The notes under the pieces were generated by a model. The model did not search any database. It was not told where the DNA came from and was given only the letters and a program-made list of their open reading frames with translations. From assembly GCA_900320345.1 (NCBI GenBank), contig ONRZ01000004.1:25062-89061 (forward strand): a stretch of 64,000 bases of DNA, read 5' to 3'. The stretch is from an uncultured Lachnospiraceae bacterium (lineage in GTDB: Bacteria; Bacillota; Clostridia; Lachnospirales; Lachnospiraceae). The position numbers and the translations under genes are program-made. Positions 1-64,000 of the stretch are shown one piece after another; positions within the stretch are counted from its first letter, which is position 1, and each line of letters starts with the position of its first letter.

Positions 1-144
1 GGTGATGATACCGTCTGATTTGTAACCGATATTAAGGACTATCTCATCAGGCTTAACATCAATGACTGTACCTTCAACTACCTCTCCGTTATGTATTGTT
101 TTAAGTGATTCTTCCAACATTTGTTCAAAAGTTTGCTCTGACAT
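1..144 (-). CDS. S1-domain RNA-binding protein (30S ribosomal protein S1-like), N-terminal part
   Basis: Only the first 48 codons are in the window; the gene continues past position 1. The translation starts MSEQTFEQMLEESL and runs into a beta-strand-rich S1 fold (VVEGTVIDVKPDEIVLNIGYKSDG has the usual first S1-repeat pattern). The ATG at 144 has an AGGAGG site nine bases upstream, and that site lies inside the end of ispH: the two genes overlap by 20 bases in different frames. In many Clostridia ispH is followed by, or fused to, an S1 protein and this arrangement matches. S1 proteins help mRNA bind the ribosome. The number of repeats cannot be seen, so a shorter general S1-domain protein is possible. 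Confidence 0.85.
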   Translation of the reverse strand, partial: MSEQTFEQMLEESLKTIHNGEVVEGTVIDVKPDEIVLNIGYKSDGIIT

Positions 145-973
145 AATTTTGAACCTCCTGTATTATTTTTTTTGGGGTGGAAGCCCCCGCTGTAATACCA
201 ACACTTTTAATGGATTGGATTGAAGTAAGTACTAAGTCATCCAGTGTCTGTATGTATTGCGTGTTCTCACATTCACGCTTACATATCTCATATAACTTCT
301 GTGTGTTGGAGCTGCCCGCTCCGCCTATTACGATCATTGCATCTACAGATGACGCTATTCTTCTCGCCTCCGTCTGGCGTTCCTCCGTAGCATTACAGAT
401 AGTATTGGCAACAGTAACATGATAACCTTTTTTCTGAAAAATTTCAACTAATTCTTTAAATTTGTTCCTGTTGAACGTTGTTTGTGAGACAATGCATATT
501 TCCCTGTCAGAACTTTCGGAAAAAGCCTCCGCCTCTTCGTCATTTTCTATAACCGTGTATCCGCCTTCCACTCTGCTGACGATACCCTCGACTTCCGGAT
601 GTTTCCGGCTCCCTATCACAACGATATATTTCCCGCTCCTGCTCTCATCTTCAACGATACGGTGGATCTTCTTGACAAACGGGCATGTGGCATCTACTAT
701 ATCAAGCCCCTGCTTCTTCAGGATGTCCGCTATCTCTCTTGTGACTCCGTGGGAGCGGATCACTATGGTCCCTTCGCCGATATCCTTAAGTTCCTCTACG
801 GACCGTATCACCTGCACTCCCTTTTTTTCAAGTTCGCCGACAACCTGCTCGTTATGTATGATCGGGCCGTATGTGTATATCTTCCCTCCCTTTTCCAACT
901 GCTCGTATACAGAATCGACCGCCCGCTTAACGCCGAAACAGAATCCCGAATTTTCAGCTACTATAACATCCAT
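125..973 (-). CDS. ispH: 4-hydroxy-3-methylbut-2-enyl diphosphate reductase
   Basis: Last enzyme of the non-mevalonate isoprenoid pathway: reduces HMBPP to IPP and DMAPP using a 4Fe-4S cluster. The 282-aa protein has the expected three cluster cysteines, C12 (in GFCFGVKRA), C97 (in DATCPFV) and C193 (in NTICNAT). It also has the family substrate-binding histidines H40 and H75 and the HPEVEG motif near 125-130. The length fits the stand-alone clostridial form. It lies nine bases after cmk and overlaps the following S1 gene, so the three are probably one transcript. The stop codon lies 20 bases inside the S1 gene, which suggests translational coupling. Confidence 0.97.
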   Translation of the reverse strand: MDVIVAENSGFCFGVKRAVDSVYEQLEKGGKIYTYGPIIHNEQVVGELEKKGVQVIRSVEELKDIGEGTIVIRSHGVTREIADILKKQGLDIVDATCPFVKKIHRIVEDESRSGKYIVVIGSRKHPEVEGIVSRVEGGYTVIENDEEAEAFSESSDREICIVSQTTFNRNKFKELVEIFQKKGYHVTVANTICNATEERQTEARRIASSVDAMIVIGGAGSSNTQKLYEICKRECENTQYIQTLDDLVLTSIQSIKSVGITAGASTPKKIIQEVQNYVRANF

Positions 974-982
974 TATCTCACC

Positions 983-1648
983 TTAGGCTCCGGTCTTACC
1001 GGAAATTATCTTACTTATCTCTTTAACGACTTCCTCGATGCCAAGATCCGACGTATCCACAAGAACCGCGTCATCCGCCTGTTTTAAGGGAGATATCTCA
1101 CGGGTCATATCCCTGTGATCCCTCTCTTCTATCTCACGTTCTATCACGGCAAGATCGCAGGTCTCACCTTTTTGCTTAAGTTCATCATATCTGCGTTTTG
1201 CCCGTACCGCGGTACTTGCCGTAAGATAGATCTTAACTTCCGCATCCGGAAGTACCTTCGTTCCTATGTCACGGCCGTCCATAACAACATCCGTATCCGA
1301 GGCCAGCTTCTGCTGCAGTGACACGAGCTTCTCCCTCACCTTCCCGTTTACGGAAGAAGCAGAGGCCATATTGGATACCTCCTGAGTCCTTATAAGCCCG
1401 TTCACATCCTCACCGTTTAAAATGACCTTCTGTTCACCGTCAATAAACTTTATCGAGATGTCGGCATCCTCGCAGGCCTTCTCAATGCCCGGCTTATCAT
1501 CCGCCGATATCCCGCACCTTATAAGATACAATGCCATTGCACGGTACATGGCACCCGTATCCACATAGATATAACCGTATTCAGCCGCAAGCCTCTTGGC
1601 TATCGTACTCTTGCCGGCGCCCGCCGGTCCGTCTATCGCTATCTTCAT
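983..1648 (-). CDS. cmk: Cytidylate kinase
   Basis: Phosphorylates CMP and dCMP to the diphosphates in the cytosol. The 221-aa protein opens with the P-loop GPAGAGKST at residues 7-15. It carries the family stretches VDTGAMYRA and MDGRDIGTKVLPDA, and ends in a lid and C-terminal region rich in Glu and Arg. A longer reading frame extends upstream to 1789, but the ATG at 1648 is chosen because GGGAGGAAG stands just before it and homology starts there; the extension runs through a REP-like repeat. The cmk-ispH-S1 order is a common clostridial arrangement. Confidence 0.96.
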   Translation of the reverse strand: MKIAIDGPAGAGKSTIAKRLAAEYGYIYVDTGAMYRAMALYLIRCGISADDKPGIEKACEDADISIKFIDGEQKVILNGEDVNGLIRTQEVSNMASASSVNGKVREKLVSLQQKLASDTDVVMDGRDIGTKVLPDAEVKIYLTASTAVRAKRRYDELKQKGETCDLAVIEREIEERDHRDMTREISPLKQADDAVLVDTSDLGIEEVVKEISKIISGKTGA

Positions 1649-1659
1649 ATCCTTCCTCC

Positions 1660-1688
1660 CAAGACACGGGGACGGTTCTTTTGTCTTG
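1660..1688. repeat. REP-like palindromic element, GGGGACGG core
   Basis: Seven-base arms CAAGACA and TGTCTTG flank a centre containing GGGGACGGTTCTT. The sequence lies in the 98-base gap between the flavoprotein gene and cmk. It matches the general form of the small REP-type repeats that contain GGGGACGGTTC in many bacterial genomes. A related core (GGGGACGG) occurs at 62460-62476. No partner REP-associated transposase is present in the window. Confidence 0.5.
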
Positions 1689-1746
1689 TTTTCCCTTCCC
1701 GTCGCGCCAATATTCCGTCTTATCATGCAGCCCCGCCGGTCATCCG

Positions 1747-2976
1747 TTACTCTCCGGCACATATGCCCGCAAGGTGCCCGGTCGACCATGCTATCTGCAG
1801 ATTAAAGCCGCCTGTAAGTGCATCCACATCTATCATCTCACCCGCAAAATACAGGCCCGGTATCTTCCTGCTCTCCATTGTTGAAGGATCTATCTCCCTT
1901 ACCGATATCCCGCCGCGTGTGATTATCGCTTCGTTAAAACCCCTGTTTCCCGTTATATTGAGTTTCAGGTCCTTGATCAGATTAACGAGCCTCTCCCGTT
2001 CCTCCCGTGTGACCTCGTTTACCTTCTTATGTCCGTCGATGCCGGACAGATCCACGATCACCGGTATGAGCTTCGACGGCAGCAGCTTGTCAAGCGAATT
2101 GCAAAACTGCCTGTTCATGACAGATGAAAAATCCCGGAGCACTCTCTCGTTTAGTTGTTTATGATCGAGTGCGGGCTTAAGATCGATGTGGATCACGGGG
2201 TCCTGACCGTACATCTTCTCCATGATATGAGCGCTTGCGCTTAAGATGATAGGTCCGCTCACTCCGAAATGCGTAAAAAGCATCTCTCCGAACCCTTCGT
2301 ATATCTTCCTGTCGCCGATATAAAGCCTTGCCGATACATTCTTAAGTGACAATCCCTGAAGTCTCGGTACCCATTCATCCCCCGCAACGAGCGGAACAAG
2401 CGAAGGTTCTGCTTCCTTAACCGCTATATCAAGGGAATCCGCGATCCGAAACGTATCTTCCGAGGCTCCGCATCCGGGATATGATACCCCGCCGAGCGCC
2501 AGTATAACACGGTCTGCCGCGATCTTCCCGTCCCTGTCAGTAACTATGCCGCTTACCTGACCGTTTGAGAGTTCGATCCTCTCAAGCTTCGTATTGAGCT
2601 TTACGGTCACGCCGTTGTCCCTGATGGATCTCTCCAGCGCCTTTATAACATCCGATGACTTGTCCGAAACGGGAAACACCCTGTCTCCGCGCTCAGTCTT
2701 AAGACCGCATCCGAGGCTCTCAAAATACTCCATGACCGCATCATTTGAGAACCCGTAAAATGAACTGTACATAAACTTGGGATTGGTGATGACATTACCA
2801 AAAAAGATATCCGGATCGCAGGCATTTGTAAGATTGCATCTCCCCTTACCCGTTATGAACAGTTTCTTCCCAAGTTTCTCATTTTTCTCGATAAGAAGGA
2901 CTTGTGCCCCTGTCTGTGATGCGGCTGCGGCCGCCATCATTCCCGCCGCACCGCCTCCGACAACTATCACCTTCAT
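1747..2976 (-). CDS. NAD(P)/FAD-dependent oxidoreductase, HI0933/BaiN (YhiN) family
   Basis: A 409-aa flavoprotein of the HI0933 family. An N-terminal FAD-binding Rossmann motif (VVGGGAAG, residues 5-12) is followed by the family signature KLGKKLFITGKGRCNLTN at about 35-52. A second dinucleotide stretch (VILALGGVSYPGCG) lies near 160, and the C terminus has GLYFAGEMIDVDALTGGFN, the usual flavin-contacting end. Family members include the bile-acid enzyme BaiN, but most are uncharacterised, so the substrate here is unknown. It lies eight bases after the TetR gene and about 100 bases before cmk, so it may be co-transcribed with both. Confidence 0.9.
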   Translation of the reverse strand: MKVIVVGGGAAGMMAAAAASQTGAQVLLIEKNEKLGKKLFITGKGRCNLTNACDPDIFFGNVITNPKFMYSSFYGFSNDAVMEYFESLGCGLKTERGDRVFPVSDKSSDVIKALERSIRDNGVTVKLNTKLERIELSNGQVSGIVTDRDGKIAADRVILALGGVSYPGCGASEDTFRIADSLDIAVKEAEPSLVPLVAGDEWVPRLQGLSLKNVSARLYIGDRKIYEGFGEMLFTHFGVSGPIILSASAHIMEKMYGQDPVIHIDLKPALDHKQLNERVLRDFSSVMNRQFCNSLDKLLPSKLIPVIVDLSGIDGHKKVNEVTREERERLVNLIKDLKLNITGNRGFNEAIITRGGISVREIDPSTMESRKIPGLYFAGEMIDVDALTGGFNLQIAWSTGHLAGICAGE

Positions 2977-2984
2977 AAGATCCT

Positions 2985-3533
2985 TCAGCCGATAAAGCCC
3001 TTGATGGCATCCTTTAACATGTCCTCGGCTTCCTTATCACTTAAGTCAAATTCACCTGTTATCGTCATTCCCGCCATACCATGCATGAAAATGAACACCT
3101 TCGTAAAAATAAGTTCAACATTATCCATGTTGAGATTGGGGATCTTCTTTATCTCCTTCATTACAAAAGCATTTTCCTTGCCGTTTATAAGCTCATAAAG
3201 CGTATGATCCTTATTTCCGGACAAAAACAGAAGCTTGAACAGATTCTGTTCCTGCTTGGCAAAACGTATATAGTTTATCCCTAAACTTACAAAAGGAGTA
3301 TCATAACTGTTCTTATTACTGTTGCAGAAATCCTCATAATATGCCCTTGACCTCTCAAACAGTTCCTTGAGAAGTTCATCCATATTCTCATAAACCCTGA
3401 ATATGGGCTGCGTGGAACAGCCGATGTGCGCAGCAAGTTTCCTTGCGGTAACGGCCTCTACCCCCTCCTTCTTGAGCAGCTCAAAAGCCCCGTCAATTAT
3501 CATCTGCTTTGTTATCGATTCTTTTCTTGCCAT
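2985..3533 (-). CDS. TetR/AcrR family transcriptional regulator
   Basis: A 182-aa one-component repressor-type protein. Residues about 5-52 form the TetR helix-turn-helix (IDGAFELLKKEGVEAVTARKLA, then HIGCSTQPIF). The rest is an all-helical ligand or dimer domain that includes FMHGMAGM, seen in WHG-type C-terminal domains. The ATG at 3533 is preceded by AGGAGAGG; an upstream extension of the frame is not needed. A strong promoter with a 14-base palindrome in its spacer lies just upstream (3592-3620), which fits autoregulation. The next gene down is the flavoprotein, its likeliest target besides itself. The effector is unknown. Confidence 0.9.
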   Translation of the reverse strand: MARKESITKQMIIDGAFELLKKEGVEAVTARKLAAHIGCSTQPIFRVYENMDELLKELFERSRAYYEDFCNSNKNSYDTPFVSLGINYIRFAKQEQNLFKLLFLSGNKDHTLYELINGKENAFVMKEIKKIPNLNMDNVELIFTKVFIFMHGMAGMTITGEFDLSDKEAEDMLKDAIKGFIG

Positions 3534-3563
3534 TTCTGACCCTCTCCTTATATGAAATTTAAC

Positions 3564-3587
3564 GGGCAGCCTCCGCAGAGACTGCCC
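3564..3587 (-). other. Hairpin in tetR leader / downstream of the oadA-like gene
   Basis: GGGCAG and CTGCCC arms with an inner CTC/GAG pair form a GC-rich stem. It lies between the end of the carboxyltransferase gene and the tetR start, within the predicted tetR leader. No T-run follows, so it is not a clear intrinsic terminator. It may stabilise the upstream mRNA end or act weakly on read-through. Confidence 0.45.
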
Positions 3588-3591
3588 ATTA

Positions 3592-3620
3592 ATTATAACA
3601 TACGTTATGATATGATACAA
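3592..3620 (-). promoter_or_regulatory. tetR promoter with palindromic operator in the spacer
   Basis: On the minus strand TTGTAT (3615-3620) and TATAAT (3592-3597) are separated by exactly 17 bases. The palindrome ATAACATACGTTAT (3595-3608; perfect 5-base arms ATAAC/GTTAT) spans the spacer and overlaps the -10 box. This is the placement expected of a TetR-family operator that blocks RNA polymerase. Confidence 0.75.
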
Positions 3621-3627
3621 GAGTTAA

Positions 3628-5061
3628 TTATACGGGATAAGCTCCGTTTGCCTCATCGGCTTTCTTCGCATCAATACCGGTCTGCTGAGCTTCGCGGTAC
3701 TTGAAGAAATCTATCGCTACCTGCGGGAACAGAGCGTATGACAATACATCCTCGTCCTGCTGCTTGTACTGTTTCATCTCAGCTTCGATCTTATCCATTT
3801 CGTTCGTAAGCCCTGCCGCATCCGCCGAACGTGATGTGAACCTCTCCTCGCCGGGGATGACCTTATCTATAACTTCCTGGTTCATGGGTTTAACCGTCTG
3901 GCCGTACTTACCGCGTAAGAGATCTTTGAACTCACCTGTAGCCATCTTGTATCTCTCACCCATGAGTACATTAAATACCGCCTGGGTTCCGACGATCTGT
4001 GATGAAGGTGTAACAAGAGGCGGCTCACCGCAGTCCTTACGTACGCGGGGGATCTCCTCGAGCACTTCGTTATACTTATCTTCCGCATTCTGTTCCTTAA
4101 GCTGTGAAACCATGTTGGACAACATACCGCCGGGTACCTGATACAGAAGAGTCTTGATGTTAACACCGAGTACCTTGGGATTAAGAAGCCCGTTCGCAAG
4201 GCATTCCTCCCTGTAAGGCCTGAAGTAATCGGCGATCTCGGCAAGGAGCTTCTGATCGTAGCCCGTATCGTAAGGTGTACCCCTGAAGGTCTCGACCATA
4301 ACCTCTGTTGCAGGCTGTGAAGTACCGAGAGCGAGAGGTGACATCGCACAGTCGATAACATCAACGCCGGCCTCAACTGCCTTAAGATAGGTCATCGAAG
4401 CAACACCCGAAGTGTAATGAGTATGTAACTGGATGGGAAGCTTGGTGCTCTCTTTAAGTGTCTTGACAAGTTCAGCTGCCCTGTAAGGAACGAGCAGTCC
4501 TGCCATATCCTTGATACAGATGGAATCCGCACCCATCTCCTCTATCTTCTTGGCCATGTCTGCCCAGTACTCAAGCGTATAGGCATCACCAAGTGTATAT
4601 GAAAGCGCGATCTGTGATTCGCCGCGGCCTTCCTGTACTTTGATCTTATTTGTCGCATCAACGGCTGCCTGAAGGTTCCTTATATCGTTAAGGCAGTCAA
4701 ATATACGTATGATGTCGATACCGTTCGCGATAGACTTCTCAACAAATGCATAGACAACATCATCTGCATAGGGACGATATCCAAGGATATTCTGTCCTCT
4801 GAAGAGCATCTGAAGCTTGGTATTCTTTGCGCCGTCCCTGATCTTCCTCAGCCTGTCCCAGGGATCTTCCTTAAGGAAACGGAGTGATGCATCGAATGTG
4901 GCACCGCCCCAGCACTCAAGTGACTGATATCCAACTTTATCAAGCTTATCGAGGATGGGAAGCATTACTTCGGTAGGCATTCTCGTTGCGATAAGTGACT
5001 GATGCGCATCACGGAGAATGGTCTCGGTAATCTTGATGGGTTTCTTTTCAACTTCTGCCAT
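3628..5061 (-). CDS. Pyruvate/oxaloacetate carboxyltransferase subunit (OadA / PycB / 5S type, no biotin domain)
   Basis: A 477-aa carboxyltransferase with the pyruvate-carboxylase-B TIM barrel. The metal and active-site residues are visible: D18 in RDAHQS, K184 in CIKDMAG (the lysine that is carbamylated in this family), and H213 and H215 in QLHTHYTSG. The conserved LFRGQNILGYRPYADDVV is at 87-103. Classical OadA ends in a biotinyl domain; this one does not, and the biotin carrier is the separate gene at 6301-6663. The ATG at 5061 is preceded by GGAGG; a TTG 15 bases upstream is a poorer start. It is last in the five-gene operon and moves the carboxyl group between biotin and pyruvate/oxaloacetate. 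Confidence 0.93.
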   Translation of the reverse strand: MAEVEKKPIKITETILRDAHQSLIATRMPTEVMLPILDKLDKVGYQSLECWGGATFDASLRFLKEDPWDRLRKIRDGAKNTKLQMLFRGQNILGYRPYADDVVYAFVEKSIANGIDIIRIFDCLNDIRNLQAAVDATNKIKVQEGRGESQIALSYTLGDAYTLEYWADMAKKIEEMGADSICIKDMAGLLVPYRAAELVKTLKESTKLPIQLHTHYTSGVASMTYLKAVEAGVDVIDCAMSPLALGTSQPATEVMVETFRGTPYDTGYDQKLLAEIADYFRPYREECLANGLLNPKVLGVNIKTLLYQVPGGMLSNMVSQLKEQNAEDKYNEVLEEIPRVRKDCGEPPLVTPSSQIVGTQAVFNVLMGERYKMATGEFKDLLRGKYGQTVKPMNQEVIDKVIPGEERFTSRSADAAGLTNEMDKIEAEMKQYKQQDEDVLSYALFPQVAIDFFKYREAQQTGIDAKKADEANGAYPV

Positions 5062-5102
5062 TATTATATCCTCCAATCAAAAATTTAATTTCCAAAATCA
5101 GT

Positions 5103-6254
5103 TTAGAACACTCCGAACACAGCCATAAAGGTTCCGGCCGCAACTGCCGTTCCGATAACTCCGGCAACGTTGGGACCCATGGCATGCATGAGCAGGAAGT
5201 TCGTGGGATCCGCTTCGGCACCGACCTTCTGTGATACGCGGGCTGCCATCGGTACGGCCGAAACTCCCGCCGATCCTATGAGCGGATTAACCTTACCCTT
5301 TGTTGCGATGCACATTATCTTACCGAACAGGACGCCGGCCGCAGTACCGAACATAAACGCAATAAGTCCGAGTATAACGATCTTAATGGTATCCCAGTTA
5401 AGGAAAGCCGCCGCACTTGTCGTAGCTCCTACAGATGTACCCAGTATTATAACAACTATGTACATAAGAGCGTTGCTGGCAGTTTCCTGAAGCTGACGAA
5501 CAACTCCCGACTCCCTGAAGAGGTTACCTAACATCAGCATACCTACAAGGGGTGCCGTTGTGGGAAGTATAAGACATACAACTATGGTAACCACTATAGG
5601 GAAGAGTATCCTCTCAAGCTTGCTTACAGGACGAAGCTGTTCCATCTTGATCGCCCTCTCCTTCTCTGTTGTAAGAAGCTTCATGATGGGCGGCTGGATG
5701 ATGGGTACCAGCGACATATACGAGTATGCTGCGACCGCAATGGGTCCGAGCAGTGCTGTCTGTCCGAGCTTGCCCGCAAGGAAGATAGATGTAGGACCGT
5801 CGGCACCACCTATTATCGAAACCGCTGCAGCAGCCTTATCATTGAATCCAAGTGCGATAGCACCGAAATATGCGGCGAAGATACCGAACTGTGCTGCCGC
5901 TCCGAGAAGAAAGCTCTTCGGATTTGCGATAAGGGGTCCGAAGTCTGTCATGGCTCCGACGCCCATGAAGATAAGTGAAGGCAGGATAGCCCACTCATCC
6001 AACAGATAAAAATAATGAAGAAGACCGCCGACACCGTTTGTCGAATGCTCGACCGTAAGCATGATATCCGGATATATATTGACCAGAAGCATACCGAAGG
6101 CGATCGGGCATAAAAGCAGCGGTTCAAATTCTTTAGCTATAGCCAGATACAGAAATACACATGCAACAGCGATCATTATGTAATTACCTACGGTAAGATT
6201 AAAGAACGCTGTCTGATGTATAAGATTCTGCATCGTGTCAACAATATATGACAT
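5103..6254 (-). CDS. Sodium ion-translocating decarboxylase, beta subunit
   Basis: An integral membrane protein of 383 aa with about nine to eleven hydrophobic segments. It carries the hallmark of the OadB/MmdB/GcdB family: GGADGPTSI near residue 150, whose Asp takes part in Na+ and proton movement. Other family stretches are LPSLIFMGVGAMTDFGPL and the C-terminal GPNVAGVIGTAVAAG. The subunit decarboxylates carboxybiotin and pumps Na+ outwards. It lies between the biotin carrier and the carboxyltransferase, and the ATG at 6254 has a GGAGG-like site. Sequence alone cannot say whether the cognate complex uses oxaloacetate, methylmalonyl-CoA or both. Confidence 0.95.
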   Translation of the reverse strand: MSYIVDTMQNLIHQTAFFNLTVGNYIMIAVACVFLYLAIAKEFEPLLLCPIAFGMLLVNIYPDIMLTVEHSTNGVGGLLHYFYLLDEWAILPSLIFMGVGAMTDFGPLIANPKSFLLGAAAQFGIFAAYFGAIALGFNDKAAAAVSIIGGADGPTSIFLAGKLGQTALLGPIAVAAYSYMSLVPIIQPPIMKLLTTEKERAIKMEQLRPVSKLERILFPIVVTIVVCLILPTTAPLVGMLMLGNLFRESGVVRQLQETASNALMYIVVIILGTSVGATTSAAAFLNWDTIKIVILGLIAFMFGTAAGVLFGKIMCIATKGKVNPLIGSAGVSAVPMAARVSQKVGAEADPTNFLLMHAMGPNVAGVIGTAVAAGTFMAVFGVF

Positions 6255-6300
6255 TTTATGACCTCCGTATTATTTCAGTATATTGATTATCGACATATGC

Positions 6301-6663
6301 TCAGTTCATTGTTGCAAGGCATGCGCCTGCTTCTACAGAATCGCCTACCGTAACATCTATGCTTGCTATTGTTCCGTCAGAAGGAGCAACAACGGGGATC
6401 TCCATCTTCATGGCTTCGAGGATAACGACCGTATCACCCTTCTTAACAGCCTGTCCCACACTTGCTTCTATCTTAAATATCTTACCTGCTGCGCCTGCTT
6501 CTACCTTGATAGATCCGCCGCCGGCTGCCTTGGGTGCTGCCGCAGGTGCAGCCTTGGGTGCTGCTGCTGCCTTGGGTGCTGCTGCGGGTGCGGATCCGCC
6601 CGCTCCTTCTTCTACAGTTACATCATATACGTTTCCGTTAACAGTTATTGTATAATTTTTCAT
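6301..6663 (-). CDS. Biotin carboxyl carrier protein (gamma/1.3S type)
   Basis: A 120-aa biotinyl carrier. The N-terminal 20 residues form a short beta segment. Residues about 21-50 are a flexible Ala-Pro-Lys linker with three APKAA-like repeats, and 51-120 are the biotinyl/lipoyl domain. The attachment site is EAMKM with the biotin lysine at K86. The C terminus keeps the usual tail (VGDSVEAGACLATMN). Such carriers shuttle carboxyl groups between the transferase subunits and the beta subunit. It stands 31 bases after the OadG-like gene and 46 before the beta subunit, with AGGAGG before its ATG. Confidence 0.96.
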   Translation of the reverse strand: MKNYTITVNGNVYDVTVEEGAGGSAPAAAPKAAAAPKAAPAAAPKAAGGGSIKVEAGAAGKIFKIEASVGQAVKKGDTVVILEAMKMEIPVVAPSDGTIASIDVTVGDSVEAGACLATMN

Positions 6664-6694
6664 CTTGATTCCTCCTGGATATTTGAATACCTTT

Positions 6695-7543
6695 TTAGTT
6701 CCTGTTCCATTTATTATTGGTTCTGCGTCTGATGCTTCTTACATAATATCCGCCCGACTCTGCAGAGCTTATGCCGCCCTCTGCCTGATATGCTGCTATC
6801 GCGGCTGCTATCACGGCGGCTATCTCATCATCATCCGATGAAGTCTGTACCGCAGGTGCGGCCGGTTCACTCTGTACCGGTGCAGCTGTCTGCTCCGCTC
6901 CGGCAAGTTTCTTCTTCTCGGCGGCTGACTGCGCCTTATTTATGAAGCCGAAACTTCCAATTAGCAATGAAAGAAGTATCAGGACGATAAATACGGTTCC
7001 CATACCAAGCAAGGTATTCAAACCGGCCTTCTCCATCTTCTCGCCGAAACTGTAATCTATATTAACGGCAAAAGAAGTAAGTGTCTTGCTGAGATCATCC
7101 TTATAAACAAACTCTATTTCCGCATTTCTGTTCTCAAACCTTGCAGGGACATCCACGATCAGCGTATCGCCCTTGGAGCCGTACTTTACCGTACCCTCTC
7201 CCGTAGATACAAGCTGACCTGCTTCCGCAACCGCCTTCTTCCAGGAATCAACTCCCGAAAGGAAACCGTTGCCTTCCACCTGCATTCCTATACGTCCGAA
7301 TATATACTCGGCGAATTCGGCGCCTTCGGCCTCAAACGTATCAAGTCCCTCGACGTTGGTTCCGATATTCATTGACAGACCCGAGTATGCCTGAGGATCT
7401 TCGGGAAGGATATAGTTGGTAAGTACCTCTGATATCTCCCTGACCATATCAGCATCTTCGGGAGCCACCGGCTTAACAGGTTCGCACGCAGTCAGTCCGA
7501 GAAGACAGATGCCAATACATAATACTGATAAGAACTTTTTCAT
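6695..7543 (-). CDS. OadG-like lipoprotein membrane subunit of the sodium-pump decarboxylase
   Basis: The product has about 282 aa. It begins with a lipoprotein signal (MKKFLSVL...LLGLTAC, lipobox LTAC). An extracytoplasmic domain of about 150 residues follows, then one membrane span (GMGTVFIVLILLSLLIGSFG), a charged Ala-rich cytoplasmic part and the C-terminal tail GGYYVRSIRRR that is typical of OadG proteins in this group. OadG holds the carboxyltransferase and beta subunits together. The domain before the span is longer than in enterobacterial OadG (about 80 aa in total), as usual in clostridial versions. The start is uncertain: 7543 is chosen for the signal peptide, but the ATG at 7558 is also possible. 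It begins just after the preceding gene's stop. Confidence 0.88.
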   Translation of the reverse strand: MKKFLSVLCIGICLLGLTACEPVKPVAPEDADMVREISEVLTNYILPEDPQAYSGLSMNIGTNVEGLDTFEAEGAEFAEYIFGRIGMQVEGNGFLSGVDSWKKAVAEAGQLVSTGEGTVKYGSKGDTLIVDVPARFENRNAEIEFVYKDDLSKTLTSFAVNIDYSFGEKMEKAGLNTLLGMGTVFIVLILLSLLIGSFGFINKAQSAAEKKKLAGAEQTAAPVQSEPAAPAVQTSSDDDEIAAVIAAAIAAYQAEGGISSAESGGYYVRSIRRRTNNKWNRN

Positions 7544-7565
7544 ATTACGTTTCACCATACCTTTC

Positions 7566-8987
7566 TCAGATTGCGCCATGTTTCCTGCCCGGACGCTCCT
7601 CTCTCTTAGTAAACAGCATCTCAAGTGCGCCGATCACATACTTACGTGTATCCTGCGCTTCTATTATCGTGTCAACATAACCGCGGCGTGCAGCCGATGT
7701 GACACTTGTCTGCATATCCTTGTATGCAGCCGTAAGTTCAGCCTTATTTTCTTCCTTCTCAAACAGTATCTTGGCTGCCGCATCAGCATCCATCATTCCT
7801 ACGGAAGCTCCGCTCCATGCAAATACCATGTCAGCCCCGAGAGACTTGGAATTCATTACCACATATGCGCTTCCGAATGCACTGCCCGTTATAACATTGA
7901 TCTTGGGAACAGTCGCATTCGCAAAAGCAAAGGTCAGCTTCGCAAGAGCGCCGCTTAACTTCTTCTCGGCATCCATCGTTGTCTCAAATCCCTTGATGTC
8001 GGTAAATGAAACCACCGGGATATCAAAAGCGTCGCAGAAATTAACAAACTCAGCGGCTTTTATGCATGCATCGGGAGTAAGTACCTTATCGAACTTCTCG
8101 GCAACCTTGCCTTCGTCGTCGAACTTCTCACTGCGATTGCCCACAGCACCGACCGTGATGCCGTTAAGCCTCATGAATCCCGTTACCATTGACTTTGCAT
8201 AATCAGCCTTGACTTCAAAGAATGCCTGATCGTCCGCTATCCTCGAGAAAGCAACCGAAGCATCTGATGCACATGCGGAAAGATCCGTGCATAACCTGTT
8301 AAGGTCGTCGGTGCACTCCTCGTAAGCACCGTTCTCCTCATTGTTCTCCGGAAGCATTGATACAAGGAGCCTTATCTGATCATAGATGTCATCTCCCGCA
8401 ACAATGTCCACGTCACCGCTCTGGGTGCTCCTGAAAGCCGCTGCAGCAGTATCGAGCTTCTCCTCATAATTTCCGCTTACCGCATTGGGAGAATTAACGA
8501 ACAGCTTACCCTTCGATTCTTCGATAAATGTAAAGTCGGTCATTGACGGGAACAGTGCCAGTCCTCCGCCACAGCTTCCGAACACTGCCGTTATCTGCGG
8601 GATCACTCCCGAGGCCATCGCCTGAGCCTTATAGATCTCACCGAAAGCTTCCAGAGCATCTGTTGCCTCCATCAGCCTTAATCCTGTGGAATCGATAAGT
8701 CCGATAACAGGTGCACCTGTCTTCATCGCCATTGAATACAGCGACACAATCTTCTTAGCATGCATCTCACCGACAGATCCGCCCATTACAGAAGCATCCT
8801 GGCTATATACATATACCAGACTTCCGTTGATCAGGCCGTAGCCTGTAATAACGCCGTCAGTGGGTGCAGCCCCTGGATCCGTATTGAAATCAGTCGATCT
8901 GGCTGTGACCATCGCGCCGATCTCAACAAAACTGTTTTCATCGAGCAAGGATTCAATTCTTGCACTCGCTTGAGAAGTGTTACTCAT
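7566..8987 (-). CDS. Acyl-CoA carboxyltransferase subunit (MmdA / 12S type)
   Basis: A 473-aa carboxyltransferase with tandem crotonase-like halves, as in methylmalonyl-CoA decarboxylase alpha, propionyl-CoA carboxylase beta and transcarboxylase 12S. Visible family stretches include the N-terminal DGVITGYGLINGSLVYVYSQ, GGSVGEMHAKKI, FGSCGGGLALFPSMTDF, and in the second half VVSFTDIKGFETT and ITGSAFGSAYVVMNSKSLGAD. The ATG at 8987 follows GGAGGG. It is somewhat shorter than classical MmdA (about 510 aa). It is first in the operon, upstream of OadG-like, biotin carrier, beta and pyruvate-type carboxyltransferase genes. That combination suggests malonyl-, methylmalonyl- or propionyl-CoA chemistry coupled to pyruvate/oxaloacetate. 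Confidence 0.88.
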   Translation of the reverse strand: MSNTSQASARIESLLDENSFVEIGAMVTARSTDFNTDPGAAPTDGVITGYGLINGSLVYVYSQDASVMGGSVGEMHAKKIVSLYSMAMKTGAPVIGLIDSTGLRLMEATDALEAFGEIYKAQAMASGVIPQITAVFGSCGGGLALFPSMTDFTFIEESKGKLFVNSPNAVSGNYEEKLDTAAAAFRSTQSGDVDIVAGDDIYDQIRLLVSMLPENNEENGAYEECTDDLNRLCTDLSACASDASVAFSRIADDQAFFEVKADYAKSMVTGFMRLNGITVGAVGNRSEKFDDEGKVAEKFDKVLTPDACIKAAEFVNFCDAFDIPVVSFTDIKGFETTMDAEKKLSGALAKLTFAFANATVPKINVITGSAFGSAYVVMNSKSLGADMVFAWSGASVGMMDADAAAKILFEKEENKAELTAAYKDMQTSVTSAARRGYVDTIIEAQDTRKYVIGALEMLFTKREERPGRKHGAI

Positions 8988-9066
8988 TTTGTTCAGCCCT
9001 CCATATTAATAATAGGCTAATTCAAGCCTTTACTTAAGTAACTAAATGCTGTACGCACTAAAACTG

Positions 9067-9075
9067 ATTATAACA
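9067..9075 (-). promoter_or_regulatory. Extended -10 promoter for the decarboxylase operon
   Basis: On the minus strand the sequence TGTTATAAT is an extended -10 element (TGnTATAAT), 80 bases upstream of the MmdA-like start. No good -35 box is placed at 16-18 bases; the upstream DNA is a T-rich tract. Confidence 0.5.
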
Positions 9076-9118
9076 TAGAAAAAAAACAATTCATAGTGAA
9101 AACTTTTATTTTCGGGCA

Positions 9119-9148
9119 ATAAAAAAGCCGGGGTCATATCCCCAGCTT
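9119..9148 (-). terminator. Intrinsic terminator after scpB
   Basis: On the minus strand AAGCtGGGG and CCCCgGCTT pair around an ATATGA loop, followed by TTTTTT. The loop contains the scpB stop codon, so the last codons of scpB form the 5' half of the stem. It separates the scpAB transcript from the decarboxylase operon. Confidence 0.85.
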
Positions 9149-9823
9149 TACCGAAACTTCTTCGGCGGCTTCCTTCTTAAATTCCTCTATCCTGTCCGGA
9201 CTGGCGGTAGGAAGATCGTCGAGCGACGTGACATTGAAGCTCCTTAAAAATTCCTCCGTAGTACCGAAAAGCAACGGACGTCCCGGAGCCTGAAGACGGC
9301 CCAGTTCGGTAATAAGTCCGTATTCCACCAGTTTGTTCACCGCATGGTCGCAGCTCACTCCCCTGATCTTCTCGATCTCAAGCTTCGTGACAGGCTGCTT
9401 GTAGGCGATTATGGACAGCGTCTCAAGCATGGAATCGGTAAGCGAATATGATTTCGGAACCTTCGCGATCTTGATAAGATACTCATACATCGAAGCCTTG
9501 GAACACATCTGGACCGAATCCTCTAACTCTATTATGGTAAATCCGCAGTCGGGATCATTATCATAATCGTCCTTGAGTTGATAAACAAGCTTCTTCGTTT
9601 CCTCCACGTCGCGTCCGAGGACTGTGGCAAGCTTCTTATACTCCACGGAATTGCCCACGGAAAAAAGTACCGCGCCTATAACCGCCTTCGGATTATCAAC
9701 AGGCTTTACTTCAGCCGTTTCCTCTGCAGTGCTCTCTTCTTCGGCTGTACCCTCTTCTTCCGCGATCATCTCTTCCTTATTTATTTCTTCGGTTATTTCC
9801 TTACTTTTCTTTTTCCCAGCCAA
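9134..9823 (-). CDS. scpB: Segregation and condensation protein B
   Basis: A winged-helix kleisin partner of SMC and ScpA in chromosome condensation and segregation. Residues about 44-229 match ScpB, with AVIGAVLFSVGNSVEYKKLA at the start of the first winged helix and SIIAYKQPVTKLEIEKIRGV in the second. The first 40 residues are an unusual acidic stretch of Glu, Thr and Ala with a Lys-rich start. The start is not certain: the frame opens with TTG at 9823 and a weak site, and an ATG at 9766 preceded by AAGGAAGAG is possible and would remove most of the acidic tail. It lies 76 bases after scpA. Confidence 0.92.
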   Translation of the reverse strand: MAGKKKSKEITEEINKEEMIAEEEGTAEEESTAEETAEVKPVDNPKAVIGAVLFSVGNSVEYKKLATVLGRDVEETKKLVYQLKDDYDNDPDCGFTIIELEDSVQMCSKASMYEYLIKIAKVPKSYSLTDSMLETLSIIAYKQPVTKLEIEKIRGVSCDHAVNKLVEYGLITELGRLQAPGRPLLFGTTEEFLRSFNVTSLDDLPTASPDRIEEFKKEAAEEVSVKLGI

Positions 9824-9899
9824 AATTCAACCCACTCTGTTTTATAATATCTTAACGGCGCCCGGTCCCGTCACCGGCCTTATCCGTGCCACCTCATGC

Positions 9900-10649
9900 C
9901 TAAGCTGCCATCCTGGAAGTGATCATTATATCATCAAAAAGCGCTTCCTGCACTATCATTATCTGCCCAAGCTTCATCATCTCAAGTATCACAAGGAAGG
10001 TGACCACTATATCCATCTTGGAATTCTGCTTCTCGAGAAGATCCCTGAACCCGAACTTCTTATGACATTTTATATAATCCTGTATATATGCGGTCTTATC
10101 TTCAAGGCTTACTTCATCCTTCTCGATCTTACCGAATTTGCTCCTTATCGGATCGATCTTGTCAACCTGTCGTTTCATCATCGACTTGAATATCTGGTTC
10201 AGTTTGGCAAGATCCATGTCACCTATCAGCTGCGAATAGTCTATCGGCTGCTCGTAATCCTCTATCTCCTTGGGCATTGAAGGCTTCTTGAAAAGAGTCC
10301 TTCCCGCATCCATATGCATATCCTTAAGTTCATAGGACATATACTTGTACAGCTTATACTCGATAAGCTTCTCGACAAGTTCAGCCCTCGGATCTTCCTC
10401 TTCTCCGTCTTCATTGACTTCCTTGGGAAGAAGCATCCTGCATTTGATATCAAGGAGCGTGGCCGCCATTACCAGAAATTCGCTCATCACATCAAGATTG
10501 GCATCCTGCATCTGCCTGATATAGTCAAGATACTGATCCGTGATCAATACGATCGGAATATCATAGATGTCCACCTTGTTCTTCTCGATAAGATGGAGCA
10601 GCAGATCCAGCGGACCTTCAAATACCTGTAGTTTGACTGTTAAGCTCAT
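9900..10649 (-). CDS. scpA: Segregation and condensation protein A
   Basis: A 249-aa kleisin that bridges SMC heads. The N terminus (VFEGPLDLLLHLIEKNKVDIYDIPI) is the conserved SMC-binding region. An acidic middle (NEDGEEEDPRAE) and a C-terminal winged helix (FLVILEMMKLGQIMIVQE) follow. GGAAGGAAG precedes the ATG at 10649. The gene follows the phosphoesterase by 14 bases and precedes scpB; its SMC partner is at 41695-45255. Confidence 0.95.
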   Translation of the reverse strand: MSLTVKLQVFEGPLDLLLHLIEKNKVDIYDIPIVLITDQYLDYIRQMQDANLDVMSEFLVMAATLLDIKCRMLLPKEVNEDGEEEDPRAELVEKLIEYKLYKYMSYELKDMHMDAGRTLFKKPSMPKEIEDYEQPIDYSQLIGDMDLAKLNQIFKSMMKRQVDKIDPIRSKFGKIEKDEVSLEDKTAYIQDYIKCHKKFGFRDLLEKQNSKMDIVVTFLVILEMMKLGQIMIVQEALFDDIMITSRMAA

Positions 10650-10663
10650 AACTTCCTTCCTTC

Positions 10664-11569
10664 TTACTCCGTATTCCCCTTATCCTCTTCACTCCTGTAC
10701 AGATCTATGATGATGACCTCAGCCTTGTTGTTCACTCGCACAGGCACGGTATGTGTCCCGAGCCCGCGGCTTAAGATCATGGTCGAGTCCCCGATCTTAA
10801 ACACCCCCGCATCATACTTCGGAAACAGCTTAAGCTGCGGTGATATCACTCCACCGAGCAGCGGTATGTTCACTATCCCGCCATGTACATGTCCAGACAG
10901 TACATAATCCGGCTTCCACAATGCATATTTATCAAACTGTTCCGGATTGTGAGCAAGCAGCACGGAAACCCTTGATGTATCATTCTCCCCGAACTTACCC
11001 TTAAGATAGTCATCGGGTATCCAGTTGGTCTTAAGCTTACGGTAATACTCATGCTCCAGATCGAGTCCGTACACATCTATACCGGCCGGTTCGATCGATA
11101 CTTTCTCATCAAGGAGCATCCTTACCCCCATATCCGAAAGATCCGATACAAACCTGTCGTATTCTCCGGGGAATTCTTCGGGACACCGCCTTAACTTCTC
11201 CTCGTGATTCCCTATCCCGTAATAGATCGGATATTTACGCGCAAGTTCACCGATAAACCGCAATGCGTTACCGTCATGGTATACGGGCTCCATGCTCGAA
11301 GTGACCATATCACCCGCAAAGAACACGGCATCCGGCTTCTCATCATCGATGGCCTTAAGTACTTCCTTATTGTCATCTCCGTGCACATGATCGTGAAGAT
11401 CGGATATTACCGCCATCCTGAAATGTCCGGTATTTAACTTACTGTTCACAAAACCGTATCTTACTATCCTAAAGCCCCTGCTCTGCTCATACACAAACCA
11501 TGCGATAAGCGCCAGCAGAACAACCGCCAATATAAGAATCGCCTTAACAGGCGCAAGAACAAGCACCAT
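10664..11569 (-). CDS. Membrane-anchored metallophosphoesterase
   Basis: A 301-aa calcineurin-like phosphoesterase with one N-terminal membrane span (residues about 6-28). The metal-binding motifs appear in order: DLHDHVHGD, GDMV, GNHE, a His in LLAHNPEQFD, and GHVHGG. The family resembles YkuE/YaeI-type enzymes, some of which act on UDP-diacylglucosamine or other phospholipid-like substrates; the substrate here is unknown. The start at 11569 is preceded by GGAG eight bases away; a longer frame starts upstream without support. It stands between rpsU and scpA. A -10-like TATAAT (11594-11599, minus strand) lies 25 bases upstream. Confidence 0.9.
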   Translation of the reverse strand: MVLVLAPVKAILILAVVLLALIAWFVYEQSRGFRIVRYGFVNSKLNTGHFRMAVISDLHDHVHGDDNKEVLKAIDDEKPDAVFFAGDMVTSSMEPVYHDGNALRFIGELARKYPIYYGIGNHEEKLRRCPEEFPGEYDRFVSDLSDMGVRMLLDEKVSIEPAGIDVYGLDLEHEYYRKLKTNWIPDDYLKGKFGENDTSRVSVLLAHNPEQFDKYALWKPDYVLSGHVHGGIVNIPLLGGVISPQLKLFPKYDAGVFKIGDSTMILSRGLGTHTVPVRVNNKAEVIIIDLYRSEEDKGNTE

Positions 11570-11636
11570 ATCCTCAACTCCACAATATGTTGTATTATAG
11601 CACAAACAAAATACAAAATAAAGTATAACTTATAAC

Positions 11637-11667
11637 AAAAAAAATCCCCCGGATCTCTCCGGAGGAT
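11637..11667 (-). terminator. Intrinsic terminator after rpsU
   Basis: On the minus strand ATCCtCCGGA and TCCGGgGGAT pair around GAGA, followed by eight T residues. It starts just after the rpsU stop codon. Confidence 0.92.
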
Positions 11668-11678
11668 ATACAGATCAT

Positions 11679-11855
11679 TTAATTATATTTGCGCTTTCTT
11701 GCGGCTTCGGATTTCTTCTTCCGCTTAACGCTAGGCTTCTCATAATGCTCTCTCTTACGGATTTCCTGCTGGATACCGGCCTTGGCGCAGTTCCTCTTGA
11801 AACGGCGAAGAGCGCTATCTAATGTTTCACCTTCTTTAACTATCACGTTTGACAT
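11679..11855 (-). CDS. rpsU: 30S ribosomal protein S21
   Basis: A 58-aa, very basic protein starting [18 protein letters not shown] and ending in a Lys/Arg-rich tail ([10 protein letters not shown]), typical of bS21. The ATG at 11855 has GGGAGG eight bases upstream; a TTG three codons earlier is rejected. It has its own promoter directly behind alaS and its own terminator, so it can be made as a single-gene transcript. Confidence 0.97.
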
Positions 11856-11934
11856 GCTTCCCAACCTCCCCTCGTCTTAAATTCCATGCATCCGACTATA
11901 GGGTAATACGCCATTCGGCGCTGCACTAAATGCT

Positions 11935-11963
11935 ATTATATACAGTAACTTACGATTCGTCAA
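11935..11963 (-). promoter_or_regulatory. rpsU promoter
   Basis: On the minus strand TTGACG (11958-11963) and TATAAT (11935-11940) are 17 bases apart. The -35 box abuts the alaS stop codon with no gap. The predicted leader of about 75 bases contains an inverted CGCCGAATGGCG. Confidence 0.88.
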
Positions 11964-14609
11964 CTACTTTTGTATCTGACCTTCCAGAACCTTTACAGCC
12001 TCGGAAAGTGCCGCATCCATTCCCGAAGGATCCTTGCCGCCGGCCTGCGCCATGTTGGGACGTCCGCCGCCGCCTCCGCCTACAAACGAAGCCACACCCT
12101 TGATAAGATTGCCTGCATGCGCTCCCCTGCTCATTGCTCCTTCCGTAGCCATGGCAACAAGGTTTACCTTACCGCCCATATCCGATGCCAGGAGCAGTAC
12201 ACCGTCCCCGATCTTTTCCTTAAGCTGGTCGCCCAGGTCTCTGAGTCCGTTCATATCTACTCCGGATATCTTAACCGGCAGGAACTTAACACCGTTAACT
12301 TCGACCACTTTATCCATGACATCACCGACCGCTTCCCTTGCAGCCTTGCTCTTAAGTGATTCAAGTTCGGATCCGAGGCTCTTAAGTTCAGCGTTCATCT
12401 TCGAAAGCCTGTCTGATAATGTCGCGGGCGTAGCCTTGACAACCGAAGCCGCTTCCTTAAATTCATTCTCAAGCTTCTTATAATACCTGGTCACATTGAG
12501 TCCCGTAATACCTTCGACTCTTCTTACTCCGGCAGCGATACCGCTCTCGGACATTATCTTGAAGCAAAGGATCCTGCCTGTTGAAGAAACATGGGTACCG
12601 CCGCAGAGTTCCTTCGAAAAGTCACCCATTTTTACAACTCGTACCGTTTCTCCGTATTTTTCTCCAAAGAGAGCCATTGCTCCCGACTTCTTGGCATCCT
12701 CTATCGACATAATGTCCGTTACGACCGGCAGATCTTCCATTATCTTTTCATTTACAAGTTCTTCAACCTTATCGATCTCATCATCCGTCATTGCCCTTCC
12801 GAATGAAAAGTCAAACCTTGTCCTCTCACCGTCCTGATATGAACCCTGCTGCTTGACCTCATCACCGAGAACAGTCTGTAATGCCTTCTGAAGCAGATGT
12901 GTGGCCGAGTGGTTCATACAGGTGGTCATCCTGTTTGCCGCGTCAACCGACATGGTGACTTCGTCGCCCACGCTTATCTTACCGCTCTCCAGGACTCCGA
13001 CATGACCTGTTCTTCCGCCCGGGAGCTTTATGGTATCCTTTACCCTGAAACTTCCCTTGCCGCTTATCACGCCGAAGTCACCCTTCTGGCCGCCCATTGT
13101 GGCATAGAAGGGAGTCTTATCCGTGATCACGGTATATTCTCCGCCTGCTTCGGCACTGTCTGTAAGGACATCCGATGCTATCGCAATAACCTTTCCGGTA
13201 TCCGTTATCTTCTCATATCCGGTGAATTCGGTCACTACGGACTCATCGAGTTCATCAAAAACCGTATTGTCGCCGGAACCTGACGTAAGGGCAAATGAAG
13301 CGCCTTCCCTTGCCTTCTGTTTCTGTTCTTCCATTGCGTTTGCAAAACCTTCTTCGTCCACGGAAAGCCCGTTCTCCTCCGCCATCTCAACGGTAAGCTC
13401 AAGCGGGAAACCGAAAGTATCATATAAATAGAAGGCATCCCTGCCGGATATGCTCTTTCCCCTGCCGGCATCGAGGATCTTCTTAAATTCCTTCATGCCG
13501 TTCTCAAGCGTAGCGGTAAACCTGTCGATCTCCTTCGTAAGTTCATTAAGCACGAACTCCCTGTTTGAAACAAGGTTCTCATATGAATCCGAATATACTT
13601 CATCTATGAAGATCTTCGCTATATCAAGCAGGTTATCCCTCTTAAGCCCTAGTATCCTTCCGTGCCTTACCGCACGCCTTATAAGCCTTCTTAAGACATA
13701 TCCCGCTCCGCCGTTTGAAGGCGTGAGCCTTGCTTCGTCGCCTATGAGCATCACGGAAGTACGCATGTGATCCGCAAGCACGCGCATCGAACGTGTCCTC
13801 TCATTGTCATCATCGTATTTATTTCCGGATGTCTTCTCCATATATGCTATTACGGCAGCAAAAAGATCCGTCTTATATACATCCTTGGTACCGTTTAAGA
13901 AAGCAAGATTACGTTCAAGTCCCCAGCCCGTATCAACGTTCTTCTTTGAAAGCGGGGTAAGATGTCCGTCCTTATGTTTCTCATACTGCATGAACACATC
14001 ATTTCCGAGTTCCGTATATTTTCCGCACGAACATCCCGGTCCGCAGTCGGGTCCGCAGTCGGGTACATCCGCAATATAGAACATCTCGGAATCCGGACCG
14101 CATGGTCCGTATTCAAGTCCCCACCAGTTGTCCTCTGCGGGAAGATAATAGATATTCTCCGGCTTAAAACCCGAATCTATACGGCATTTTGCTCCCTCTT
14201 CATCCCTGGGTGCATTCTCATCGCCCGCAAATACCGTGGCTGCAAGATGATCCCTGTCGAAACCGAACACCTGCGTGAGGAGTTCATAACTCCATTTGCA
14301 GCGTTCCTCCTTAAAGTAATCACCGAGACTCCAGCTTCCCATCATCTCGAAGAAGGTAACATGCGACTTGTCGCCTACCGAATCTATATCATTTGTCCTG
14401 ACACAGCCCTGGACATTGCAAAGCCTTGTGCCCATGGGATGCTTCTGCCCGAGAAGATACGGCATGAGCGGCTGCATTCCCGCAACGTTGAACATAACGC
14501 CTGTCGAACCGTCCGACACGAGTGATACCGCACCGACATCAACATGCCCTCTTTCTTTATAGAATTCCTTCCATGTGTTCCTGAGTTCTTTGGATGTAAA
14601 CTGTTTCAT
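11964..14609 (-). CDS. alaS: Alanyl-tRNA synthetase (variant with cysteine cluster)
   Basis: An 881-aa class II synthetase that charges tRNA-Ala. The aminoacylation domain shows CVRTNDIDSVGDKSHVTFFE and NGGAGYVLRRLIRRAVRHG. The editing domain has the metal motif HSATH and the later CGGTH. The C-Ala domain ends with FVGGGGGGRPNMAQAGG. After GPCGPDSEMFY, where standard enzymes read on directly, this protein inserts a four-cysteine cluster: C185, C189, C193 and C195. This divergent subtype occurs in some Firmicutes and may bind a metal there. AGGAGATATC precedes the ATG. It follows asnA by 52 bases. Confidence 0.95.
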   Translation of the reverse strand: MKQFTSKELRNTWKEFYKERGHVDVGAVSLVSDGSTGVMFNVAGMQPLMPYLLGQKHPMGTRLCNVQGCVRTNDIDSVGDKSHVTFFEMMGSWSLGDYFKEERCKWSYELLTQVFGFDRDHLAATVFAGDENAPRDEEGAKCRIDSGFKPENIYYLPAEDNWWGLEYGPCGPDSEMFYIADVPDCGPDCGPGCSCGKYTELGNDVFMQYEKHKDGHLTPLSKKNVDTGWGLERNLAFLNGTKDVYKTDLFAAVIAYMEKTSGNKYDDDNERTRSMRVLADHMRTSVMLIGDEARLTPSNGGAGYVLRRLIRRAVRHGRILGLKRDNLLDIAKIFIDEVYSDSYENLVSNREFVLNELTKEIDRFTATLENGMKEFKKILDAGRGKSISGRDAFYLYDTFGFPLELTVEMAEENGLSVDEEGFANAMEEQKQKAREGASFALTSGSGDNTVFDELDESVVTEFTGYEKITDTGKVIAIASDVLTDSAEAGGEYTVITDKTPFYATMGGQKGDFGVISGKGSFRVKDTIKLPGGRTGHVGVLESGKISVGDEVTMSVDAANRMTTCMNHSATHLLQKALQTVLGDEVKQQGSYQDGERTRFDFSFGRAMTDDEIDKVEELVNEKIMEDLPVVTDIMSIEDAKKSGAMALFGEKYGETVRVVKMGDFSKELCGGTHVSSTGRILCFKIMSESGIAAGVRRVEGITGLNVTRYYKKLENEFKEAASVVKATPATLSDRLSKMNAELKSLGSELESLKSKAAREAVGDVMDKVVEVNGVKFLPVKISGVDMNGLRDLGDQLKEKIGDGVLLLASDMGGKVNLVAMATEGAMSRGAHAGNLIKGVASFVGGGGGGRPNMAQAGGKDPSGMDAALSEAVKVLEGQIQK

Positions 14610-14661
14610 GATATCTCCTATACTGAAAATAAAATATGATCCTTCTTACTCCCGCTGTCTG

Positions 14662-15672
14662 CTACAGGAGATTTACTCCGAGCTCCCCGGCATCCTCTAC
14701 CACCCCGTCCGGCCAGATCGAACTCTGTACCTCACCTATATGTGCACGTCTCATAAAGAACATACATATCCTCGACTGTCCGATGCCTCCGCCTACCGTA
14801 TAAGGAAGTTCCTTATCAAGTATCGCCTTCTGGAAAGGCAGCTTTGCTCTTTCCGGGCATCCCGCCTTGTCGAGCTGGCTTATGAGCGAATCCTCATCTA
14901 CCCTTATTCCCATGCTGGATATCTCAAAGGATCTGTCAAGCACCGGATAATATACGATTATATCACCGTTGAGCTCCCAGTCATCATAATCGGGTGCGCG
15001 TCCGTCATGTTTTTTCCCTGACTTTAGCAGATCACCTATCTTCATAAGAAAGAGCGCCTTATACTCCTTCGCCGCAAGGTCCTCCCTTTCCTTCGGTGTC
15101 TTATCCGGCCACCTGTCCTCAAGTTCCTGCGTCGTTATAAAGGTGATATCATCCGGCAGCACCCTTGTTATCTCGGGATGCCTGGAATTGACAAACACCT
15201 CTGTGTTCTTGATCGCCTCATATACCTTGCGGACTATCGACTTTAGCGTGTCTTCATTTCTCTCATCCCTGTCGATTATACGCTCCCAGTCCCACTGATC
15301 CACATACAGCGAATGAAGGTTGTCGGTATCCTCGTCCCTTCGTATGGCCGTCATGTCGGTGTAGAGTCCTTCGCCGTGAACAAACCCGTACTTCTTAAGC
15401 GCCATCCTCTTCCACTTGGCAAGCGAATGCACTATCTCGACCTGAGCATCTCCCTGTTCTTTAATACCGAATGTTACAGGTCGCTCCACTCCGTTTAAGT
15501 TATCGTTAAGTCCTGATTCCGGGCGGACAAAAAGCGGCGCCGATACACGCGTAAGATTAAGCTCTTTTGCAAGTGCCCGCTCGAAATAATCCTTTACTTC
15601 CTTTATAAAGATCTCCGTATCTTTGATACTCTGCGGACTTTTGTAGCCCTTCGGGATATTCAGTCTTTCCAT
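14662..15672 (-). CDS. asnA: Aspartate--ammonia ligase
   Basis: A 336-aa class II synthetase-like enzyme that makes asparagine from aspartate, ammonia and ATP. The length and motifs fit Asn[14 protein letters not shown] near 58-70, [12 protein letters not shown] near 123-134, and the C-terminal [23 protein letters not shown]. The ATG at 15672 is supported by GGAG seven bases upstream; the frame continues upstream without a site. A promoter lies in the gap behind the small cysteine protein. It is followed by alaS. Confidence 0.96.
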
Positions 15673-15709
15673 CTCATGCTCCTTTCCCCTCAAAAAAATC
15701 AACGTTCTT

Positions 15710-15738
15710 ATTTTACCCTTGCTCATTCATATTCGCAA
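15710..15738 (-). promoter_or_regulatory. Candidate asnA promoter
   Basis: On the minus strand TTGCGA (15733-15738) and TAAAAT (15710-15715) are 17 bases apart, starting just after the stop of the small cysteine-protein gene. Confidence 0.55.
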
Positions 15739-15744
15739 GTATTT

Positions 15745-15921
15745 TTACATCTGATGCCTGACCACCCTGTACTCATCGCCGTTCGTATAATACGGGCAGC
15801 CCTTGAAGTCCCTCTCCATTAGCCTTGCATAATCATCCTCATCTATATCCATGTCACAGATATAGTCATCATATTCTTCATCGTAAAAATAATATGCGCA
15901 AGTTTCACAGCTTCCGTTCAT
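15745..15921 (-). CDS. Small four-cysteine protein, DUF6472-like
   Basis: A 58-aa protein, translation starting MNGSCETCAYYFYDEEYDDY and ending EYRVVRHQM. Its cysteines are C5, C8, C22 and C42 (CxxC, then two single cysteines), a likely zinc or iron-sulfur site, surrounded by many Asp, Glu and Tyr. AGGAGG stands eight bases before the ATG at 15921. I recognise the pattern as a small family widespread in Lachnospiraceae and annotated as DUF6472; no function is known to me. It lies between the ABC exporter and asnA. Confidence 0.8.
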   Translation of the reverse strand: MNGSCETCAYYFYDEEYDDYICDMDIDEDDYARLMERDFKGCPYYTNGDEYRVVRHQM

Positions 15922-15957
15922 GATCCGTTCCTCCTAAATATGAATTGCCCCCTCCTT

Positions 15958-17742
15958 CTAAAACTGAGAGTTGTACAGTTCATAATAAAATCCACGCCTG
16001 GCAAGAAGCTCCTCATGCGTTCCCTGTTCTATTATATTACCGGCCTTCATCACAAGTATAATGTCTGCATTCCTGATCGTCGAAAGCCTGTGGGCAACAA
16101 TGAACGAGGTCCTTCCCTCCATCATCTTAAGAAAAGCATCCTGTATCTTCATTTCCGTTCTGGTATCTATCGACGAAGTCGCTTCATCAAGTATCAGCAT
16201 AGGCGGCAGTGACAGCATTATCCTCGTGATGCACAAAAGCTGCTTCTGTCCCTGCGACAGGTTTCCGCCTTCCTCTCCGATCACGGTATCGTATCCGTTC
16301 TTGAGCCTTCTTATAAAGGAGTGGGAATGCACCTCTTTCGCTGCCTTTATCATCTCCTCATCCGGTATATCACGGCCCATCTTGATATTATCCCTGATGG
16401 TCCCGTGTCTTAACCACGTATCCTGGAGCACCATTCCGTACAGGTGCCTTAAACTCTTCCTCGTAACCCTTCTTATATCCCTTCCGTCAACCGTAATGCT
16501 CCCCTTGTCAATATCATAAAACCGCATCAGCAGATTTATCATAGTGGTCTTTCCGCAGCCTGTCGGACCTACTATGGCAACGTGCTCACCCGGTCTTACA
16601 TCTATATTAAGATCTTCGATAAGTTTCTTCTCCTTATCATATGAAAAGCATACTCCGTCGCATCTGACGCTTCCGCTGCTTCTTACGCCCCGATCCTTAC
16701 CGGCTCCGTCCGTGTCATAAGGCCTGTCATTTATCATCATAACGGGCAGGTTGGCATCGGAGCTTTCTTCCACTTCATCAATGAGTTCAAACACCCTTCC
16801 CGCGCATGCAAAAGCATTCTGCAGCTCGGTCAGTACTCCCGATATCTCATTAAACGGTTTGGTATACTGATTGGCATAACTTAAGAAGCTTGTAAGAAGA
16901 CCCACGCTCATGCCGCCGGTCACCACCGCAAATGCACCGGATAAAGCCACAAACGCGTATACCACACTGTTTACGAAACGTGTTCCGGGATTTGTTAACG
17001 ATGAGAAAAACAGTGCCTTAAGCGATGCGGACTGAAGTCTCTTATTTATCTCGTCGAAACGCTCGACCGCCTTCTCTTCATATGAAAACGCCTTGACGAT
17101 CTTCTCGTTTCCGATCATTTCGTCTATGAGCTCCGTCTGTTCTCCTCTTATGCCCGACTGTATTGTGAACATATCATAGGTATGTTTCGAGATAAACCTT
17201 GCAACGAACAGTGATAAGGGTGTCACAAACACTACGATGAGAGTTATGAGCGGATTCATCATGAGCATGAACCCGAGCGTTATAAGTATCGTCATAACCC
17301 CTGTGAAAAGCTGCGAAAAGCCCATGAGCAGTCCGTCGGCGAACTGATCGGCATCAGCTATCACCCTGCTTAAGATACCGCCCGCCGGATGCGAATCAAG
17401 ATACTCAAACGGAAGCACATGAAGCTTGCAGAACGCTTCATTCCTGACATCCCTTACTATACTGTATGTGAGTTTGTTGTTTGATTCGTTCATGCACCAT
17501 AATGAAAGGGCAGCGATGATAGTCGACAGCGCAGCTCTTACCAGAATGGACATAAGCCTGGTACGGTCCAGACTCCCGTATGCTATGCAGTCGATCGCCC
17601 TTCCTATAAGTATCGGGACATAAAGGGTTGACACGACATTTATAACTGCGCAGAGTATCGACATCGCCCCGCAGAACTTATAGCGCATTATATAACTCAT
17701 TATTCTGTTTATGGTTTCTTTCCTTGCGGTCTTTTTTTCCAT
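15958..17742 (-). CDS. ABC transporter, transmembrane plus ATPase (exporter half 2)
   Basis: A 594-aa type IV ABC half-transporter. Six membrane helices span residues about 20-310, and the nucleotide-binding domain fills the last 240. Motifs: Walker A GPTGCGKT, Q-loop in VLQDTW, signature NLSQGQKQL, Walker B MLILDEATS with the catalytic Glu, and the H-loop in VAHRLSTI. It pairs with the upstream half at 17790-19511, 47 bases away, to form a heterodimeric exporter. In such pairs one ATP site is usually degenerate; this half carries the intact Glu but an LSQGQ rather than LSGGQ signature. Substrate unknown; multidrug or lipid-like substrates are typical. Confidence 0.93.
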   Translation of the reverse strand: MEKKTARKETINRIMSYIMRYKFCGAMSILCAVINVVSTLYVPILIGRAIDCIAYGSLDRTRLMSILVRAALSTIIAALSLWCMNESNNKLTYSIVRDVRNEAFCKLHVLPFEYLDSHPAGGILSRVIADADQFADGLLMGFSQLFTGVMTILITLGFMLMMNPLITLIVVFVTPLSLFVARFISKHTYDMFTIQSGIRGEQTELIDEMIGNEKIVKAFSYEEKAVERFDEINKRLQSASLKALFFSSLTNPGTRFVNSVVYAFVALSGAFAVVTGGMSVGLLTSFLSYANQYTKPFNEISGVLTELQNAFACAGRVFELIDEVEESSDANLPVMMINDRPYDTDGAGKDRGVRSSGSVRCDGVCFSYDKEKKLIEDLNIDVRPGEHVAIVGPTGCGKTTMINLLMRFYDIDKGSITVDGRDIRRVTRKSLRHLYGMVLQDTWLRHGTIRDNIKMGRDIPDEEMIKAAKEVHSHSFIRRLKNGYDTVIGEEGGNLSQGQKQLLCITRIMLSLPPMLILDEATSSIDTRTEMKIQDAFLKMMEGRTSFIVAHRLSTIRNADIILVMKAGNIIEQGTHEELLARRGFYYELYNSQF

Positions 17743-17789
17743 CTTTACAGCCTTATCGGATACAATATATATACCGGCTCCACGGACAT

Positions 17790-19511
17790 TTATGTATTTG
17801 AATCGTATATTTCCTTATAGATGGGACAGTCCTTCAGAAGATCCTCGTGAGTACCCAGCCCCACAACACAGCCATCATCAAGCACCATGATCTTATCGGC
17901 ATTCTGTACAGCCGATGTTCTCTGCGAAACAATGAAAACAGTCATTTTATGATCTGTCTGCGCGATATTCTGCCGCAGTTTAAGATCCGTTGCAAAATCA
18001 AGTGCGGATGCGCTGTCATCAAGGATCAGTATCTCGGGCTTTCTCACAAGAGCCCTTGCTATGGTAAGTCTCTGGCGCTGACCGCCCGATAGATTGCGGC
18101 CGTTCTGTTCTATCATCCCGTCAAAACCGCCCTTTGCGTCCACAACGTCGGTGCAGACCGCCATTCTCACGGCTTCGGCAAGTTCATCCTCATTCGCATC
18201 CTCGTTGCCCCATCTTAAGTTCTCGGCAATCGTCCCCTTGAAAAGAACCGCCTTCTGCGGAACCATTCCTATCCTTGCTCTCAAAGCCTTTATATCCTGT
18301 CCCTTTACATCCAGACCGTCAACGATCACTTTTCCCTGTGTCGCATCGTAAAAACGGGGTATAAGATTAACCACGGATGATTTTCCGGAACCCGTTCCTC
18401 CGATTATGCCTATGGTTTCACCCCTCTTAACACTCAGATTGATGTCGGAAAGTGCTTCATCTCCCGTATCGCTGTACTTAAGGCTTACATGTTCAAACCT
18501 GATAAAACCTTCATCTTCATTCCCGGGATCACCCGGCTGCCCCTCATCCCGATACGTATCTTTGATATCGGGTTCTATCCGGAAAAGATCATTTATCCTG
18601 TCACCGCTAGCTATCGCTTTATTAAGGAGCACTATAAGATTTGCGAGCTTTATAAGCTCCACCAGTATCTGTGACATGTAATTATAGAGCGCTACAACCT
18701 GGCCCTTCGTGAGTATACCGGTCTCAACCTTAAGCGCACCTATATAGATAAGGACAATGACCGCCGCATTTATAAGAACAAAAGTCATCGGATTGAGCAT
18801 GGCTGACAGATGTCCCGCAAGACGCTGCTCCATCAGGAGACCGTCATTGGTCTTTTCAAAATCATCCCTCTCTTTTTCCTCCATCGTAAATGCACGTATC
18901 ACCCTGGCTCCCATAAGATTTTCCCTGGTGAGGAGCGTTATCTTATCAAGCCTTCCCTGTACTCTCTTGAGCATGGGTATATTGAAGCGCATCGTAAGTC
19001 CGACAACGATGAAAAGAACCGCGATAACAGCCACGAAGATCAGTGCTGCGTTTGTGTTTATGGTAAATGCCATGATCATGGCGCCGAAAACGATGAACGG
19101 CGAACGAAGGAACAGCCGCAGGAACATATTCACTCCGGTCTGCGCCTGATTAACATCTGCCGTCATTCTCGTGATCATTGCAGATGTGCCCGACTCATCG
19201 ATATTCTTATATGAAAGACTCATGATATGAGCAAACAGATCTCTCTTAAGTTCCGTCGAAAAACCGACAGCCGCCTTGGCTGCCATATACTGAGCGGATA
19301 CTGCGCTGATAAGTCCGACTATACCGAGCGTTATCATCACACCGCAGCACTTGATGATATGTGTCCTGTCTCCGCCTCCGATACCCTTATCTATGATACT
19401 TGCGACAACCAGCGGTACAAACAGTTCGAATATCGCCTCGAGCATCTTAAATAACGGTGCCAGCACGCATTCCTTTTTGTAATTTTTTAAATACCTGAGA
19501 AGATCCTTCAC
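17790..19511 (-). CDS. ABC transporter, transmembrane plus ATPase (exporter half 1)
   Basis: A 573-aa half-transporter, first of the pair. The membrane domain covers residues about 15-300. The ATPase domain has Walker A GGTGSGKS, Q-loop MVPQKAVLFKG, signature NLSGGQRQR, and Walker B LILDDSASALD. The residue after the Walker B Asp is Asp instead of the catalytic Glu, and the H-loop position reads SQRTSAV instead of the usual AHR. Both changes mark the degenerate ATP site of heterodimeric exporters, complementing the partner half. The start is GTG at 19511 with a weak site. It begins 20 bases after the EAL gene stop. Confidence 0.93.
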   Translation of the reverse strand: MKDLLRYLKNYKKECVLAPLFKMLEAIFELFVPLVVASIIDKGIGGGDRTHIIKCCGVMITLGIVGLISAVSAQYMAAKAAVGFSTELKRDLFAHIMSLSYKNIDESGTSAMITRMTADVNQAQTGVNMFLRLFLRSPFIVFGAMIMAFTINTNAALIFVAVIAVLFIVVGLTMRFNIPMLKRVQGRLDKITLLTRENLMGARVIRAFTMEEKERDDFEKTNDGLLMEQRLAGHLSAMLNPMTFVLINAAVIVLIYIGALKVETGILTKGQVVALYNYMSQILVELIKLANLIVLLNKAIASGDRINDLFRIEPDIKDTYRDEGQPGDPGNEDEGFIRFEHVSLKYSDTGDEALSDINLSVKRGETIGIIGGTGSGKSSVVNLIPRFYDATQGKVIVDGLDVKGQDIKALRARIGMVPQKAVLFKGTIAENLRWGNEDANEDELAEAVRMAVCTDVVDAKGGFDGMIEQNGRNLSGGQRQRLTIARALVRKPEILILDDSASALDFATDLKLRQNIAQTDHKMTVFIVSQRTSAVQNADKIMVLDDGCVVGLGTHEDLLKDCPIYKEIYDSNT

Positions 19512-19531
19512 TTAACCACACCCGATATGCC

Positions 19532-21484
19532 TTATTTTACCTGCATTTTCATAAATTCAAGGAAATCCTTTTCGGGAAGCGGCCTGCAGAAATAATAACC
19601 CTGCAGGTATTCACAGCCCTGTATATAATCTGCCCCAAGTTCGGTGAATTTATGTACTACCTTCTCCTCTTCAACTCCCTCAACAAGAACCTTTCTTCCC
19701 ATCTCCTTGAGCATCTTTACGGTATCCTGTACCATTATCCACATCTTCGGATCATCCACTCCGTCTACGAAGCTTTTGTCAAGCTTAACTATCTCTACCG
19801 GAAGTGTGGTGACCCTCTTAACATTGGAATAACCCGTACCGTAATCGTCAAGAGCGAAGTTGATGCCCATCTCATGCAGTCTTGTGATATTCTGATCGAC
19901 AACGTCGGGATCAAAATCAACGGCCGATTCGGTTATCTCAAGATTAAGCCTGGATGCATCAAGCTTATATTTTTTCAGCAGAAATGCGACCTTCTCAACA
20001 AGGTTCATCTCGATGCACTGCGATGTTGACATATTGATCTCTATACATTTAAGTCCAAGTTCATCGAAATCATTCTCGGAGATAAACCTGCATACATCCT
20101 CCAGTACGAAATCTCCTATCGCGTGTATCGCACCGCTTATCTCGGCTGCTTCTATGAACATTCCGGGCGATATCAGGCCGTAGATCTCATCCCTTATACG
20201 TATCAGTGCCTCTGCCGCAACAAACCTCTTCTCCAAAATGGAGTAGATGGGCTGATAGAACAGTTCAAAGCTTTTATAGCTGATAGCCCTGTCTATTATC
20301 TCATCAAGTTCACTCTTTATCTTAAACTCCCTGTTGTCCACATAATCCGGATAGAACAATACTTCCTTTGTATCGGGCAATATGCGCTCAAAGGATATGC
20401 AGAATGAATAAAGCGTATTGTAATTATCGATATCTTCCGGACATCTTAATATGCACAGCCTGGAATTTATCATTACCGTGAATCCCTTCACATCAAGTGT
20501 ATCGCTGTAGTAATTCTTTATCTGTACCGCAAGTTTTTTTACCGCCTCGCCATCCATCGTCTCACTGATAACGGCAAACAGTCCGTCCTCAAGATAGTAA
20601 ATATCCTCTTCAAGCGAATTGTACCTTGCAAATGCGCCGAACTTTGTCGACTGTTCCCTTAAGAATGTATTTAAAAGCTGCTGTCCCAGATACATTCTTA
20701 TGTTCCTGAAATTCACTATCTTGATAAGAAGCACATACACCGGAGTCCCCGTTGCCAGAACATTCCTGATATGCTCATGAGCAACATTGTAACTCCTGGC
20801 ACCCGTCGTGGGATCTGTCATCTCCTCTTCACGCCGTATTATCAGACTGAACAGGAGCAGCGCGACGCATATCATGAACATCTCGACCAGATGATCCGGC
20901 ATAAAAGCCTGTACGATTATGCCGATCACGGTGATCGGATACAAAAGCAGCATGACTATGAACTTGTCCTTACGTATAATGGATCTGTATTTCAGTATCA
21001 CCCCTATCTCAAACAGCATGAACAGTGCGGCGTTTATGTAAAACATAAGAATACCGTTCATACGGTAATACTGCAGTTTCTCATCGACATAGAATATAAA
21101 AGGATGGATCATGTTAACGACAAGCGCCGACGAATTTATGATGATCGATGCGTACCATACGGCACGTACTTTCTTATTCCTTTCAAATTCATGCCACATC
21201 CCTATATTTGAATATATGAAAGGAAGGTATGAAGGCAGTATCAGATTATGCGTGAGAAAATATATGTAATGCCACATATATGTCACGGAAAGGTTTATAT
21301 CCGTATGAGCACCGTAATCTTTCATGTAGCCCGCGCCGAAGTCGGCGATCGTCGAAAGCATTATCACGAGCATCATCAGATAAAACAGGCCGTTGTTCCT
21401 TCCGTGAAACATTTTCTTAAGAACGCACGACATTATGATCAGTATTAAGATTATGAAGGCACATACATCATAATATAGGATCAT
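19532..21484 (-). CDS. Membrane protein with degenerate GGDEF and EAL domains (c-di-GMP phosphodiesterase candidate 2)
   Basis: A 650-aa protein with about seven hydrophobic segments in residues 1-215. The region around 225-380 sits at the GGDEF position but lacks the GG[D/E]EF motif. The C-terminal EAL domain (about 395-645) keeps EALIR, LEITES, DDYGTGYSN, KLDKSFV and EGVE, so the metal ligands of an active phosphodiesterase appear present. Near the end it reads DYIQGCEYLQGYYF where EAL proteins normally have DYIQGYYF, an insertion of about five residues that looks like a local duplication. It overlaps the upstream paralogue by four bases (ATGA), so the two are translationally coupled. Confidence 0.88.
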   Translation of the reverse strand: MILYYDVCAFIILILIIMSCVLKKMFHGRNNGLFYLMMLVIMLSTIADFGAGYMKDYGAHTDINLSVTYMWHYIYFLTHNLILPSYLPFIYSNIGMWHEFERNKKVRAVWYASIIINSSALVVNMIHPFIFYVDEKLQYYRMNGILMFYINAALFMLFEIGVILKYRSIIRKDKFIVMLLLYPITVIGIIVQAFMPDHLVEMFMICVALLLFSLIIRREEEMTDPTTGARSYNVAHEHIRNVLATGTPVYVLLIKIVNFRNIRMYLGQQLLNTFLREQSTKFGAFARYNSLEEDIYYLEDGLFAVISETMDGEAVKKLAVQIKNYYSDTLDVKGFTVMINSRLCILRCPEDIDNYNTLYSFCISFERILPDTKEVLFYPDYVDNREFKIKSELDEIIDRAISYKSFELFYQPIYSILEKRFVAAEALIRIRDEIYGLISPGMFIEAAEISGAIHAIGDFVLEDVCRFISENDFDELGLKCIEINMSTSQCIEMNLVEKVAFLLKKYKLDASRLNLEITESAVDFDPDVVDQNITRLHEMGINFALDDYGTGYSNVKRVTTLPVEIVKLDKSFVDGVDDPKMWIMVQDTVKMLKEMGRKVLVEGVEEEKVVHKFTELGADYIQGCEYLQGYYFCRPLPEKDFLEFMKMQVK

Positions 21485-23436
21485 ATACCGAAATCCCTTC
21501 CCGTTTTATGTTTATTTACAAACTCAAGAAATTCAGCCTGGCCGAGCGGCTTGGAAAAATAGAAGCCCTGGATATAATCACAACCGAGATCTATGAATCT
21601 CTTAAGTGTCCTCTCATCTTCGACACCCTCAACAAGTATCTTCTTGTCCATCTTTTTCAACATATTGACAGTATTGACTATGGCTATCCACATTTTGGGA
21701 TCGTCCATCTCATCAACAAAGCTTTTGTCGAACTTTACTATATCAAGCGGAAGCGAGACCACTCTCCTGATATTTGAGTATCCCGTTCCGTAATCATCGA
21801 GAGAGAACTTAAATCCCATGCCGTAAAGACCGGATATATTCCGGTCCGTTATCTCCGGATCGTAATCGACCGAAGTCTCGGTGATCTCCAGGTTTATCTG
21901 CGATGTCTTTACCCTGTACTTTGATATCAGTGCTCTTATCTTGTCAACGAGCTTCGGTTCTATGCACTGGGCTACGGAAAGATTTATCTCGATATACTCC
22001 AGTCCGCTGTCCGCGAATTCCTTGCGATGGATGAACCTGCAGACATCCTCCAGCACGAAATCACCTATGGCATGTATCGCCCCGCTGTCCTCCGCCGCAG
22101 GAATGAATATCCCGGGAGATACAAAACCGTATTCGTCATCATACAGCCTTATAAGTGCCTCCGCGCATGTGAAACGATCCTGCTTTACTGAATAGATGGG
22201 CTGGTAGAACATACGGAACCTGTCTCCCGTGATCGCTCTTTTTATTATCTCGTCTATCTCATTTTTCATCTTGAAATCCTTGGAATCAAGGATATCCGAC
22301 AACATGATGACCTGATCCATGTCAGGCACCGTCTTATGAAACGTATTTGAAAAATCGAGAAGAGAATTATATGTCGGCAGATCATTCGGGACCTCGGCAA
22401 AACAGACCTTGGAATCAAGTCGTATCTCCAGGTTGCTCAAAGTAAAACTCTCCTTGAGATAAGCAACTATAAGCCTTCCCATATTTACAGACTTCTCCCG
22501 GTCATCCGCATCCGTGACCACGACAAACACTCCGCGCCCTATGTAGTAGACCTCGGCGGACATACCGATCATACGTCCCATCTGCATGAACTTCTCGCCA
22601 ACCCTGCGAAGCGAAGCATTATATATCTCGAGCCCCAGATTGGTACGAAGGGCACGATGATTGCTCACCTTTATAAGGATGATGTTCATAGGGCGCTTTA
22701 CACCGTATGCCTTAAACATATCCGTAATGAAACCGTGACGGCTCAGTGTACCGACAGCGGCATCCACGATCTCCTCCGGTCTCTGTATGGCTGTCGCTAT
22801 CAGGAACAGCGTAAGGGAAAGTGCCAGCAGTTCCACCCTCAGCGCCGGATTGACACGCTGGGCTACGACCGCGATCAGATTAAAGAACACGAACGAGAGC
22901 AGCATTACAAATTCCGACCTGCGTATCGTCTTACGGTATCTGCATATGATAAAGGCAGAATATATCAGATGTACAAGAGCCGCCGCATATATGATCAAAA
23001 TAAACCGGCCTCTGTGATATACACCGTTTTCATCGATATAAAAGATGATATTATTGAATATATTGATGCAGATCGAGACAGCGATCGTAAGGAAAGGGAC
23101 CACGGTGATCAGCATATATACGCCGAAACGTTTAACCTTGTGCCAGACTCCGTAATATGAAAACAGGAACAGTATATATATCGGTGTGGTAAGATTCCTG
23201 AGAAGATAGAACAGCGAATTCGATACAAACTGTATTGAAGCATTTGACTGACGCTGCTTAATGTATGTACCGAACAGACTGTCAAAAACATCCAGAAAAC
23301 CTGCTGCCATTATCAGGATCGCAAGAAACAGAATAAGACGGTTTGTACGTCCCTTGGTATACCTTCTCGATACAAGGAACACAAAAACCGTCAATGCCAG
23401 AACTATCGCACATATATCAAAATAAACAATTCGCAT
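21481..23436 (-). CDS. Membrane protein with degenerate GGDEF and EAL domains (c-di-GMP phosphodiesterase candidate 1)
   Basis: A 651-aa paralogue of the next gene, with the same layout: seven-span N terminus, a GGDEF-like middle without the motif, and an EAL domain from about residue 400. It has EALIRL, NLSVAQC, LEITETSVD, DDYGTGYSN, KFDKSFVDEM, LVEGVE and QGFYFSKPL, hence likely catalytic. It starts 17 bases after the sugar-sensor/GGDEF gene. The three genes look like one signalling unit in which one product may make and two may break c-di-GMP, sensed through membrane or ligand-binding parts. Confidence 0.88.
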   Translation of the reverse strand: MRIVYFDICAIVLALTVFVFLVSRRYTKGRTNRLILFLAILIMAAGFLDVFDSLFGTYIKQRQSNASIQFVSNSLFYLLRNLTTPIYILFLFSYYGVWHKVKRFGVYMLITVVPFLTIAVSICINIFNNIIFYIDENGVYHRGRFILIIYAAALVHLIYSAFIICRYRKTIRRSEFVMLLSFVFFNLIAVVAQRVNPALRVELLALSLTLFLIATAIQRPEEIVDAAVGTLSRHGFITDMFKAYGVKRPMNIILIKVSNHRALRTNLGLEIYNASLRRVGEKFMQMGRMIGMSAEVYYIGRGVFVVVTDADDREKSVNMGRLIVAYLKESFTLSNLEIRLDSKVCFAEVPNDLPTYNSLLDFSNTFHKTVPDMDQVIMLSDILDSKDFKMKNEIDEIIKRAITGDRFRMFYQPIYSVKQDRFTCAEALIRLYDDEYGFVSPGIFIPAAEDSGAIHAIGDFVLEDVCRFIHRKEFADSGLEYIEINLSVAQCIEPKLVDKIRALISKYRVKTSQINLEITETSVDYDPEITDRNISGLYGMGFKFSLDDYGTGYSNIRRVVSLPLDIVKFDKSFVDEMDDPKMWIAIVNTVNMLKKMDKKILVEGVEDERTLKRFIDLGCDYIQGFYFSKPLGQAEFLEFVNKHKTGRDFGI

Positions 23437-23453
23437 CCCGGGATCTTCCTAAA

Positions 23454-25781
23454 TCATCTATTCTTAATACGAAAACCGTTTTCCGGCTTAAGCTTTTCCC
23501 CGATCGCCGCGCCGGCCTTTTTAATGAGGTCTGAGATATCCATATTCTTCTCGCAGACGAAAGGATATGCATCCATGGAAATATCAATGTTATATGGCAT
23601 ATCCGAATCAAGATTGAATTCTTCGAGTCCTCTTTGGACAGATTTTCTGATACTATCTATCATATCATAAGTATCGGTAAATATCACGGAAATAAATTCA
23701 TCATCCCCTATTCTGCCCAATGGGTTCTCATCTCCGAGTACACGTGCGATCTCCCTTGCACTTGCCATGAGCGCTTCATCTCCCGATTCATGTCCGTATC
23801 CCAGATTGATCTCGCCCAAATGGCTTACATCGGCAAACAGAAGGTATGCCTGTCTCCCGTTGTTATCCGAAACCAGCTTGATCAGGCGCTCGATAAATCC
23901 GCGGCCGTTAAGTACCGAAGTAAGATCATCCCTGTCCGATACATAACCGAGTATATCTTCCTTCTGCTTAAGTTCTTCCGTCTTCTCATCGGCGATATAA
24001 CTGATATCGCGAAAATTAAACAATGCACCTATCTGCAAAGTACACAGCATGGCAAAAAATACAGCATTCTTATCCACTTCGTACAGGATGATACCATACT
24101 GCCTGTCACCCGAACATATAACGAAGGCGGAATAATTTGCCGCATTTTCCTCCGGCAGTACGGAGCTGATGCCATTATCCTTATCGATCACTATGCTGTT
24201 CTGCCTTAAGAATACCTGTACTCCGTTTCTGTCATAAGTCCCCGCATAATGGAGTTTATCCGGAGGCGGCGGTAATACTCCCCTCCTGTATATGACCGGC
24301 CTGTGATACATGAATATATGTGCCGATGCTATATCCATACCCCGCAGACGCTTAAGTATCGTGCTCAGAACTTCCGCCTCCGATTTACCGGTATCAAACA
24401 GATCCCTTGTAAACAACGGAAGGAACCACAACTGACGGCGCCTTATGCTTCCGGTTTCCCTCATCCTTACTATCTCGGCTTCTTTCAGCTGTTTAAGTGT
24501 CTCGAGCATCATGACGGTCATCCTTGACCTCTCCCTGCCGTACGGCATCATGGATATGAGGTTCTCCAGGATATATACTGTCCTGCCCGTTATCATGCGT
24601 GCAGATACACTTCCGTATTTTGACAGCTTATCGACATAAAATCCGATCTTGTCAAGGTCCGCAGCCTGGTCCTCCGAATCCGAAAAGGCGGCTTCAAATA
24701 TATATTCGAACATCTCCTGATAAAAATTTTTGAACTCTATCTTCTCGGCCTCATAAGGAAGATATGAATAGATCTCATCCACTGTCCTGCCTACATTATT
24801 GGCCATAAACCGTTTGAGCTTTTCGACGACAGCCTTATCAACCTTACCGGCGCCCCCCTGATACCTGTCCTTATTCTCGATCCCGGAGCAGCCGCAGGAA
24901 CATCTTTTCATAAAGCGGCACGGGATCTTGACTCCACCCGTTTTCTGTCCTCTTGCTATCGCAACGGCGCGGTTTAGCGCTGTCATACCGAATGCATAAC
25001 TGTCATACATGACTCCCGTAAGGGAAGGCGTCATCTCATGTGACATTCCCAGATCATCAAAGCCTGTGATCGCAACATCCTTTCCTACTTCGATCCCCCG
25101 CTTATTGCACGCCCTGTATGCTATACGCGCATATGTATCACAGCTGCAGACGATCGCATCAACATAAGGAAAATCGTCAAATATCCCGTTGATCTTACGC
25201 TCGTCGGATTCGGACTGATCGCATACAACGATCTGAGATCTGTCGTAATTCAGCGAGTGGGCATTCATCGTATCCCTGAAAGCCCTTAACCTCTCCTTAA
25301 AATCATATTCTCCGGTATCACCCGATACATACACTATGAAACTGTATCCGTGATCCACTATCAGATGCTCGACGCATTCGCACATCGCACCATAACTGTC
25401 TGCCACCTGATACGGTATCGACGGTTTACCGGGTATCGTTTCAAGGACCAGCGTGGGTATCTCCTTAAAACGCTCCACAAGTGCGTTGATATCCGGCAGT
25501 ATCAGGGAACGTCTCAGCGATCCGCTTACAAGTATCATAGCATCGGGCTTCAGTATCCCGGCATAATCATAAACAGCATCCAGCTGGTTTAGATAATAAT
25601 CATCAACATCCTCCTCAAGCGAAGCGTCACTGTCTTCACCCGGAGTCTGCGGACCGAGCAGATAAACAAGCTCTACTCCCGCCTGCCTTGCTCCGTCATA
25701 AAAACCGCTGTACATGACCTCGGCAAATTCACTATTTATATCACGCATCATAACTGCGATAACAGTTCTTTTGTCACCCAT
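23454..25781 (-). CDS. LacI-type periplasmic-binding-like sensor with C-terminal GGDEF domain
   Basis: A 775-aa soluble protein. Residues about 5-290 form a LacI/GalR-type ligand-binding fold without the DNA-binding helix-turn-helix (VIAVMMRDINSEFAEVMYSG, AITGFDDLGMSHEMTPSLT). A CSCGCSG motif and a mostly helical linker follow. The last 160 residues are GGDEF-like: DDLTSVLNGRGFIERL, then FADVSHLGEINLGYGHESGDEAL, then RIGDDEF. The motif is GDDEF instead of GGDEF, so cyclase activity is uncertain. The ATG at 25781 is two bases after the rimM stop, and its ribosome site GGAGGGG is inside rimM. Expression is therefore tied to rimM. The sugar or other ligand is unknown. Confidence 0.85.
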   Translation of the reverse strand: MGDKRTVIAVMMRDINSEFAEVMYSGFYDGARQAGVELVYLLGPQTPGEDSDASLEEDVDDYYLNQLDAVYDYAGILKPDAMILVSGSLRRSLILPDINALVERFKEIPTLVLETIPGKPSIPYQVADSYGAMCECVEHLIVDHGYSFIVYVSGDTGEYDFKERLRAFRDTMNAHSLNYDRSQIVVCDQSESDERKINGIFDDFPYVDAIVCSCDTYARIAYRACNKRGIEVGKDVAITGFDDLGMSHEMTPSLTGVMYDSYAFGMTALNRAVAIARGQKTGGVKIPCRFMKRCSCGCSGIENKDRYQGGAGKVDKAVVEKLKRFMANNVGRTVDEIYSYLPYEAEKIEFKNFYQEMFEYIFEAAFSDSEDQAADLDKIGFYVDKLSKYGSVSARMITGRTVYILENLISMMPYGRERSRMTVMMLETLKQLKEAEIVRMRETGSIRRRQLWFLPLFTRDLFDTGKSEAEVLSTILKRLRGMDIASAHIFMYHRPVIYRRGVLPPPPDKLHYAGTYDRNGVQVFLRQNSIVIDKDNGISSVLPEENAANYSAFVICSGDRQYGIILYEVDKNAVFFAMLCTLQIGALFNFRDISYIADEKTEELKQKEDILGYVSDRDDLTSVLNGRGFIERLIKLVSDNNGRQAYLLFADVSHLGEINLGYGHESGDEALMASAREIARVLGDENPLGRIGDDEFISVIFTDTYDMIDSIRKSVQRGLEEFNLDSDMPYNIDISMDAYPFVCEKNMDISDLIKKAGAAIGEKLKPENGFRIKNR

Positions 25782-25783
25782 GC

Positions 25784-26287
25784 TCAAAGCCCCTCCGGAA
25801 CATGTACCGTCATTATCCCGCCTTCCGTGTCAACGGACAGGATACATTGTTTTATGGCCGGAAGGAGCAGTTCTCCTCCGCGGCATAAATTTATCACATA
25901 AACATCATTGGCGCCGGTCTCAAGCACATCACTCAATATACCCAGCTCGTTACCGTCTTCCTCCACGACCTTCATATCTATCAGGTCGGCTATGAAATAC
26001 TCATCCTTCTTTAACCTGACGGCATTTTCCCGTGTCACATAAATGCTGTGTCCCTTATATCTTTCAATATCATTGATGCTGTCATGATCCTTAAACTTAA
26101 GTATTACAAACTGTTTGAAGAACTTGACTCCTTCAATCTGCATCTCCTTAAGTCCGCTGCCCGTATCAAGCAGGACCGACTTAAGCTTCTTAAATCTTGC
26201 CGCATCATCGGTTGTGGGAAATACCTTCATCTCACCGCGCACTCCGTGCGTCGAACTGAGTATACCCACCTGAAGCATCTGTTCCAT
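25784..26287 (-). CDS. rimM: Ribosome maturation factor RimM
   Basis: A 167-aa 16S rRNA processing factor that binds S19 and assists 30S maturation. The N-terminal beta barrel starts LQVGILSSTHGVRGEMKVFP. The PRC-barrel half has KKDEYFIADLIDMKVVEEDG and ends LLPAIKQCILSVDTEGGIMTVHVPEGL. In related genomes it directly follows khpA in the ffh-rpsP-khpA-rimM-trmD-rplS operon; here a 10.8-kb element separates them, and trmD and rplS do not follow. AGAGGAGAGG precedes the ATG. AT-rich DNA upstream contains possible -10 boxes (TATTAT) that could restore transcription. Confidence 0.95.
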   Translation of the reverse strand: MEQMLQVGILSSTHGVRGEMKVFPTTDDAARFKKLKSVLLDTGSGLKEMQIEGVKFFKQFVILKFKDHDSINDIERYKGHSIYVTRENAVRLKKDEYFIADLIDMKVVEEDGNELGILSDVLETGANDVYVINLCRGGELLLPAIKQCILSVDTEGGIMTVHVPEGL

Positions 26288-26370
26288 GCCCTCTCCTCTT
26301 TAAACCATACTATAATACATAATACCATTTCTATCATAGATTTAAAAGAAAAAAAGCATAAAGGCGGGTA

Positions 26371-26385
26371 GTCTAAGGGATTTTT
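26371..26385 (+). repeat. Left end half-site (attL-like) of the element
   Basis: Reads GTC-TA-AGGGATTTTT on the plus strand. The right end at 37128-37142 reads GTC-AT-AGGGATTTTT on the minus strand: 13 of 15 positions match, in inverted orientation. Both junctions share the direct triplet CTA (26373-26375 and 37136-37138), a plausible crossover core. Confidence 0.65.
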
Positions 26386-26400
26386 AATCCCCAAAAGAAT

Positions 26401-26426
26401 CGGCATAGTTGGAATAACATTTCCGG

Positions 26427-26434
<8 letters not shown>
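26401..26434. terminator. Hairpin over the recombinase stop codon
   Basis: CGGCATAG (26401-26408) and CTATGCCG (26427-26434) pair perfectly; the recombinase stop lies in one arm. TTTTATTTT follows on the plus strand and ATTCTTTT on the minus strand, so it may end transcription in either direction and insulate rimM from the element. Confidence 0.55.
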
Positions 26435-28142
<1,708 letters not shown>

Positions 28143-28301
28143 TCATGACGCTATTTTCATCATTTCATCGAGATTACCCAGAATCAGCCGCTTTACCTTG
28201 TCGGCGGCTGTCTCTTTGGCACTGTCAGCAGTCACGGATTCTATGACGAAAAGAATATCGCCAATATATGTACTTGTGGTGTGAATGGCTTCAAGTTCCA
28301 T
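28143..28301 (-). CDS. TnpW-like transposon-encoded small protein
   Basis: A 52-aa protein (MELEAIHTTSTYIGDILFVIES..., then SAKETAADKVKRLIL). The pattern of a short beta-rich start followed by AKETAxxKxxRLI resembles TnpW proteins encoded beside TnpX-type recombinases in Tn4451-like elements; their role is unclear. AAGGAGGAG stands before the ATG at 28301, and a longer frame upstream is unsupported. It lies about 80 bases before the recombinase start and probably belongs to the same module. Confidence 0.65.
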   Translation of the reverse strand: MELEAIHTTSTYIGDILFVIESVTADSAKETAADKVKRLILGNLDEMMKIAS

Positions 28302-28550
28302 AAGCTCCTCCTTCCGACAAGCAAACCGCACAGCCGGTTCCTTTGTACTATTTCTGATTTGTCATTGATACATGAATGCTGTGATACCCCCAGGGGGAGG
28401 GAAAATCCCTGTGACTATATTTCTTCCGGAACGGCGGGGGAGCTTCGCACGCAAAATCGCGAAATCGAAAGTGAAATTACCCCTCAATCGGATGAAATAT
28501 AGCTATACAGAGATAAATCCCTTATAAATACTTCTTTGAAAAAGCTGAAA
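28302..28550. other. Non-coding region with inverted repeats, possible transfer-origin remnant
   Basis: About 250 bases with no convincing gene. It contains a palindromic TCGCGA inside AAAATCGCGAAATCG, the GC-rich string ACGGCGGGGGAGCTTCG, and a CCCCCAGGGGG palindrome near 28387-28397. Such GC-rich hairpins beside mobilisation genes are typical of origins of transfer in clostridial elements, and parts of the string resemble those I have seen near relaxase genes. No relaxase gene remains here. Confidence 0.35.
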
Positions 28551-29570
28551 TCAAGCGTTTTCAGATATCTTAACCGCTTTTACGGCATCGCTTCGGATCA
28601 GCTTACCATCAAAGAACTCATAGGCAAGATATCCGATATGCCCGGTGTTCAGATAAAGTTCCTTCAGTATCTGCATTGATACGGGATCCCTGTCAATGAT
28701 CCAGTAGTATGAGAAATCTCCGAAAACTACAGGCTTATTACCCAACTCGATATCAGGCATATATTCTGAAATCACGACCGGCTTTCCGAGAATCGTATAT
28801 GTAGTAGCGTTCCAAAGATAGTTTCCGACTTCATCTTTGAGCGTTCTCAGGTGCAGTGCTGTCGTATCGTTCATCAGCTATACGGCATTTTTGCGATACT
28901 TCCTGTCGGTAGAATGATATAAGGTGAGCATATCGTCATAGGTAAGAGTGGAAGCGGTAAACGCCACATCAGCTCCGCCGGTATCAGCAAGGATTCCGAC
29001 CGGTTCGTCTGCCCCAGTTCCCGTAATAAAACCTTTGTCTTCGGCGCGACCGAAATTCTTTCCAAGACGGTCGATAAGATATTTTTCGATAGAGAAGCTT
29101 GCATACCGGTTGGTTGCGTGTCCGAAATACAATTCGATATGGTTATTGGGATTCTTCTGATAAAATTCCCGAGCTAATGTGATTCTGCCTTTGGTTTCAT
29201 CCTTTATAAGTGGAAGACGGTCGTTATCACAAATACCCAAGATATGAATTCCGTTTCCGCTGGGAGAGGTTTCCGCATAGGTGTCATGCCTTTCAAGAAG
29301 AAGCTGAATAAAGCTGTCTTCAAGCGGTCTTCCGTCAATGTCAAGGAAATACATATTGTCCGGGATCTTAAAACCGATGCCGGCCACGCCGTGCTTTTCC
29401 TTTGCAGCTATCGCAGAATCATAATCCGTCCAGGTATTGCTGTAGTTATCCGAAGTGCCGGTTATGCCGCCGTTTGCAGACATCGGAACTTTGGTCTTTT
29501 TGCCGTTCTTTCCCAGTGCGTAGTTCCATAAAAACCAGATTTTCTGTTCTTTGAGCTCATCTAATGTCAT
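28551..29570 (-). pseudogene. Chimera of a primase-polymerase N terminus and a phage HK97-type capsid C terminus, with an amber codon
   Basis: One open frame of 339 codons broken by a TAG at 28878-28880. Residues 1 to about 155 resemble primase-polymerase-like N termini of integrative elements: MTLDELKEQKIWFLWNYAL, FLDIDGRPLED, ETSPSGNGIHI, NPNNHIELYFG. After NRYAS the sequence switches to a HK97-fold major capsid protein: SIEKYLIDRLGKNFGRAED, EPVGILADTGGADV, and after the amber codon LRTLKDEVGNYLW, YTILGKPVVISEYMPDI, VVFGDFSYYWIIDR. Relatives have Phe or Trp at the amber position (KNAV*LMND). The ATG at 29570 is preceded by GGAGGAGG. Function as a unit is unlikely. Confidence 0.8.
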
Positions 29571-29608
29571 TTCCCGTTTCACCTCCTCCTTTTAGATTTT
29601 GATTCTCT

Positions 29609-29785
29609 TCATTCCTTTACCGCTGTTCTAATCAGCCACTCCCTGAATGCTTCTACAGGTATCAGTATCCTTGCTCCAACCTTAATGGTTGGGAATCCGG
29701 GTTTCTTCACGAGCTCATATGCCTTCGGAAGGGATATGCCCATCTGTGCAGATAATTCCTGCACGCTCATGGTTGTTTTTTCCAT
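29609..29785 (-). CDS. Excisionase-like helix-turn-helix protein
   Basis: A 58-aa DNA-binding protein of the MerR-like excisionase type: MSVQELSAQMGISLPKAYELVK, then the wing GFPTIKVGARILIPVEAFREWL. Such proteins direct recombinases towards excision or act as small regulators in integrative elements. GGAGG precedes the ATG at 29785; the longer frame from 29845 is not preferred. Its promoter overlaps that of the divergent cargo operon. It lies 38 bases upstream of the primase/capsid chimera. Confidence 0.82.
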   Translation of the reverse strand: MEKTTMSVQELSAQMGISLPKAYELVKKPGFPTIKVGARILIPVEAFREWLIRTAVKE

Positions 29786-29829
29786 CGCTGTACCTCCAAT
29801 TGTGTTGTATGTATTTGTACAAGTTTTTA

Positions 29830-29858
29830 TTGATTTCATCGCCATTTTAGACTACAAT
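29830..29858 (+). promoter_or_regulatory. Promoter of the plus-strand defence operon
   Basis: TTGATT (29830-29835) and TACAAT (29853-29858) are 17 bases apart on the plus strand, 70 bases before the start at 29928. It overlaps the divergent promoter at 29844-29872. Confidence 0.65.
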
Positions 29859-29872
29859 GTAACCGGTGTCCA
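29844..29872 (-). promoter_or_regulatory. Promoter of the excisionase-like gene
   Basis: On the minus strand TGGACA (29867-29872) and TAAAAT (29844-29849) are 17 bases apart. The -10 boxes of this and the divergent promoter lie in each other's spacers, so the two cannot be used at the same time by two polymerases. Confidence 0.5.
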
Positions 29873-29927
29873 AAAACAGACGGTAACTCTAACGGCAACG
29901 CATAAGATGATTAATTGAGGTGTAGTA

Positions 29928-31049
29928 ATGCCACTTAACTGGAATGATGAACATATTCCATCCAAAGCAGATAAAACAACTGACATATTGGGACTTAAGG
30001 AGATTGGTGGTGTCGAGCATCTTGTATATCATCCGTTCAGATTTAAAAACTACACCTGTGATCTTGATGGTAAAGAACAGCTTGTTTACCCAGTGTGCAA
30101 GCCCGGACAGGAGCCGGAATTCCCGTCTTCTGAAGGACTCACCGGAAAGGAACTGCTGATAAGCCTCTGTAACCTTGCGAAGGTTATAGACAGTTATGAA
30201 AATAAAACGCCAAAGGAACAGCTTATACTTAAGTGGTGTATGGAGAATATGCATCCATATAGGGTAGACTTCATCTACTCCGAGCTGTCGCAGGACTTCG
30301 ATATCAATTCTGTTATGGCGGATATAGTGGAGCGTGATGGAATATTTGAGATAGAGCGGTTCATGAAGGATCTCGGAAGCTTGTATAACGCTGTCCGCTT
30401 CTATGTGGCGCTTGAAGGCTTGATCTATTCTGATGATGAAATAGCTTATAACCTCTATGCGGAAGGGCGCTATTTTGAGAGCTATAACTATTTTGAAAGT
30501 TATAAGCACTCTGCACCTGAGATTCCGGATGATGTTATGGAAGGAATTGAGTCATCCTCAAAGAATATAGTGGAGCAAATGCAGCGAGTAAATGAATATA
30601 TCGAAAAACATCCTGCGAAGCAGCCACCTGAAGGTGAATTTGATTTTTACCATAATCCGTATGACGATTATGACGAACTGCGCACGAAGCTTGTAGATTT
30701 CATCCCGGATTTCAATATGAGGCTAAAATTCAACTCTGCTACTGGCAGATTTGATTTTTCGGCTGATATCGATTCTGTGTTTGATATAGCATGGTACACG
30801 CTGGCAAGGATGATTTCAGAGGATCCGGCACTTGAAAACCGTCAGAGAGAAGAATCGAGACCGGAAGGAATCATGATCTGCTGCAGGCATTGCGGAAAGT
30901 TCCTGATCCGGCGCAGTAATCGTCAGGAATTCTGTGATTCCGAAGAATGCCAGAGAGCCAGAAACGCAAGAAAACAGATGGCATATCGGAAACGGAAGGC
31001 GAAAAACGCTTCGGAAAAGAAGCACAGACGAAAGAAAACGAATGGATAG
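29928..31049 (+). CDS. Uncharacterised protein with C-terminal zinc finger (DUF6076-like)
   Basis: A 373-aa protein I cannot assign a function. The N-terminal 300 residues are mixed helical and acidic (starting MPLNWNDEHIPSKADKTTD) with no catalytic motif that I recognise. The C terminus holds CCRHCGKFLIRRSNRQEFC followed by an acidic CQ, a four-cysteine CGNR-like zinc finger, and then a very basic tail (RKQMAYRKRKAKNASEKKHRRKK) suited to binding nucleic acid. It may belong to the group annotated DUF6076. GAGG lies seven bases before the ATG. It is first in the cargo operon, 46 bases before the methyltransferase, so a regulatory or defence accessory role is an inference only. Confidence 0.8.
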   Translation: MPLNWNDEHIPSKADKTTDILGLKEIGGVEHLVYHPFRFKNYTCDLDGKEQLVYPVCKPGQEPEFPSSEGLTGKELLISLCNLAKVIDSYENKTPKEQLILKWCMENMHPYRVDFIYSELSQDFDINSVMADIVERDGIFEIERFMKDLGSLYNAVRFYVALEGLIYSDDEIAYNLYAEGRYFESYNYFESYKHSAPEIPDDVMEGIESSSKNIVEQMQRVNEYIEKHPAKQPPEGEFDFYHNPYDDYDELRTKLVDFIPDFNMRLKFNSATGRFDFSADIDSVFDIAWYTLARMISEDPALENRQREESRPEGIMICCRHCGKFLIRRSNRQEFCDSEECQRARNARKQMAYRKRKAKNASEKKHRRKKTNG

Positions 31050-31095
31050 CAAAAGTGTCAGCAGTGATGACTCTTTTCAAGATAGGAGAAATAAT

Positions 31096-32184
31096 ATGAC
31101 AACTCATAGCGTAATAACGGCAAATAGCAATAATATGAGCGAACTTGAAAATAGCTCAATCAATCTTATAGTTACATCTCCGCCATATCCTATGATAGAA
31201 ATGTGGGATGAGATGTTTTCTGAGCAGGATCCGAGTATTAAAACATGTCTGGAAAGCGGTGATGGAATGTCTGCCTACAATAAAATGCACGAGATTCTTA
31301 ACTCCGTTTGGAAAGAATGCGATAGAGTCCTAAAGGATAACGGTTTTGTTTGTATAAACATAGGAGATGCCACTCGTACTCTGGATGGAGAATTCCAGTT
31401 ATTTTCCAATCATACCAAAATTATTGATTGTTTCCAAAGCATGGGCTACAGCGTATTGCCGGACATTCACTGGAAAAAGCAGTCTAATTCTCCCAATAAA
31501 TTTATGGGATCAGGTATGTATCCGGCAGGTGCATATGTAACTTATGAACATGAGTATATTCTGGTATTTCGCAAGGGTGGAAAGCGGGTCTTCAAAGGAA
31601 AAGAAAAAGCATTACGGCAAAAAAGCGCTTTTTTCTGGGAGGAAAGGAATATTTGGTTTTCTGATTTGTGGGATATAAAAGGAACATCTCAAACTATGAA
31701 TATTACAACAAAGGGAAGAGATCGAAATGCTTCCTTCCCTCTTGAGATACCCTATCGTCTTGTAAATATGTATTCTGCAGAGGGAGATACCGTGTTGGAT
31801 CCATTCCTGGGTTTAGGAACGACAAGCCTCGCGTGTATTCTTTCCAAGAGAAATAGTGTTGGCTACGAAATAGATCAAGATGTTGCGACTACAGCATTGG
31901 AAAACATGAATATATCTGTATGTACTGCAAACAAATTCATAGATGCCAGAGTGAAGAGACACCTTGAATTTATAAAGAGTTTACCATCTGATAAAAAGGA
32001 AAAGTGTTATCGAAATGGTCCTCATGGATTTGATGTTAAGACTCGACAGGAAACAGCCATAGAGTTTGACCAGCTAAAAAAGATTAATAGAATAGATGCT
32101 GGGTACAATTGTGAATACTCTAAACTTGAAATCAGCTCAGACCCAGAACAATTGTCATTACAATTAGCAGCGAACGCAATGTAA
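31096..32184 (+). CDS. Type II DNA methyltransferase, probably N4-cytosine, CTAG-type
   Basis: A 362-aa amino-methyltransferase of the beta order. The catalytic motif TSPPYP is at 27-32 and the SAM-binding motif DPFLGLGTTSLA comes later, near 235. SPPY rather than NPPY fits N4-cytosine enzymes such as M.MjaI and M.MthZI that modify CTAG. The presence of two MjaI-type endonucleases in the same element supports this specificity. The ATG at 31096 is chosen for AGGAGA six bases upstream; a longer frame overlaps the previous gene. It would protect host DNA. Its endonuclease partners are 3 kb away, convergent, beyond the Gabija genes. Confidence 0.85.
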   Translation: MTTHSVITANSNNMSELENSSINLIVTSPPYPMIEMWDEMFSEQDPSIKTCLESGDGMSAYNKMHEILNSVWKECDRVLKDNGFVCINIGDATRTLDGEFQLFSNHTKIIDCFQSMGYSVLPDIHWKKQSNSPNKFMGSGMYPAGAYVTYEHEYILVFRKGGKRVFKGKEKALRQKSAFFWEERNIWFSDLWDIKGTSQTMNITTKGRDRNASFPLEIPYRLVNMYSAEGDTVLDPFLGLGTTSLACILSKRNSVGYEIDQDVATTALENMNISVCTANKFIDARVKRHLEFIKSLPSDKKEKCYRNGPHGFDVKTRQETAIEFDQLKKINRIDAGYNCEYSKLEISSDPEQLSLQLAANAM

Positions 32185-32296
32185 AAAAATGAACAGGGTT
32201 TTAATGTATGCGTATTTTGCGGAGCAAAACGGTAGCAGTGTATAGCGAGTGGACTCGTGCGATTTAAATATACAAGCTAAAAGGAAGAGGATCAAA

Positions 32297-33937
32297 ATGA
32301 CAATAAACAAGATTGTTGTCCGAAATTATAAACTTCTTGAAAATGTTGTAATCAGACTCAACCCTGATGTAAATATTTTTGTCGGGGACAACGACTCCGG
32401 AAAAAGCACTATTTTGGAGGCACTCAGTATTCTCACTACGGGGAAATTGAACGGTTATGCTTTTGAGCGCCAACTGAGAGCAAACATGTTTACCAGTACT
32501 GTACGTACTAATTATATCAAGAGAATACTGCATGGCGAGGAGATTTTTCCACCTGAAATAATTTTTGAAGCGTATTATGATGGTGATCCAATTTACAAGG
32601 GATCTAATAATACTCTTTCAGAGCCAGAAGCTATAGGCATCAACATTACCGTTCACATTGCGGAAAAGAATACAGAATTGTACAAGCAAATGGTTAAGAA
32701 CGGCGATATTCTGGATATACCGATAGAACTCTATACAGTAGATTACCATTATTTCAATGGCGAACCCTTTACATTTACCTACAGATATAGCCCTTTCAAA
32801 AGTGTGTTTATCGATACTACACGAAGGAATTATGGCGGGCTGGTCGATCATTTTGTTTCTGACAGCATTTCGGACACACTAACTGCCGACCAGATAAGAG
32901 ATCTTTCGATCGCTTACGGTGTTAGCAGAAGAAGTTTTCATGACAACGAAACAATCAGGCAACTGAATGAGACGGTTCGGCAGAAAGCTGTTGTAAAGGG
33001 ACGTGAGGTATCTCTGGATCTTCGCGAAGATGATCCGGAGGCATGGAAACGACAAATGTCGGTTGTTGTGGATACTATTCCCTTTGAGCTTATTGGATTT
33101 GGCACGCAGAACATAATCAAGATAGAACTGGCGTTGCGTAATGCGGATGAACAAGCGGATTTAGTACTTATGGAAGAGCCAGAGAATAATCTTTCCTTCT
33201 CGAATATGGCTATACTTATAAACCATATTACCCAATCAAAGGGAAAGCAGGTTTTCATATCTACACATAGTAGCTATATTGCAAATAAGCTCAGTCTGAG
33301 TAAAGTAATTCTTGTTCGAGCTGGTGTAGTGAGCCCATACTCCGCACTTCCCGATGATACAAAGAAATACTTCGTGAAGCTCCCTGGTTATGATACGCTT
33401 CGTTTTATCCTTTCATCCAAAGTTATTCTTGTAGAAGGCCCAACTGATGAGCTTATCATCCAAAGAGCGTACTTTGACAAACACGGAAAACTACCTTCAG
33501 AAGATGGTATTGATATTATTACCGTTGACTCCTTGGCATTTAAGCGCTATTTGGATATTGCTGTCCTGATGGAGAAGCCAGTTGTAATCGTTACTGATAA
33601 TGATAAGAATATTGAAAAAAATATAAAAGAAAAATATAGAAATTACCAACATCCGTTCTTTAGATTCTATTACGAGCAAGATGAATCTTTGAATACTATT
33701 GAACCGAGTGTTCTGGCTGCAAATTTGGATGAGGCTGGACAACCGACAGAAATATTCAAGAAGGCAATTTCCTCGAGCGACTCTATGATGAATAGAGGTT
33801 GGCAAGGTGTGTTGGATTTTATGTCTGCTCCAGCGAATAAAAGCGAATGGGCTTACCGAGTGTTTGAAGCAGAAGAAAAGATTAACTATCCGGAGTACAT
33901 AACAAATGTCATCAAGTATTTTGAACAACACAGCTAA
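32297..33937 (+). CDS. gajA: GajA-like OLD-family ATPase/endonuclease (Gabija)
   Basis: A 546-aa ABC-type ATPase fused to a Toprim nuclease. Walker A GDNDSGKST is at 30-38 and Walker B VLMEEPENNLS near 290-300, followed by the FISTHSSY switch. The Toprim acidic residues are E380 and D384 in VEGPTDE and D434/D436 in VTDND. Size and order match GajA of Gabija, a sequence-specific nicking enzyme held in check by nucleotides until phage infection depletes them. The ATG at 32297 follows GAGG; a GTG 48 bases earlier is less likely. It overlaps the helicase gene by 32 bases, as the two usually work as one complex. Confidence 0.87.
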   Translation: MTINKIVVRNYKLLENVVIRLNPDVNIFVGDNDSGKSTILEALSILTTGKLNGYAFERQLRANMFTSTVRTNYIKRILHGEEIFPPEIIFEAYYDGDPIYKGSNNTLSEPEAIGINITVHIAEKNTELYKQMVKNGDILDIPIELYTVDYHYFNGEPFTFTYRYSPFKSVFIDTTRRNYGGLVDHFVSDSISDTLTADQIRDLSIAYGVSRRSFHDNETIRQLNETVRQKAVVKGREVSLDLREDDPEAWKRQMSVVVDTIPFELIGFGTQNIIKIELALRNADEQADLVLMEEPENNLSFSNMAILINHITQSKGKQVFISTHSSYIANKLSLSKVILVRAGVVSPYSALPDDTKKYFVKLPGYDTLRFILSSKVILVEGPTDELIIQRAYFDKHGKLPSEDGIDIITVDSLAFKRYLDIAVLMEKPVVIVTDNDKNIEKNIKEKYRNYQHPFFRFYYEQDESLNTIEPSVLAANLDEAGQPTEIFKKAISSSDSMMNRGWQGVLDFMSAPANKSEWAYRVFEAEEKINYPEYITNVIKYFEQHS

Positions 33938-35066
33938 GATGTCGGCTGCTGGTTCTGGAAAGACATGGGATATATGCCATGACGCATTACAAGCAGTTAA
34001 GAACAGCAATAAAAGGGCTTTGATTCTATCCTTTACTAACCGAAGCATAGAGTCGGCCAGAAACGAAATCAGAAAGCAGAACGGAAGTGTTCTCCACCCA
34101 CAAATTGTGGCAAAAACATGGTATAGATTCTTACTTTCTGATATGATTAAGCCTTACCAGACGGGTATAACCAACGGGAGAATAAATCATATAAAGTCAG
34201 TGGATTTCTCAGAGCAATTTGGGCAAGTGAATAGAAATAAAGCTGGAAGTTATGCACGCTATATCACTTCAGGAAAGAATGTCAGATCAAATCAGGCATC
34301 GGAATTAGCAGTACTTCTCAATAGGCTTAGTAGCGGGATGAGCATAAAGCGCTTGGAGGGAATCTACAGTAATATCTACTTTGACGAGATTCAAGATTTG
34401 GTTGGTTACGATATAGACCTTTTACGGTTGCTTATGGAATCAAAAATTGCCATCACGTGTTGCGGGGATAGCAAACAAGCAACATTCACAACACATGTGG
34501 CAAAAAAGAATAAGAAACAGGCAGGGAAAAATATCTGGGTGTTCTTTAGTGAACTTGAAACCGAGGGTCTTGTGCAAATTGAACGAAAACTTGCCAGTCG
34601 AAGATTCAATCGTGATATCTGCTGCTTTGCTAATGCAGTATATCCTATTGGAGATGCAATAACGACAATCATGGAGGATGTCACCGAACATGACGGTGTG
34701 TTCTTGATTGATGAGGTTGATGCAGATATTTATAGTGAATACTTTTGCCCACAGATTCTTCGATTTGATGCTCACACAAAAATAGTCAAGTCATGTCTTA
34801 ACTTTGGTGCCTGCAAAGGTGAGACTTTTGATAGAGTTCTTATATATCCGAATGGGAAGCTAAGTGACTTTATTTTGAAAGACAAGGCTTTAGACCATCC
34901 AGAGAAATATTATGTGGGTGTAACTCGACCGAGATACAGTATAGCGTTTGCGATGAAAAAACTTCCTGCTCAATTAAGTAGATATGAAGAGGTAGTAATC
35001 TCAATTGCGGGAAATGAAATAAGAGCGTTGAAATATCAAGGTATTACATTTCCGGTTGCACACTGA
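33906..35066 (+). CDS. gajB: GajB-like UvrD-family helicase (Gabija)
   Basis: A 386-aa superfamily 1 helicase with all main motifs: Walker A SAAGSGKT (13-20), motif Ia LSFTNRS, motif II DEIQD (160-164), motif III GDSKQ (187-191), motif V CKGETFDRVLI and motif VI YVGVTRPR. Paired behind an OLD nuclease this defines Gabija. It is shorter than typical GajB (about 490 aa), lacking some insertions, but no catalytic motif is missing. The start inside gajA (33906) keeps the first beta strand before the P-loop and has GGAG ten bases upstream; a second ATG at 33939 would lose it. In Gabija, GajB senses DNA ends and activates GajA. Confidence 0.85.
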   Translation: MSSSILNNTAKMSAAGSGKTWDICHDALQAVKNSNKRALILSFTNRSIESARNEIRKQNGSVLHPQIVAKTWYRFLLSDMIKPYQTGITNGRINHIKSVDFSEQFGQVNRNKAGSYARYITSGKNVRSNQASELAVLLNRLSSGMSIKRLEGIYSNIYFDEIQDLVGYDIDLLRLLMESKIAITCCGDSKQATFTTHVAKKNKKQAGKNIWVFFSELETEGLVQIERKLASRRFNRDICCFANAVYPIGDAITTIMEDVTEHDGVFLIDEVDADIYSEYFCPQILRFDAHTKIVKSCLNFGACKGETFDRVLIYPNGKLSDFILKDKALDHPEKYYVGVTRPRYSIAFAMKKLPAQLSRYEEVVISIAGNEIRALKYQGITFPVAH

Positions 35067-35263
35067 TTAGCGTCGATAACGGGGGCAAGTTGCCGCGAAA
35101 GCCTTTTTGTATATTCGCAATGAAATGCGTCGGCATCTACCATCAAGACCTGAAAAATGCGCATACTTATGCGTCATATTATCTATAAGCATCGTTATCG
35201 GAATTATAATGTACTACAAGTACTTACAGCACTTGCCAAATATGATGCTCATAAATAGAAAAA

Positions 35264-35863
35264 TCAATAAGCGTCTTCTTCTATCTCAATCTCTAACCCA
35301 TCAGATGTTTTCACATAATATACCATTTTAACTGGGATCTTTTCTTGTAATTGTACCATGTTCTTATAAGAAACTGGTTTCACAGAATAAGCGGTCTCTC
35401 CAACGTACCCATCTATTCCCTTGGATTCTTCTTCTGGCGTTGCTAATCTATATGACATTTTAGATAATTTAGCAAGGTATGCCAAAATGGTTTTCTGGTG
35501 ATAAAGTCCGTAATATGTTTTATCAATTATTAGATCCTCAACATATTGTCCGACTAAATCCTTGTCTACTTTTGAAACAGCATTGATCATTTGTTGCAAT
35601 TTGGCATATGCCTTATCTGTAGCTTCCGCAACAGCATCTGGATACTTGTCTAAATACCACTTTTTCCACGCTTCCAATGATTTGTCATCGGATTCTTCAA
35701 GGAATTGTTGAAACAACTGGGACATATTGCCTACATTCTCCTTACGAGTCGCATGCGAATATCTGTTACTATAATTCATGAAATCACTCGTATATGTAGG
35801 ATATTCCGTTTTTGGACGTCCATTTAGTTTATCAATGGATTTGTTTGGAATTCTCTTTTTCAT
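35264..35863 (-). CDS. MjaI-family restriction endonuclease, copy 2
   Basis: A 199-aa protein parallel to copy 1. Conserved stretches are YPTYTSDFMN, ENVGNMSQL, EAWKKWYLDKYPDAVAEATDK and the C-terminal core ATPEEESKGIDGYVG, YSVKP. The Asp and Lys of a PD-(D/E)xK-like site could be D151 and K162, at the same residue numbers as in copy 1. MjaI cuts CTAG. The N-terminal TRPKVVG of copy 1 is TRKENVG here, so specificity or dimer surface may differ. It follows copy 1 by seven bases. It could be a second nuclease, a heterodimer partner or an inactive decoy. Confidence 0.8.
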   Translation of the reverse strand: MKKRIPNKSIDKLNGRPKTEYPTYTSDFMNYSNRYSHATRKENVGNMSQLFQQFLEESDDKSLEAWKKWYLDKYPDAVAEATDKAYAKLQQMINAVSKVDKDLVGQYVEDLIIDKTYYGLYHQKTILAYLAKLSKMSYRLATPEEESKGIDGYVGETAYSVKPVSYKNMVQLQEKIPVKMVYYVKTSDGLEIEIEEDAY

Positions 35864-35870
35864 TTCATTC

Positions 35871-36461
35871 TTAATCCTCTACCTCAATCTTTAGTCCTGT
35901 TTTCGTCTTTGAATAATAAATCATCTTAACATCAATTGTCTCGGAGAGACGACTCATTGTTTTGTAAGTGTCCGGCTTAACAGAATAAGCTACACCGCCA
36001 ACATAACCATCTATGCCTTTGGCCTCTTCATCAGGAGTCGCAAGCCGATAGTCCGTATCTTTTAGATCTGCGAGTGAAGCAAGGATCGCTTTCTGAACAT
36101 ACATACCATTAAATGTCTTGTTGATTATCAAATCTTCAACCCATTTCTGTACCATATCGCGGTCTATCAGTTGAATCGCTTCTCTAAGATTTTCTATCTG
36201 TGCATATATCTTATCGGTGGCTTCATTAAATGCATCTGGGTGATGCATAATATAGAATCTCTTCCAATACTCAATTGCAACATGTTCAGTTTTACTCACA
36301 AATTCAGGAAATAGTTCTGACATCTGGCCAACTACTTTAGGTCTGGTACCCTGGGCATTTTGATTTGCCCAGTTTATAAGCTGTGATGTATATTTGGGGA
36401 AAGAATAGTTTTCACTATTGTTATAGCCTTCGATACTCTCGTTTTTCAAATTATAAATCAT
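35871..36461 (-). CDS. MjaI-family restriction endonuclease, copy 1
   Basis: A 196-aa type II endonuclease of the MjaI group (CTAG). Recognised by FPKYTSQLINWANQNAQGTR, PKVVGQMSEL, EATDKIYAQIENLREAI, WVEDLIINKTFNGM and ATPDEEAKGIDGYVG with YSVKP. D151 and K162 are candidate catalytic residues. It lies 14 bases after the controller gene and before its paralogue, so C, R1 and R2 form one operon. The cognate methyltransferase is the plus-strand gene at 31096-32184. Expression of R behind C delays nuclease synthesis until the host is methylated. Confidence 0.83.
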   Translation of the reverse strand: MIYNLKNESIEGYNNSENYSFPKYTSQLINWANQNAQGTRPKVVGQMSELFPEFVSKTEHVAIEYWKRFYIMHHPDAFNEATDKIYAQIENLREAIQLIDRDMVQKWVEDLIINKTFNGMYVQKAILASLADLKDTDYRLATPDEEAKGIDGYVGGVAYSVKPDTYKTMSRLSETIDVKMIYYSKTKTGLKIEVED

Positions 36462-36475
36462 ATTCTTACGCCTCC

Positions 36476-36685
36476 TTATAAACCCTCGAACAATTCGGCT
36501 AATCTGATATTGAATCCATTTGCGATCTTTTCAATATTTGCCAGAGAAATGTTACGTTTTCCTGCTTCAACCGATGCATAATATGTTCGATCCATGTTGA
36601 TAGCCAACGCAAAACGTTCCTGGCTTAAGCCGAGATCTTTTCTGAGGGATTGTATTCTTTGACCAAATGCAACTTGTACCGTCAT
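36476..36685 (-). CDS. Restriction-modification controller (C protein)-like XRE regulator
   Basis: A 69-aa single-domain helix-turn-helix protein: FGQRIQSLRKDLGLSQERFALA, then RTYYASVEAGKRNISLANIEKIA, and the end FNIRLAELFEGL. Size and sequence are typical of C proteins that control endonuclease genes by binding two operators upstream of their own promoter. It starts the C-R1-R2 operon. GGAGG is about 12 bases before the ATG, rather far. A promoter and direct-repeat operator candidate lie at 36726-36774. Confidence 0.85.
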   Translation of the reverse strand: MTVQVAFGQRIQSLRKDLGLSQERFALAINMDRTYYASVEAGKRNISLANIEKIANGFNIRLAELFEGL

Positions 36686-36725
36686 AGGATACAGCCACCT
36701 CCATTTTCATTTGTATACACCCAAT

Positions 36726-36753
36726 ATTATAGCCAAAGTGGATTATAAGGCAA
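36726..36753 (-). promoter_or_regulatory. Promoter of the C-R1-R2 operon
   Basis: On the minus strand TTGCCT (36748-36753) and TATAAT (36726-36731) are 16 bases apart, about 40 bases before the controller start. Confidence 0.65.
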
Positions 36754-36756
36754 CGG

Positions 36757-36774
36757 ACTATGAGCAACACTATG
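36757..36774. promoter_or_regulatory. Candidate C-protein operator (direct repeat ACTATG, period 12)
   Basis: ACTATG occurs at 36757-36762 and again at 36769-36774, one helical turn plus two bases apart, immediately upstream of the -35 box of the controller operon. C-boxes in known systems lie at this position and often contain CATAGTCC-like sequence, present here on the minus strand. Confidence 0.45.
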
Positions 36775-36777
36775 TGT

Positions 36778-36807
36778 ATAAAAACGGGGTAGCATATCGC
36801 TACCCCG
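36778..36807 (-). terminator. Intrinsic terminator after the symE-like gene
   Basis: On the minus strand CGGGGTAGC and GCTACCCCG pair around GATAT, followed by TTTTTAT. It lies 15 bases beyond the toxin gene stop and ends just before the controller operator. Confidence 0.92.
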
Positions 36808-36821
36808 CCGATTATATGTTC

Positions 36822-37025
36822 CTAAATATTGAGTTTATCTTTACTTGTACGGATGATTATCTTTCCGTCATCATAATCCACATGGATCCTGTCTCCGACA
36901 GAGAAACCTATGGCTTCAAGCCATTTGCCTTCCATCTGGATCTTCGGCACCTCCGAATACCTTCTGCCGGTGTATCTCATGGAATACTGAACTTTGATTG
37001 TTTTGTCATGAGCGACCTCCTTCAA
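36822..37025 (-). CDS. SymE-like type I toxin, probably frameshifted near its start
   Basis: The frame encodes a SymE/AbrB-like small protein: TIKVQYSMRYTGRRYSEVPKIQ, EGKWLEAIGFSVGDRIHVDYDDGKIIIR. The best ribosome site, AAGGAGG, directs an ATG at 37009 that is in the wrong frame: it gives MTKQSKFSIP and then a stop whose TGA overlaps the ATG of residue 16 (36980). One extra A in the AAAA run after ATGAC would give MTKTIKVQYSMRY, the expected start. So the gene is either inactivated by a single-base loss, expressed by re-initiation at 36980 as a 52-aa form, or read from the weak TTG at 37025. It is the last gene before the element's right end. Confidence 0.65.
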   Translation of the reverse strand: MKEVAHDKTIKVQYSMRYTGRRYSEVPKIQMEGKWLEAIGFSVGDRIHVDYDDGKIIIRTSKDKLNI

Positions 37026-37092
37026 GCGAAAAGTGGATATGAGAGTTGTATGTTTCGATATCCTGTATCAAATTGTCATTTCCGCTTGAAGG
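37019..37092 (-). promoter_or_regulatory. Leader inverted repeat covering the symE ribosome site
   Basis: Arms of 14 bases, CCTTCAAGCGGAAA (37079-37092) and TTTTCGCTTGAAGG (37019-37032) as read on the minus strand, pair with only one G-U position. The downstream arm includes AAGG of the AAGGAGG ribosome site. The loop is 46 bases. In RNA this would hide the site and limit toxin translation. Confidence 0.6.
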
Positions 37093-37127
37093 CTGTCTGT
37101 CAAATGCCTGTAAAACCAATGTTCTTC

Positions 37128-37142
37128 AAAAATCCCTATGAC
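37128..37142 (-). repeat. Right end half-site (attR-like) of the element
   Basis: Reads GTC-AT-AGGGATTTTT on the minus strand, matching the left end at 26371-26385 in inverted orientation. Joining the inner arms gives AAAAATCCC-TA-AGGGATTTTT, and the outer arms GGGTAGTC-TA-TGACGCACC; both are dyads around a dinucleotide, as in attP and attB of serine recombinases. Confidence 0.65.
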
Positions 37143-37167
37143 GCACCAGCGAACCCGTGGTTTTTGA

Positions 37168-37428
37168 TCATTCCTTATCGGTATCGACAATATCAACTAT
37201 TACCTTCTTGGTTTCCTTGGCCGATGCCGCCTTAACGACTGTCCTTATGGTAACGACTGTCCTTATGGCCTTCGCAATACGTCCCTGCTTGCCGATCACC
37301 TTGCCCATGTCGGATTGAGCCACCCTCAATTCAACAACTATCGCATTATCATCCTCACGCTGTGTCACCGTAACTTCGTCCGGCTTCTCAACCAGTGATC
37401 TTGCGATTATCTCTACCAGATCCTTCAT
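37168..37428 (-). CDS. khpA: KH-domain RNA-binding protein KhpA (with six-residue insertion)
   Basis: An 86-aa single-KH protein that usually forms a complex with KhpB and binds RNA. The GxxG loop is GKQG (46-49). Normally the helix after it reads AKAIRTVVKAA; here it reads AKAIRTVVTIRTVVKAA because 18 bases are duplicated in tandem (37234-37268). The insertion lengthens the helix by six residues, nearly two turns, and may alter RNA binding. It lies 21 bases after rpsP and is the last gene of the operon before the inserted element. Confidence 0.93.
   Translation of the reverse strand: MKDLVEIIARSLVEKPDEVTVTQREDDNAIVVELRVAQSDMGKVIGKQGRIAKAIRTVVTIRTVVKAASAKETKKVIVDIVDTDKE
37234..37268. repeat. 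18-bp in-frame tandem duplication within khpA
   Basis: AACGACTGTCCTTATGG occurs at 37234-37250 and 37252-37268, identical over 17 bases with a period of 18. It duplicates the residues IRTVV in the protein. Confidence 0.95.
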
Positions 37429-37449
37429 GTTTTACCTCCGCCTGCAGGT

Positions 37450-37695
37450 CTATTTACTGATACCGGCATTTTTGAATATCTTGCTTACCACCTCGGTAGG
37501 CTGAGCTCCGTTGGCCAACCACTTCTTTGCGAGCTCCTCGTTTACCTTAACGGTACTGGGTTCCGTATTGGGATCATAGGTTCCTATCTCCTCGATGAAC
37601 CTTCCGTCACGGGGCGATCTTGCATCCGCTACGATGATCCTGTAGTAAGGTGACTTCTTCTGTCCCATTCTCCTGAGCCTTATCTTTACTGCCAT
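37450..37695 (-). CDS. rpsP: 30S ribosomal protein S16
   Basis: An 81-aa bS16 ([49 protein letters not shown]). It lies 33 bases after ffh and 21 before khpA, in the standard ffh-rpsP-khpA order. A good AGGTAG-type ribosome site precedes it. Confidence 0.98.
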
Positions 37696-37728
37696 TTTTC
37701 TACCTCCGTAAAATATTGAAAAATTTAT

Positions 37729-39084
37729 TTAAAAGGGCATCTTAAATCTTCCCTTTTTACCCATTCCGTTCATCATACCCGGAAGCTGTTTCATCATCTT
37801 GCGGCTCTGTTCAAACTGCTTGACAAGCCTGTTCACTTCCGATATGTCAACCCCGGCACCCTTGGCTATCCTATGCTTTCTTGACGGGTTTAAGATCTCC
37901 GGGTTCTGTCTCTCCTTCTTAGTCATTGACAGGACTATCGCCTCTGTCCTTGCCATCTTCTTATCGTCTATCGCATTCTCAAGATCCTGGGATTTTATCC
38001 CCATTCCGAGTCCTGGCATCATCCCGAGGATCGAAGACAGCCCGCCCATCTTCTTCATCTGGTTCATGCTCTCGAGGTAGTCTTCAAAATCGAACTTACC
38101 CTTCTTGAGCTTGCGGGTCATTTCCTTCTCTTTATCTTCGTCTATATCAAGCGATTCCTGAGCCTTCTCGATAAGTGTGAGTACATCACCCATTCCGAGT
38201 ATACGGCTCGCCATCCTGTCCGGATAGAACTGCTCAAGATCCGACAGTTTCTCACCCATGCCGACATAGAGTATCGGCTTGCCCGTTACCGCCTTTATCG
38301 ACAGCGCGGCACCGCCTCTTGCATCACCGTCCATCTTTGACAGGATCACGCCGTCCACGCCTATCTTCTCATTAAAGCTCTGGGCAACATTGACCGCTTC
38401 CTGACCTGTCATCGCATCAACTACGAGAAGTGTCTGATGAACTTCTACATTGCTCTTGATATCCGAAAGCTCCTGCATCATCTCATCATCTATCTGGAGC
38501 CGTCCCGCAGTATCCAGGAACACGACATTATGTCCGCCTTTGGCTGCATGTTCTATAGCCGCCTTACATATATCAACGGGAGAAAGCTTATCTCCCATCG
38601 AGAAAAAATCGACCTCCTGCTTATTGGCGTTCATTTCAAGCTGTTTAATGGCCGCCGGTCTGTATACATCGGCCGCAACAAGCAGGCACTTCTTTCCCTT
38701 TAACTTAAGCTTCCCCGCCAGTTTTGCCGCAGTGGTCGTCTTACCTGCACCCTGAAGACCGCACATCATTATAACGGTCGTCGCCTTGCCCGGCTGCAAC
38801 TGTATCTCCGTGGTCTCGCTTCCCATAAGAGAGACCATCTCTTCATTAACTATCTTGATGACCATCTGTCCGGGATTAAGGCCGTTCATCACATCCTGAC
38901 CTACAGCCCTCTCCTCGACAGATTTAACAAACTGCTTTACTACCCTGAAATTTACATCCGCTTCAAGAAGAGCTAACTTTACTTCCTTAAGTGCCGCCTT
39001 GACATCCTCTTCGGTAAGCCGGCCCTTGCTCCTTAGGTTCTTGAATACATTCTGCAGTTTTTCGGTCAAACTCTCAAATGCCAT
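37729..39084 (-). CDS. ffh: Signal recognition particle protein (Ffh/SRP54)
   Basis: A 451-aa SRP GTPase that binds signal peptides on ribosomes and docks at FtsY. The N domain is at about 1-85. The G domain has GLQGAGKTT, DTAGRLQID, and SKMDGDARGG. The methionine-rich M domain (about 300-451) includes LGMMPGLGMG and MMKQLPGMMNGMGKKGRFKMPF. The ATG directly follows the ylxM stop codon. Its receptor FtsY is encoded at 40729-41691. Confidence 0.98.
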   Translation of the reverse strand: MAFESLTEKLQNVFKNLRSKGRLTEEDVKAALKEVKLALLEADVNFRVVKQFVKSVEERAVGQDVMNGLNPGQMVIKIVNEEMVSLMGSETTEIQLQPGKATTVIMMCGLQGAGKTTTAAKLAGKLKLKGKKCLLVAADVYRPAAIKQLEMNANKQEVDFFSMGDKLSPVDICKAAIEHAAKGGHNVVFLDTAGRLQIDDEMMQELSDIKSNVEVHQTLLVVDAMTGQEAVNVAQSFNEKIGVDGVILSKMDGDARGGAALSIKAVTGKPILYVGMGEKLSDLEQFYPDRMASRILGMGDVLTLIEKAQESLDIDEDKEKEMTRKLKKGKFDFEDYLESMNQMKKMGGLSSILGMMPGLGMGIKSQDLENAIDDKKMARTEAIVLSMTKKERQNPEILNPSRKHRIAKGAGVDISEVNRLVKQFEQSRKMMKQLPGMMNGMGKKGRFKMPF

Positions 39085-39417
39085 CTATACAGTCTCCACA
39101 AGCTGCCTGCACAGCTTACGTATCTCATCCTCAAAACCTGCGCCTTTGCCTGCTGCCGTCTCCTCTATCTTAAGAGCCAGTTCCTTTATCTTCGTATACT
39201 TCTCGATCATATGGAGCTTCTCTTCATAGGAGGATAATATCTTATCGCAGCGTCTTATAAGATCATGTACTCCCTGACGTGTGATACCGTATTCCTCCGA
39301 AAGCTCCTTAAGAGACAGATCCTCAAATACCGCACTCTCGTATATCTTCCTCTGGTGCTCCGTAAGAAGCTCACCGTAAAAATCATATAAAAGATTCTGT
39401 TCAACGATATGTTCCAT
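39085..39417 (-). CDS. ylxM: YlxM/p13 family helix-turn-helix protein
   Basis: A 110-aa sigma-70-like helix-turn-helix protein ([39 protein letters not shown]), found directly upstream of ffh in Gram-positive bacteria and thought to assist SRP function. AAGGAG precedes the ATG at 39417; the frame upstream is not needed. It is the first gene of the ffh operon and has a consensus promoter. Confidence 0.92.
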
Positions 39418-39443
39418 CTGAAGGCTCCTTGCGCACAATGGAT

Positions 39444-39472
39444 ACTATACACAAAACCGAAACGGGTGTCAA
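39444..39472 (-). promoter_or_regulatory. ylxM-ffh operon promoter
   Basis: On the minus strand TTGACA (39467-39472) and TATAGT (39444-39449) are 17 bases apart. The -35 box lies inside the downstream arm of the inverted repeat at 39462-39493. Confidence 0.88.
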
Positions 39473-39493
39473 GTATTTTTTCTTGACACCCGT
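39462..39493 (-). terminator. Perfect 12-base inverted repeat: terminator for ilvA and/or operator
   Basis: ACGGGTGTCAAG and CTTGACACCCGT pair perfectly around an eight-base A/T loop. As a transcript on the minus strand it is followed by a T-rich stretch broken by CGG, so it can end the threonine dehydratase transcript while its second arm supplies the -35 box of the next operon. Confidence 0.6.
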
Positions 39494-39530
39494 CATCCTT
39501 TTCTGTCTGCTGTGTTTCCGGATCGTATGA

Positions 39531-40742
39531 TCAGACGCTTGTCCTTACGATCTTCGGCCTGTAGCCTCCCGCTGTCAGCGCCTTTATTATCTCTTTCTTA
39601 TGCTCCGTGCCGAATGCTTCAAGCGTTATGCGCAGCTCCACGGCTGCATTACGGTTCGTGGAAACGAACTGGTTGTGCTCAAGCTTTATTACATTACCGC
39701 TCTTCTCCGCGATGACCGCAGCCACTCTCGACAGTTCACCAGGCTTGTCCGGAAGAAGCACGGATACGGTAAATATCCTGTCTCTCATTATAAGTCCCTG
39801 CTGTACAACGGAGGACATGGTTATGACATCCATATTTCCGCCGCTTAATATCGCCACGACCTTCTTATTCTTTTCCTTGAACTGCTTAAGAGCAGCCACG
39901 GTCAGAAGTCCCGAGTTCTCGACGACCATCTTATGGTTCTCAACCATATCAAGGAAAGAGACTATAATGTCCTCATCCGGAACCGTTATTATATCATCAA
40001 GATTCTTCTGTATATACGGGAAAATAGCGCTTCCCGGAGTCTTAACAGCCGTACCGTCAGCTATCGTGTTTACACCGTCAAGGGTAACGACCTTACCCGC
40101 CTCGAGCGAAGCCTTCATACAGGCGGCTCCCTCAGGCTCTACTCCTATGACCTTTATCTTCGGATTCAAAAACTTGGCCAATGTGGACACGCCTGCTGCC
40201 AGACCGCCTCCCCCTATCGGGACAAAGATATAATCCACGAGCGGAAGTTCCTTGAATATCTCCATCGCTATAGTGCCCTGTCCGGTCGCAACTGCCGCGT
40301 CGTCAAAAGGATGTATGAAGGTATAGCCGTTCTCATCCGCCAGTTCATAAGCCCTCGCGCAGGCCTCGTCATACACGTCACCGTACAGTACCACTTCCGC
40401 TCCGTAACCCTTGGTCCTGTTAACCTTGATGAGCGGAGTTGTCGTAGGCATCACGATCACAGCCTTACAGCCGTATTCCTTCGCCGCATAGGCAACACCC
40501 TGTGCATGATTTCCAGCGGATGCGGTGATGATACCCCGTGATCTTTCCTCATCGCTTAAGGTGCTCATCTTATAATAGGCTCCTCTTAACTTATAGGCAC
40601 CCGTCATCTGCATATTTTCCGGTTTAAGATAAACCCTGTTGCCCGTAATATCACTTAAGTAACTGCTGTAAACAAGCTTTGTCTCAAATGCGACCTTCTT
40701 AACAAGCTCGCTGGCTTCTTCGAATCTTTCAAGCGTCAGCAT
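39531..40742 (-). CDS. ilvA: Threonine ammonia-lyase with C-terminal ACT domain
   Basis: A 403-aa PLP enzyme that turns threonine into 2-oxobutyrate. The PLP lysine is K51 in TGAYKLRGA. The glycine loop is GGGGLAAGV and the substrate motif ASAGNHAQG. Residues about 320-403 are one ACT-like regulatory domain (FTVSVLLPDKPGELSRVA). The single short ACT domain fits the TdcB-like/clostridial form rather than long IlvA. The ATG at 40742 lies within the end of ftsY, nine bases after GGAGG; 40751 is an alternative. It overlaps ftsY by 14 bases. Confidence 0.92.
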   Translation of the reverse strand: MLTLERFEEASELVKKVAFETKLVYSSYLSDITGNRVYLKPENMQMTGAYKLRGAYYKMSTLSDEERSRGIITASAGNHAQGVAYAAKEYGCKAVIVMPTTTPLIKVNRTKGYGAEVVLYGDVYDEACARAYELADENGYTFIHPFDDAAVATGQGTIAMEIFKELPLVDYIFVPIGGGGLAAGVSTLAKFLNPKIKVIGVEPEGAACMKASLEAGKVVTLDGVNTIADGTAVKTPGSAIFPYIQKNLDDIITVPDEDIIVSFLDMVENHKMVVENSGLLTVAALKQFKEKNKKVVAILSGGNMDVITMSSVVQQGLIMRDRIFTVSVLLPDKPGELSRVAAVIAEKSGNVIKLEHNQFVSTNRNAAVELRITLEAFGTEHKKEIIKALTAGGYRPKIVRTSV

Positions 40743-41691
40743 CTTCTTCATCCTCCTTATCCGCTCCGTCACCATCGGCCTCTCCCGGTTCAAACAGCGC
40801 TTCAACATACGCATCCGGATCAAACCTCTGAAGATCGTCTATCCCCTCTCCGACACCTATATACTTGACCGGTATGTTAAGCTCGCTCTGTACCGCGACC
40901 GCGATACCTCCCTTTGCCGTGCCGTCAAGTTTTGTCATGATTATACCGGTAGCCTCCGCTGCCTCATGGAATTCACGGGCCTGCATAAGAGCGTTCTGTC
41001 CCGTCGTTCCGTCTATGACTACCAGCGTCTCTCTTGCCGCTTCCGGATATTCCTTATCTATTATCCTGTGTATCTTCTTAAGCTCTTCCATAAGGTTCTT
41101 CTTGTTATGGAGCCTTCCTGCCGTATCGCAGATCAGTATATCGGTGTTCTTCGCCCTTGCCGATCTTAACGCATCAAATACGACCGAGGCCGGATCCTGA
41201 CCGTCCGAACCTTTTATTATATCCACTCCTGCCCTGTTGGCCCACTCATGAAGCTGCTCGACAGCCGCCGCCCTGAACGTGTCAGCTGCTGCCACCATGA
41301 CCTTCTTTCCTTCCTTCCTGTATATGGAAGCCAGCTTGCCTATACTTGTGGTCTTGCCTACTCCGTTGACACCTATCACAAGGATGACTGCCTTTCCCTT
41401 TTCAAAATCATATGCATCTTCGGGAAGCGTCATCTGGTCCTTTATCGAATCCATGAGCACACCACGGCATTCCTGTGCCGATTTAATGTGTTTCTCCCTG
41501 ACCTTCTCCTTTAAGTCTTCAAGTATCTTTTCGGTGGTGTTTACACCCATATCGCTCATTATAAGGAGCTCTTCAAGTTCCTCATAGAAATCATCATCTA
41601 TCTCGGAGGGACCGAACACATTATCAAAGCTCTTTGCGATATTATCCCTCGTTTTTGTAAGGCCGCTTTTCAGTTTTTCAAAGAAACCCAT
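40729..41691 (-). CDS. ftsY: Signal recognition particle receptor FtsY
   Basis: A 320-aa SRP GTPase receptor. The N domain is short (no long acidic N terminus as in E. coli). The G domain has GVNGVGKTTSIGKLA, DTFRAAAVEQL, DTAGRLHNK, and TKLDGTAKGG. It ends in an acidic tail (EADGDGADKEDEEDADA). It follows smc by three bases and overlaps the threonine dehydratase gene. Confidence 0.97.
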   Translation of the reverse strand: MGFFEKLKSGLTKTRDNIAKSFDNVFGPSEIDDDFYEELEELLIMSDMGVNTTEKILEDLKEKVREKHIKSAQECRGVLMDSIKDQMTLPEDAYDFEKGKAVILVIGVNGVGKTTSIGKLASIYRKEGKKVMVAAADTFRAAAVEQLHEWANRAGVDIIKGSDGQDPASVVFDALRSARAKNTDILICDTAGRLHNKKNLMEELKKIHRIIDKEYPEAARETLVVIDGTTGQNALMQAREFHEAAEATGIIMTKLDGTAKGGIAVAVQSELNIPVKYIGVGEGIDDLQRFDPDAYVEALFEPGEADGDGADKEDEEDADA

Positions 41692-41694
41692 ACA

Positions 41695-44600
41695 TCAGTC
41701 CTCCAGATCCTTATCAATAAGATTAACCGATACCAGTGTCGAAACACCCTTCTCCTGCATCGTGATGCCGTAAAGCCTGTCGGCCTGCTCCATAGTGCCC
41801 CTTCTGTGCGTGATCACTATGAACTGGGTATGTTTGGTAAGCTTATGCAGATATCCCGCGAACCTTCCGACATTTGATTCGTCAAGAGCCGCCTCTATCT
41901 CATCGAGCAGACAGAACGGCGAAGGTTTCAGGTTCTGTATCGCAAACAGAAGGGCTATCGCGGTAAGTGCCTTTTCTCCTCCGGAAAGCTGCATCATGTT
42001 CTGCAGTCTCTTGCCCGGCGGCTGGGCGATTATGCTGATGCCGGCCTCAAGTATGTCCTCTTCCTCCTGGAGCTTAAGGCTTCCCTGTCCGCCTCCGAAC
42101 ATTTCCTTGAATACCTTGTCGAATTCCTTCTCGATATCCTTAAACTTCTCGGCGAACTGAGTCCTCATCGCTTCATCCAGTTCCGCAACGATACCGGTCA
42201 GCGTCTTCTCCGCTTCAACAAGATCGTCATGCTGGTTCTTAAGGAAGGTGTATTCCTCCATGAGTGTCTTGTATTCTTCAATGGCGTTTACGTTTACCTC
42301 ACCCAGTGCACGTATCCCTTCTCTTAATTCCCTTATGGATCTTCTTATGGATGTTACGTCATTATAGGCTTCATTACGCATCTGTGCGGCCGAAGAGAGT
42401 GTTATCTCATATTCGTTCCACATATAACCGACGCGGTTTTCCTGTTCTTCCTCGATACGCTCCTTCTGCGTGTCCAAACGCATCACCTCTTTTTCAAGAG
42501 ATGTTATCCTGTTCTTCAGTTCATCCGTCGCACTGAAGAATGACTTCTGTTTCTTTGCAAGTTCCTCCTTCCTTGCAACGAATTCATCTATGCTCTCCTG
42601 ATCGCTGTCCTTGCTTCCCGCGGATGCGGCAAGTGTCTTCTCGATCTCCTCTATGTTCTTAAGGCGTTCGTTTATCTCATTCTCTGATTCGCTGATCTTA
42701 CCGTCAATCTCACCGATCTCAGAATTAATACGGCCTATCTCTTCCTGTGCACGTCCTACGTTTGATGCCGCATGCTCGGCATCCCTCTCAAGAGAAGTGA
42801 CCTTAAGTTCTATATCCGTGGAAGAAAGAACCTGTTCTGTCTCTTTTTCCCTCAACTCATCAAGCTCACTTCCGTAAGCGGCTATCTTATCCTGGAGTTC
42901 CTTCTCCTTATTCTCCGATTCGCTCAGCTTATGACCGGTTTCTTCCTTATTGGTGTTTATCTCATTTACCTGCTGTTCAACTTCACGGTTATCGTTCTCA
43001 AGATTGAGATAACCGTTCATGGTCTCGTTCTTTATCTCCTCGGCCCTGTCAACGCTCATCTGGGCCGTGTTCTGTTTGATGTAATGATCCTGGAGTTCCT
43101 CCTGGAGATCCTCGATCTTCTTGCGGACAGTCCTTCTGGTCTCCTTGGTATTCTCGATATCCTCCATTATCTTTTCTATCTTCTTGAGCGATTTCTTTAC
43201 TTCCGCCTCAAGTTCCTCTATCTCCCTCTTCCTTCCGAGGAGATTGCTCGCATTTTTGAAAGCACCGCCGGCAAGCGCTCCGCCGGGTGTCAGATACTCG
43301 CCCTCCAGGGTCACTATCCTTAGCAGATAATTGTATTTCTTAGCCATGGCAAGTGCGTTATCAACATGATCTGCCACTATTATCGCGCCCAGAAGCTGTC
43401 CGATAACATCACTGTATTTCTTATCCGCCTTTACAAGCTCCGAGGCCATCCCTATGAAGCCCTTCTCATTCCTTACCTCCGGCTTATTGAACTCGCCTCT
43501 GTCCTTCACACTGGTAAGCGGCAGAAATGTGGCTCTTCCGCCCTTGGTATCCTTGAGCATGCGGATCATCTTCTTTGCCACCGCTTCATCCTGTGTGACG
43601 ATATTCTGGATATTTCCTCCAAGCGCGGTCTCTATGGCTGTTTCGTATTCCTTATCCACATCGATTATATCAGCGACTACGCCTATTATCCCTTTTACGC
43701 TTTCCTTCTGCTCCATCACGCGCTTGATGCTTCCGCCGTAACCGTCATAACGCTCTGCGATGTTTTTCATGGCATCCAGGCGTGACTTTTCCTTATGATA
43801 GGATATCTGCGCCTCGGACAGCTCCCTGTCTTTTGATTCAAGTGTCTGCTTGAATTCGGAAAGCTGTTCCTCCAGAACTTCCTTCTCTCTGTCTGTCTTA
43901 AGTATCTGAGCATTTATCTCATTGAGCTCATCGTACAGTTTCTTAAGCCCCTCTTCCTGCTCCTTTTCCTCGGATTTGGCCCGAAGGAGCTTGCTCTGCA
44001 GCTCAGCCTTATGTATCCTTGCCTGTTCGAGCATCGTATCGAAACGTCCGAGGTCCGCCTTTATCGCCGCACGTTCATTGAGCATGCCGATAATGGTATT
44101 CTTATCCGTTTCTATACCGTTGCTTAACTCTTCTATCCTTTTCTGTATGACCGAAAGTTCCGTCTTCGCCTTATCCCTGACTTCTGTCAGTTCCGTAAGT
44201 TCCTTATCGATCTCCTTCTTCTTACGATCGAATTCATTCTTCTCCGAAGTCTGTATGTTAAGACGCTCGTTTAAGGAAGCTTTCTGCTGCTCATAATGCT
44301 CCCTGTTGTTTTTGGCCGAATTGATCTGTTCCCTGTTTAAGCTTATCTGTCCTTCGAGCTTTGCCTTCATAAGATCGCTCTCGGACATGCGGTTTCGCTT
44401 CTCCTCTATCTGCCTGTCAAGCTGCTCCATCTCCTCTTCGACCTTGGAATACTCATCCTTGATCCCGTCGTATTTATCGTTGTTCTCCTTAAGATCGTTC
44501 CTTACTATCTCGAGCTTGCCCGTAAGTTCCGAGAGTGCGGTCTGAGCTCTCTGCGAATCAAGCAGGAACAGGTTGACATCAAGTGTCTTTAGTTCTTCCT

Positions 44601-45255
44601 TTTTCGCAAGATAATCCCTCGCTACCTTCGACTGTTTTTCCAGCGGCTCAACCCGCTTTTCCTTCTCTGCGAGTATATCGTTCACTCGCACAAGGTTGGC
44701 CTGCTCATCCGCAAGCTTTTTAAGTGCCGTTGATTTACGTTTCTTGAACTTGACAATACCGGCAGCCTCATCGAACAGTTCGCGCCTCTCTTCCGGCTTA
44801 CCGCTTAAGATCTTATCTATCTGCCCCTGTCCTATGATCGAATATCCTTCCTTGCCGATACCGGTATCATAGAACATTTCGTAAACATCCTTAAGACGGC
44901 ACGGCGAGCCGTTTATCAGATATTCGCTCTCACCCGAACGGTATACGCGCCTCGATACCGTGACCTCTTCAAAATCTATGGGCAGCTTATGATCCGAATT
45001 ATCCAAAGTTATCGCAACATAGGCATAGCCCATGGGCTTTCTCATCTCACTCCCGGCAAAAATAACGTCCTGCATATTCGAACCGCGCAGCTGCTTTGCA
45101 CTCTGTTCGCCAAGCACCCACCTTACCGCATCGGCCACATTACTCTTACCGCTGCCGTTAGGACCGACTATTCCGGTTATGCCGTTATGGAAATTGAAAA
45201 CAAGTTTATTTGCAAATGATTTGAAACCGTGTATCTCTATGCTCTTTAAATACAT
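41695..45255 (-). CDS. smc: Chromosome segregation protein SMC
   Basis: A 1186-aa condensin ATPase. Head motifs: Walker A GPNGSGKSN (32-40), signature LSGGEKALTAIALLF and Walker B CLLDEIEAALDESN near the C terminus. Two long coiled coils (about 170-500 and 670-1020) flank a hinge (about 510-650; IIGVVADIIDVDKEYE, TPGGALAGGAFKNASNLLGRKREIEEL). It works with ScpA and ScpB (9134-10649). It lies between rnc and ftsY, the usual clostridial order. Confidence 0.98.
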   Translation of the reverse strand: MYLKSIEIHGFKSFANKLVFNFHNGITGIVGPNGSGKSNVADAVRWVLGEQSAKQLRGSNMQDVIFAGSEMRKPMGYAYVAITLDNSDHKLPIDFEEVTVSRRVYRSGESEYLINGSPCRLKDVYEMFYDTGIGKEGYSIIGQGQIDKILSGKPEERRELFDEAAGIVKFKKRKSTALKKLADEQANLVRVNDILAEKEKRVEPLEKQSKVARDYLAKKEELKTLDVNLFLLDSQRAQTALSELTGKLEIVRNDLKENNDKYDGIKDEYSKVEEEMEQLDRQIEEKRNRMSESDLMKAKLEGQISLNREQINSAKNNREHYEQQKASLNERLNIQTSEKNEFDRKKKEIDKELTELTEVRDKAKTELSVIQKRIEELSNGIETDKNTIIGMLNERAAIKADLGRFDTMLEQARIHKAELQSKLLRAKSEEKEQEEGLKKLYDELNEINAQILKTDREKEVLEEQLSEFKQTLESKDRELSEAQISYHKEKSRLDAMKNIAERYDGYGGSIKRVMEQKESVKGIIGVVADIIDVDKEYETAIETALGGNIQNIVTQDEAVAKKMIRMLKDTKGGRATFLPLTSVKDRGEFNKPEVRNEKGFIGMASELVKADKKYSDVIGQLLGAIIVADHVDNALAMAKKYNYLLRIVTLEGEYLTPGGALAGGAFKNASNLLGRKREIEELEAEVKKSLKKIEKIMEDIENTKETRRTVRKKIEDLQEELQDHYIKQNTAQMSVDRAEEIKNETMNGYLNLENDNREVEQQVNEINTNKEETGHKLSESENKEKELQDKIAAYGSELDELREKETEQVLSSTDIELKVTSLERDAEHAASNVGRAQEEIGRINSEIGEIDGKISESENEINERLKNIEEIEKTLAASAGSKDSDQESIDEFVARKEELAKKQKSFFSATDELKNRITSLEKEVMRLDTQKERIEEEQENRVGYMWNEYEITLSSAAQMRNEAYNDVTSIRRSIRELREGIRALGEVNVNAIEEYKTLMEEYTFLKNQHDDLVEAEKTLTGIVAELDEAMRTQFAEKFKDIEKEFDKVFKEMFGGGQGSLKLQEEEDILEAGISIIAQPPGKRLQNMMQLSGGEKALTAIALLFAIQNLKPSPFCLLDEIEAALDESNVGRFAGYLHKLTKHTQFIVITHRRGTMEQADRLYGITMQEKGVSTLVSVNLIDKDLED

Positions 45256-45269
45256 CCTTCCACGCTCCG

Positions 45270-45953
45270 TTAATCCCTGTTCATTGCCTTCAAGGCTTCA
45301 TATGCCGCATTCTGCTCGGCACGCTTTTTACTGCTTCCGACTCCTTTGCCCATTACCTTTCCGTTAACGAGCACATTCACGGTATATTTCTTATGATGAT
45401 CCGGTCCGGACTCGCCTGCAGGGACATACTCCATCTCATATCCCTTATCCTGGACATATTCCTGGAGCGTTGTCTTACTGTCCCGAAACTCTATCTTATC
45501 CCTGTAATCGGTAAGCACATATTCGGTAACGAATCTCCTTGCAACATCAAATCCTCCGTCAAGGAAAAGCGCCCCTATCAATGCTTCGAACACATCCGAG
45601 ATTATGGATTCACGCCCTCTTCCGCCGGTCTTCTCTTCACCCTTCCCAAGCAGGATGTATTCTCCAAGCGACAGTTCCTGCGCGCAGTACGCCAGTGTCG
45701 GCTCGCATACCAGCGATGCACGCATCTTGGTCATATCACCCTCCTGCATATCGGGATTATCCTTATACAAAAATTCACTCACGGTAAGTTCGAGCACCGC
45801 ATCTCCCAGAAACTCAAGTCTTTCATAATCCCTGACAGACTGCTTTTCATTCTTGAACGAACTGTGCGTCAGTGCATTTATGAGAAGGTCCTCGTTTGAA
45901 AAGACATGCCCTATCCTGTTCTCTAATTCTTTGTATCCGCCTACCTTGTTCAT
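45270..45953 (-). CDS. rnc: Ribonuclease III
   Basis: A 227-aa dsRNA endonuclease for rRNA and mRNA processing. The catalytic signature is YERLEFLGDAVLEL, with the second acidic group in DVFEALIGALFLDGG. The dsRNA-binding domain is at about 155-225 (TTLQEYVQDKGYEMEY, GVGSSKKRAEQNAAYEAL). The ATG at 45953 follows AAGGAG; the longer frame is rejected. A terminator lies between it and acpP, so its expression may depend on read-through. Confidence 0.97.
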   Translation of the reverse strand: MNKVGGYKELENRIGHVFSNEDLLINALTHSSFKNEKQSVRDYERLEFLGDAVLELTVSEFLYKDNPDMQEGDMTKMRASLVCEPTLAYCAQELSLGEYILLGKGEEKTGGRGRESIISDVFEALIGALFLDGGFDVARRFVTEYVLTDYRDKIEFRDSKTTLQEYVQDKGYEMEYVPAGESGPDHHKKYTVNVLVNGKVMGKGVGSSKKRAEQNAAYEALKAMNRD

Positions 45954-45968
45954 ACAGCTCCTTACACT

Positions 45969-45995
45969 AAAAAAATGTGCCAAAGCACATTTTTT
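45969..45995 (-). terminator. Terminator between acpP and rnc
   Basis: AAAAATGTGC and GCACATTTTT pair around TTTG on the minus strand, followed by T residues. It lets the acyl-carrier gene be expressed far above rnc, smc and ftsY. Confidence 0.85.
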
Positions 45996-46000
45996 AATGC

Positions 46001-46231
46001 TTAACTCAATGCGTTCTTTATCTGCTCCACGGCATCCGCAACAGTAACTATCTTCTCGGCATCCTCATTCGCGATCTCCACATCGAATGTCTCCTCAATA
46101 CCCATTATGATCTGAAAAACATCAAGGGAATCGGCTCCGAGATCATCCGTAAACCTCGTTTCCTCGGTTATCTCATTTTCATCTACATTAAGTACTTCGG
46201 CGATTATCTTCTTAAGTTTCTCCAGTTCCAT
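46001..46231 (-). CDS. acpP: Acyl carrier protein
   Basis: A 76-aa acidic protein carrying growing fatty acids on a phosphopantetheine arm. The attachment serine is in GADSLDVFQ near residue 37. AGGAGGG precedes the ATG at 46231. It lies 34 bases after plsX. Confidence 0.96.
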
Positions 46232-46265
46232 GATCCGCCCTCCTCTTAATAATATGTAATGCCCC

Positions 46266-47267
46266 CTACTCAAGCATATTGATCGTATCGTTTATCTTCT
46301 TATTTATCTCCTGTTCCTTGAAAGTCACGCACTGTTTGATCGAAGTCGAGATCTCCTTATGTGTTGCATTGCCGTGCGTCTTGACCACAAGTCCCTTAAG
46401 TCCCAAAAGAGGAGCTCCGCCGTATTCCGTGGCATCAAACCGCTTAAGTGTCTTCTTGAGCGTGGGCTTTACAAGAAGGTATGCCAGCTTCGTTGCAAGC
46501 GAAGATGAAAAGGTCTCCTTAAGAGCACCTATCATGGTGGATCCTACACCTTCATACATCTTGAGCGCAACATTTCCGGCAAAAGCCTCGCACACCACCA
46601 CATCAGCGGTACCCTTGGGTATCTCCCTCGCCTCAACACTTCCTATAAAATTGATATCCGGACAGTTCTTCAACAGCGGATAAGTCTCCTTGACAAGCAT
46701 ATTGCCCTTTTCTTCTTCCGCTCCTATATTTAAAAGACCGACCTTTGGATTATGTACTCCGAGAACATGCTCCATGTATATCGATCCCATCTTGGCAAAC
46801 TGAACAAGGTGTGATGCCCTTGCATCCACATTTGCTCCGCAGTCTATCAGCAGGGATATACCGTTGTCCGTAGGAAAAACAGGTGCGAGCGGCGGACGTT
46901 CCACACCCTTGATCCTGCCGACGATCACCTGACCGCCCACAAGGATGGCTCCGGAACTGCCGGCCGAAACGAACGCATCACAGACTCCGTCCTTGACAAG
47001 GTTAAGTCCCTTTACAATGGAGCTGTCCTTCTTCTTTCTTATAGCCATGACAGGCGGTTCTCCGGTCTCTATGACCTCGGATGCATCGACAATGTCCACA
47101 CGGTCTTTAGGGTACTGATACTTCTTGAGTTCCTCTTCGATCACATCCTTGTTTCCGCACAGGAATACCTTGATCCCATCCTGTGATGTGACCGCTTCGA
47201 TAGCTCCCTTCACCGGTTCTGCCGGAGCATTATCCCCACCCATGATATCCACAGCAACATTTACCAT
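46266..47267 (-). CDS. plsX: Phosphate acyltransferase PlsX
   Basis: A 333-aa enzyme that makes acyl-phosphate from acyl-ACP, feeding PlsY in phospholipid synthesis. Family motifs: [12 protein letters not shown] at the N terminus, [37 protein letters not shown], and [13 protein letters not shown]. It is followed by acpP, its substrate carrier. GAGG precedes the ATG. Confidence 0.97.
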
Positions 47268-47308
47268 GATATATACCTCGTATCCTTACATCTACAAGTC
47301 CATTGATA

Positions 47309-47337
47309 ACTATACATAAGATTCATGCAAAAATCAA
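47309..47337 (-). promoter_or_regulatory. plsX operon promoter
   Basis: On the minus strand TTGATT (47332-47337) and TATAGT (47309-47314) are 17 bases apart, about 40 bases before the plsX start and right after the rpmF terminator. Confidence 0.75.
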
Positions 47338-47342
47338 GACAA

Positions 47343-47378
47343 TAAAAAGCTCCGGAAGTGACACTCCCGAAGCTTTAT
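47343..47378 (-). terminator. Intrinsic terminator after rpmF
   Basis: On the minus strand AAAGCTtCGGgAGT and ACTtCCGgAGCTTT pair around a short loop and run into TTTTTATT, 17 bases beyond the rpmF stop. Confidence 0.88.
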
Positions 47379-47395
47379 TTCCTACATATTCAAGA

Positions 47396-47575
47396 TCAGT
47401 CCTGAGGGATGATCTCCTTCTTGTTGTATGATCCGCAGGCCTTGCAAACCCTGTGAGGTACCATAAGTTCGCCGCACTTGCTGCACTTAACGAGTGCAGG
47501 AGCGCTCATCTTCCAGTTAGCCCTTCTCTGATCCCTGTGACCCTTGGATGATTTATTCTTGGGACAAATCGACAT
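47396..47575 (-). CDS. rpmF: 50S ribosomal protein L32
   Basis: A 59-aa protein, MSICPKNKSSKGHRDQRR, then CSKCGE and CKACGS. The two CxxC pairs identify the zinc-binding form of bL32. GGAGG precedes the ATG at 47575. It has its own consensus promoter and a terminator, although it lies between pta and plsX. Confidence 0.97.
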   Translation of the reverse strand: MSICPKNKSSKGHRDQRRANWKMSAPALVKCSKCGELMVPHRVCKACGSYNKKEIIPQD

Positions 47576-47652
47576 CGTTACACCTCCTTATTACCGATTC
47601 TCTATGTTACAAACGCTACTCTGTAACGATTTGTTCATACCACACTTGAATG

Positions 47653-47681
47653 ATTATACATACCCATTCCTTGTTTGTCAA
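47653..47681 (-). promoter_or_regulatory. rpmF promoter
   Basis: On the minus strand TTGACA (47676-47681) and TATAAT (47653-47658) are 17 bases apart: a full consensus, the best promoter in the window. Confidence 0.92.
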
Positions 47682-47712
47682 CGTATTTTATGAAATATTA
47701 TATCATGCGTTC

Positions 47713-48714
47713 TCAGGATATCTGCGCCTGTACTGCCGTAAGAGCTACGACTCCGACTATATCATCAGCCGTACATCCTCTCGACAGATCGTTCACCGGC
47801 CGTGAAAGCCCCTGCAGCATCGGTCCGTAGGCCTGTGCCTTTGCCAGTCTCTCAACCAGCTTATATCCTATATTGCCGGCATCAAGGTTCGGGAAGATGA
47901 GCACGTTCGCATGTCCTGCTATATCGCTGCCCGGTGCCTTGACAGCTGCAACCTGCGGTACGATAGCCGCGTCGGTCTGGAGTTCCCCGTCTATATTAAG
48001 GTACGGATATTTATCCTTTGCTATCTCGGTCGCCCTCACAACCTTATCCACCAGTTCGTGCTTGGCACTTCCCTTTGTGGAATGTGACAGCATTGCGATT
48101 ATGGGTTTTCCGCCGATAAGATTTGTGAAGCTCTTGGCCGAAGAATTTGCGATAGCCGCAAGTTCCTCCGAATTAGGGTCCTGATTAAGCCCGCAGTCCG
48201 CAAACAGGAAGGTTCCGTTCTCACCGAAGATGCAGTCCGGCACATCAAGTATGAAGAATCCCGATACGAGCTCAACACCCGGCGCCGTCTTAAGTACCTG
48301 GAGCGACGGTCTGAGTACATCGGCCGTGGCGTGGCATGCACCTGCCACCATTCCGTCCGCATCCTTCATCTTCACCATCATCACACCCCACATGAGATAG
48401 TCACTGAGAAGCCTCTCTCTTGCCTTCTCGGGTGTCATGCCCTTATTCTTCCTCAGTTCGTAAAGAGTATCCGCATACAGTTCGAATTTATCCGACGTCT
48501 CGGGATCCACAACGGATATCCTTGACAGATCCAGTTCAAGCCAGTTGGCTCCCTCCATGATCTTCTCTTCCTTACCGACCATTATGATATCCGCGATATT
48601 CTCCTTCAATATCTTATGTGCCGCGATAAGAGTACGCCTGTCATTGCTCTCAGGCATTACTATCTTCTTTACGTCCTGTCTTGCCCTGTCCTTTATCCTG
48701 TCTATAAATGCCAT
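47713..48714 (-). CDS. pta: Phosphate acetyltransferase
   Basis: A 333-aa enzyme interconverting acetyl-CoA and acetyl phosphate. Matches include VMPESNDRRTLIAAHKIL at the start, VAGACHATADVLRPSLQVLKTAPG in the middle and MLSHSTKGSAKHELVDKV. The C-terminal GLSRPVNDLSRGC is the CoA/phosphate-binding end. Acetate kinase, usually adjacent, is not in the window. GGAAGG precedes the ATG. Confidence 0.95.
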   Translation of the reverse strand: MAFIDRIKDRARQDVKKIVMPESNDRRTLIAAHKILKENIADIIMVGKEEKIMEGANWLELDLSRISVVDPETSDKFELYADTLYELRKNKGMTPEKARERLLSDYLMWGVMMVKMKDADGMVAGACHATADVLRPSLQVLKTAPGVELVSGFFILDVPDCIFGENGTFLFADCGLNQDPNSEELAAIANSSAKSFTNLIGGKPIIAMLSHSTKGSAKHELVDKVVRATEIAKDKYPYLNIDGELQTDAAIVPQVAAVKAPGSDIAGHANVLIFPNLDAGNIGYKLVERLAKAQAYGPMLQGLSRPVNDLSRGCTADDIVGVVALTAVQAQIS

Positions 48715-48750
48715 GAATGAAACACCTTCCTTCCCCGGTTTATATCTTAG

Positions 48751-48779
48751 ATTTTATTACAAAATGCCCCTGCTTACAA
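48751..48779 (-). promoter_or_regulatory. Candidate pta promoter
   Basis: On the minus strand TTGTAA (48774-48779) and TAAAAT (48751-48756) are 17 bases apart, 37 bases before the pta start. Confidence 0.55.
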
Positions 48780-48825
48780 GCACCCCGTACTGCATTGTAT
48801 CATCATATCCGTATTGAAAAACCTT

Positions 48826-50184
48826 CTACATCAATCCCTGAATGAATACTATCAAAATAAGGACGGGCAGAACAAAACGGAAATAATTCTTAAGCTTACC
48901 CGGCATCCTGATCCCTTTTCCGGTATTTGCCTCTTCTATATATCCGTCAAAACCCCAGCCCGATCTGAACGTACAGAACAGAACGAAAACAAGGGATCCG
49001 AGTGGCAGCAGGAAATTGCTCACTATGAAGTCCTCGGTATCAAGCACATCCCTTCCGCCTATGATATGCAGATCGCTCCATACATTATAGCCAAGGACAC
49101 ACGGAAGACTCGCTATCAGCATAAATACGACATTTATTATTATGGCTTTCTTCCTTGTAAAACCCATATCATCCGTCATATAAGCTATAAGGTTCTCAAA
49201 TACCGCCGTCACCGTCGAAAAGCTTGCAAATGTCATGAAGATAAAGAAGAGGGTTCCCCATACGCGTCCTCCCTTCATGTTCATGAAGATCCTGGGAAGC
49301 GTTACGAATATGAGCGAAGGTCCCTGGTCCGGCTCCACACCGAAAGAAAAGCATGCCGGGAAAATGATAAGACCTGCAACTATGGCTACAAAAGTATCAA
49401 GTGCGCATACTCTTATCGCCTCGCCCGTAAGCGAATTATCCTTCTTCATATAGCTTCCGAAGATTTCCAGCGCACCTATACCCAGACTCAATGTAAAAAA
49501 TGCCTGGTTCATTGCCGCCGTCATTACCTTGCCGATCCCTGCCTCCCTTGCCTTTGCAAAATCAGGGTACAGATAGAATTTTACACCCGCACCCGCGCCT
49601 TCAAGCGTAAGGCTCTTCACCGCAAGTATCAGGATAAGCAGCAAAAGTCCGGTCATCATGAACTTGTTGGCTCTCTCAAGCCCCTTGTCCACTCCGAAGG
49701 ACAATACCGCAAATCCCGCAATGACCGTTATGGCCATAAATATTCCCATTTCGGCGGGATTTCCTAGCATTTCCGTAAACACTTCTCCGACGCTGTCCGT
49801 CTCGATCCCCTCAAAACGTCCTGTCAGGAATTTGTAGAAATAATCAAGCATCCAGCCCGATACCGTAGTATAGTACATCATCAGCAGATAACATCCTCCG
49901 ATACAGAACCATCCGAAAATGTGCCATTTGCTCCCCGGTTTTTCAAGCTTTCTCAATCCCTCGATGACACTCTCGCCGCTCGCACGTCCGACGGCAAATT
50001 CCATCGTCATAACAGGTATCCCCATCAGTATAAGAAACAGCAGATAAAAAAGCACAAATACCGCGCCTCCGTTTGCCCCCGTAACATAAGGGAATTTCCA
50101 TACATTTCCTATTCCCACCGCGCATCCTGCACTTACCAGGATAAAGCCTAACCTGCTGGCAAAGGCTCCCCGTTTCTCTTCCAT
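48826..50184 (-). CDS. Sodium-dependent transporter, neurotransmitter:sodium symporter (SNF) family
   Basis: A 452-aa membrane protein with about 11 spans, the LeuT-like fold. The first helix has the broken SAGCAVGIGNVWKFPY motif that binds Na+ and substrate, and helix 6 carries AFFTLSLGIGALEIFGSY. Substrates in bacteria are mostly amino acids (Leu, Trp, Tyr); which one is unknown. A GGAGGAG site precedes the ATG. It is divergent from the histidine-kinase gene, with 125 bases between them. Confidence 0.93.
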   Translation of the reverse strand: MEEKRGAFASRLGFILVSAGCAVGIGNVWKFPYVTGANGGAVFVLFYLLFLILMGIPVMTMEFAVGRASGESVIEGLRKLEKPGSKWHIFGWFCIGGCYLLMMYYTTVSGWMLDYFYKFLTGRFEGIETDSVGEVFTEMLGNPAEMGIFMAITVIAGFAVLSFGVDKGLERANKFMMTGLLLLILILAVKSLTLEGAGAGVKFYLYPDFAKAREAGIGKVMTAAMNQAFFTLSLGIGALEIFGSYMKKDNSLTGEAIRVCALDTFVAIVAGLIIFPACFSFGVEPDQGPSLIFVTLPRIFMNMKGGRVWGTLFFIFMTFASFSTVTAVFENLIAYMTDDMGFTRKKAIIINVVFMLIASLPCVLGYNVWSDLHIIGGRDVLDTEDFIVSNFLLPLGSLVFVLFCTFRSGWGFDGYIEEANTGKGIRMPGKLKNYFRFVLPVLILIVFIQGLM

Positions 50185-50274
50185 TTTTATCTCCTCCGTT
50201 CATCATTGGATAATATAGTAAATAAAATACCACAAAATCTCTTATTTCCATACCTTTTTTTTGGTTTTTAATAT

Positions 50275-50280
50275 ATAATT
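50275..50280 (+). promoter_or_regulatory. -10 box upstream of the hybrid histidine kinase
   Basis: TATAAT 30 bases before the preferred start at 50310. No convincing -35 box at the right distance; the upstream DNA is T-rich. Confidence 0.45.
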
Positions 50281-50309
50281 GAATGATAAAACACCCCATG
50301 GAGTATGAA

Positions 50310-52532
50310 ATGCCGACCAGGATAATATTTGTAACAGTATATATCATCGCGATAATCGGCCTCTTTTTTGTAATAAAGAGCCTTAATAAGATCCACGAGG
50401 AATACGGATTTATATTGAAGCGCGCCATGATCGCAGCCATCGTAGCGGTCATCGCGAATATTCTCATCGCCGTATCTCCAAACGGATCATATGCCGAGCT
50501 TGCATACTGCTTCTACTTTGCTTCGGTCGACTGGACCATATACTTCCTTATGGGCTTTTGCCTGTCTTATACAGAGCACCGGACCATAAAGTCCAAGATC
50601 GCATTACCCGGAGCTGTCCTTATGACGATCGACTCGATCCTCATCATGCTGAATCCATTTTTGGGGCGCAGTTTCTATATCTATACGAATACCAATATAC
50701 CCGGTACCGTATTTTATCAGACCGGTTTTTATCCTTTATACTATGTACATCTTGCAGTCGACTATATAACGCTCCTGCTGGCACTTGTTTTCATTATCTA
50801 CCGTATCTTCAAAAGCTACAGCCTGTACCGTATCAAATATGTGATGATCCTGTCCGTGCTGCTTTTTGTCGTCGCACTTAACCTCATCTACATGACGCTC
50901 TCCCTTGTACTTGATGCCTCGGTCGTATTCTATGCCGTCGCGGGTGGACTGATATGCTTCTCGATACGCACCTTTGTCCCCAGCAATCTTCTGATAACCT
51001 CAATAAGACGGGCAGTAGACGATATAAGCGAAGGCATGATCATATTTGATATAAGCAACAACTGCATCTATGCCAACACTTTTTCCAAAACAAATTTCGG
51101 GATAGATGATCTTCGTTCATACAATATGGACTGTGAACCCATAGCAACCGTCATGCAGAAAGTAAATGACAGGATCGACCCGACAGACGAGACTGATTAT
51201 GTTAAGAACATAACCGAGAACGGAAAGGACATCACAAAATACTTCTATGTCAAATATAATCCTTTAAAAGACAGGCACGGAAGACTTATCGGCTCCTACT
51301 TTCTTATACGTGACACCACCGAGGAAGTGTTCTACTTAAATGAGATCAAGGAAGCCAGGATGAATGCCGACAGGGCAAACAAGGCAAAAAGCACCTTCCT
51401 TGCCAATATGTCTCATGAGATACGTACACCCCTTAATTCGATACTCGGGATGAATGAGCTCATAATCCGCGAAACGGATGACGAAAGGATCCGCGAGTAT
51501 GCAGGGAATATAATGGAGGCCGGCGAAGTACTGCTGAACCTCATAAATGATGTACTTGATTTTTCCAAGATCGAAGCAGGCAAGACGGAAGTGAATCCCC
51601 ACGAATACGAGCCCTATAAGCTCCTTAGGGACTGCTATTACTTCTTCCAGAAGGCCGCGCAGGAGAAGGATCTGTACATACACATAACCTGCGATGAGAC
51701 TCTGCCCATCAAGCTTACGGGCGATTCCAAACTTATAGGGCAGGTTATTTCAAACATTGTCTCAAACGCCGTAAAATATACCAAAGAAGGCGGCATCACA
51801 CTTGATATGACATATGATAAGATCAGCAGGGACAACATCGATCTTATCATTGATATATCCGATACCGGTATCGGGATAGCCGAGGAGGACATACCGCATC
51901 TCTTTGATTCTTTCAAGCGTGTAAACGAGATTGAAAATGCATCCATAGAAGGTACCGGACTCGGCCTTGCGATCACAAAGGAATTGCTGCATCTTATGAA
52001 CGGTGATATCCGTGTCAAGAGCACTCCCGGTGAGGGCAGCCGGTTTACCGTGACAATACCGCAGACCGTCTCCGACTACACCGCCATCGGTCCGCTGGCC
52101 AATCCCAAGAAGATATCCGTTCCCGTTCATAAGGAAAGCTTTACCGCACCGGATGCAAAAGTTCTTATAGTAGATGATGTGCGTGTCAATCTCATGGTCG
52201 CCGAAGGGCTCTTAAAGCCTACCCTTATACAGACAAAAAAGGCAATGAGCGGCGATGAAGCCATTGAACTTTGCAATAAGGAAAAATACGATGTGATACT
52301 GCTTGATCATCGCATGCCCGTAAAGGACGGCCTTGAAACCTTCCGTGAAATATCATCTTCGGGCCTTAATACGGACACACCCGTGATAATGCTTACCGCA
52401 AATGCGATAAACGGCATGGAAGAAGAATATCTGAGTCTCGGATTCTGCGATTATCTTACAAAACCTGTTAAGGCCGATGAACTCGAAGCTGCTCTCCTGC
52501 GTCACCTGCCGCAGGACAAGATATGCCGGTAA
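50310..52532 (+). CDS. Hybrid sensor histidine kinase with receiver domain
   Basis: About 740 aa. Seven membrane spans (residues about 1-215) form a 7TM-type sensor. A PAS-like region (about 225-340) and a short coiled coil follow. The dimerisation domain has the phosphorylated His in ANMSHEIRTPLNSI. The ATPase domain shows NIVSNAVKYTKEG, DTGIGIAEEDIPHLFD and GTGLGLAITKELL. The C-terminal receiver has VDDVRVN, the phospho-Asp in ILLDHRMPVKDG, and LTKPVK. There is no separate response regulator nearby, so output is unclear. The start at 50310 is preferred for GGAG six bases upstream; 50283 is possible. Signal unknown. Confidence 0.9.
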   Translation: MPTRIIFVTVYIIAIIGLFFVIKSLNKIHEEYGFILKRAMIAAIVAVIANILIAVSPNGSYAELAYCFYFASVDWTIYFLMGFCLSYTEHRTIKSKIALPGAVLMTIDSILIMLNPFLGRSFYIYTNTNIPGTVFYQTGFYPLYYVHLAVDYITLLLALVFIIYRIFKSYSLYRIKYVMILSVLLFVVALNLIYMTLSLVLDASVVFYAVAGGLICFSIRTFVPSNLLITSIRRAVDDISEGMIIFDISNNCIYANTFSKTNFGIDDLRSYNMDCEPIATVMQKVNDRIDPTDETDYVKNITENGKDITKYFYVKYNPLKDRHGRLIGSYFLIRDTTEEVFYLNEIKEARMNADRANKAKSTFLANMSHEIRTPLNSILGMNELIIRETDDERIREYAGNIMEAGEVLLNLINDVLDFSKIEAGKTEVNPHEYEPYKLLRDCYYFFQKAAQEKDLYIHITCDETLPIKLTGDSKLIGQVISNIVSNAVKYTKEGGITLDMTYDKISRDNIDLIIDISDTGIGIAEEDIPHLFDSFKRVNEIENASIEGTGLGLAITKELLHLMNGDIRVKSTPGEGSRFTVTIPQTVSDYTAIGPLANPKKISVPVHKESFTAPDAKVLIVDDVRVNLMVAEGLLKPTLIQTKKAMSGDEAIELCNKEKYDVILLDHRMPVKDGLETFREISSSGLNTDTPVIMLTANAINGMEEEYLSLGFCDYLTKPVKADELEAALLRHLPQDKICR

Positions 52533-52556
52533 TATCGGGAAGAAGGTAGGAATTTC

Positions 52557-53867
52557 ATGAAGGTCACGGCAATAATCGCGGAATACAATCCCATCCATAA
52601 CGGTCATATAAAACATATCGAAACTGCCAGACTTAAGACCGGAGCCGACTATATCATAGCCGTAATGTCCGGTGACTATGTGCAGAGGGGCGCTCCTGCC
52701 GTCATTTCCAAATACGAACGTGCAAAAGCAGCTCTTATGGCCGGTGCGGATCTTGTTATCGAGTTACCTTTCTATTATTCCTGCTCGAGTCTTGAATATT
52801 TTGCAAAGGGTGCCGTATCGCTTATAGCAAAAACGGGAGTTGTCGACTGCATTTCATTCGGCTCCGAATGCGGAGACATAAACAGTCTTATCGAAGCCGC
52901 GGGGATCATGCACGATCTTAACCGCTCAGATGATCCGTCGATCAGGAAGAAGCTTTCGGGAGGCTTCAGTTTTTCACATGCCATAAACACTTCGGATGAT
53001 ATCCCGGAAAATATCCGGAAAATACTGAGCACTCCCAATAATCTCCTTGCCGCCGCTTACATATCGGCAGCAAAGGATTTCCGGGGCGGCTTTGCTTTCC
53101 ATACAATGAAGCGCGAAGGAGCCGCATATCATGATGATTCCTCCTTTGCCCTGTCTTCCACTTCCATACGCAAAGATATACTTAATGTTCAACGGGAACA
53201 GCCGGAACGCAAGATCAGTTTACATAATGTTTTAAAGGATCGTATATCCGATGAGATCTTACGATCGCTGCTCTCCTGTCTTGACAGATATACCGCTGTA
53301 TCGGAAGACGACCTCAGCCTGATGTTATTTGCAAGGATCCAGGATATCCTAAGGACCGCAGCATGTGATGATGCGGATCCGGTAGAGGTACTCACCTCAT
53401 TCCTCGATGTCTCTAAGAGCCTTGCAAACAGGATAAAAGCAGCATATTCCCATGCCGCGTCCTACACCGCTCTGTGCTCTGAAATAAAATCAAAGGACAT
53501 AAACTATTCCAGGATAAGCCGTGCTCTTCTCCATATCCTGCTTGATATAAAAAAGGACCGCATGGACGAATATGTAAAAGACGGCTATAACTACTATATA
53601 AGACCGCTCGGCTTTAAGAAGGATTCATCCGGGCTCCTTCATGAAATAAAACACTGTGCATCCGTTCCGCTCATATCAAAGGCAGCGGATCATGCGGATA
53701 TTCTAAGGTCCTTTTATCTGCCGGATGCTCCCGATATCTGTTCTCATGCCCTTCGCATGTTCGGTGAAAATACGGCAGCGGCCGATCTGTATGAAAAAAC
53801 TGTCTGCTCATTGAGCAGACAGCCTTTTATCTCCGAATATGAACAAGCCCTTCCGGTTATCTTTTAA
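52557..53867 (+). CDS. tmcAL: tRNA(Met) cytidine acetate ligase TmcAL
   Basis: A 436-aa nucleotidyltransferase-fold enzyme that makes N4-acetylcytidine at the wobble base of elongator tRNA-Met from acetate and ATP. The N terminus has the ATP motif AEYNPIHNGHIKHI, followed by MSGDYVQRGAPA and ELPFYYSCSSLEYFA. Formerly YlbM/DUF795. It follows the kinase by 24 bases and may share its transcript. Its 3' end contains a strong hairpin that serves as terminator for the convergent gene. Confidence 0.94.
   Translation: MKVTAIIAEYNPIHNGHIKHIETARLKTGADYIIAVMSGDYVQRGAPAVISKYERAKAALMAGADLVIELPFYYSCSSLEYFAKGAVSLIAKTGVVDCISFGSECGDINSLIEAAGIMHDLNRSDDPSIRKKLSGGFSFSHAINTSDDIPENIRKILSTPNNLLAAAYISAAKDFRGGFAFHTMKREGAAYHDDSSFALSSTSIRKDILNVQREQPERKISLHNVLKDRISDEILRSLLSCLDRYTAVSEDDLSLMLFARIQDILRTAACDDADPVEVLTSFLDVSKSLANRIKAAYSHAASYTALCSEIKSKDINYSRISRALLHILLDIKKDRMDEYVKDGYNYYIRPLGFKKDSSGLLHEIKHCASVPLISKAADHADILRSFYLPDAPDICSHALRMFGENTAAADLYEKTVCSLSRQPFISEYEQALPVIF
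53794..53826. terminator. Bidirectional hairpin terminator inside the tmcAL coding end
   Basis: CTGTCTGCTCA (53800-53810) and TGAGCAGACAG (53812-53822) form an 11-base perfect stem with a one-base centre. On the minus strand it is followed by TTTTTT, a full intrinsic terminator for the DUF711 operon; on the plus strand it is followed by CCTTTTAT. Confidence 0.8.
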
Positions 53868-53870
53868 CCG

Positions 53871-55235
53871 TCAGTTTTTAAAACTGTGTATCGGTGCCGG
53901 GATACGTCCTTTCCTGTTTATGAAATCTTCACACGAATAACGGTTTACCGGCATTATCGGAGCATACCCGAGCAGTCCTCCAAACTCAGCCTTTTCTCCA
54001 ACACCCTTTCCTATCACAGGTATAAGCCTTACTGCCGTAGTCTTCTGGTTCACCATTCCTATAGCCATCTCATCGGCGATGATGCCTGATATGGTTGAAG
54101 CACTCGTATCCCCGGGGATAGCTATCATGTCAAGTCCCACCGAGCAGACACAGGTCATGGCTTCAAGTTTTTCAAGAGTCAGACTCCCGGCTTCCACGGC
54201 ATCGATCATCCCCTGATCCTCACTTACCGGAATAAAGGCTCCGCTTAATCCGCCCACATAGGACGATGCCATTACACCGCCTTTCTTGACCTGATCATTA
54301 AGCAGTGCCAGTGCTGCCGTTGTACCCGGAGCTCCCGCATGCTCAAGTCCTATCTCACATAAGATATCCGCTACCGAATCACCTATTGCCGGTGTCGGCG
54401 CCAGTGACAGATCCACGATCCCGAACGGTATGTTGAGGCGCTTTGATGCCTCTCCCGCCACCAATTGCCCGACACGTGTTACCTTGAACGCCGTTTTCTT
54501 TATCGTCTCGCACAACACTTCAAAGCTTTCTCCCCGTACTTTTTTGAGCACGGTATTTACAACTCCGGGGCCGCTTACTCCTACATTTATTATGGCATCC
54601 GCTTCCGTAACCCCATGGAATGCCCCTGCCATGAACGGATTGTCATCCGGTGCGTTGCAGAACACTACCAGCTTGGCGCATCCCAGCGAATCCGACTCTT
54701 TTGTCGCTTCGGCCGTATCACGTATTATCTGTCCCATTAAGCGGACCGCATCCATGTTTATTCCTGTCCTTGTCGATCCGAGATTGACGGAACTGCACAC
54801 GAGCCTGGTTGAAGAAAGCGCCTTAGGTATCGACCTTATGAGCATTTCCTCCGCCTTCGTCATTCCCTTTGCCACAAGAGCCGAATAGCCTCCGATGAAA
54901 TTAACTCCAACTTTAGCCGCTGCTTCGTCAAGCGTCTTTGCTATCCTGACAAAATCATCCGGGCTTTTACATGCGGAAGCCCCTATAAGTCCGATCGGTG
55001 TAACTGATATCCTCTTGTTTACTATCGGTATCCCGAACTCCTTCTCAATATCCTTACCCACCGCTACCAGATCCCTGGCCGTTGTTGTGATCTTCTCATA
55101 AATATTGCCGGTAAGCTTCTCAAGATCATCCGTTATACAATCGATAAGGCTTATACCCAGTGTGATCGTTCTGACATCCAGGTTCTCCTTCTCGATCATC
55201 TCATTTGTTTCGTTTACTTCAAATATATTGATCAT
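53871..55235 (-). CDS. PFL family protein, DUF711 (UPF0210)
   Basis: A 454-aa protein of a conserved family of unknown role with distant similarity to glycyl-radical enzyme folds. Typical stretches: [42 protein letters not shown], and [10 protein letters not shown]. It lies 24 bases after an ACT-domain gene; the pair is a conserved neighbourhood in Firmicutes. No glycyl-radical motif is evident at the C terminus. Confidence 0.9.
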
Positions 55236-55259
55236 TTCCGTCCCTTCCGAATAACGATT

Positions 55260-55532
55260 TTATACGCGGTGCATGCTCTTAAAGATGTCCTCCCTCTGAC
55301 ATCTTACCACCACTCCTATCTCCTCTCCGATCTGTGCAAGCTCGTCAGACACATCACCGAAGGGCTTGCTCGAATCGTTCATATCCACGATCATCATCAT
55401 ATTGAAATAATCCTGAACTATGGTCTGTGATATATCGAGTATGTTTATCCTGTTATTTGCAAGGTAGGTGCATACCTTCGCTATTATACCCACCGTATCC
55501 TTGCCTACTACCGTTATTATTGTTTTTTTCAT
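55260..55532 (-). CDS. ACT domain-containing protein (UPF0237)
   Basis: A 90-aa stand-alone ACT domain (ITVVGKDTVGIIAKVCTYLANN, ISQTIVQDYFNMMMIVDM). ACT domains bind amino acids and regulate enzymes. It is paired with DUF711, which suggests a regulatory subunit for that protein. AGGGAGGAA precedes the ATG. Confidence 0.93.
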   Translation of the reverse strand: MKKTIITVVGKDTVGIIAKVCTYLANNRINILDISQTIVQDYFNMMMIVDMNDSSKPFGDVSDELAQIGEEIGVVVRCQREDIFKSMHRV

Positions 55533-55555
55533 AATATTCCTCCCTACTGCCGTAA

Positions 55556-56353
55556 CTAAACGGCAACTGCTTCGCTAATCATATCCCTTGATGCTACCCT
55601 TATCCTGAAATCCTCGGGCTTATATCTGTTCTCGCTCATCAATATCTCAAGCCGTACCGTTTCATAGGCAAGCTCAGCCATGTTATTCTCCTTACTTAAG
55701 TGGCCCAGGAACACTGTCTTAAGATCATCATGCAGCAGCCTGCTAAGGAGCCTTCCGGATGATTCATTTGACAGATGCCCCTTATCTCCCAATATCCTGC
55801 ATTTAAGCTGATAGGGATACTTTCCAACCTGGAGCATGTTGACATCATGATTGGCTTCAAGCAGCAGCGCATCGACTCCGGAAAAATTATCGACTATATA
55901 ATCGTTATATTTACCGAGATCGCTCACGACTCCGACCGACTTATCTCCATTGCCTATCCTGTATGCGACAGGATCCGCCGCATCATGGCTTATGCGTACC
56001 GGGTTCACCTTAAGATCGTTTATCATAAAGGGCTTATCCGCTTCGATCTCCCTGAACAGTTCACCCGGGATCTTCCCGAGATACGACATGCCCTTTATCG
56101 CCTCTATCGTGCCCTTTGTAGCATACATCGGTATCCCGTAACGCCTGGCGATCACTCCCAGTCCTCCGACATGATCGGAATGTTCATGGGTTATGAGTAT
56201 ACCGTCCATCTCCTCCGTCTTAAGCCCGAGGGAATTAAGACCATCCTCTATCCTCTTTCCGCTTATGCCGGCATCCACGATTATGTGTGTGTCATCGGAT
56301 CCGACATAGATACAATTCCCGCTGCTCCCGCTCGCGATACTGCATAATCTCAT
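55556..56353 (-). CDS. MBL-fold hydrolase, WalJ/YycJ-like
   Basis: A 265-aa metallo-beta-lactamase-fold protein. Metal motif THEHSDHVGG near 55-64, further His in ISHDAADP, and GHLSKENN. The start MRLCSIASGSSGNCIYVG is characteristic of YycJ/WalJ proteins, which are linked to cell-division coordination and DNA repair exonuclease activity. It is not beside walRK here, but in a polA operon, which fits a DNA-related role. Confidence 0.88.
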   Translation of the reverse strand: MRLCSIASGSSGNCIYVGSDDTHIIVDAGISGKRIEDGLNSLGLKTEEMDGILITHEHSDHVGGLGVIARRYGIPMYATKGTIEAIKGMSYLGKIPGELFREIEADKPFMINDLKVNPVRISHDAADPVAYRIGNGDKSVGVVSDLGKYNDYIVDNFSGVDALLLEANHDVNMLQVGKYPYQLKCRILGDKGHLSNESSGRLLSRLLHDDLKTVFLGHLSKENNMAELAYETVRLEILMSENRYKPEDFRIRVASRDMISEAVAV

Positions 56354-56427
56354 TTTTATCCCCTTTAACCCCTGTATTTCTCCCGCAGGATCCTGATCTT
56401 AATACTGATATATAACAGGATCCGTGT

Positions 56428-58704
56428 TTATTTTTCCCAATATATCTCGATCTTATCTCCTGTCTTTATCATCTCGTTAAAAACAGCGGACCTGCCGTTT
56501 AATTTGGTAACGACCGCATGTCCCTGCGGCTTTGACAGATCAAAATCTATAAACTCAAAAACATCGACGTAAATATATCCGTTCTTGCCGGTAAGTTTAA
56601 CGTCCTCTCCGTTTACATTTACGACTATACCGGGATCTGCTTCTTCTTCGCTTTCCGTCTGCGTATCATCTGATCCGTTCCCGGTGGTATCCGTTCCGGC
56701 ATCACTCTGATCCGCTCCGTTTTCGAGAGCATTCTTTACATTCTTAAGAGCATTGAGAGTGTCAGTCAGCATATTCTCAAGCCCTGCCACTTCATCATCC
56801 GCACTGTTGCCGTCCGAAGCCTCGTTATCATCCTGCTCCTGTATATCATCCTCCGTCTTAGAACCTTCATCCCCGGCATACTCATCATCATCCGGAAGAT
56901 CGGCATAACTCTCCGGGATCTCCTCCTTCTCTACATCCGAAAGCTTAAGTTCCTCAAGAGTCCATATTATCGAGAAATTACTGTATACCAGAGTATCCTT
57001 ATCGGACAGCTTGTTGTTCACATAGATGTTCATCCCTTCCTTAAGCTTAACATCCATGAACTCCGCTATCTGCTCTACCGTATAATAATCAAGCAGCCTG
57101 ATATTGTCATTTTGCATGATCTCATAATATCCCGACTGAAGTTCACCGTTAACCTCCGCGTATTTGGGCAATGCCACCGGCGTATCGTTGACTATTACCG
57201 TAAGCGTTGATTCGTATTCCTTGAGCCTGTTTATCTGTGCGCTCGCCGGCGCTCCGGCGGTAGATTCGGTAACCTCGATCTTATCCCCTGCACGTATCGG
57301 GGAATTGATGCTTACTGTCTCTTCATTTACCTTGACTACAGCCGTTTCTCCCAATTCTCCCCTTATCATATGAGGAGTTCCGTTAAGTGTGAAATCGAGA
57401 GCCTGTCCGCGTTTCGGGAACAGTCCTTCATTCGGGAAGCCCGCCTGTATCGCAGCGTCAACCACCATGAGATGGCCGTTATCATACAGTTTTATCCTTT
57501 CGCCGTTGAAATTCACATATATGAAATTATTCTTGGAATCATAGAAATTAAGACAGATACCGATCGGTGTGACATACATCGAGTCGAGGTTTGGATCCTG
57601 TATCTGATAGTCTATATCCTTAAGAACCTCCTCGCCCCTCAATGCACATCTCTGCCTGCTGATCCCAAGCTCATCTGCAAGGCACTGTGCGAAAATGGGA
57701 AGCTTGCCGCCTCCTCCTACAACAAATACGGCACTTACGGGTTCATCCCCGTTAAGTTCCTTGATCTTATCGCTTATCTCCTTGGTCATGGCCTTGACAA
57801 CAGGCTCGACAACCTTGTCTATCTCCTCTGATGTGATCTTCTGCTGTATGCCCATTATGTCATTATATTTGATGACTTTTTTCCCGTATGAGGTCTTGAT
57901 CATCTCACCAGTCGCAAAGTCAACGAGGCAATGCTTCACGATCGCCTCCGTCAGTTCATCGCCCGCCATCGGTATCATACCGTAAGCTACGATACTGCCG
58001 TCCTTTGTTATCGAAATATCGCTTGTCCCGGCGCCCACATCAACAAGGGCTATATTAAGCATCCTGAAACTCTCGGGTATTGCCACCTGTATTGCCGCGA
58101 TAGGCTCGAGAGTCAGGTTCGCGACCTGAAGATCCGCAACCTCCACAGCCCTGTACAATCCGTCAACAACATCATCCGGAAGGAAGGTCGCGATAAGTTC
58201 GACCGAGATCTTCCTTGCTTTATGCTTATCAAGAACGCTCATCTGAAGATCGTTCATGAAATATCTGACTACGGTATAACCCACACAGAAGAAACGTGTA
58301 TCGGAAGTGTTCTCACGTGTCAGTTCCTCAAAAGCCTTCTCTACTCCGAGCATCTCAAGGCTGTGCACATCTTCGGCATCAACCGCCTTCTCCTCCGGGA
58401 ATTCAAGTTCCGCGCTTACCGTCACTGTCTTTAACACACGGCCTGCTGCCGCTATGCATACTTCATTGAGCTGCTTGCCGATCTGATTCTCAAGCTTCTC
58501 TTTGACTTCCTTTATGGAACGTCCGACAGTATTGATGTCATGTATCTGTCCGTCAAGCATGGAACGTGTGTCGTGTTCCCTTACACACTGTGCGACCACA
58601 TGGAACTTATCACCTGTCATATAGCCCACAGTTCCCACCAAAGAACGCGTTCCTATATCCAGTCCAAATACAAGCTGCCCCGGATTCTTCTTATCTTCTT
58701 CCAT
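56428..58704 (-). CDS. FtsA/PilM-like actin-fold protein with long C-terminal extension
   Basis: About 758 aa. Residues about 10-380 are an actin/Hsp70-type ATPase with an FtsA-like order: LVFGLDIGTRSLVGTVGYM, ALVDVGAGTSDISITKDG, and VFVVGGGGKLPIFAQCLA. Residues about 390-590 contain small beta-rich modules (NDTPVALPKYAEVNGELQSG). An acidic, low-complexity linker (about 595-680) and a last beta module (VNVNGEDVKLTGKNGYIYVD) follow. It is longer than FtsA (about 420 aa) and has no obvious membrane-targeting helix at the end, so a divergent paralogue is likely. Start 58704 is chosen for GGAGAGAAGGGA; ATG 58719 is an alternative. Confidence 0.78.
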   Translation of the reverse strand: MEEDKKNPGQLVFGLDIGTRSLVGTVGYMTGDKFHVVAQCVREHDTRSMLDGQIHDINTVGRSIKEVKEKLENQIGKQLNEVCIAAAGRVLKTVTVSAELEFPEEKAVDAEDVHSLEMLGVEKAFEELTRENTSDTRFFCVGYTVVRYFMNDLQMSVLDKHKARKISVELIATFLPDDVVDGLYRAVEVADLQVANLTLEPIAAIQVAIPESFRMLNIALVDVGAGTSDISITKDGSIVAYGMIPMAGDELTEAIVKHCLVDFATGEMIKTSYGKKVIKYNDIMGIQQKITSEEIDKVVEPVVKAMTKEISDKIKELNGDEPVSAVFVVGGGGKLPIFAQCLADELGISRQRCALRGEEVLKDIDYQIQDPNLDSMYVTPIGICLNFYDSKNNFIYVNFNGERIKLYDNGHLMVVDAAIQAGFPNEGLFPKRGQALDFTLNGTPHMIRGELGETAVVKVNEETVSINSPIRAGDKIEVTESTAGAPASAQINRLKEYESTLTVIVNDTPVALPKYAEVNGELQSGYYEIMQNDNIRLLDYYTVEQIAEFMDVKLKEGMNIYVNNKLSDKDTLVYSNFSIIWTLEELKLSDVEKEEIPESYADLPDDDEYAGDEGSKTEDDIQEQDDNEASDGNSADDEVAGLENMLTDTLNALKNVKNALENGADQSDAGTDTTGNGSDDTQTESEEEADPGIVVNVNGEDVKLTGKNGYIYVDVFEFIDFDLSKPQGHAVVTKLNGRSAVFNEMIKTGDKIEIYWEK

Positions 58705-58739
58705 TCCCTTCTCTCCCATATTATCCTAAGGCTCCCCTT

Positions 58740-59354
58740 TCATGATCTTAACGGATCTTTAAGATCCAGTAATACCTTTATCTGTTCCCTTGTCTCTTCC
58801 ATGTCACCGCTGTTCTCGATAACATGGTCGCAAAACTTTCTGAAAGTTTCATCATCGTTCTGGGAACTCATGATATCTTCTATCTTTTCATCCGTATATC
58901 CCCGCGAAGTCTTAAGCCTCCCGGCCCTTACCTCCTTCGGGGCATATACATACCACAGTTCATCACATATCGCCCTGTAGCCGTCTTCTATCAGCAGTGC
59001 CGCCTCTATGAAAAAGAAATCGACGTTCCCTCTTATTCTGTATTCTTCTATAAGACCAAGGATATACTCCTTGACCCGCGGATGCACGATCGCGTTTACT
59101 CCGCGCAGCAGTTCCTTATTTCCGGCGGCAAAGATCTTCTGCGCCATCTTTTTCTTATCTATCTCACCGTCCGGCGCAAGGATGTCCTCACCCAAAAGCC
59201 CTACCAGTTCATCGTAGCATGCCTGACCGCGTCTCTCTACCTCATGCGCCGCTTCGTCGGCTATCAGGATAAAGCACCGGCAGTTTTTCCTTATCATGTC
59301 AAGAACGGTGGATTTGCCGGCACCTACTCCGCCGGTTATGCCTATAACTTTCAT
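58740..59354 (-). CDS. coaE: Dephospho-CoA kinase
   Basis: A 204-aa P-loop kinase for the last step of CoA synthesis. Walker A GGVGAGKST is at 7-15, DEAAHEVERRG at about 32-42, and the C-terminal VIENSGDMEETREQI. The ATG overlaps the polA stop (TGATG), giving translational coupling; a GTG three bases earlier is less likely. Confidence 0.95.
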   Translation of the reverse strand: MKVIGITGGVGAGKSTVLDMIRKNCRCFILIADEAAHEVERRGQACYDELVGLLGEDILAPDGEIDKKKMAQKIFAAGNKELLRGVNAIVHPRVKEYILGLIEEYRIRGNVDFFFIEAALLIEDGYRAICDELWYVYAPKEVRAGRLKTSRGYTDEKIEDIMSSQNDDETFRKFCDHVIENSGDMEETREQIKVLLDLKDPLRS

Positions 59355-61900
59355 CACTTTGCCTCGTACCAGTCGTCTCCGCTGCTCATCTGCGCCTCAA
59401 GGCGTACCGACAACTGTGCCGCAGCTTCCATTTCCTCTACCAGAAGTGCGCTGACCTTATCCTTCTCATCTATCGCCGTTTCTATGAGCAGTTCGTCATG
59501 TACCTGGAGTATCATCCTTGACTTAAGCCCCTCGGCCTTCAGTCTCCTTAACACCCTTATCATTGCTATCTTCATGATATCCGCAGCCGTTCCCTGGATC
59601 GGTGCGTTCATGGCAACACGTTCCCCGAACGATCTCTGCATGAAGTTACCGCTCGTAAGCTCGGGTACCGGCCTTCTTCTTCCGAACATTGTCGTGACAT
59701 AGCCCTTCTCTTTTGCACCCTTAACAAGCGAATCGACAAATTCCTTTACCTTGGGGTAAGTCTCGAAATACCTGGCTATATAAGACTTTGCTTCTTTAAC
59801 GGAAATGCTTAAGTCCTGGCTTAAACCGAACGAACTTATACCGTAGATGATACCGAAATTAACTGCCTTGGCATTTCGCCTCTGCTGCGGCGTGACTTCG
59901 TCAAACGGTACATGGAAGACCTCCGAAGCCGTGATCCTGTGTATGTCCGCTTCACTGTTATAAGCCTCTATAAGCTTCTCATCACCCGACATATGCGCCA
60001 TGATCCGAAGTTCGATCTGCGAATAATCCGCATCCACGAACGTATAGCCCTCGGCCGGGACAAATATCTTCCTTATAAGCCTGCCCTGTTCCATACGGAC
60101 AGGTATGTTCTGCAGGTTGGGATCCGATGAACTGAGCCTTCCCGTAGCCGTGATCGTCTGATGGAAGGTCGAATGTATCCTGTTATCTTCTCCTATGCAC
60201 GGATACAGTCCGTCAACATATGTTGACTTAAGCTTTGCAAGTCCCCTGTATTTAAGTATATCTGCCACGAACGGATAGTCGGGCGCCAGCTTCTCGAGTA
60301 CCTCTGCCGAAGTCGAATAACCGGTCTTGTTCTTCTTCCCGCCCGGTATCTTCATCCTGTCAAACAGTATATCTCCAAGCTGCTTCGGAGAATTTATATT
60401 AAAATCCTCTCCCGCTTCCTTATGTATGCTCTCTTCGAGTTCTTCTATCTGTACACTCAGTCCCTCACCGTACTCCTTAAGAGCCTCGGGTTTAACGAGC
60501 ATCCCCCACTTCTCCATTTCATACAGGCAGAAGATAAGAGGCATCTCGATCGTCTCAAAAAGCTCAAGCATTCCCATTTTCCTAAGCTTCTCCATCCTGT
60601 CGGGATATGCCTTCACTGCCGCATACGCGGCCAATTTCCTGTCTGCATCCGGTGCATAATCCTTAAGCAGCGGATTGATAAGATAATCGGCTATCTCAAT
60701 GTCGGCAAATCTGTCTGCCATCTCAATATCGGCAAGGTCTTTGAGAATATGCAGCTGCTCCTTAAGTCCGTAGGTTATAAACCTTATACCTCTGCCCTCT
60801 GAAACAAATCCCGTGAACTCTTCGACCACACGATCCCAGTCCTGATCATTTTCAAGATCAAAATAATACAGTCTCTCCTGCGGCAGGCACAGTGACAATC
60901 CCCTCTCATCCTTACCACCGTCATATATGAAAAAACCCGTTTCCCCGCCAGCAGCACTCTCAAGCAGGCTCTTAAGCCTGTCTGCCGTGACTGTTTCCGC
61001 CTTTATATCCACAGCCTCCGTCTTCGTTCCGGCCTCTTCAAAACGCCTGGCGATCTGTTTTAATCCAAGCTTTTTTACCAGTTCAAGCGCTTGCGGTGTA
61101 AACATGTCGGGAATCGCGGTATCTTCTATGGTTATTCCGGTATCAGCAGTGATACAGATCGTAGCAAGCTGCTTACTCAGTACCGCCATATCAAAATTAT
61201 CCCTGAGCGTTTCCTTAACACTCTTTTTGGTTATCTCCTCGATATGTTCCCTGAGGTTATCTATATCATGATACTCTACGAGCAGTTCGGTCGCCGTCTT
61301 CTCACCGATCTTCGGCACACCCGGGATGTTATCCGAAGCATCGCCCATAAGCGCCTTGAGTTCTATTATCTGTAAAGGTTCAAGAGAATATCTTGCGAGC
61401 ACATCCTTCGCATGATAATCCTCTATCTCCGTCTTGCCGCCCTTGGTCTTGGGTATCCTTATCTTGATATGATCGGATGCTATCTGCAGAAGATCCCGGT
61501 CTCCGGATACAAGCGCGACCTCGAAGCCTTCAGCCTCTGCGGTTTTTGCAAGCGTCCCTAAGATATCGTCCGCTTCGAAGCCTTCCTTCTCGACTATGCG
61601 TATGTTCATCTTCAGAAGAAGTTCCTTAAGGATGGGCACCTGCTCCCTGAGTTCATCGGGCATGGGCTTCCTGGTCCCCTTGTACTTATCATACATCTTA
61701 TGCCTGAACGTAGGAGCTTTAAGATCGAACGCTATTGCAAGATATCCCGGTTTCTCCTCATCAAGTATCCTGAACAGGATATTCAGGAAACCATACACCG
61801 CATTGGTATGTATGCCATCCTGGCTGGTGAGCATCGGAATACCGTAAAATGCCCTGTTTATTATGCTGTTTCCGTCTATCAGGACCAGTTTCTTATCCAT
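59354..61900 (-). CDS. polA: DNA polymerase I
   Basis: An 848-aa repair polymerase. The 5'-3' exonuclease domain (1 to about 290) has DGNSIINRAFYG, FEADDILGTLA and DNIPGVPKIGEKTA. The middle domain lacks the DxE residues of a working 3'-5' exonuclease. The polymerase domain has DADYSQIELRIMAHMSGD, RRNAKAVNFGIIYGIS and QVHDELLIE. It follows the zinc-finger gene by 16 bases and overlaps coaE. Confidence 0.98.
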   Translation of the reverse strand: MDKKLVLIDGNSIINRAFYGIPMLTSQDGIHTNAVYGFLNILFRILDEEKPGYLAIAFDLKAPTFRHKMYDKYKGTRKPMPDELREQVPILKELLLKMNIRIVEKEGFEADDILGTLAKTAEAEGFEVALVSGDRDLLQIASDHIKIRIPKTKGGKTEIEDYHAKDVLARYSLEPLQIIELKALMGDASDNIPGVPKIGEKTATELLVEYHDIDNLREHIEEITKKSVKETLRDNFDMAVLSKQLATICITADTGITIEDTAIPDMFTPQALELVKKLGLKQIARRFEEAGTKTEAVDIKAETVTADRLKSLLESAAGGETGFFIYDGGKDERGLSLCLPQERLYYFDLENDQDWDRVVEEFTGFVSEGRGIRFITYGLKEQLHILKDLADIEMADRFADIEIADYLINPLLKDYAPDADRKLAAYAAVKAYPDRMEKLRKMGMLELFETIEMPLIFCLYEMEKWGMLVKPEALKEYGEGLSVQIEELEESIHKEAGEDFNINSPKQLGDILFDRMKIPGGKKNKTGYSTSAEVLEKLAPDYPFVADILKYRGLAKLKSTYVDGLYPCIGEDNRIHSTFHQTITATGRLSSSDPNLQNIPVRMEQGRLIRKIFVPAEGYTFVDADYSQIELRIMAHMSGDEKLIEAYNSEADIHRITASEVFHVPFDEVTPQQRRNAKAVNFGIIYGISSFGLSQDLSISVKEAKSYIARYFETYPKVKEFVDSLVKGAKEKGYVTTMFGRRRPVPELTSGNFMQRSFGERVAMNAPIQGTAADIMKIAMIRVLRRLKAEGLKSRMILQVHDELLIETAIDEKDKVSALLVEEMEAAAQLSVRLEAQMSSGDDWYEAK

Positions 61901-61916
61901 TTAAACCTCAAAAAAC

Positions 61917-62246
61917 TTATAAATAAAACGCGTATACAAATACAAGTTCAAACAAAAGCGCGATACCGGCACATATGAGGATAACCCTTCTCATCATGGT
62001 TATCATCTCGTGCACCTCAACACACTTCTTTGTGTTCCTTATCTTATCCATGAGTGCTCCGTGAAGATCATAGGAACCTTCCTTCTCAAGTCTTAACAAC
62101 GCTTCCTTCAAAAGATAATTGGTCTCCATCTCATCAAAGCAGCTGTTGCATCCCTCTATATGCTCTATGAACTCCCTCATGCGTATCCCTGACAGTTCAT
62201 CATTAATGAACAGGGTAATATAACGCTCCATATCCTGGCACTTCAT
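61917..62246 (-). CDS. Anti-sigma-factor-like zinc-finger membrane protein (zf-HC2)
   Basis: A 109-aa protein. The N-terminal zinc-binding motif is H29xxxC33xxC36 (HIEGCNSC), like anti-sigma factors of the ZAS type. One C-terminal membrane span (VILICAGIALLFELVFVYAF) anchors it. No sigma-factor gene is adjacent, so the partner is unknown. GGAG precedes the ATG at 62246. It is the first gene of the polA operon and has a promoter at 62307-62335. Confidence 0.82.
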   Translation of the reverse strand: MKCQDMERYITLFINDELSGIRMREFIEHIEGCNSCFDEMETNYLLKEALLRLEKEGSYDLHGALMDKIRNTKKCVEVHEMITMMRRVILICAGIALLFELVFVYAFYL

Positions 62247-62306
62247 ATGATCTCCCGTTAGCAATCACATATCATAAGTATATACGGACATAAACACTCA
62301 ACCATA

Positions 62307-62335
62307 ACTATATACCAAATATTGTGGCTGTTCAA
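62307..62335 (-). promoter_or_regulatory. Promoter of the zinc-finger-polA operon
   Basis: On the minus strand TTGAAC (62330-62335) and TATAGT (62307-62312) are 17 bases apart, 60 bases before the first gene. Confidence 0.75.
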
Positions 62336-62391
62336 GTATTTTATACAATATAACCGGACAGCGTATCCTGACATATTTGTGCATACAGGAC

Positions 62392-62440
62392 AAAAAAAGA
62401 TCCGTGATGCGGGGATCAGTCATCCTCCGCTTCACGGATC
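62392..62440 (-). terminator. Intrinsic terminator after the MATE gene
   Basis: On the minus strand GATCCGTGAAGCGGAGG and CCCCGCATCACGGATC pair (arms 62424-62440 and 62399-62414) around a short loop, followed by TTTTTTTG. Confidence 0.9.
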
Positions 62441-62459
62441 TTCATATCATTTTTATCAT

Positions 62460-62476
62460 GGGCACTGTCCGTCCCC
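62460..62476. repeat. REP-like sequence, GGGGACGG core
   Basis: GGGCACTGTCCGTCCCC on the plus strand; read on the minus strand it begins GGGGACGGACAGTGC. It shares the GGGGACGG core with 1660-1688 and abuts the MATE stop codon. Confidence 0.4.
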
Positions 62477-63906
62477 TAACCTCTGCTCCCGTGCTTTACC
62501 GGTACCTTACGGCTTGAGAAGAGAACAGATCTCACGCTGTGTATCAGTTCCTTGTAATGATCGGAAGGTACTATGGCCGCATAGAATGCAAATGCATTTA
62601 TAAGAAGAGCTCCTATCCATGCGCTTATCTCGGCATATGCGGTCGCCCTGAAACCTATCCTTCCTATAAAATAGGATATGACCGTTATCCTGAGTATCAT
62701 CTCAAGTATCCCGGAGAACATCGGGAGTATCGGCTTACCCATCCCCTGAACTCCGTTCCTTACAACAAAAAGTATATCCACGAAGATGATCATGATACCG
62801 CACCTTGGAAGAAATTCACATACAAGAGCGATCTGATCGCTTCCCGACAAAAGGATCCCGCCGAGCTTCTCGGGTATAAATACCATGAGCGATCCCAGTG
62901 TCAGATATGTCACCACCGATATTCCCACGCATACGGCAAGTCCCTGCTTTATCCTTTTTATCTTTCCCGCACCGTAATTCTGGCTGGTATATGCACTCAT
63001 CGCGCTTCCTGCCGTGGATGCCGGGTTCATGAAAAGATTAAGGTATTTGCTGCATGCCGCATAGGCTGCCGTATATACAACGCCGAAGCCGTTTACGAAA
63101 TACTGTACGACCATACATCCAACAGCCGTGATCGAATTCATAAATGCCATCGGAAGTCCGTTCTTAAGAAGCTCGGTGAATATGCTTCTTTCGTTCTTAA
63201 AGTATTTCCTGTCGATCTTCAGCACAGGTATCTTTCTCAGCCTGCTTATGCATATGAACGAAGAAACAACCTGTGAGCACAGCGTTGCGATCGCCGCTCC
63301 TTCCACTCCGGTATGCATCACCAGAATAAACATGCTGTCAAGGAAAAGGTTAAGTACGGAAGATACGATTATCGCCTTTAACGGTGTTCTGCTGTCACCA
63401 AGCGCCCTTAATACCGAAGCCGAGATATTGTAGCATATGCCTGCCGAAAGCCCTCCGAAAACTATGTATCCGTATTTCAGGCTGTCTCCGAAAATAAGGG
63501 CATCCGTCCTCATAAGCCTGAGGGCCGAAGGAAGGAACAGAACGCTGAGTACCGATAGCATCACTGCCAGTACCGCACCCAGTTCGATCACGCCGGCAAA
63601 ACGGTGCTTGAGCGCTTCCTCATCTCTTGCGCCGAAACTCTGTGCAATAAGCACTCCAAAACCGTTGGCCAGTCCGAACGAAAAACCTACTATCAGGAAA
63701 AACAGTGAGCCCATATTCCCGACAGCCGCAAGAGCATTATCTCCAAGACCCTTTCCGACTATCCATGTGTCCGCAAAATTATAAAACTGCTGCAGCATGC
63801 TCGTAAGCAGCAGCGGCCAGTAGAATGACATTATAAGTTTAAAAGGACTGCCCTTTGTAAAATCTATTACCTGCTTTTTTTCAGTATTAACCGAAACTCT
63901 GCTCAT
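62476..63906 (-). CDS. MATE family efflux transporter
   Basis: A 476-aa membrane protein with 12 predicted spans, typical of Na+- or H+-driven multidrug exporters. The start GSPFKLIMSFYWPLLLTSMLQQFYNFADTW is the family signature, and the same fold repeats from about residue 240 (LLKNGLPMAFMNSITAVGCM). GAGG precedes the ATG at 63906. It appears to be a single-gene unit with a terminator; substrate unknown. Confidence 0.93.
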   Translation of the reverse strand: MSRVSVNTEKKQVIDFTKGSPFKLIMSFYWPLLLTSMLQQFYNFADTWIVGKGLGDNALAAVGNMGSLFFLIVGFSFGLANGFGVLIAQSFGARDEEALKHRFAGVIELGAVLAVMLSVLSVLFLPSALRLMRTDALIFGDSLKYGYIVFGGLSAGICYNISASVLRALGDSRTPLKAIIVSSVLNLFLDSMFILVMHTGVEGAAIATLCSQVVSSFICISRLRKIPVLKIDRKYFKNERSIFTELLKNGLPMAFMNSITAVGCMVVQYFVNGFGVVYTAAYAACSKYLNLFMNPASTAGSAMSAYTSQNYGAGKIKRIKQGLAVCVGISVVTYLTLGSLMVFIPEKLGGILLSGSDQIALVCEFLPRCGIMIIFVDILFVVRNGVQGMGKPILPMFSGILEMILRITVISYFIGRIGFRATAYAEISAWIGALLINAFAFYAAIVPSDHYKELIHSVRSVLFSSRKVPVKHGSRG

Positions 63907-63980
63907 TTTAATACCTCGCCCTTATCAGTCTTTATCTTTAATGCGTATACATCGCATTTCCCTTCACTGATTTAGTAAGC

Positions 63981-63986
63981 ATTATA
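63981..63986 (-). promoter_or_regulatory. -10 box upstream of the MATE gene
   Basis: TATAAT on the minus strand, 75 bases before the MATE start. The -35 box would fall at the very end of, or beyond, the window. Confidence 0.5.
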
Positions 63987-64000
63987 GTATGAGCATTTTC

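Follow-up and report, generated by a model that had tools for sequence, protein, structure and literature searches.

Does a Gabija gene pair that lies between the methyltransferase and the nucleases of a restriction-modification (RM) system form one composite system with it, or are two autonomous systems nested as cargo? The question is raised by a locus in the window, the 64,000-nucleotide stretch from an uncultured Lachnospiraceae bacterium analysed here. We favour nested cargo, at a probability of roughly 0.78: the two systems would be independent and additive, perhaps with a common transcript for the methyltransferase and Gabija.

Gene content of the locus

The plus strand encodes a zinc-finger protein, a methyltransferase (M), GajA and GajB, and the convergent minus-strand operon encodes C, R1 and R2 (Table 1). 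An ORF check of the window found all seven frames open; together with Pfam and PADLOC matches, it confirmed the gene order and strands given in a preliminary description. The likely starts of M (31096) and GajA (32297) differ slightly from those of the longest ORFs and are preceded by AGGAG (M) and AGGAAG (GajA). M and gajA are 112 nt apart; gajA and gajB overlap by 32 nt.

Table 1. Features of the island, in window coordinates
Feature	Position	Strand	Basis
Large serine recombinase of the island, one in-frame stop (ORFs 27948-28100 and 26427-27905)	26427..28100	-	Pfam
Remnant: primase N-terminus fused to HK97-type capsid C-terminus, two ORFs	28551..29582	-	Phage_capsid matches
HTH_17 excisionase-like backbone protein	29609..29845	-	Pfam HTH_17 8e-8; 75-83% in L053, L211, L212
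Zinc-finger-ended backbone protein, first gene of rightward cargo arm	29928..31049	+	Relatives in L211, L053, L212, L213
M: beta-class m4C methyltransferase, predicted CTAG	31096..32184	+	N6_N4_Mtase; SPPY; 75% to L039, 50% to pFZ1 M
GajA: OLD-type ATPase and TOPRIM nuclease, 546 aa	32297..33937	+	PADLOC GajA 8e-153; model against solved structures
GajB: short UvrD-like SF1 helicase, 386 aa	33906..35066	+	PADLOC GajB 1e-88; best structural match 8tk1_F
R2: second MjaI-family endonuclease	35264..35863	-	RE_MjaI 1e-53; GIDG...SVK present; 49% to R1
R1: MjaI-family endonuclease	35871..36461	-	RE_MjaI 1e-64; 88% to L039, 49% to pFZ1
C: HTH control protein of R operon	36476..36685	-	HTH_3; PADLOC control protein 4e-23
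SymE-family small protein, right end of island	36822..37025	-	Pfam SymE_toxin 2e-12

The restriction-modification system

M matches N6_N4_Mtase (Pfam, 8e-46) and MTase_II (PADLOC, 3e-138) and has the SPPY motif of a beta-class m4C methyltransferase of the CTAG family. R1 and R2 are MjaI-family endonucleases that both retain the GIDG...SVK motif, whose residues are probably catalytic. The motifs in M, GajA and GajB are presumed to have the roles usual in their families. M, R1 and R2 are predicted to methylate and cleave DNA at CTAG. The CTAG RM system of pFZ1, which we take to be MthZI, likewise has a beta-class m4C methyltransferase with SPPY (window M 50% identical) and an MjaI-family nuclease (window R1 49% identical) in convergent orientation. 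The preliminary description of a CTAG-type restriction system around Gabija on one element is supported, the element being an inserted one. The window differs from pFZ1 in having gajAB between M and R, two tandem R paralogues and a C gene. The related enzymes M.BfaI and M.MjaI are termed characterised (PMC5867850).

The nearest relative of the system (L039) has an M 75% and an R 88% identical to those of the window, separated by 44 nt. Relatives of C were found at R in 7 of 96 loci (L046, L078 and five others). R1 and R2 are not recent duplicates, because they are 49% identical to each other and R1 is 88% identical to its L039 counterpart. Tandem R-family pairs also occur in L046, L053, L102, L103 and L111 among 80 genome loci and in L122 among 16 viral loci, and L131 has one R-family gene on each side of M. 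The second gene is the weaker RE_MjaI match in the loci checked (L046, L053, L122) and is therefore a divergent family member. BfaI may have two subunits; tandem pairs with a divergent second member do not establish a shared two-subunit enzyme.

Bearing only indirectly on this specificity, CTAG is absent from the island (0 found, 15.4 expected) and scarce in the rest of the window (4 found, 24 expected). Counts were also low in 29 relatives picked from the 38 convergent loci described below (3 found and 63 expected in M-R spans; 54 found and 343 expected in flanks). Since 12 genus-mate stretches are equally depleted (5 found, 50 expected), the CTAG counts do not set this host apart.

The Gabija pair

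The OLD ATPase-TOPRIM gene gajA (P-loop, EEPEN, STHS, VEG and TDND motifs) adjoins the UvrD-like helicase gene gajB (P-loop, DEIQDL and late SF1 motifs), which is the gene content of Gabija. In Foldseek searches, the predicted GajA model (mean pLDDT 82) matched Thermus scotoductus OLD at rank 1 and Gabija proteins, including Bacillus cereus GajA, at ranks 2-6 (E 3e-17 to 3e-14). The GajB model matched Gabija AB complex chain 8tk1_F at rank 1 (E 2e-12), with Rep/UvrD and other helicases below it. Both models thus fold like solved GajA and GajB, with low TM-scores for the Gabija matches (0.39-0.45 for GajA, 0.44/0.53 for GajB), which makes the window pair a distant relative of solved Gabija. No Gabija entry appeared among the listed PDB sequence matches to the profile (60 of 101).

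Gabija of B. cereus VD045 shares the order in which an OLD ATPase-TOPRIM gene overlaps a UvrD-like helicase gene behind it, and the window models match its fold (8sm3, 8x5i, 8u7i, 8tk1_F). The two differ in sequence (13-15% identity in structural alignments) and in the length of GajB (386 aa in the window, 493 in 8sm3_B). The window gajAB may protect against phage.

The carrier island

About 10.9 kb separates rimM from ylqC in the window, and these genes are closed up, 5-289 bp apart, in 12 of the 12 genus mates examined (a 13th, G334, was left out). The island between them is therefore more than a chance arrangement. Its G+C content in 1-kb steps (37-46%) contrasts clearly only with the right flank (46-51%, five steps) and not with the left (41-48%, six steps).

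The carrier is a decayed capsid/primase satellite-like island. The main recombinase ORF contains Resolvase, Recombinase, Zn_ribbon_recom and DUF4368 domains (Pfam), and the two recombinase ORFs lie in one frame with one stop. Over 29 aa the N-terminal piece shares 93% identity with L212, and over 32 aa 84% with L053. Residues 4-164 of the primase/capsid remnant match primases of L211 and L212, and residues 161-234, together with the ORF that follows, match capsid proteins of L053, L211 and L212. Parts of one backbone thus recur in these three loci, and the window copy has decayed. The island may be a capsid-encoding phage satellite, a kind that has a recombinase, a primase and a capsid but no other structural genes, and a fixed cargo arm.

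The zinc-finger protein, which the preliminary description grouped with the defence genes, is indeed present in the same element, but it lies outside both RM and Gabija and belongs to the vehicle. At E 0.01 neither Pfam nor NCBIfam gave a match to it, and PADLOC gave a single weak one (E 0.0046), at its C-terminal end. Relatives precede HsdM/HsdS in L211 (70% identity), a CTAG RM system and a reverse transcriptase (RT) in L053 (37%) and an ABC transporter in L212 (32%); L213 has a fragment. The same vehicle carries different cargo in L211, L212 and L053. A defence role for the protein was ruled out, since other cargo follows it in L211, L212, L053 and L213.

Rarity of the nest

Among 80 related genome loci, 38 have M and R in convergent orientation; the gap is at most 200 nt in 28 of the 38 and never exceeds 1,379 nt. 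In the window the two lie 3,079 nt apart, with gajAB alone between them. The search for methyltransferase-gajAB adjacency near MjaI genes that had been proposed for this locus found an M-gajA-gajB-R nest in none of 97 CTAG-methyltransferase loci, and gajAB beside a CTAG system in one, Balneolaceae locus L078. There, a Gabija-like pair likewise adjoins M, R and C, but lies outside the system, upstream of M. Because its M and GajA are 52% and 38% identical to those of the window, and its GajA lies elsewhere in the tree, L078 is a separate event.

Six of 44 other gajAB loci (L025, L036, L078, L156, L158, L218) have a methylation-based system no more than about three genes away; none was seen by annotation, motif or homology in the remaining 38. 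The Gabija-like pair lies inside BREX in L025, between PglXI and BrxHI, and 22 nt after BrxL in L218, which was counted on PglZ and BrxL rather than on a methyltransferase. Pfam or PADLOC confirmed four of the six; L078 was counted by homology to M and L036 by the dcm gene annotated in its record. The 44 comprise 41 loci of the GajA tree set and three more; L154, a fragment without gajB, was dropped. Not among the six are L143, where Pfam confirms an N6_N4 methyltransferase four genes upstream, and L142/L143, where a phage-like stretch holds an ORF with an unconfirmed DPPY motif three or four genes downstream; counting these cases gives 7 or 8 of 44. In L024 an ORF precedes gajA by 18 nt and is methyltransferase-like by eye, but it had no Pfam or PADLOC match. 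Some methyltransferases may be missed, because unannotated loci were searched by a crude two-motif test; L027 and L160 are on contigs under 4 kb, and the plasmid gene tables are incomplete.

With a methylation-based system near 6 of 44 loci, M as a conserved Gabija partner was ruled out for the whole clade. Mapped on a GajA tree of 42 rows built by a quick method, adjacency requires five changes, of which well-supported branches force at least four. It shows no clustering: 115 of 500 shuffles needed as few changes.

Comparable associations are in print, and the statement in the preliminary description that no such Gabija variant had been described was too strong. In lactic acid bacteria, Gabija is reported to adjoin RM of type I, II or III (PMC13304284); LsGabija and others there share the restriction neighbour with the window, described as adjacency and not as insertion between M and R of a single system. 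OLD/TOPRIM auxiliary effectors in BREX loci (PMC12839542) likewise place an OLD-type module within a methylation-based operon, and L025 and L218 look like these cases; the host system there is BREX, whereas in the window it is type II RM. We found no description of the exact CTAG-Gabija nest in the open-access papers searched. The nesting went unseen in the other genomes sampled; both parts look ordinary and self-sufficient.

Transcription and control

The preliminary description had the methyltransferase sharing a transcript with Gabija. This is plausible given the 112-nt spacing and the lack of an unusual hairpin between M and gajA (z +0.5), but is inferred only, and after gajB the plus strand likewise lacks an unusual hairpin (z +0.3). 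L039 has a strong terminator directly behind M (z -3.7). A scan allowing no bulges missed even this terminator and was discarded, so the terminator argument draws on one relative, L039. Consensus scans found 30 promoter-like matches, near chance (shuffled mean 23.0, sd 5.1), and 11 terminator-like sites (mean 5.6 in shuffles). Separate control of M and the nucleases, also proposed earlier, agrees with the convergent layout but is not specific to this locus: it is the usual layout of the CTAG family, convergent in 38 of 80 relatives.

Probable nested cargo and its alternatives

In the favoured reading, a complete two-gene Gabija unit inserted into the convergent M/R junction of a complete CTAG type II RM system. 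M would methylate CTAG, C would delay R1 and R2, and the nucleases would cut incoming DNA lacking methylation; GajA-GajB would act separately, on phage DNA ends, as an independent and additive layer. gajAB may be transcribed together with M, and M, C-R1-R2 and gajAB would be inherited as a set because RM loss is presumably costly to the cell. This reading draws on the M/R gaps of relatives, which reach at most 1,379 nt against 3,079 nt with gajAB here, and on L039, with the same M and R and 44 nt and a strong terminator between them. It draws also on the 38 of 44 gajAB loci in which no nearby methylation-based system was seen, with adjacency unclustered on the tree, and on a vehicle that has other cargo elsewhere and sits at a site closed in all 12 genus mates examined. 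Against it, Gabija-like pairs recur in or beside methylation systems in unrelated places (L025, L218, L078, L036, L156, L158), which defence islands alone could produce. An intact gajAB in a junction with both systems intact also fits selection for a joint unit, and no insertion scar was found: the gajAB flanks matched none of the loci compared.

Such a joint unit could be a relay, in which R1 and R2 cleave phage DNA at CTAG where it is unmethylated, and Gabija recognises the new ends and blocks rejoining, so that the nest is one system. Pseudomonas aeruginosa Gabija is reported to act on linear ends free of RecBCD (PMC12407980; review PMC12904381), PMC10681800 cites a DNA-termini model for GajB, and 6 of 44 gajAB loci lie beside methylation-based systems. 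We nevertheless consider the relay unlikely, with no such system seen near the other 38 and gajAB near 1 of 97 CTAG-methyltransferase loci; moreover, RecBCD on ends shields DNA from Gabija (PMC12407980), which may make plain restriction ends poor triggers. Also doubtful is a broader version, in which GajAB of the short clade is a plug-in end-processing module, repeatedly captured in methylation-based systems (the window, L078, L025, L218) and fed ends by the marking and first cut of the host system; the M/R junction of the window would be the furthest capture, making one two-stage restriction system.

Far less probable is a Gabija guided by methylation, sparing self DNA that M has marked at CTAG. 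LsGajA cuts one plasmid differently by its Escherichia coli source host, for which modification is blamed in an interpretation that PMC13304284 itself terms tentative; CTAG is rare in the host and its genus mates, and M or any methylation-based system is unseen near gajAB in 38 of 44 loci. Control of Gabija expression by methylation or by C we find scarcely credible. The 112-nt M-gajA gap without an unusual hairpin would permit dependence on the M transcript, but M has no predicted site in any island promoter because the island has no CTAG, C sits in the opposite-strand operon, and promoter-like matches are near the shuffled number. The earlier suggestions that methylation controls Gabija or shields its targets thus find no support in an island without CTAG and in a family in which 38 of 44 other loci showed no nearby methylation system. 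An assembly error at the M-gajA-gajB-R2 junction is just as improbable: the genome is in 305 contigs and about 90% complete, but the locus lies in a single 89-kb contig with frames intact on both sides, and the genome has a single match each to M and GajA and two to R, all at this locus.

Implications

The locus shows clearly how one defence system can lodge physically in another with neither broken. If RM and Gabija are merely additive, it is one more mobile element collecting defence cargo. Gabija is reportedly kept off RecBCD-occupied ends (PMC12407980), and the locus is a natural construct for asking whether restriction-made DNA ends help or hinder Gabija.

Insertion site and vehicle of the island

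The island is an insertion between rimM and ylqC, since these two genes adjoin in each of the 12 genus mates compared, with 5–289 bp separating the matched ends. It carries the nest, in which the two-gene Gabija unit (gajAB) sits between the gene for a CTAG-type methyltransferase (M) and a convergent operon encoding an HTH control protein (C) and two MjaI-family nucleases (R1 and R2). All named parts except the zinc-finger protein have strong family matches. At the right end of the island, an inverted repeat covers the start and upstream side of the gene for a SymE-family small protein. The adjacent ylqC contains an 18-bp tandem duplication that doubles IRTVV(T/K) in the protein.

Features of the island and its flanks (window coordinates)
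Feature	Position	Strand	Remark
rimM	25784-26287	minus	left flank
Island	about 26.3-37.15 kb		between rimM and ylqC/KH
Primase/capsid fusion	28551-29582		remnant
Zinc-finger gene		plus	first of plus-strand set, then M, gajA, gajB
M	31096-32184	plus	
gajA	32297-33937	plus	
gajB	33906-35066	plus	
R2	35264-35863	minus	
R1	35871-36461	minus	
C	36476-36685	minus	
SymE-family gene	36822-37102		including inverted repeat
Inverted repeat	37009-37032 / 37079-37102		
ylqC/KH	37168-37428	minus	right flank
Tandem duplication	37233-37268		within ylqC

Capsid, HTH and zinc-finger proteins co-occur again in three other loci (L053, L211 and L212). The window's serine recombinase N-terminus recurs in L053 and L212, and its primase N-terminus in L211 and L212; judged by eye, L211 appears to have a tyrosine integrase instead of the serine recombinase and L053 a different primase-like gene. 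The zinc-finger gene is present in 3 of 246 genomes of the order, the window's own counted. A cargo slot begins at this gene, because different cargo lies behind it elsewhere: HsdM/HsdS in L211, an ABC transporter in L212, a CTAG restriction-modification (RM) system in L053 with a reverse transcriptase (PADLOC RT_VI, 9732-10724) directly behind the restriction genes, and, past a zinc-finger fragment in L213, a C-like gene and an Eco57I-type methyltransferase. The preliminary description placed the zinc-finger gene in one element with M, gajAB and C-R1-R2; the nest genes do share one inserted island, but the zinc-finger gene is a slot marker with varied cargo. The window recombinase carries an in-frame stop, and the primase N-terminus is fused to the capsid C-terminus, a sign of element decay. 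The island is thus probably no longer mobile by itself.

The restriction system and its relatives

M belongs to the beta-class m4C methyltransferases and has an SPPY motif. It shares 50% identity with M of pFZ1, a plasmid with a CTAG RM system in which the M and R genes are convergent, and R1 is 49% identical to the MjaI-family nuclease of pFZ1. PMC5867850 describes M.MthZI as experimentally characterised and M.BfaI and M.MjaI as characterised through unpublished REBASE work, and links HVO_0794 with the Cm4TAG modification of H. volcanii.

A profile scan for M relatives gave at least 585 genome loci, of which the best 80 were taken, and 17 viral loci, 16 of them new (L016 was already known). 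An iterated R profile identified an R-family ORF in 47 of these best 80 genome loci and in 2 of the 16 new viral ones. A convergent M-R pair is present in 38 of the best 80, with a separation of at most 200 nt in 28 of the 38 and of 1,379 nt at the maximum. The gap in the window is 3,079 nt and is occupied by gajAB. L039, which is the nearest relative at 75% for M and 88% for R, has a gap of 44 nt that holds a hairpin typical of a strong terminator (−18.6 kcal/mol, z −3.7). An unusual hairpin also lies on the minus strand past window R2 (z −2.6); none was detected in the M-gajA gap (z +0.5) or on the plus strand past gajB (z +0.3). The simplest reading of this layout is that gajAB inserted downstream of M. 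No insertion scar was found at gajAB.

Among more distant loci, R relatives pair with other methyltransferases too, as in L029, where R at 74% and M at 33% are convergent, and in L030, with 58% for R and 36% for M. Two tandem R-family genes occur in the CTAG systems of L046, L053, L102, L103, L111 and L122; the second, where checked, is a divergent MjaI-family member, and such pairs are possibly two-subunit enzymes. The L122 system, on a viral contig, has an ORF (11192-11992) between M and the second R that appears leucine-rich by eye.

The Gabija unit and its neighbours

PADLOC assigned both GajA and GajB to Gabija. A profile search of the PDB matched OLD and related ATPases, with no Gabija entry among 60 listed of 101 matches, and GajB alone had zero sequence matches at E 0.01. 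In structure comparisons with predicted models (mean pLDDT 82 for GajA, 84 for GajB), the top match of GajA was T. scotoductus OLD, followed by B. cereus GajA (E 3e-17), and that of GajB was a chain of the Gabija AB complex. Since TM-scores are modest, the unit represents a distant, short-GajB branch of Gabija.

Only one of 97 CTAG-methyltransferase loci (96 plus L016; some are short contigs from which a distant gajA could escape) has gajA nearby: L078, with gajAB upstream of M. A methylation-based system lies within about three genes of gajAB in 6 of 44 other gajAB loci examined. In L025 (3408-15128), gajA-gajB lies inside a BREX-like operon, starting 2 nt past PglXI and overlapped at the gajB end by the BrxHI ORF. 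In L218 (4419-11943), it stands behind the PglZ and BrxL genes of a BREX operon and begins 22 nt past BrxL. Other neighbours are dcm-PLD-Z1 (L036), the CTAG methyltransferase system of L078, a D12 methyltransferase with an AlwI-type nuclease (L156) and type III Mod/Res on the opposite strand (L158). Among the annotated features shown for 16 plasmid gajAB loci, a DNA methyltransferase occurs only in L036.

The association is scattered on a 42-row GajA tree that predates the finding of L218-L220 (5 changes, at least 4 forced). Among 250 genomes of the family, M occurs in the window's genome alone and GajA, by this profile, in 3 others (L218-L220), one being the BREX case. Among 392 genomes of the order, 4 had R above its cut-off and 6 had a GajA match, with the window's genome counted each time. 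The exact nest is therefore unique within these partial samples, which are not a census, and a loose association between Gabija and methylation systems recurs. The earlier statement that no described variant is known is too strong, since Gabija adjoining type I, II or III RM is reported in lactic acid bacteria (PMC13304284) and OLD/TOPRIM modules within BREX loci in PMC12839542. A CTAG system around Gabija is named in no title or abstract opening listed from the open-access literature searched.

Proposed function and CTAG depletion

The anatomy, layout, motifs and relatives of the nest are direct observations. In the proposed mechanism, M would methylate CTAG, C would delay R, R1 and R2 would cleave unmethylated DNA, and GajAB may act at phage DNA ends. 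Our default reading is that RM and Gabija work independently of each other. An interesting alternative would be a relay in which R cuts DNA and Gabija then acts on the resulting ends. Published work speaks for this idea through DNA-end sensing by Gabija and against it through the protection of ends that RecBCD occupies (PMC12407980; PMC12904381). PMC10681800 cites a DNA-termini model for GajB.

The 10.85-kb island (26301-37150) has no CTAG site at all, where its trinucleotides predict 15.4. The M-R spans of 29 relatives, chosen from the 38 convergent loci, contain 3 CTAG sites (63 expected), a lower ratio than in their flanks (54 observed, 343 expected). This depletion fits CTAG as the target, but the rest of the window (4 observed, 24 expected) and genus mates (5 observed, 50 expected) are likewise CTAG-poor. 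Absence of CTAG would spare the element until methylation is set.
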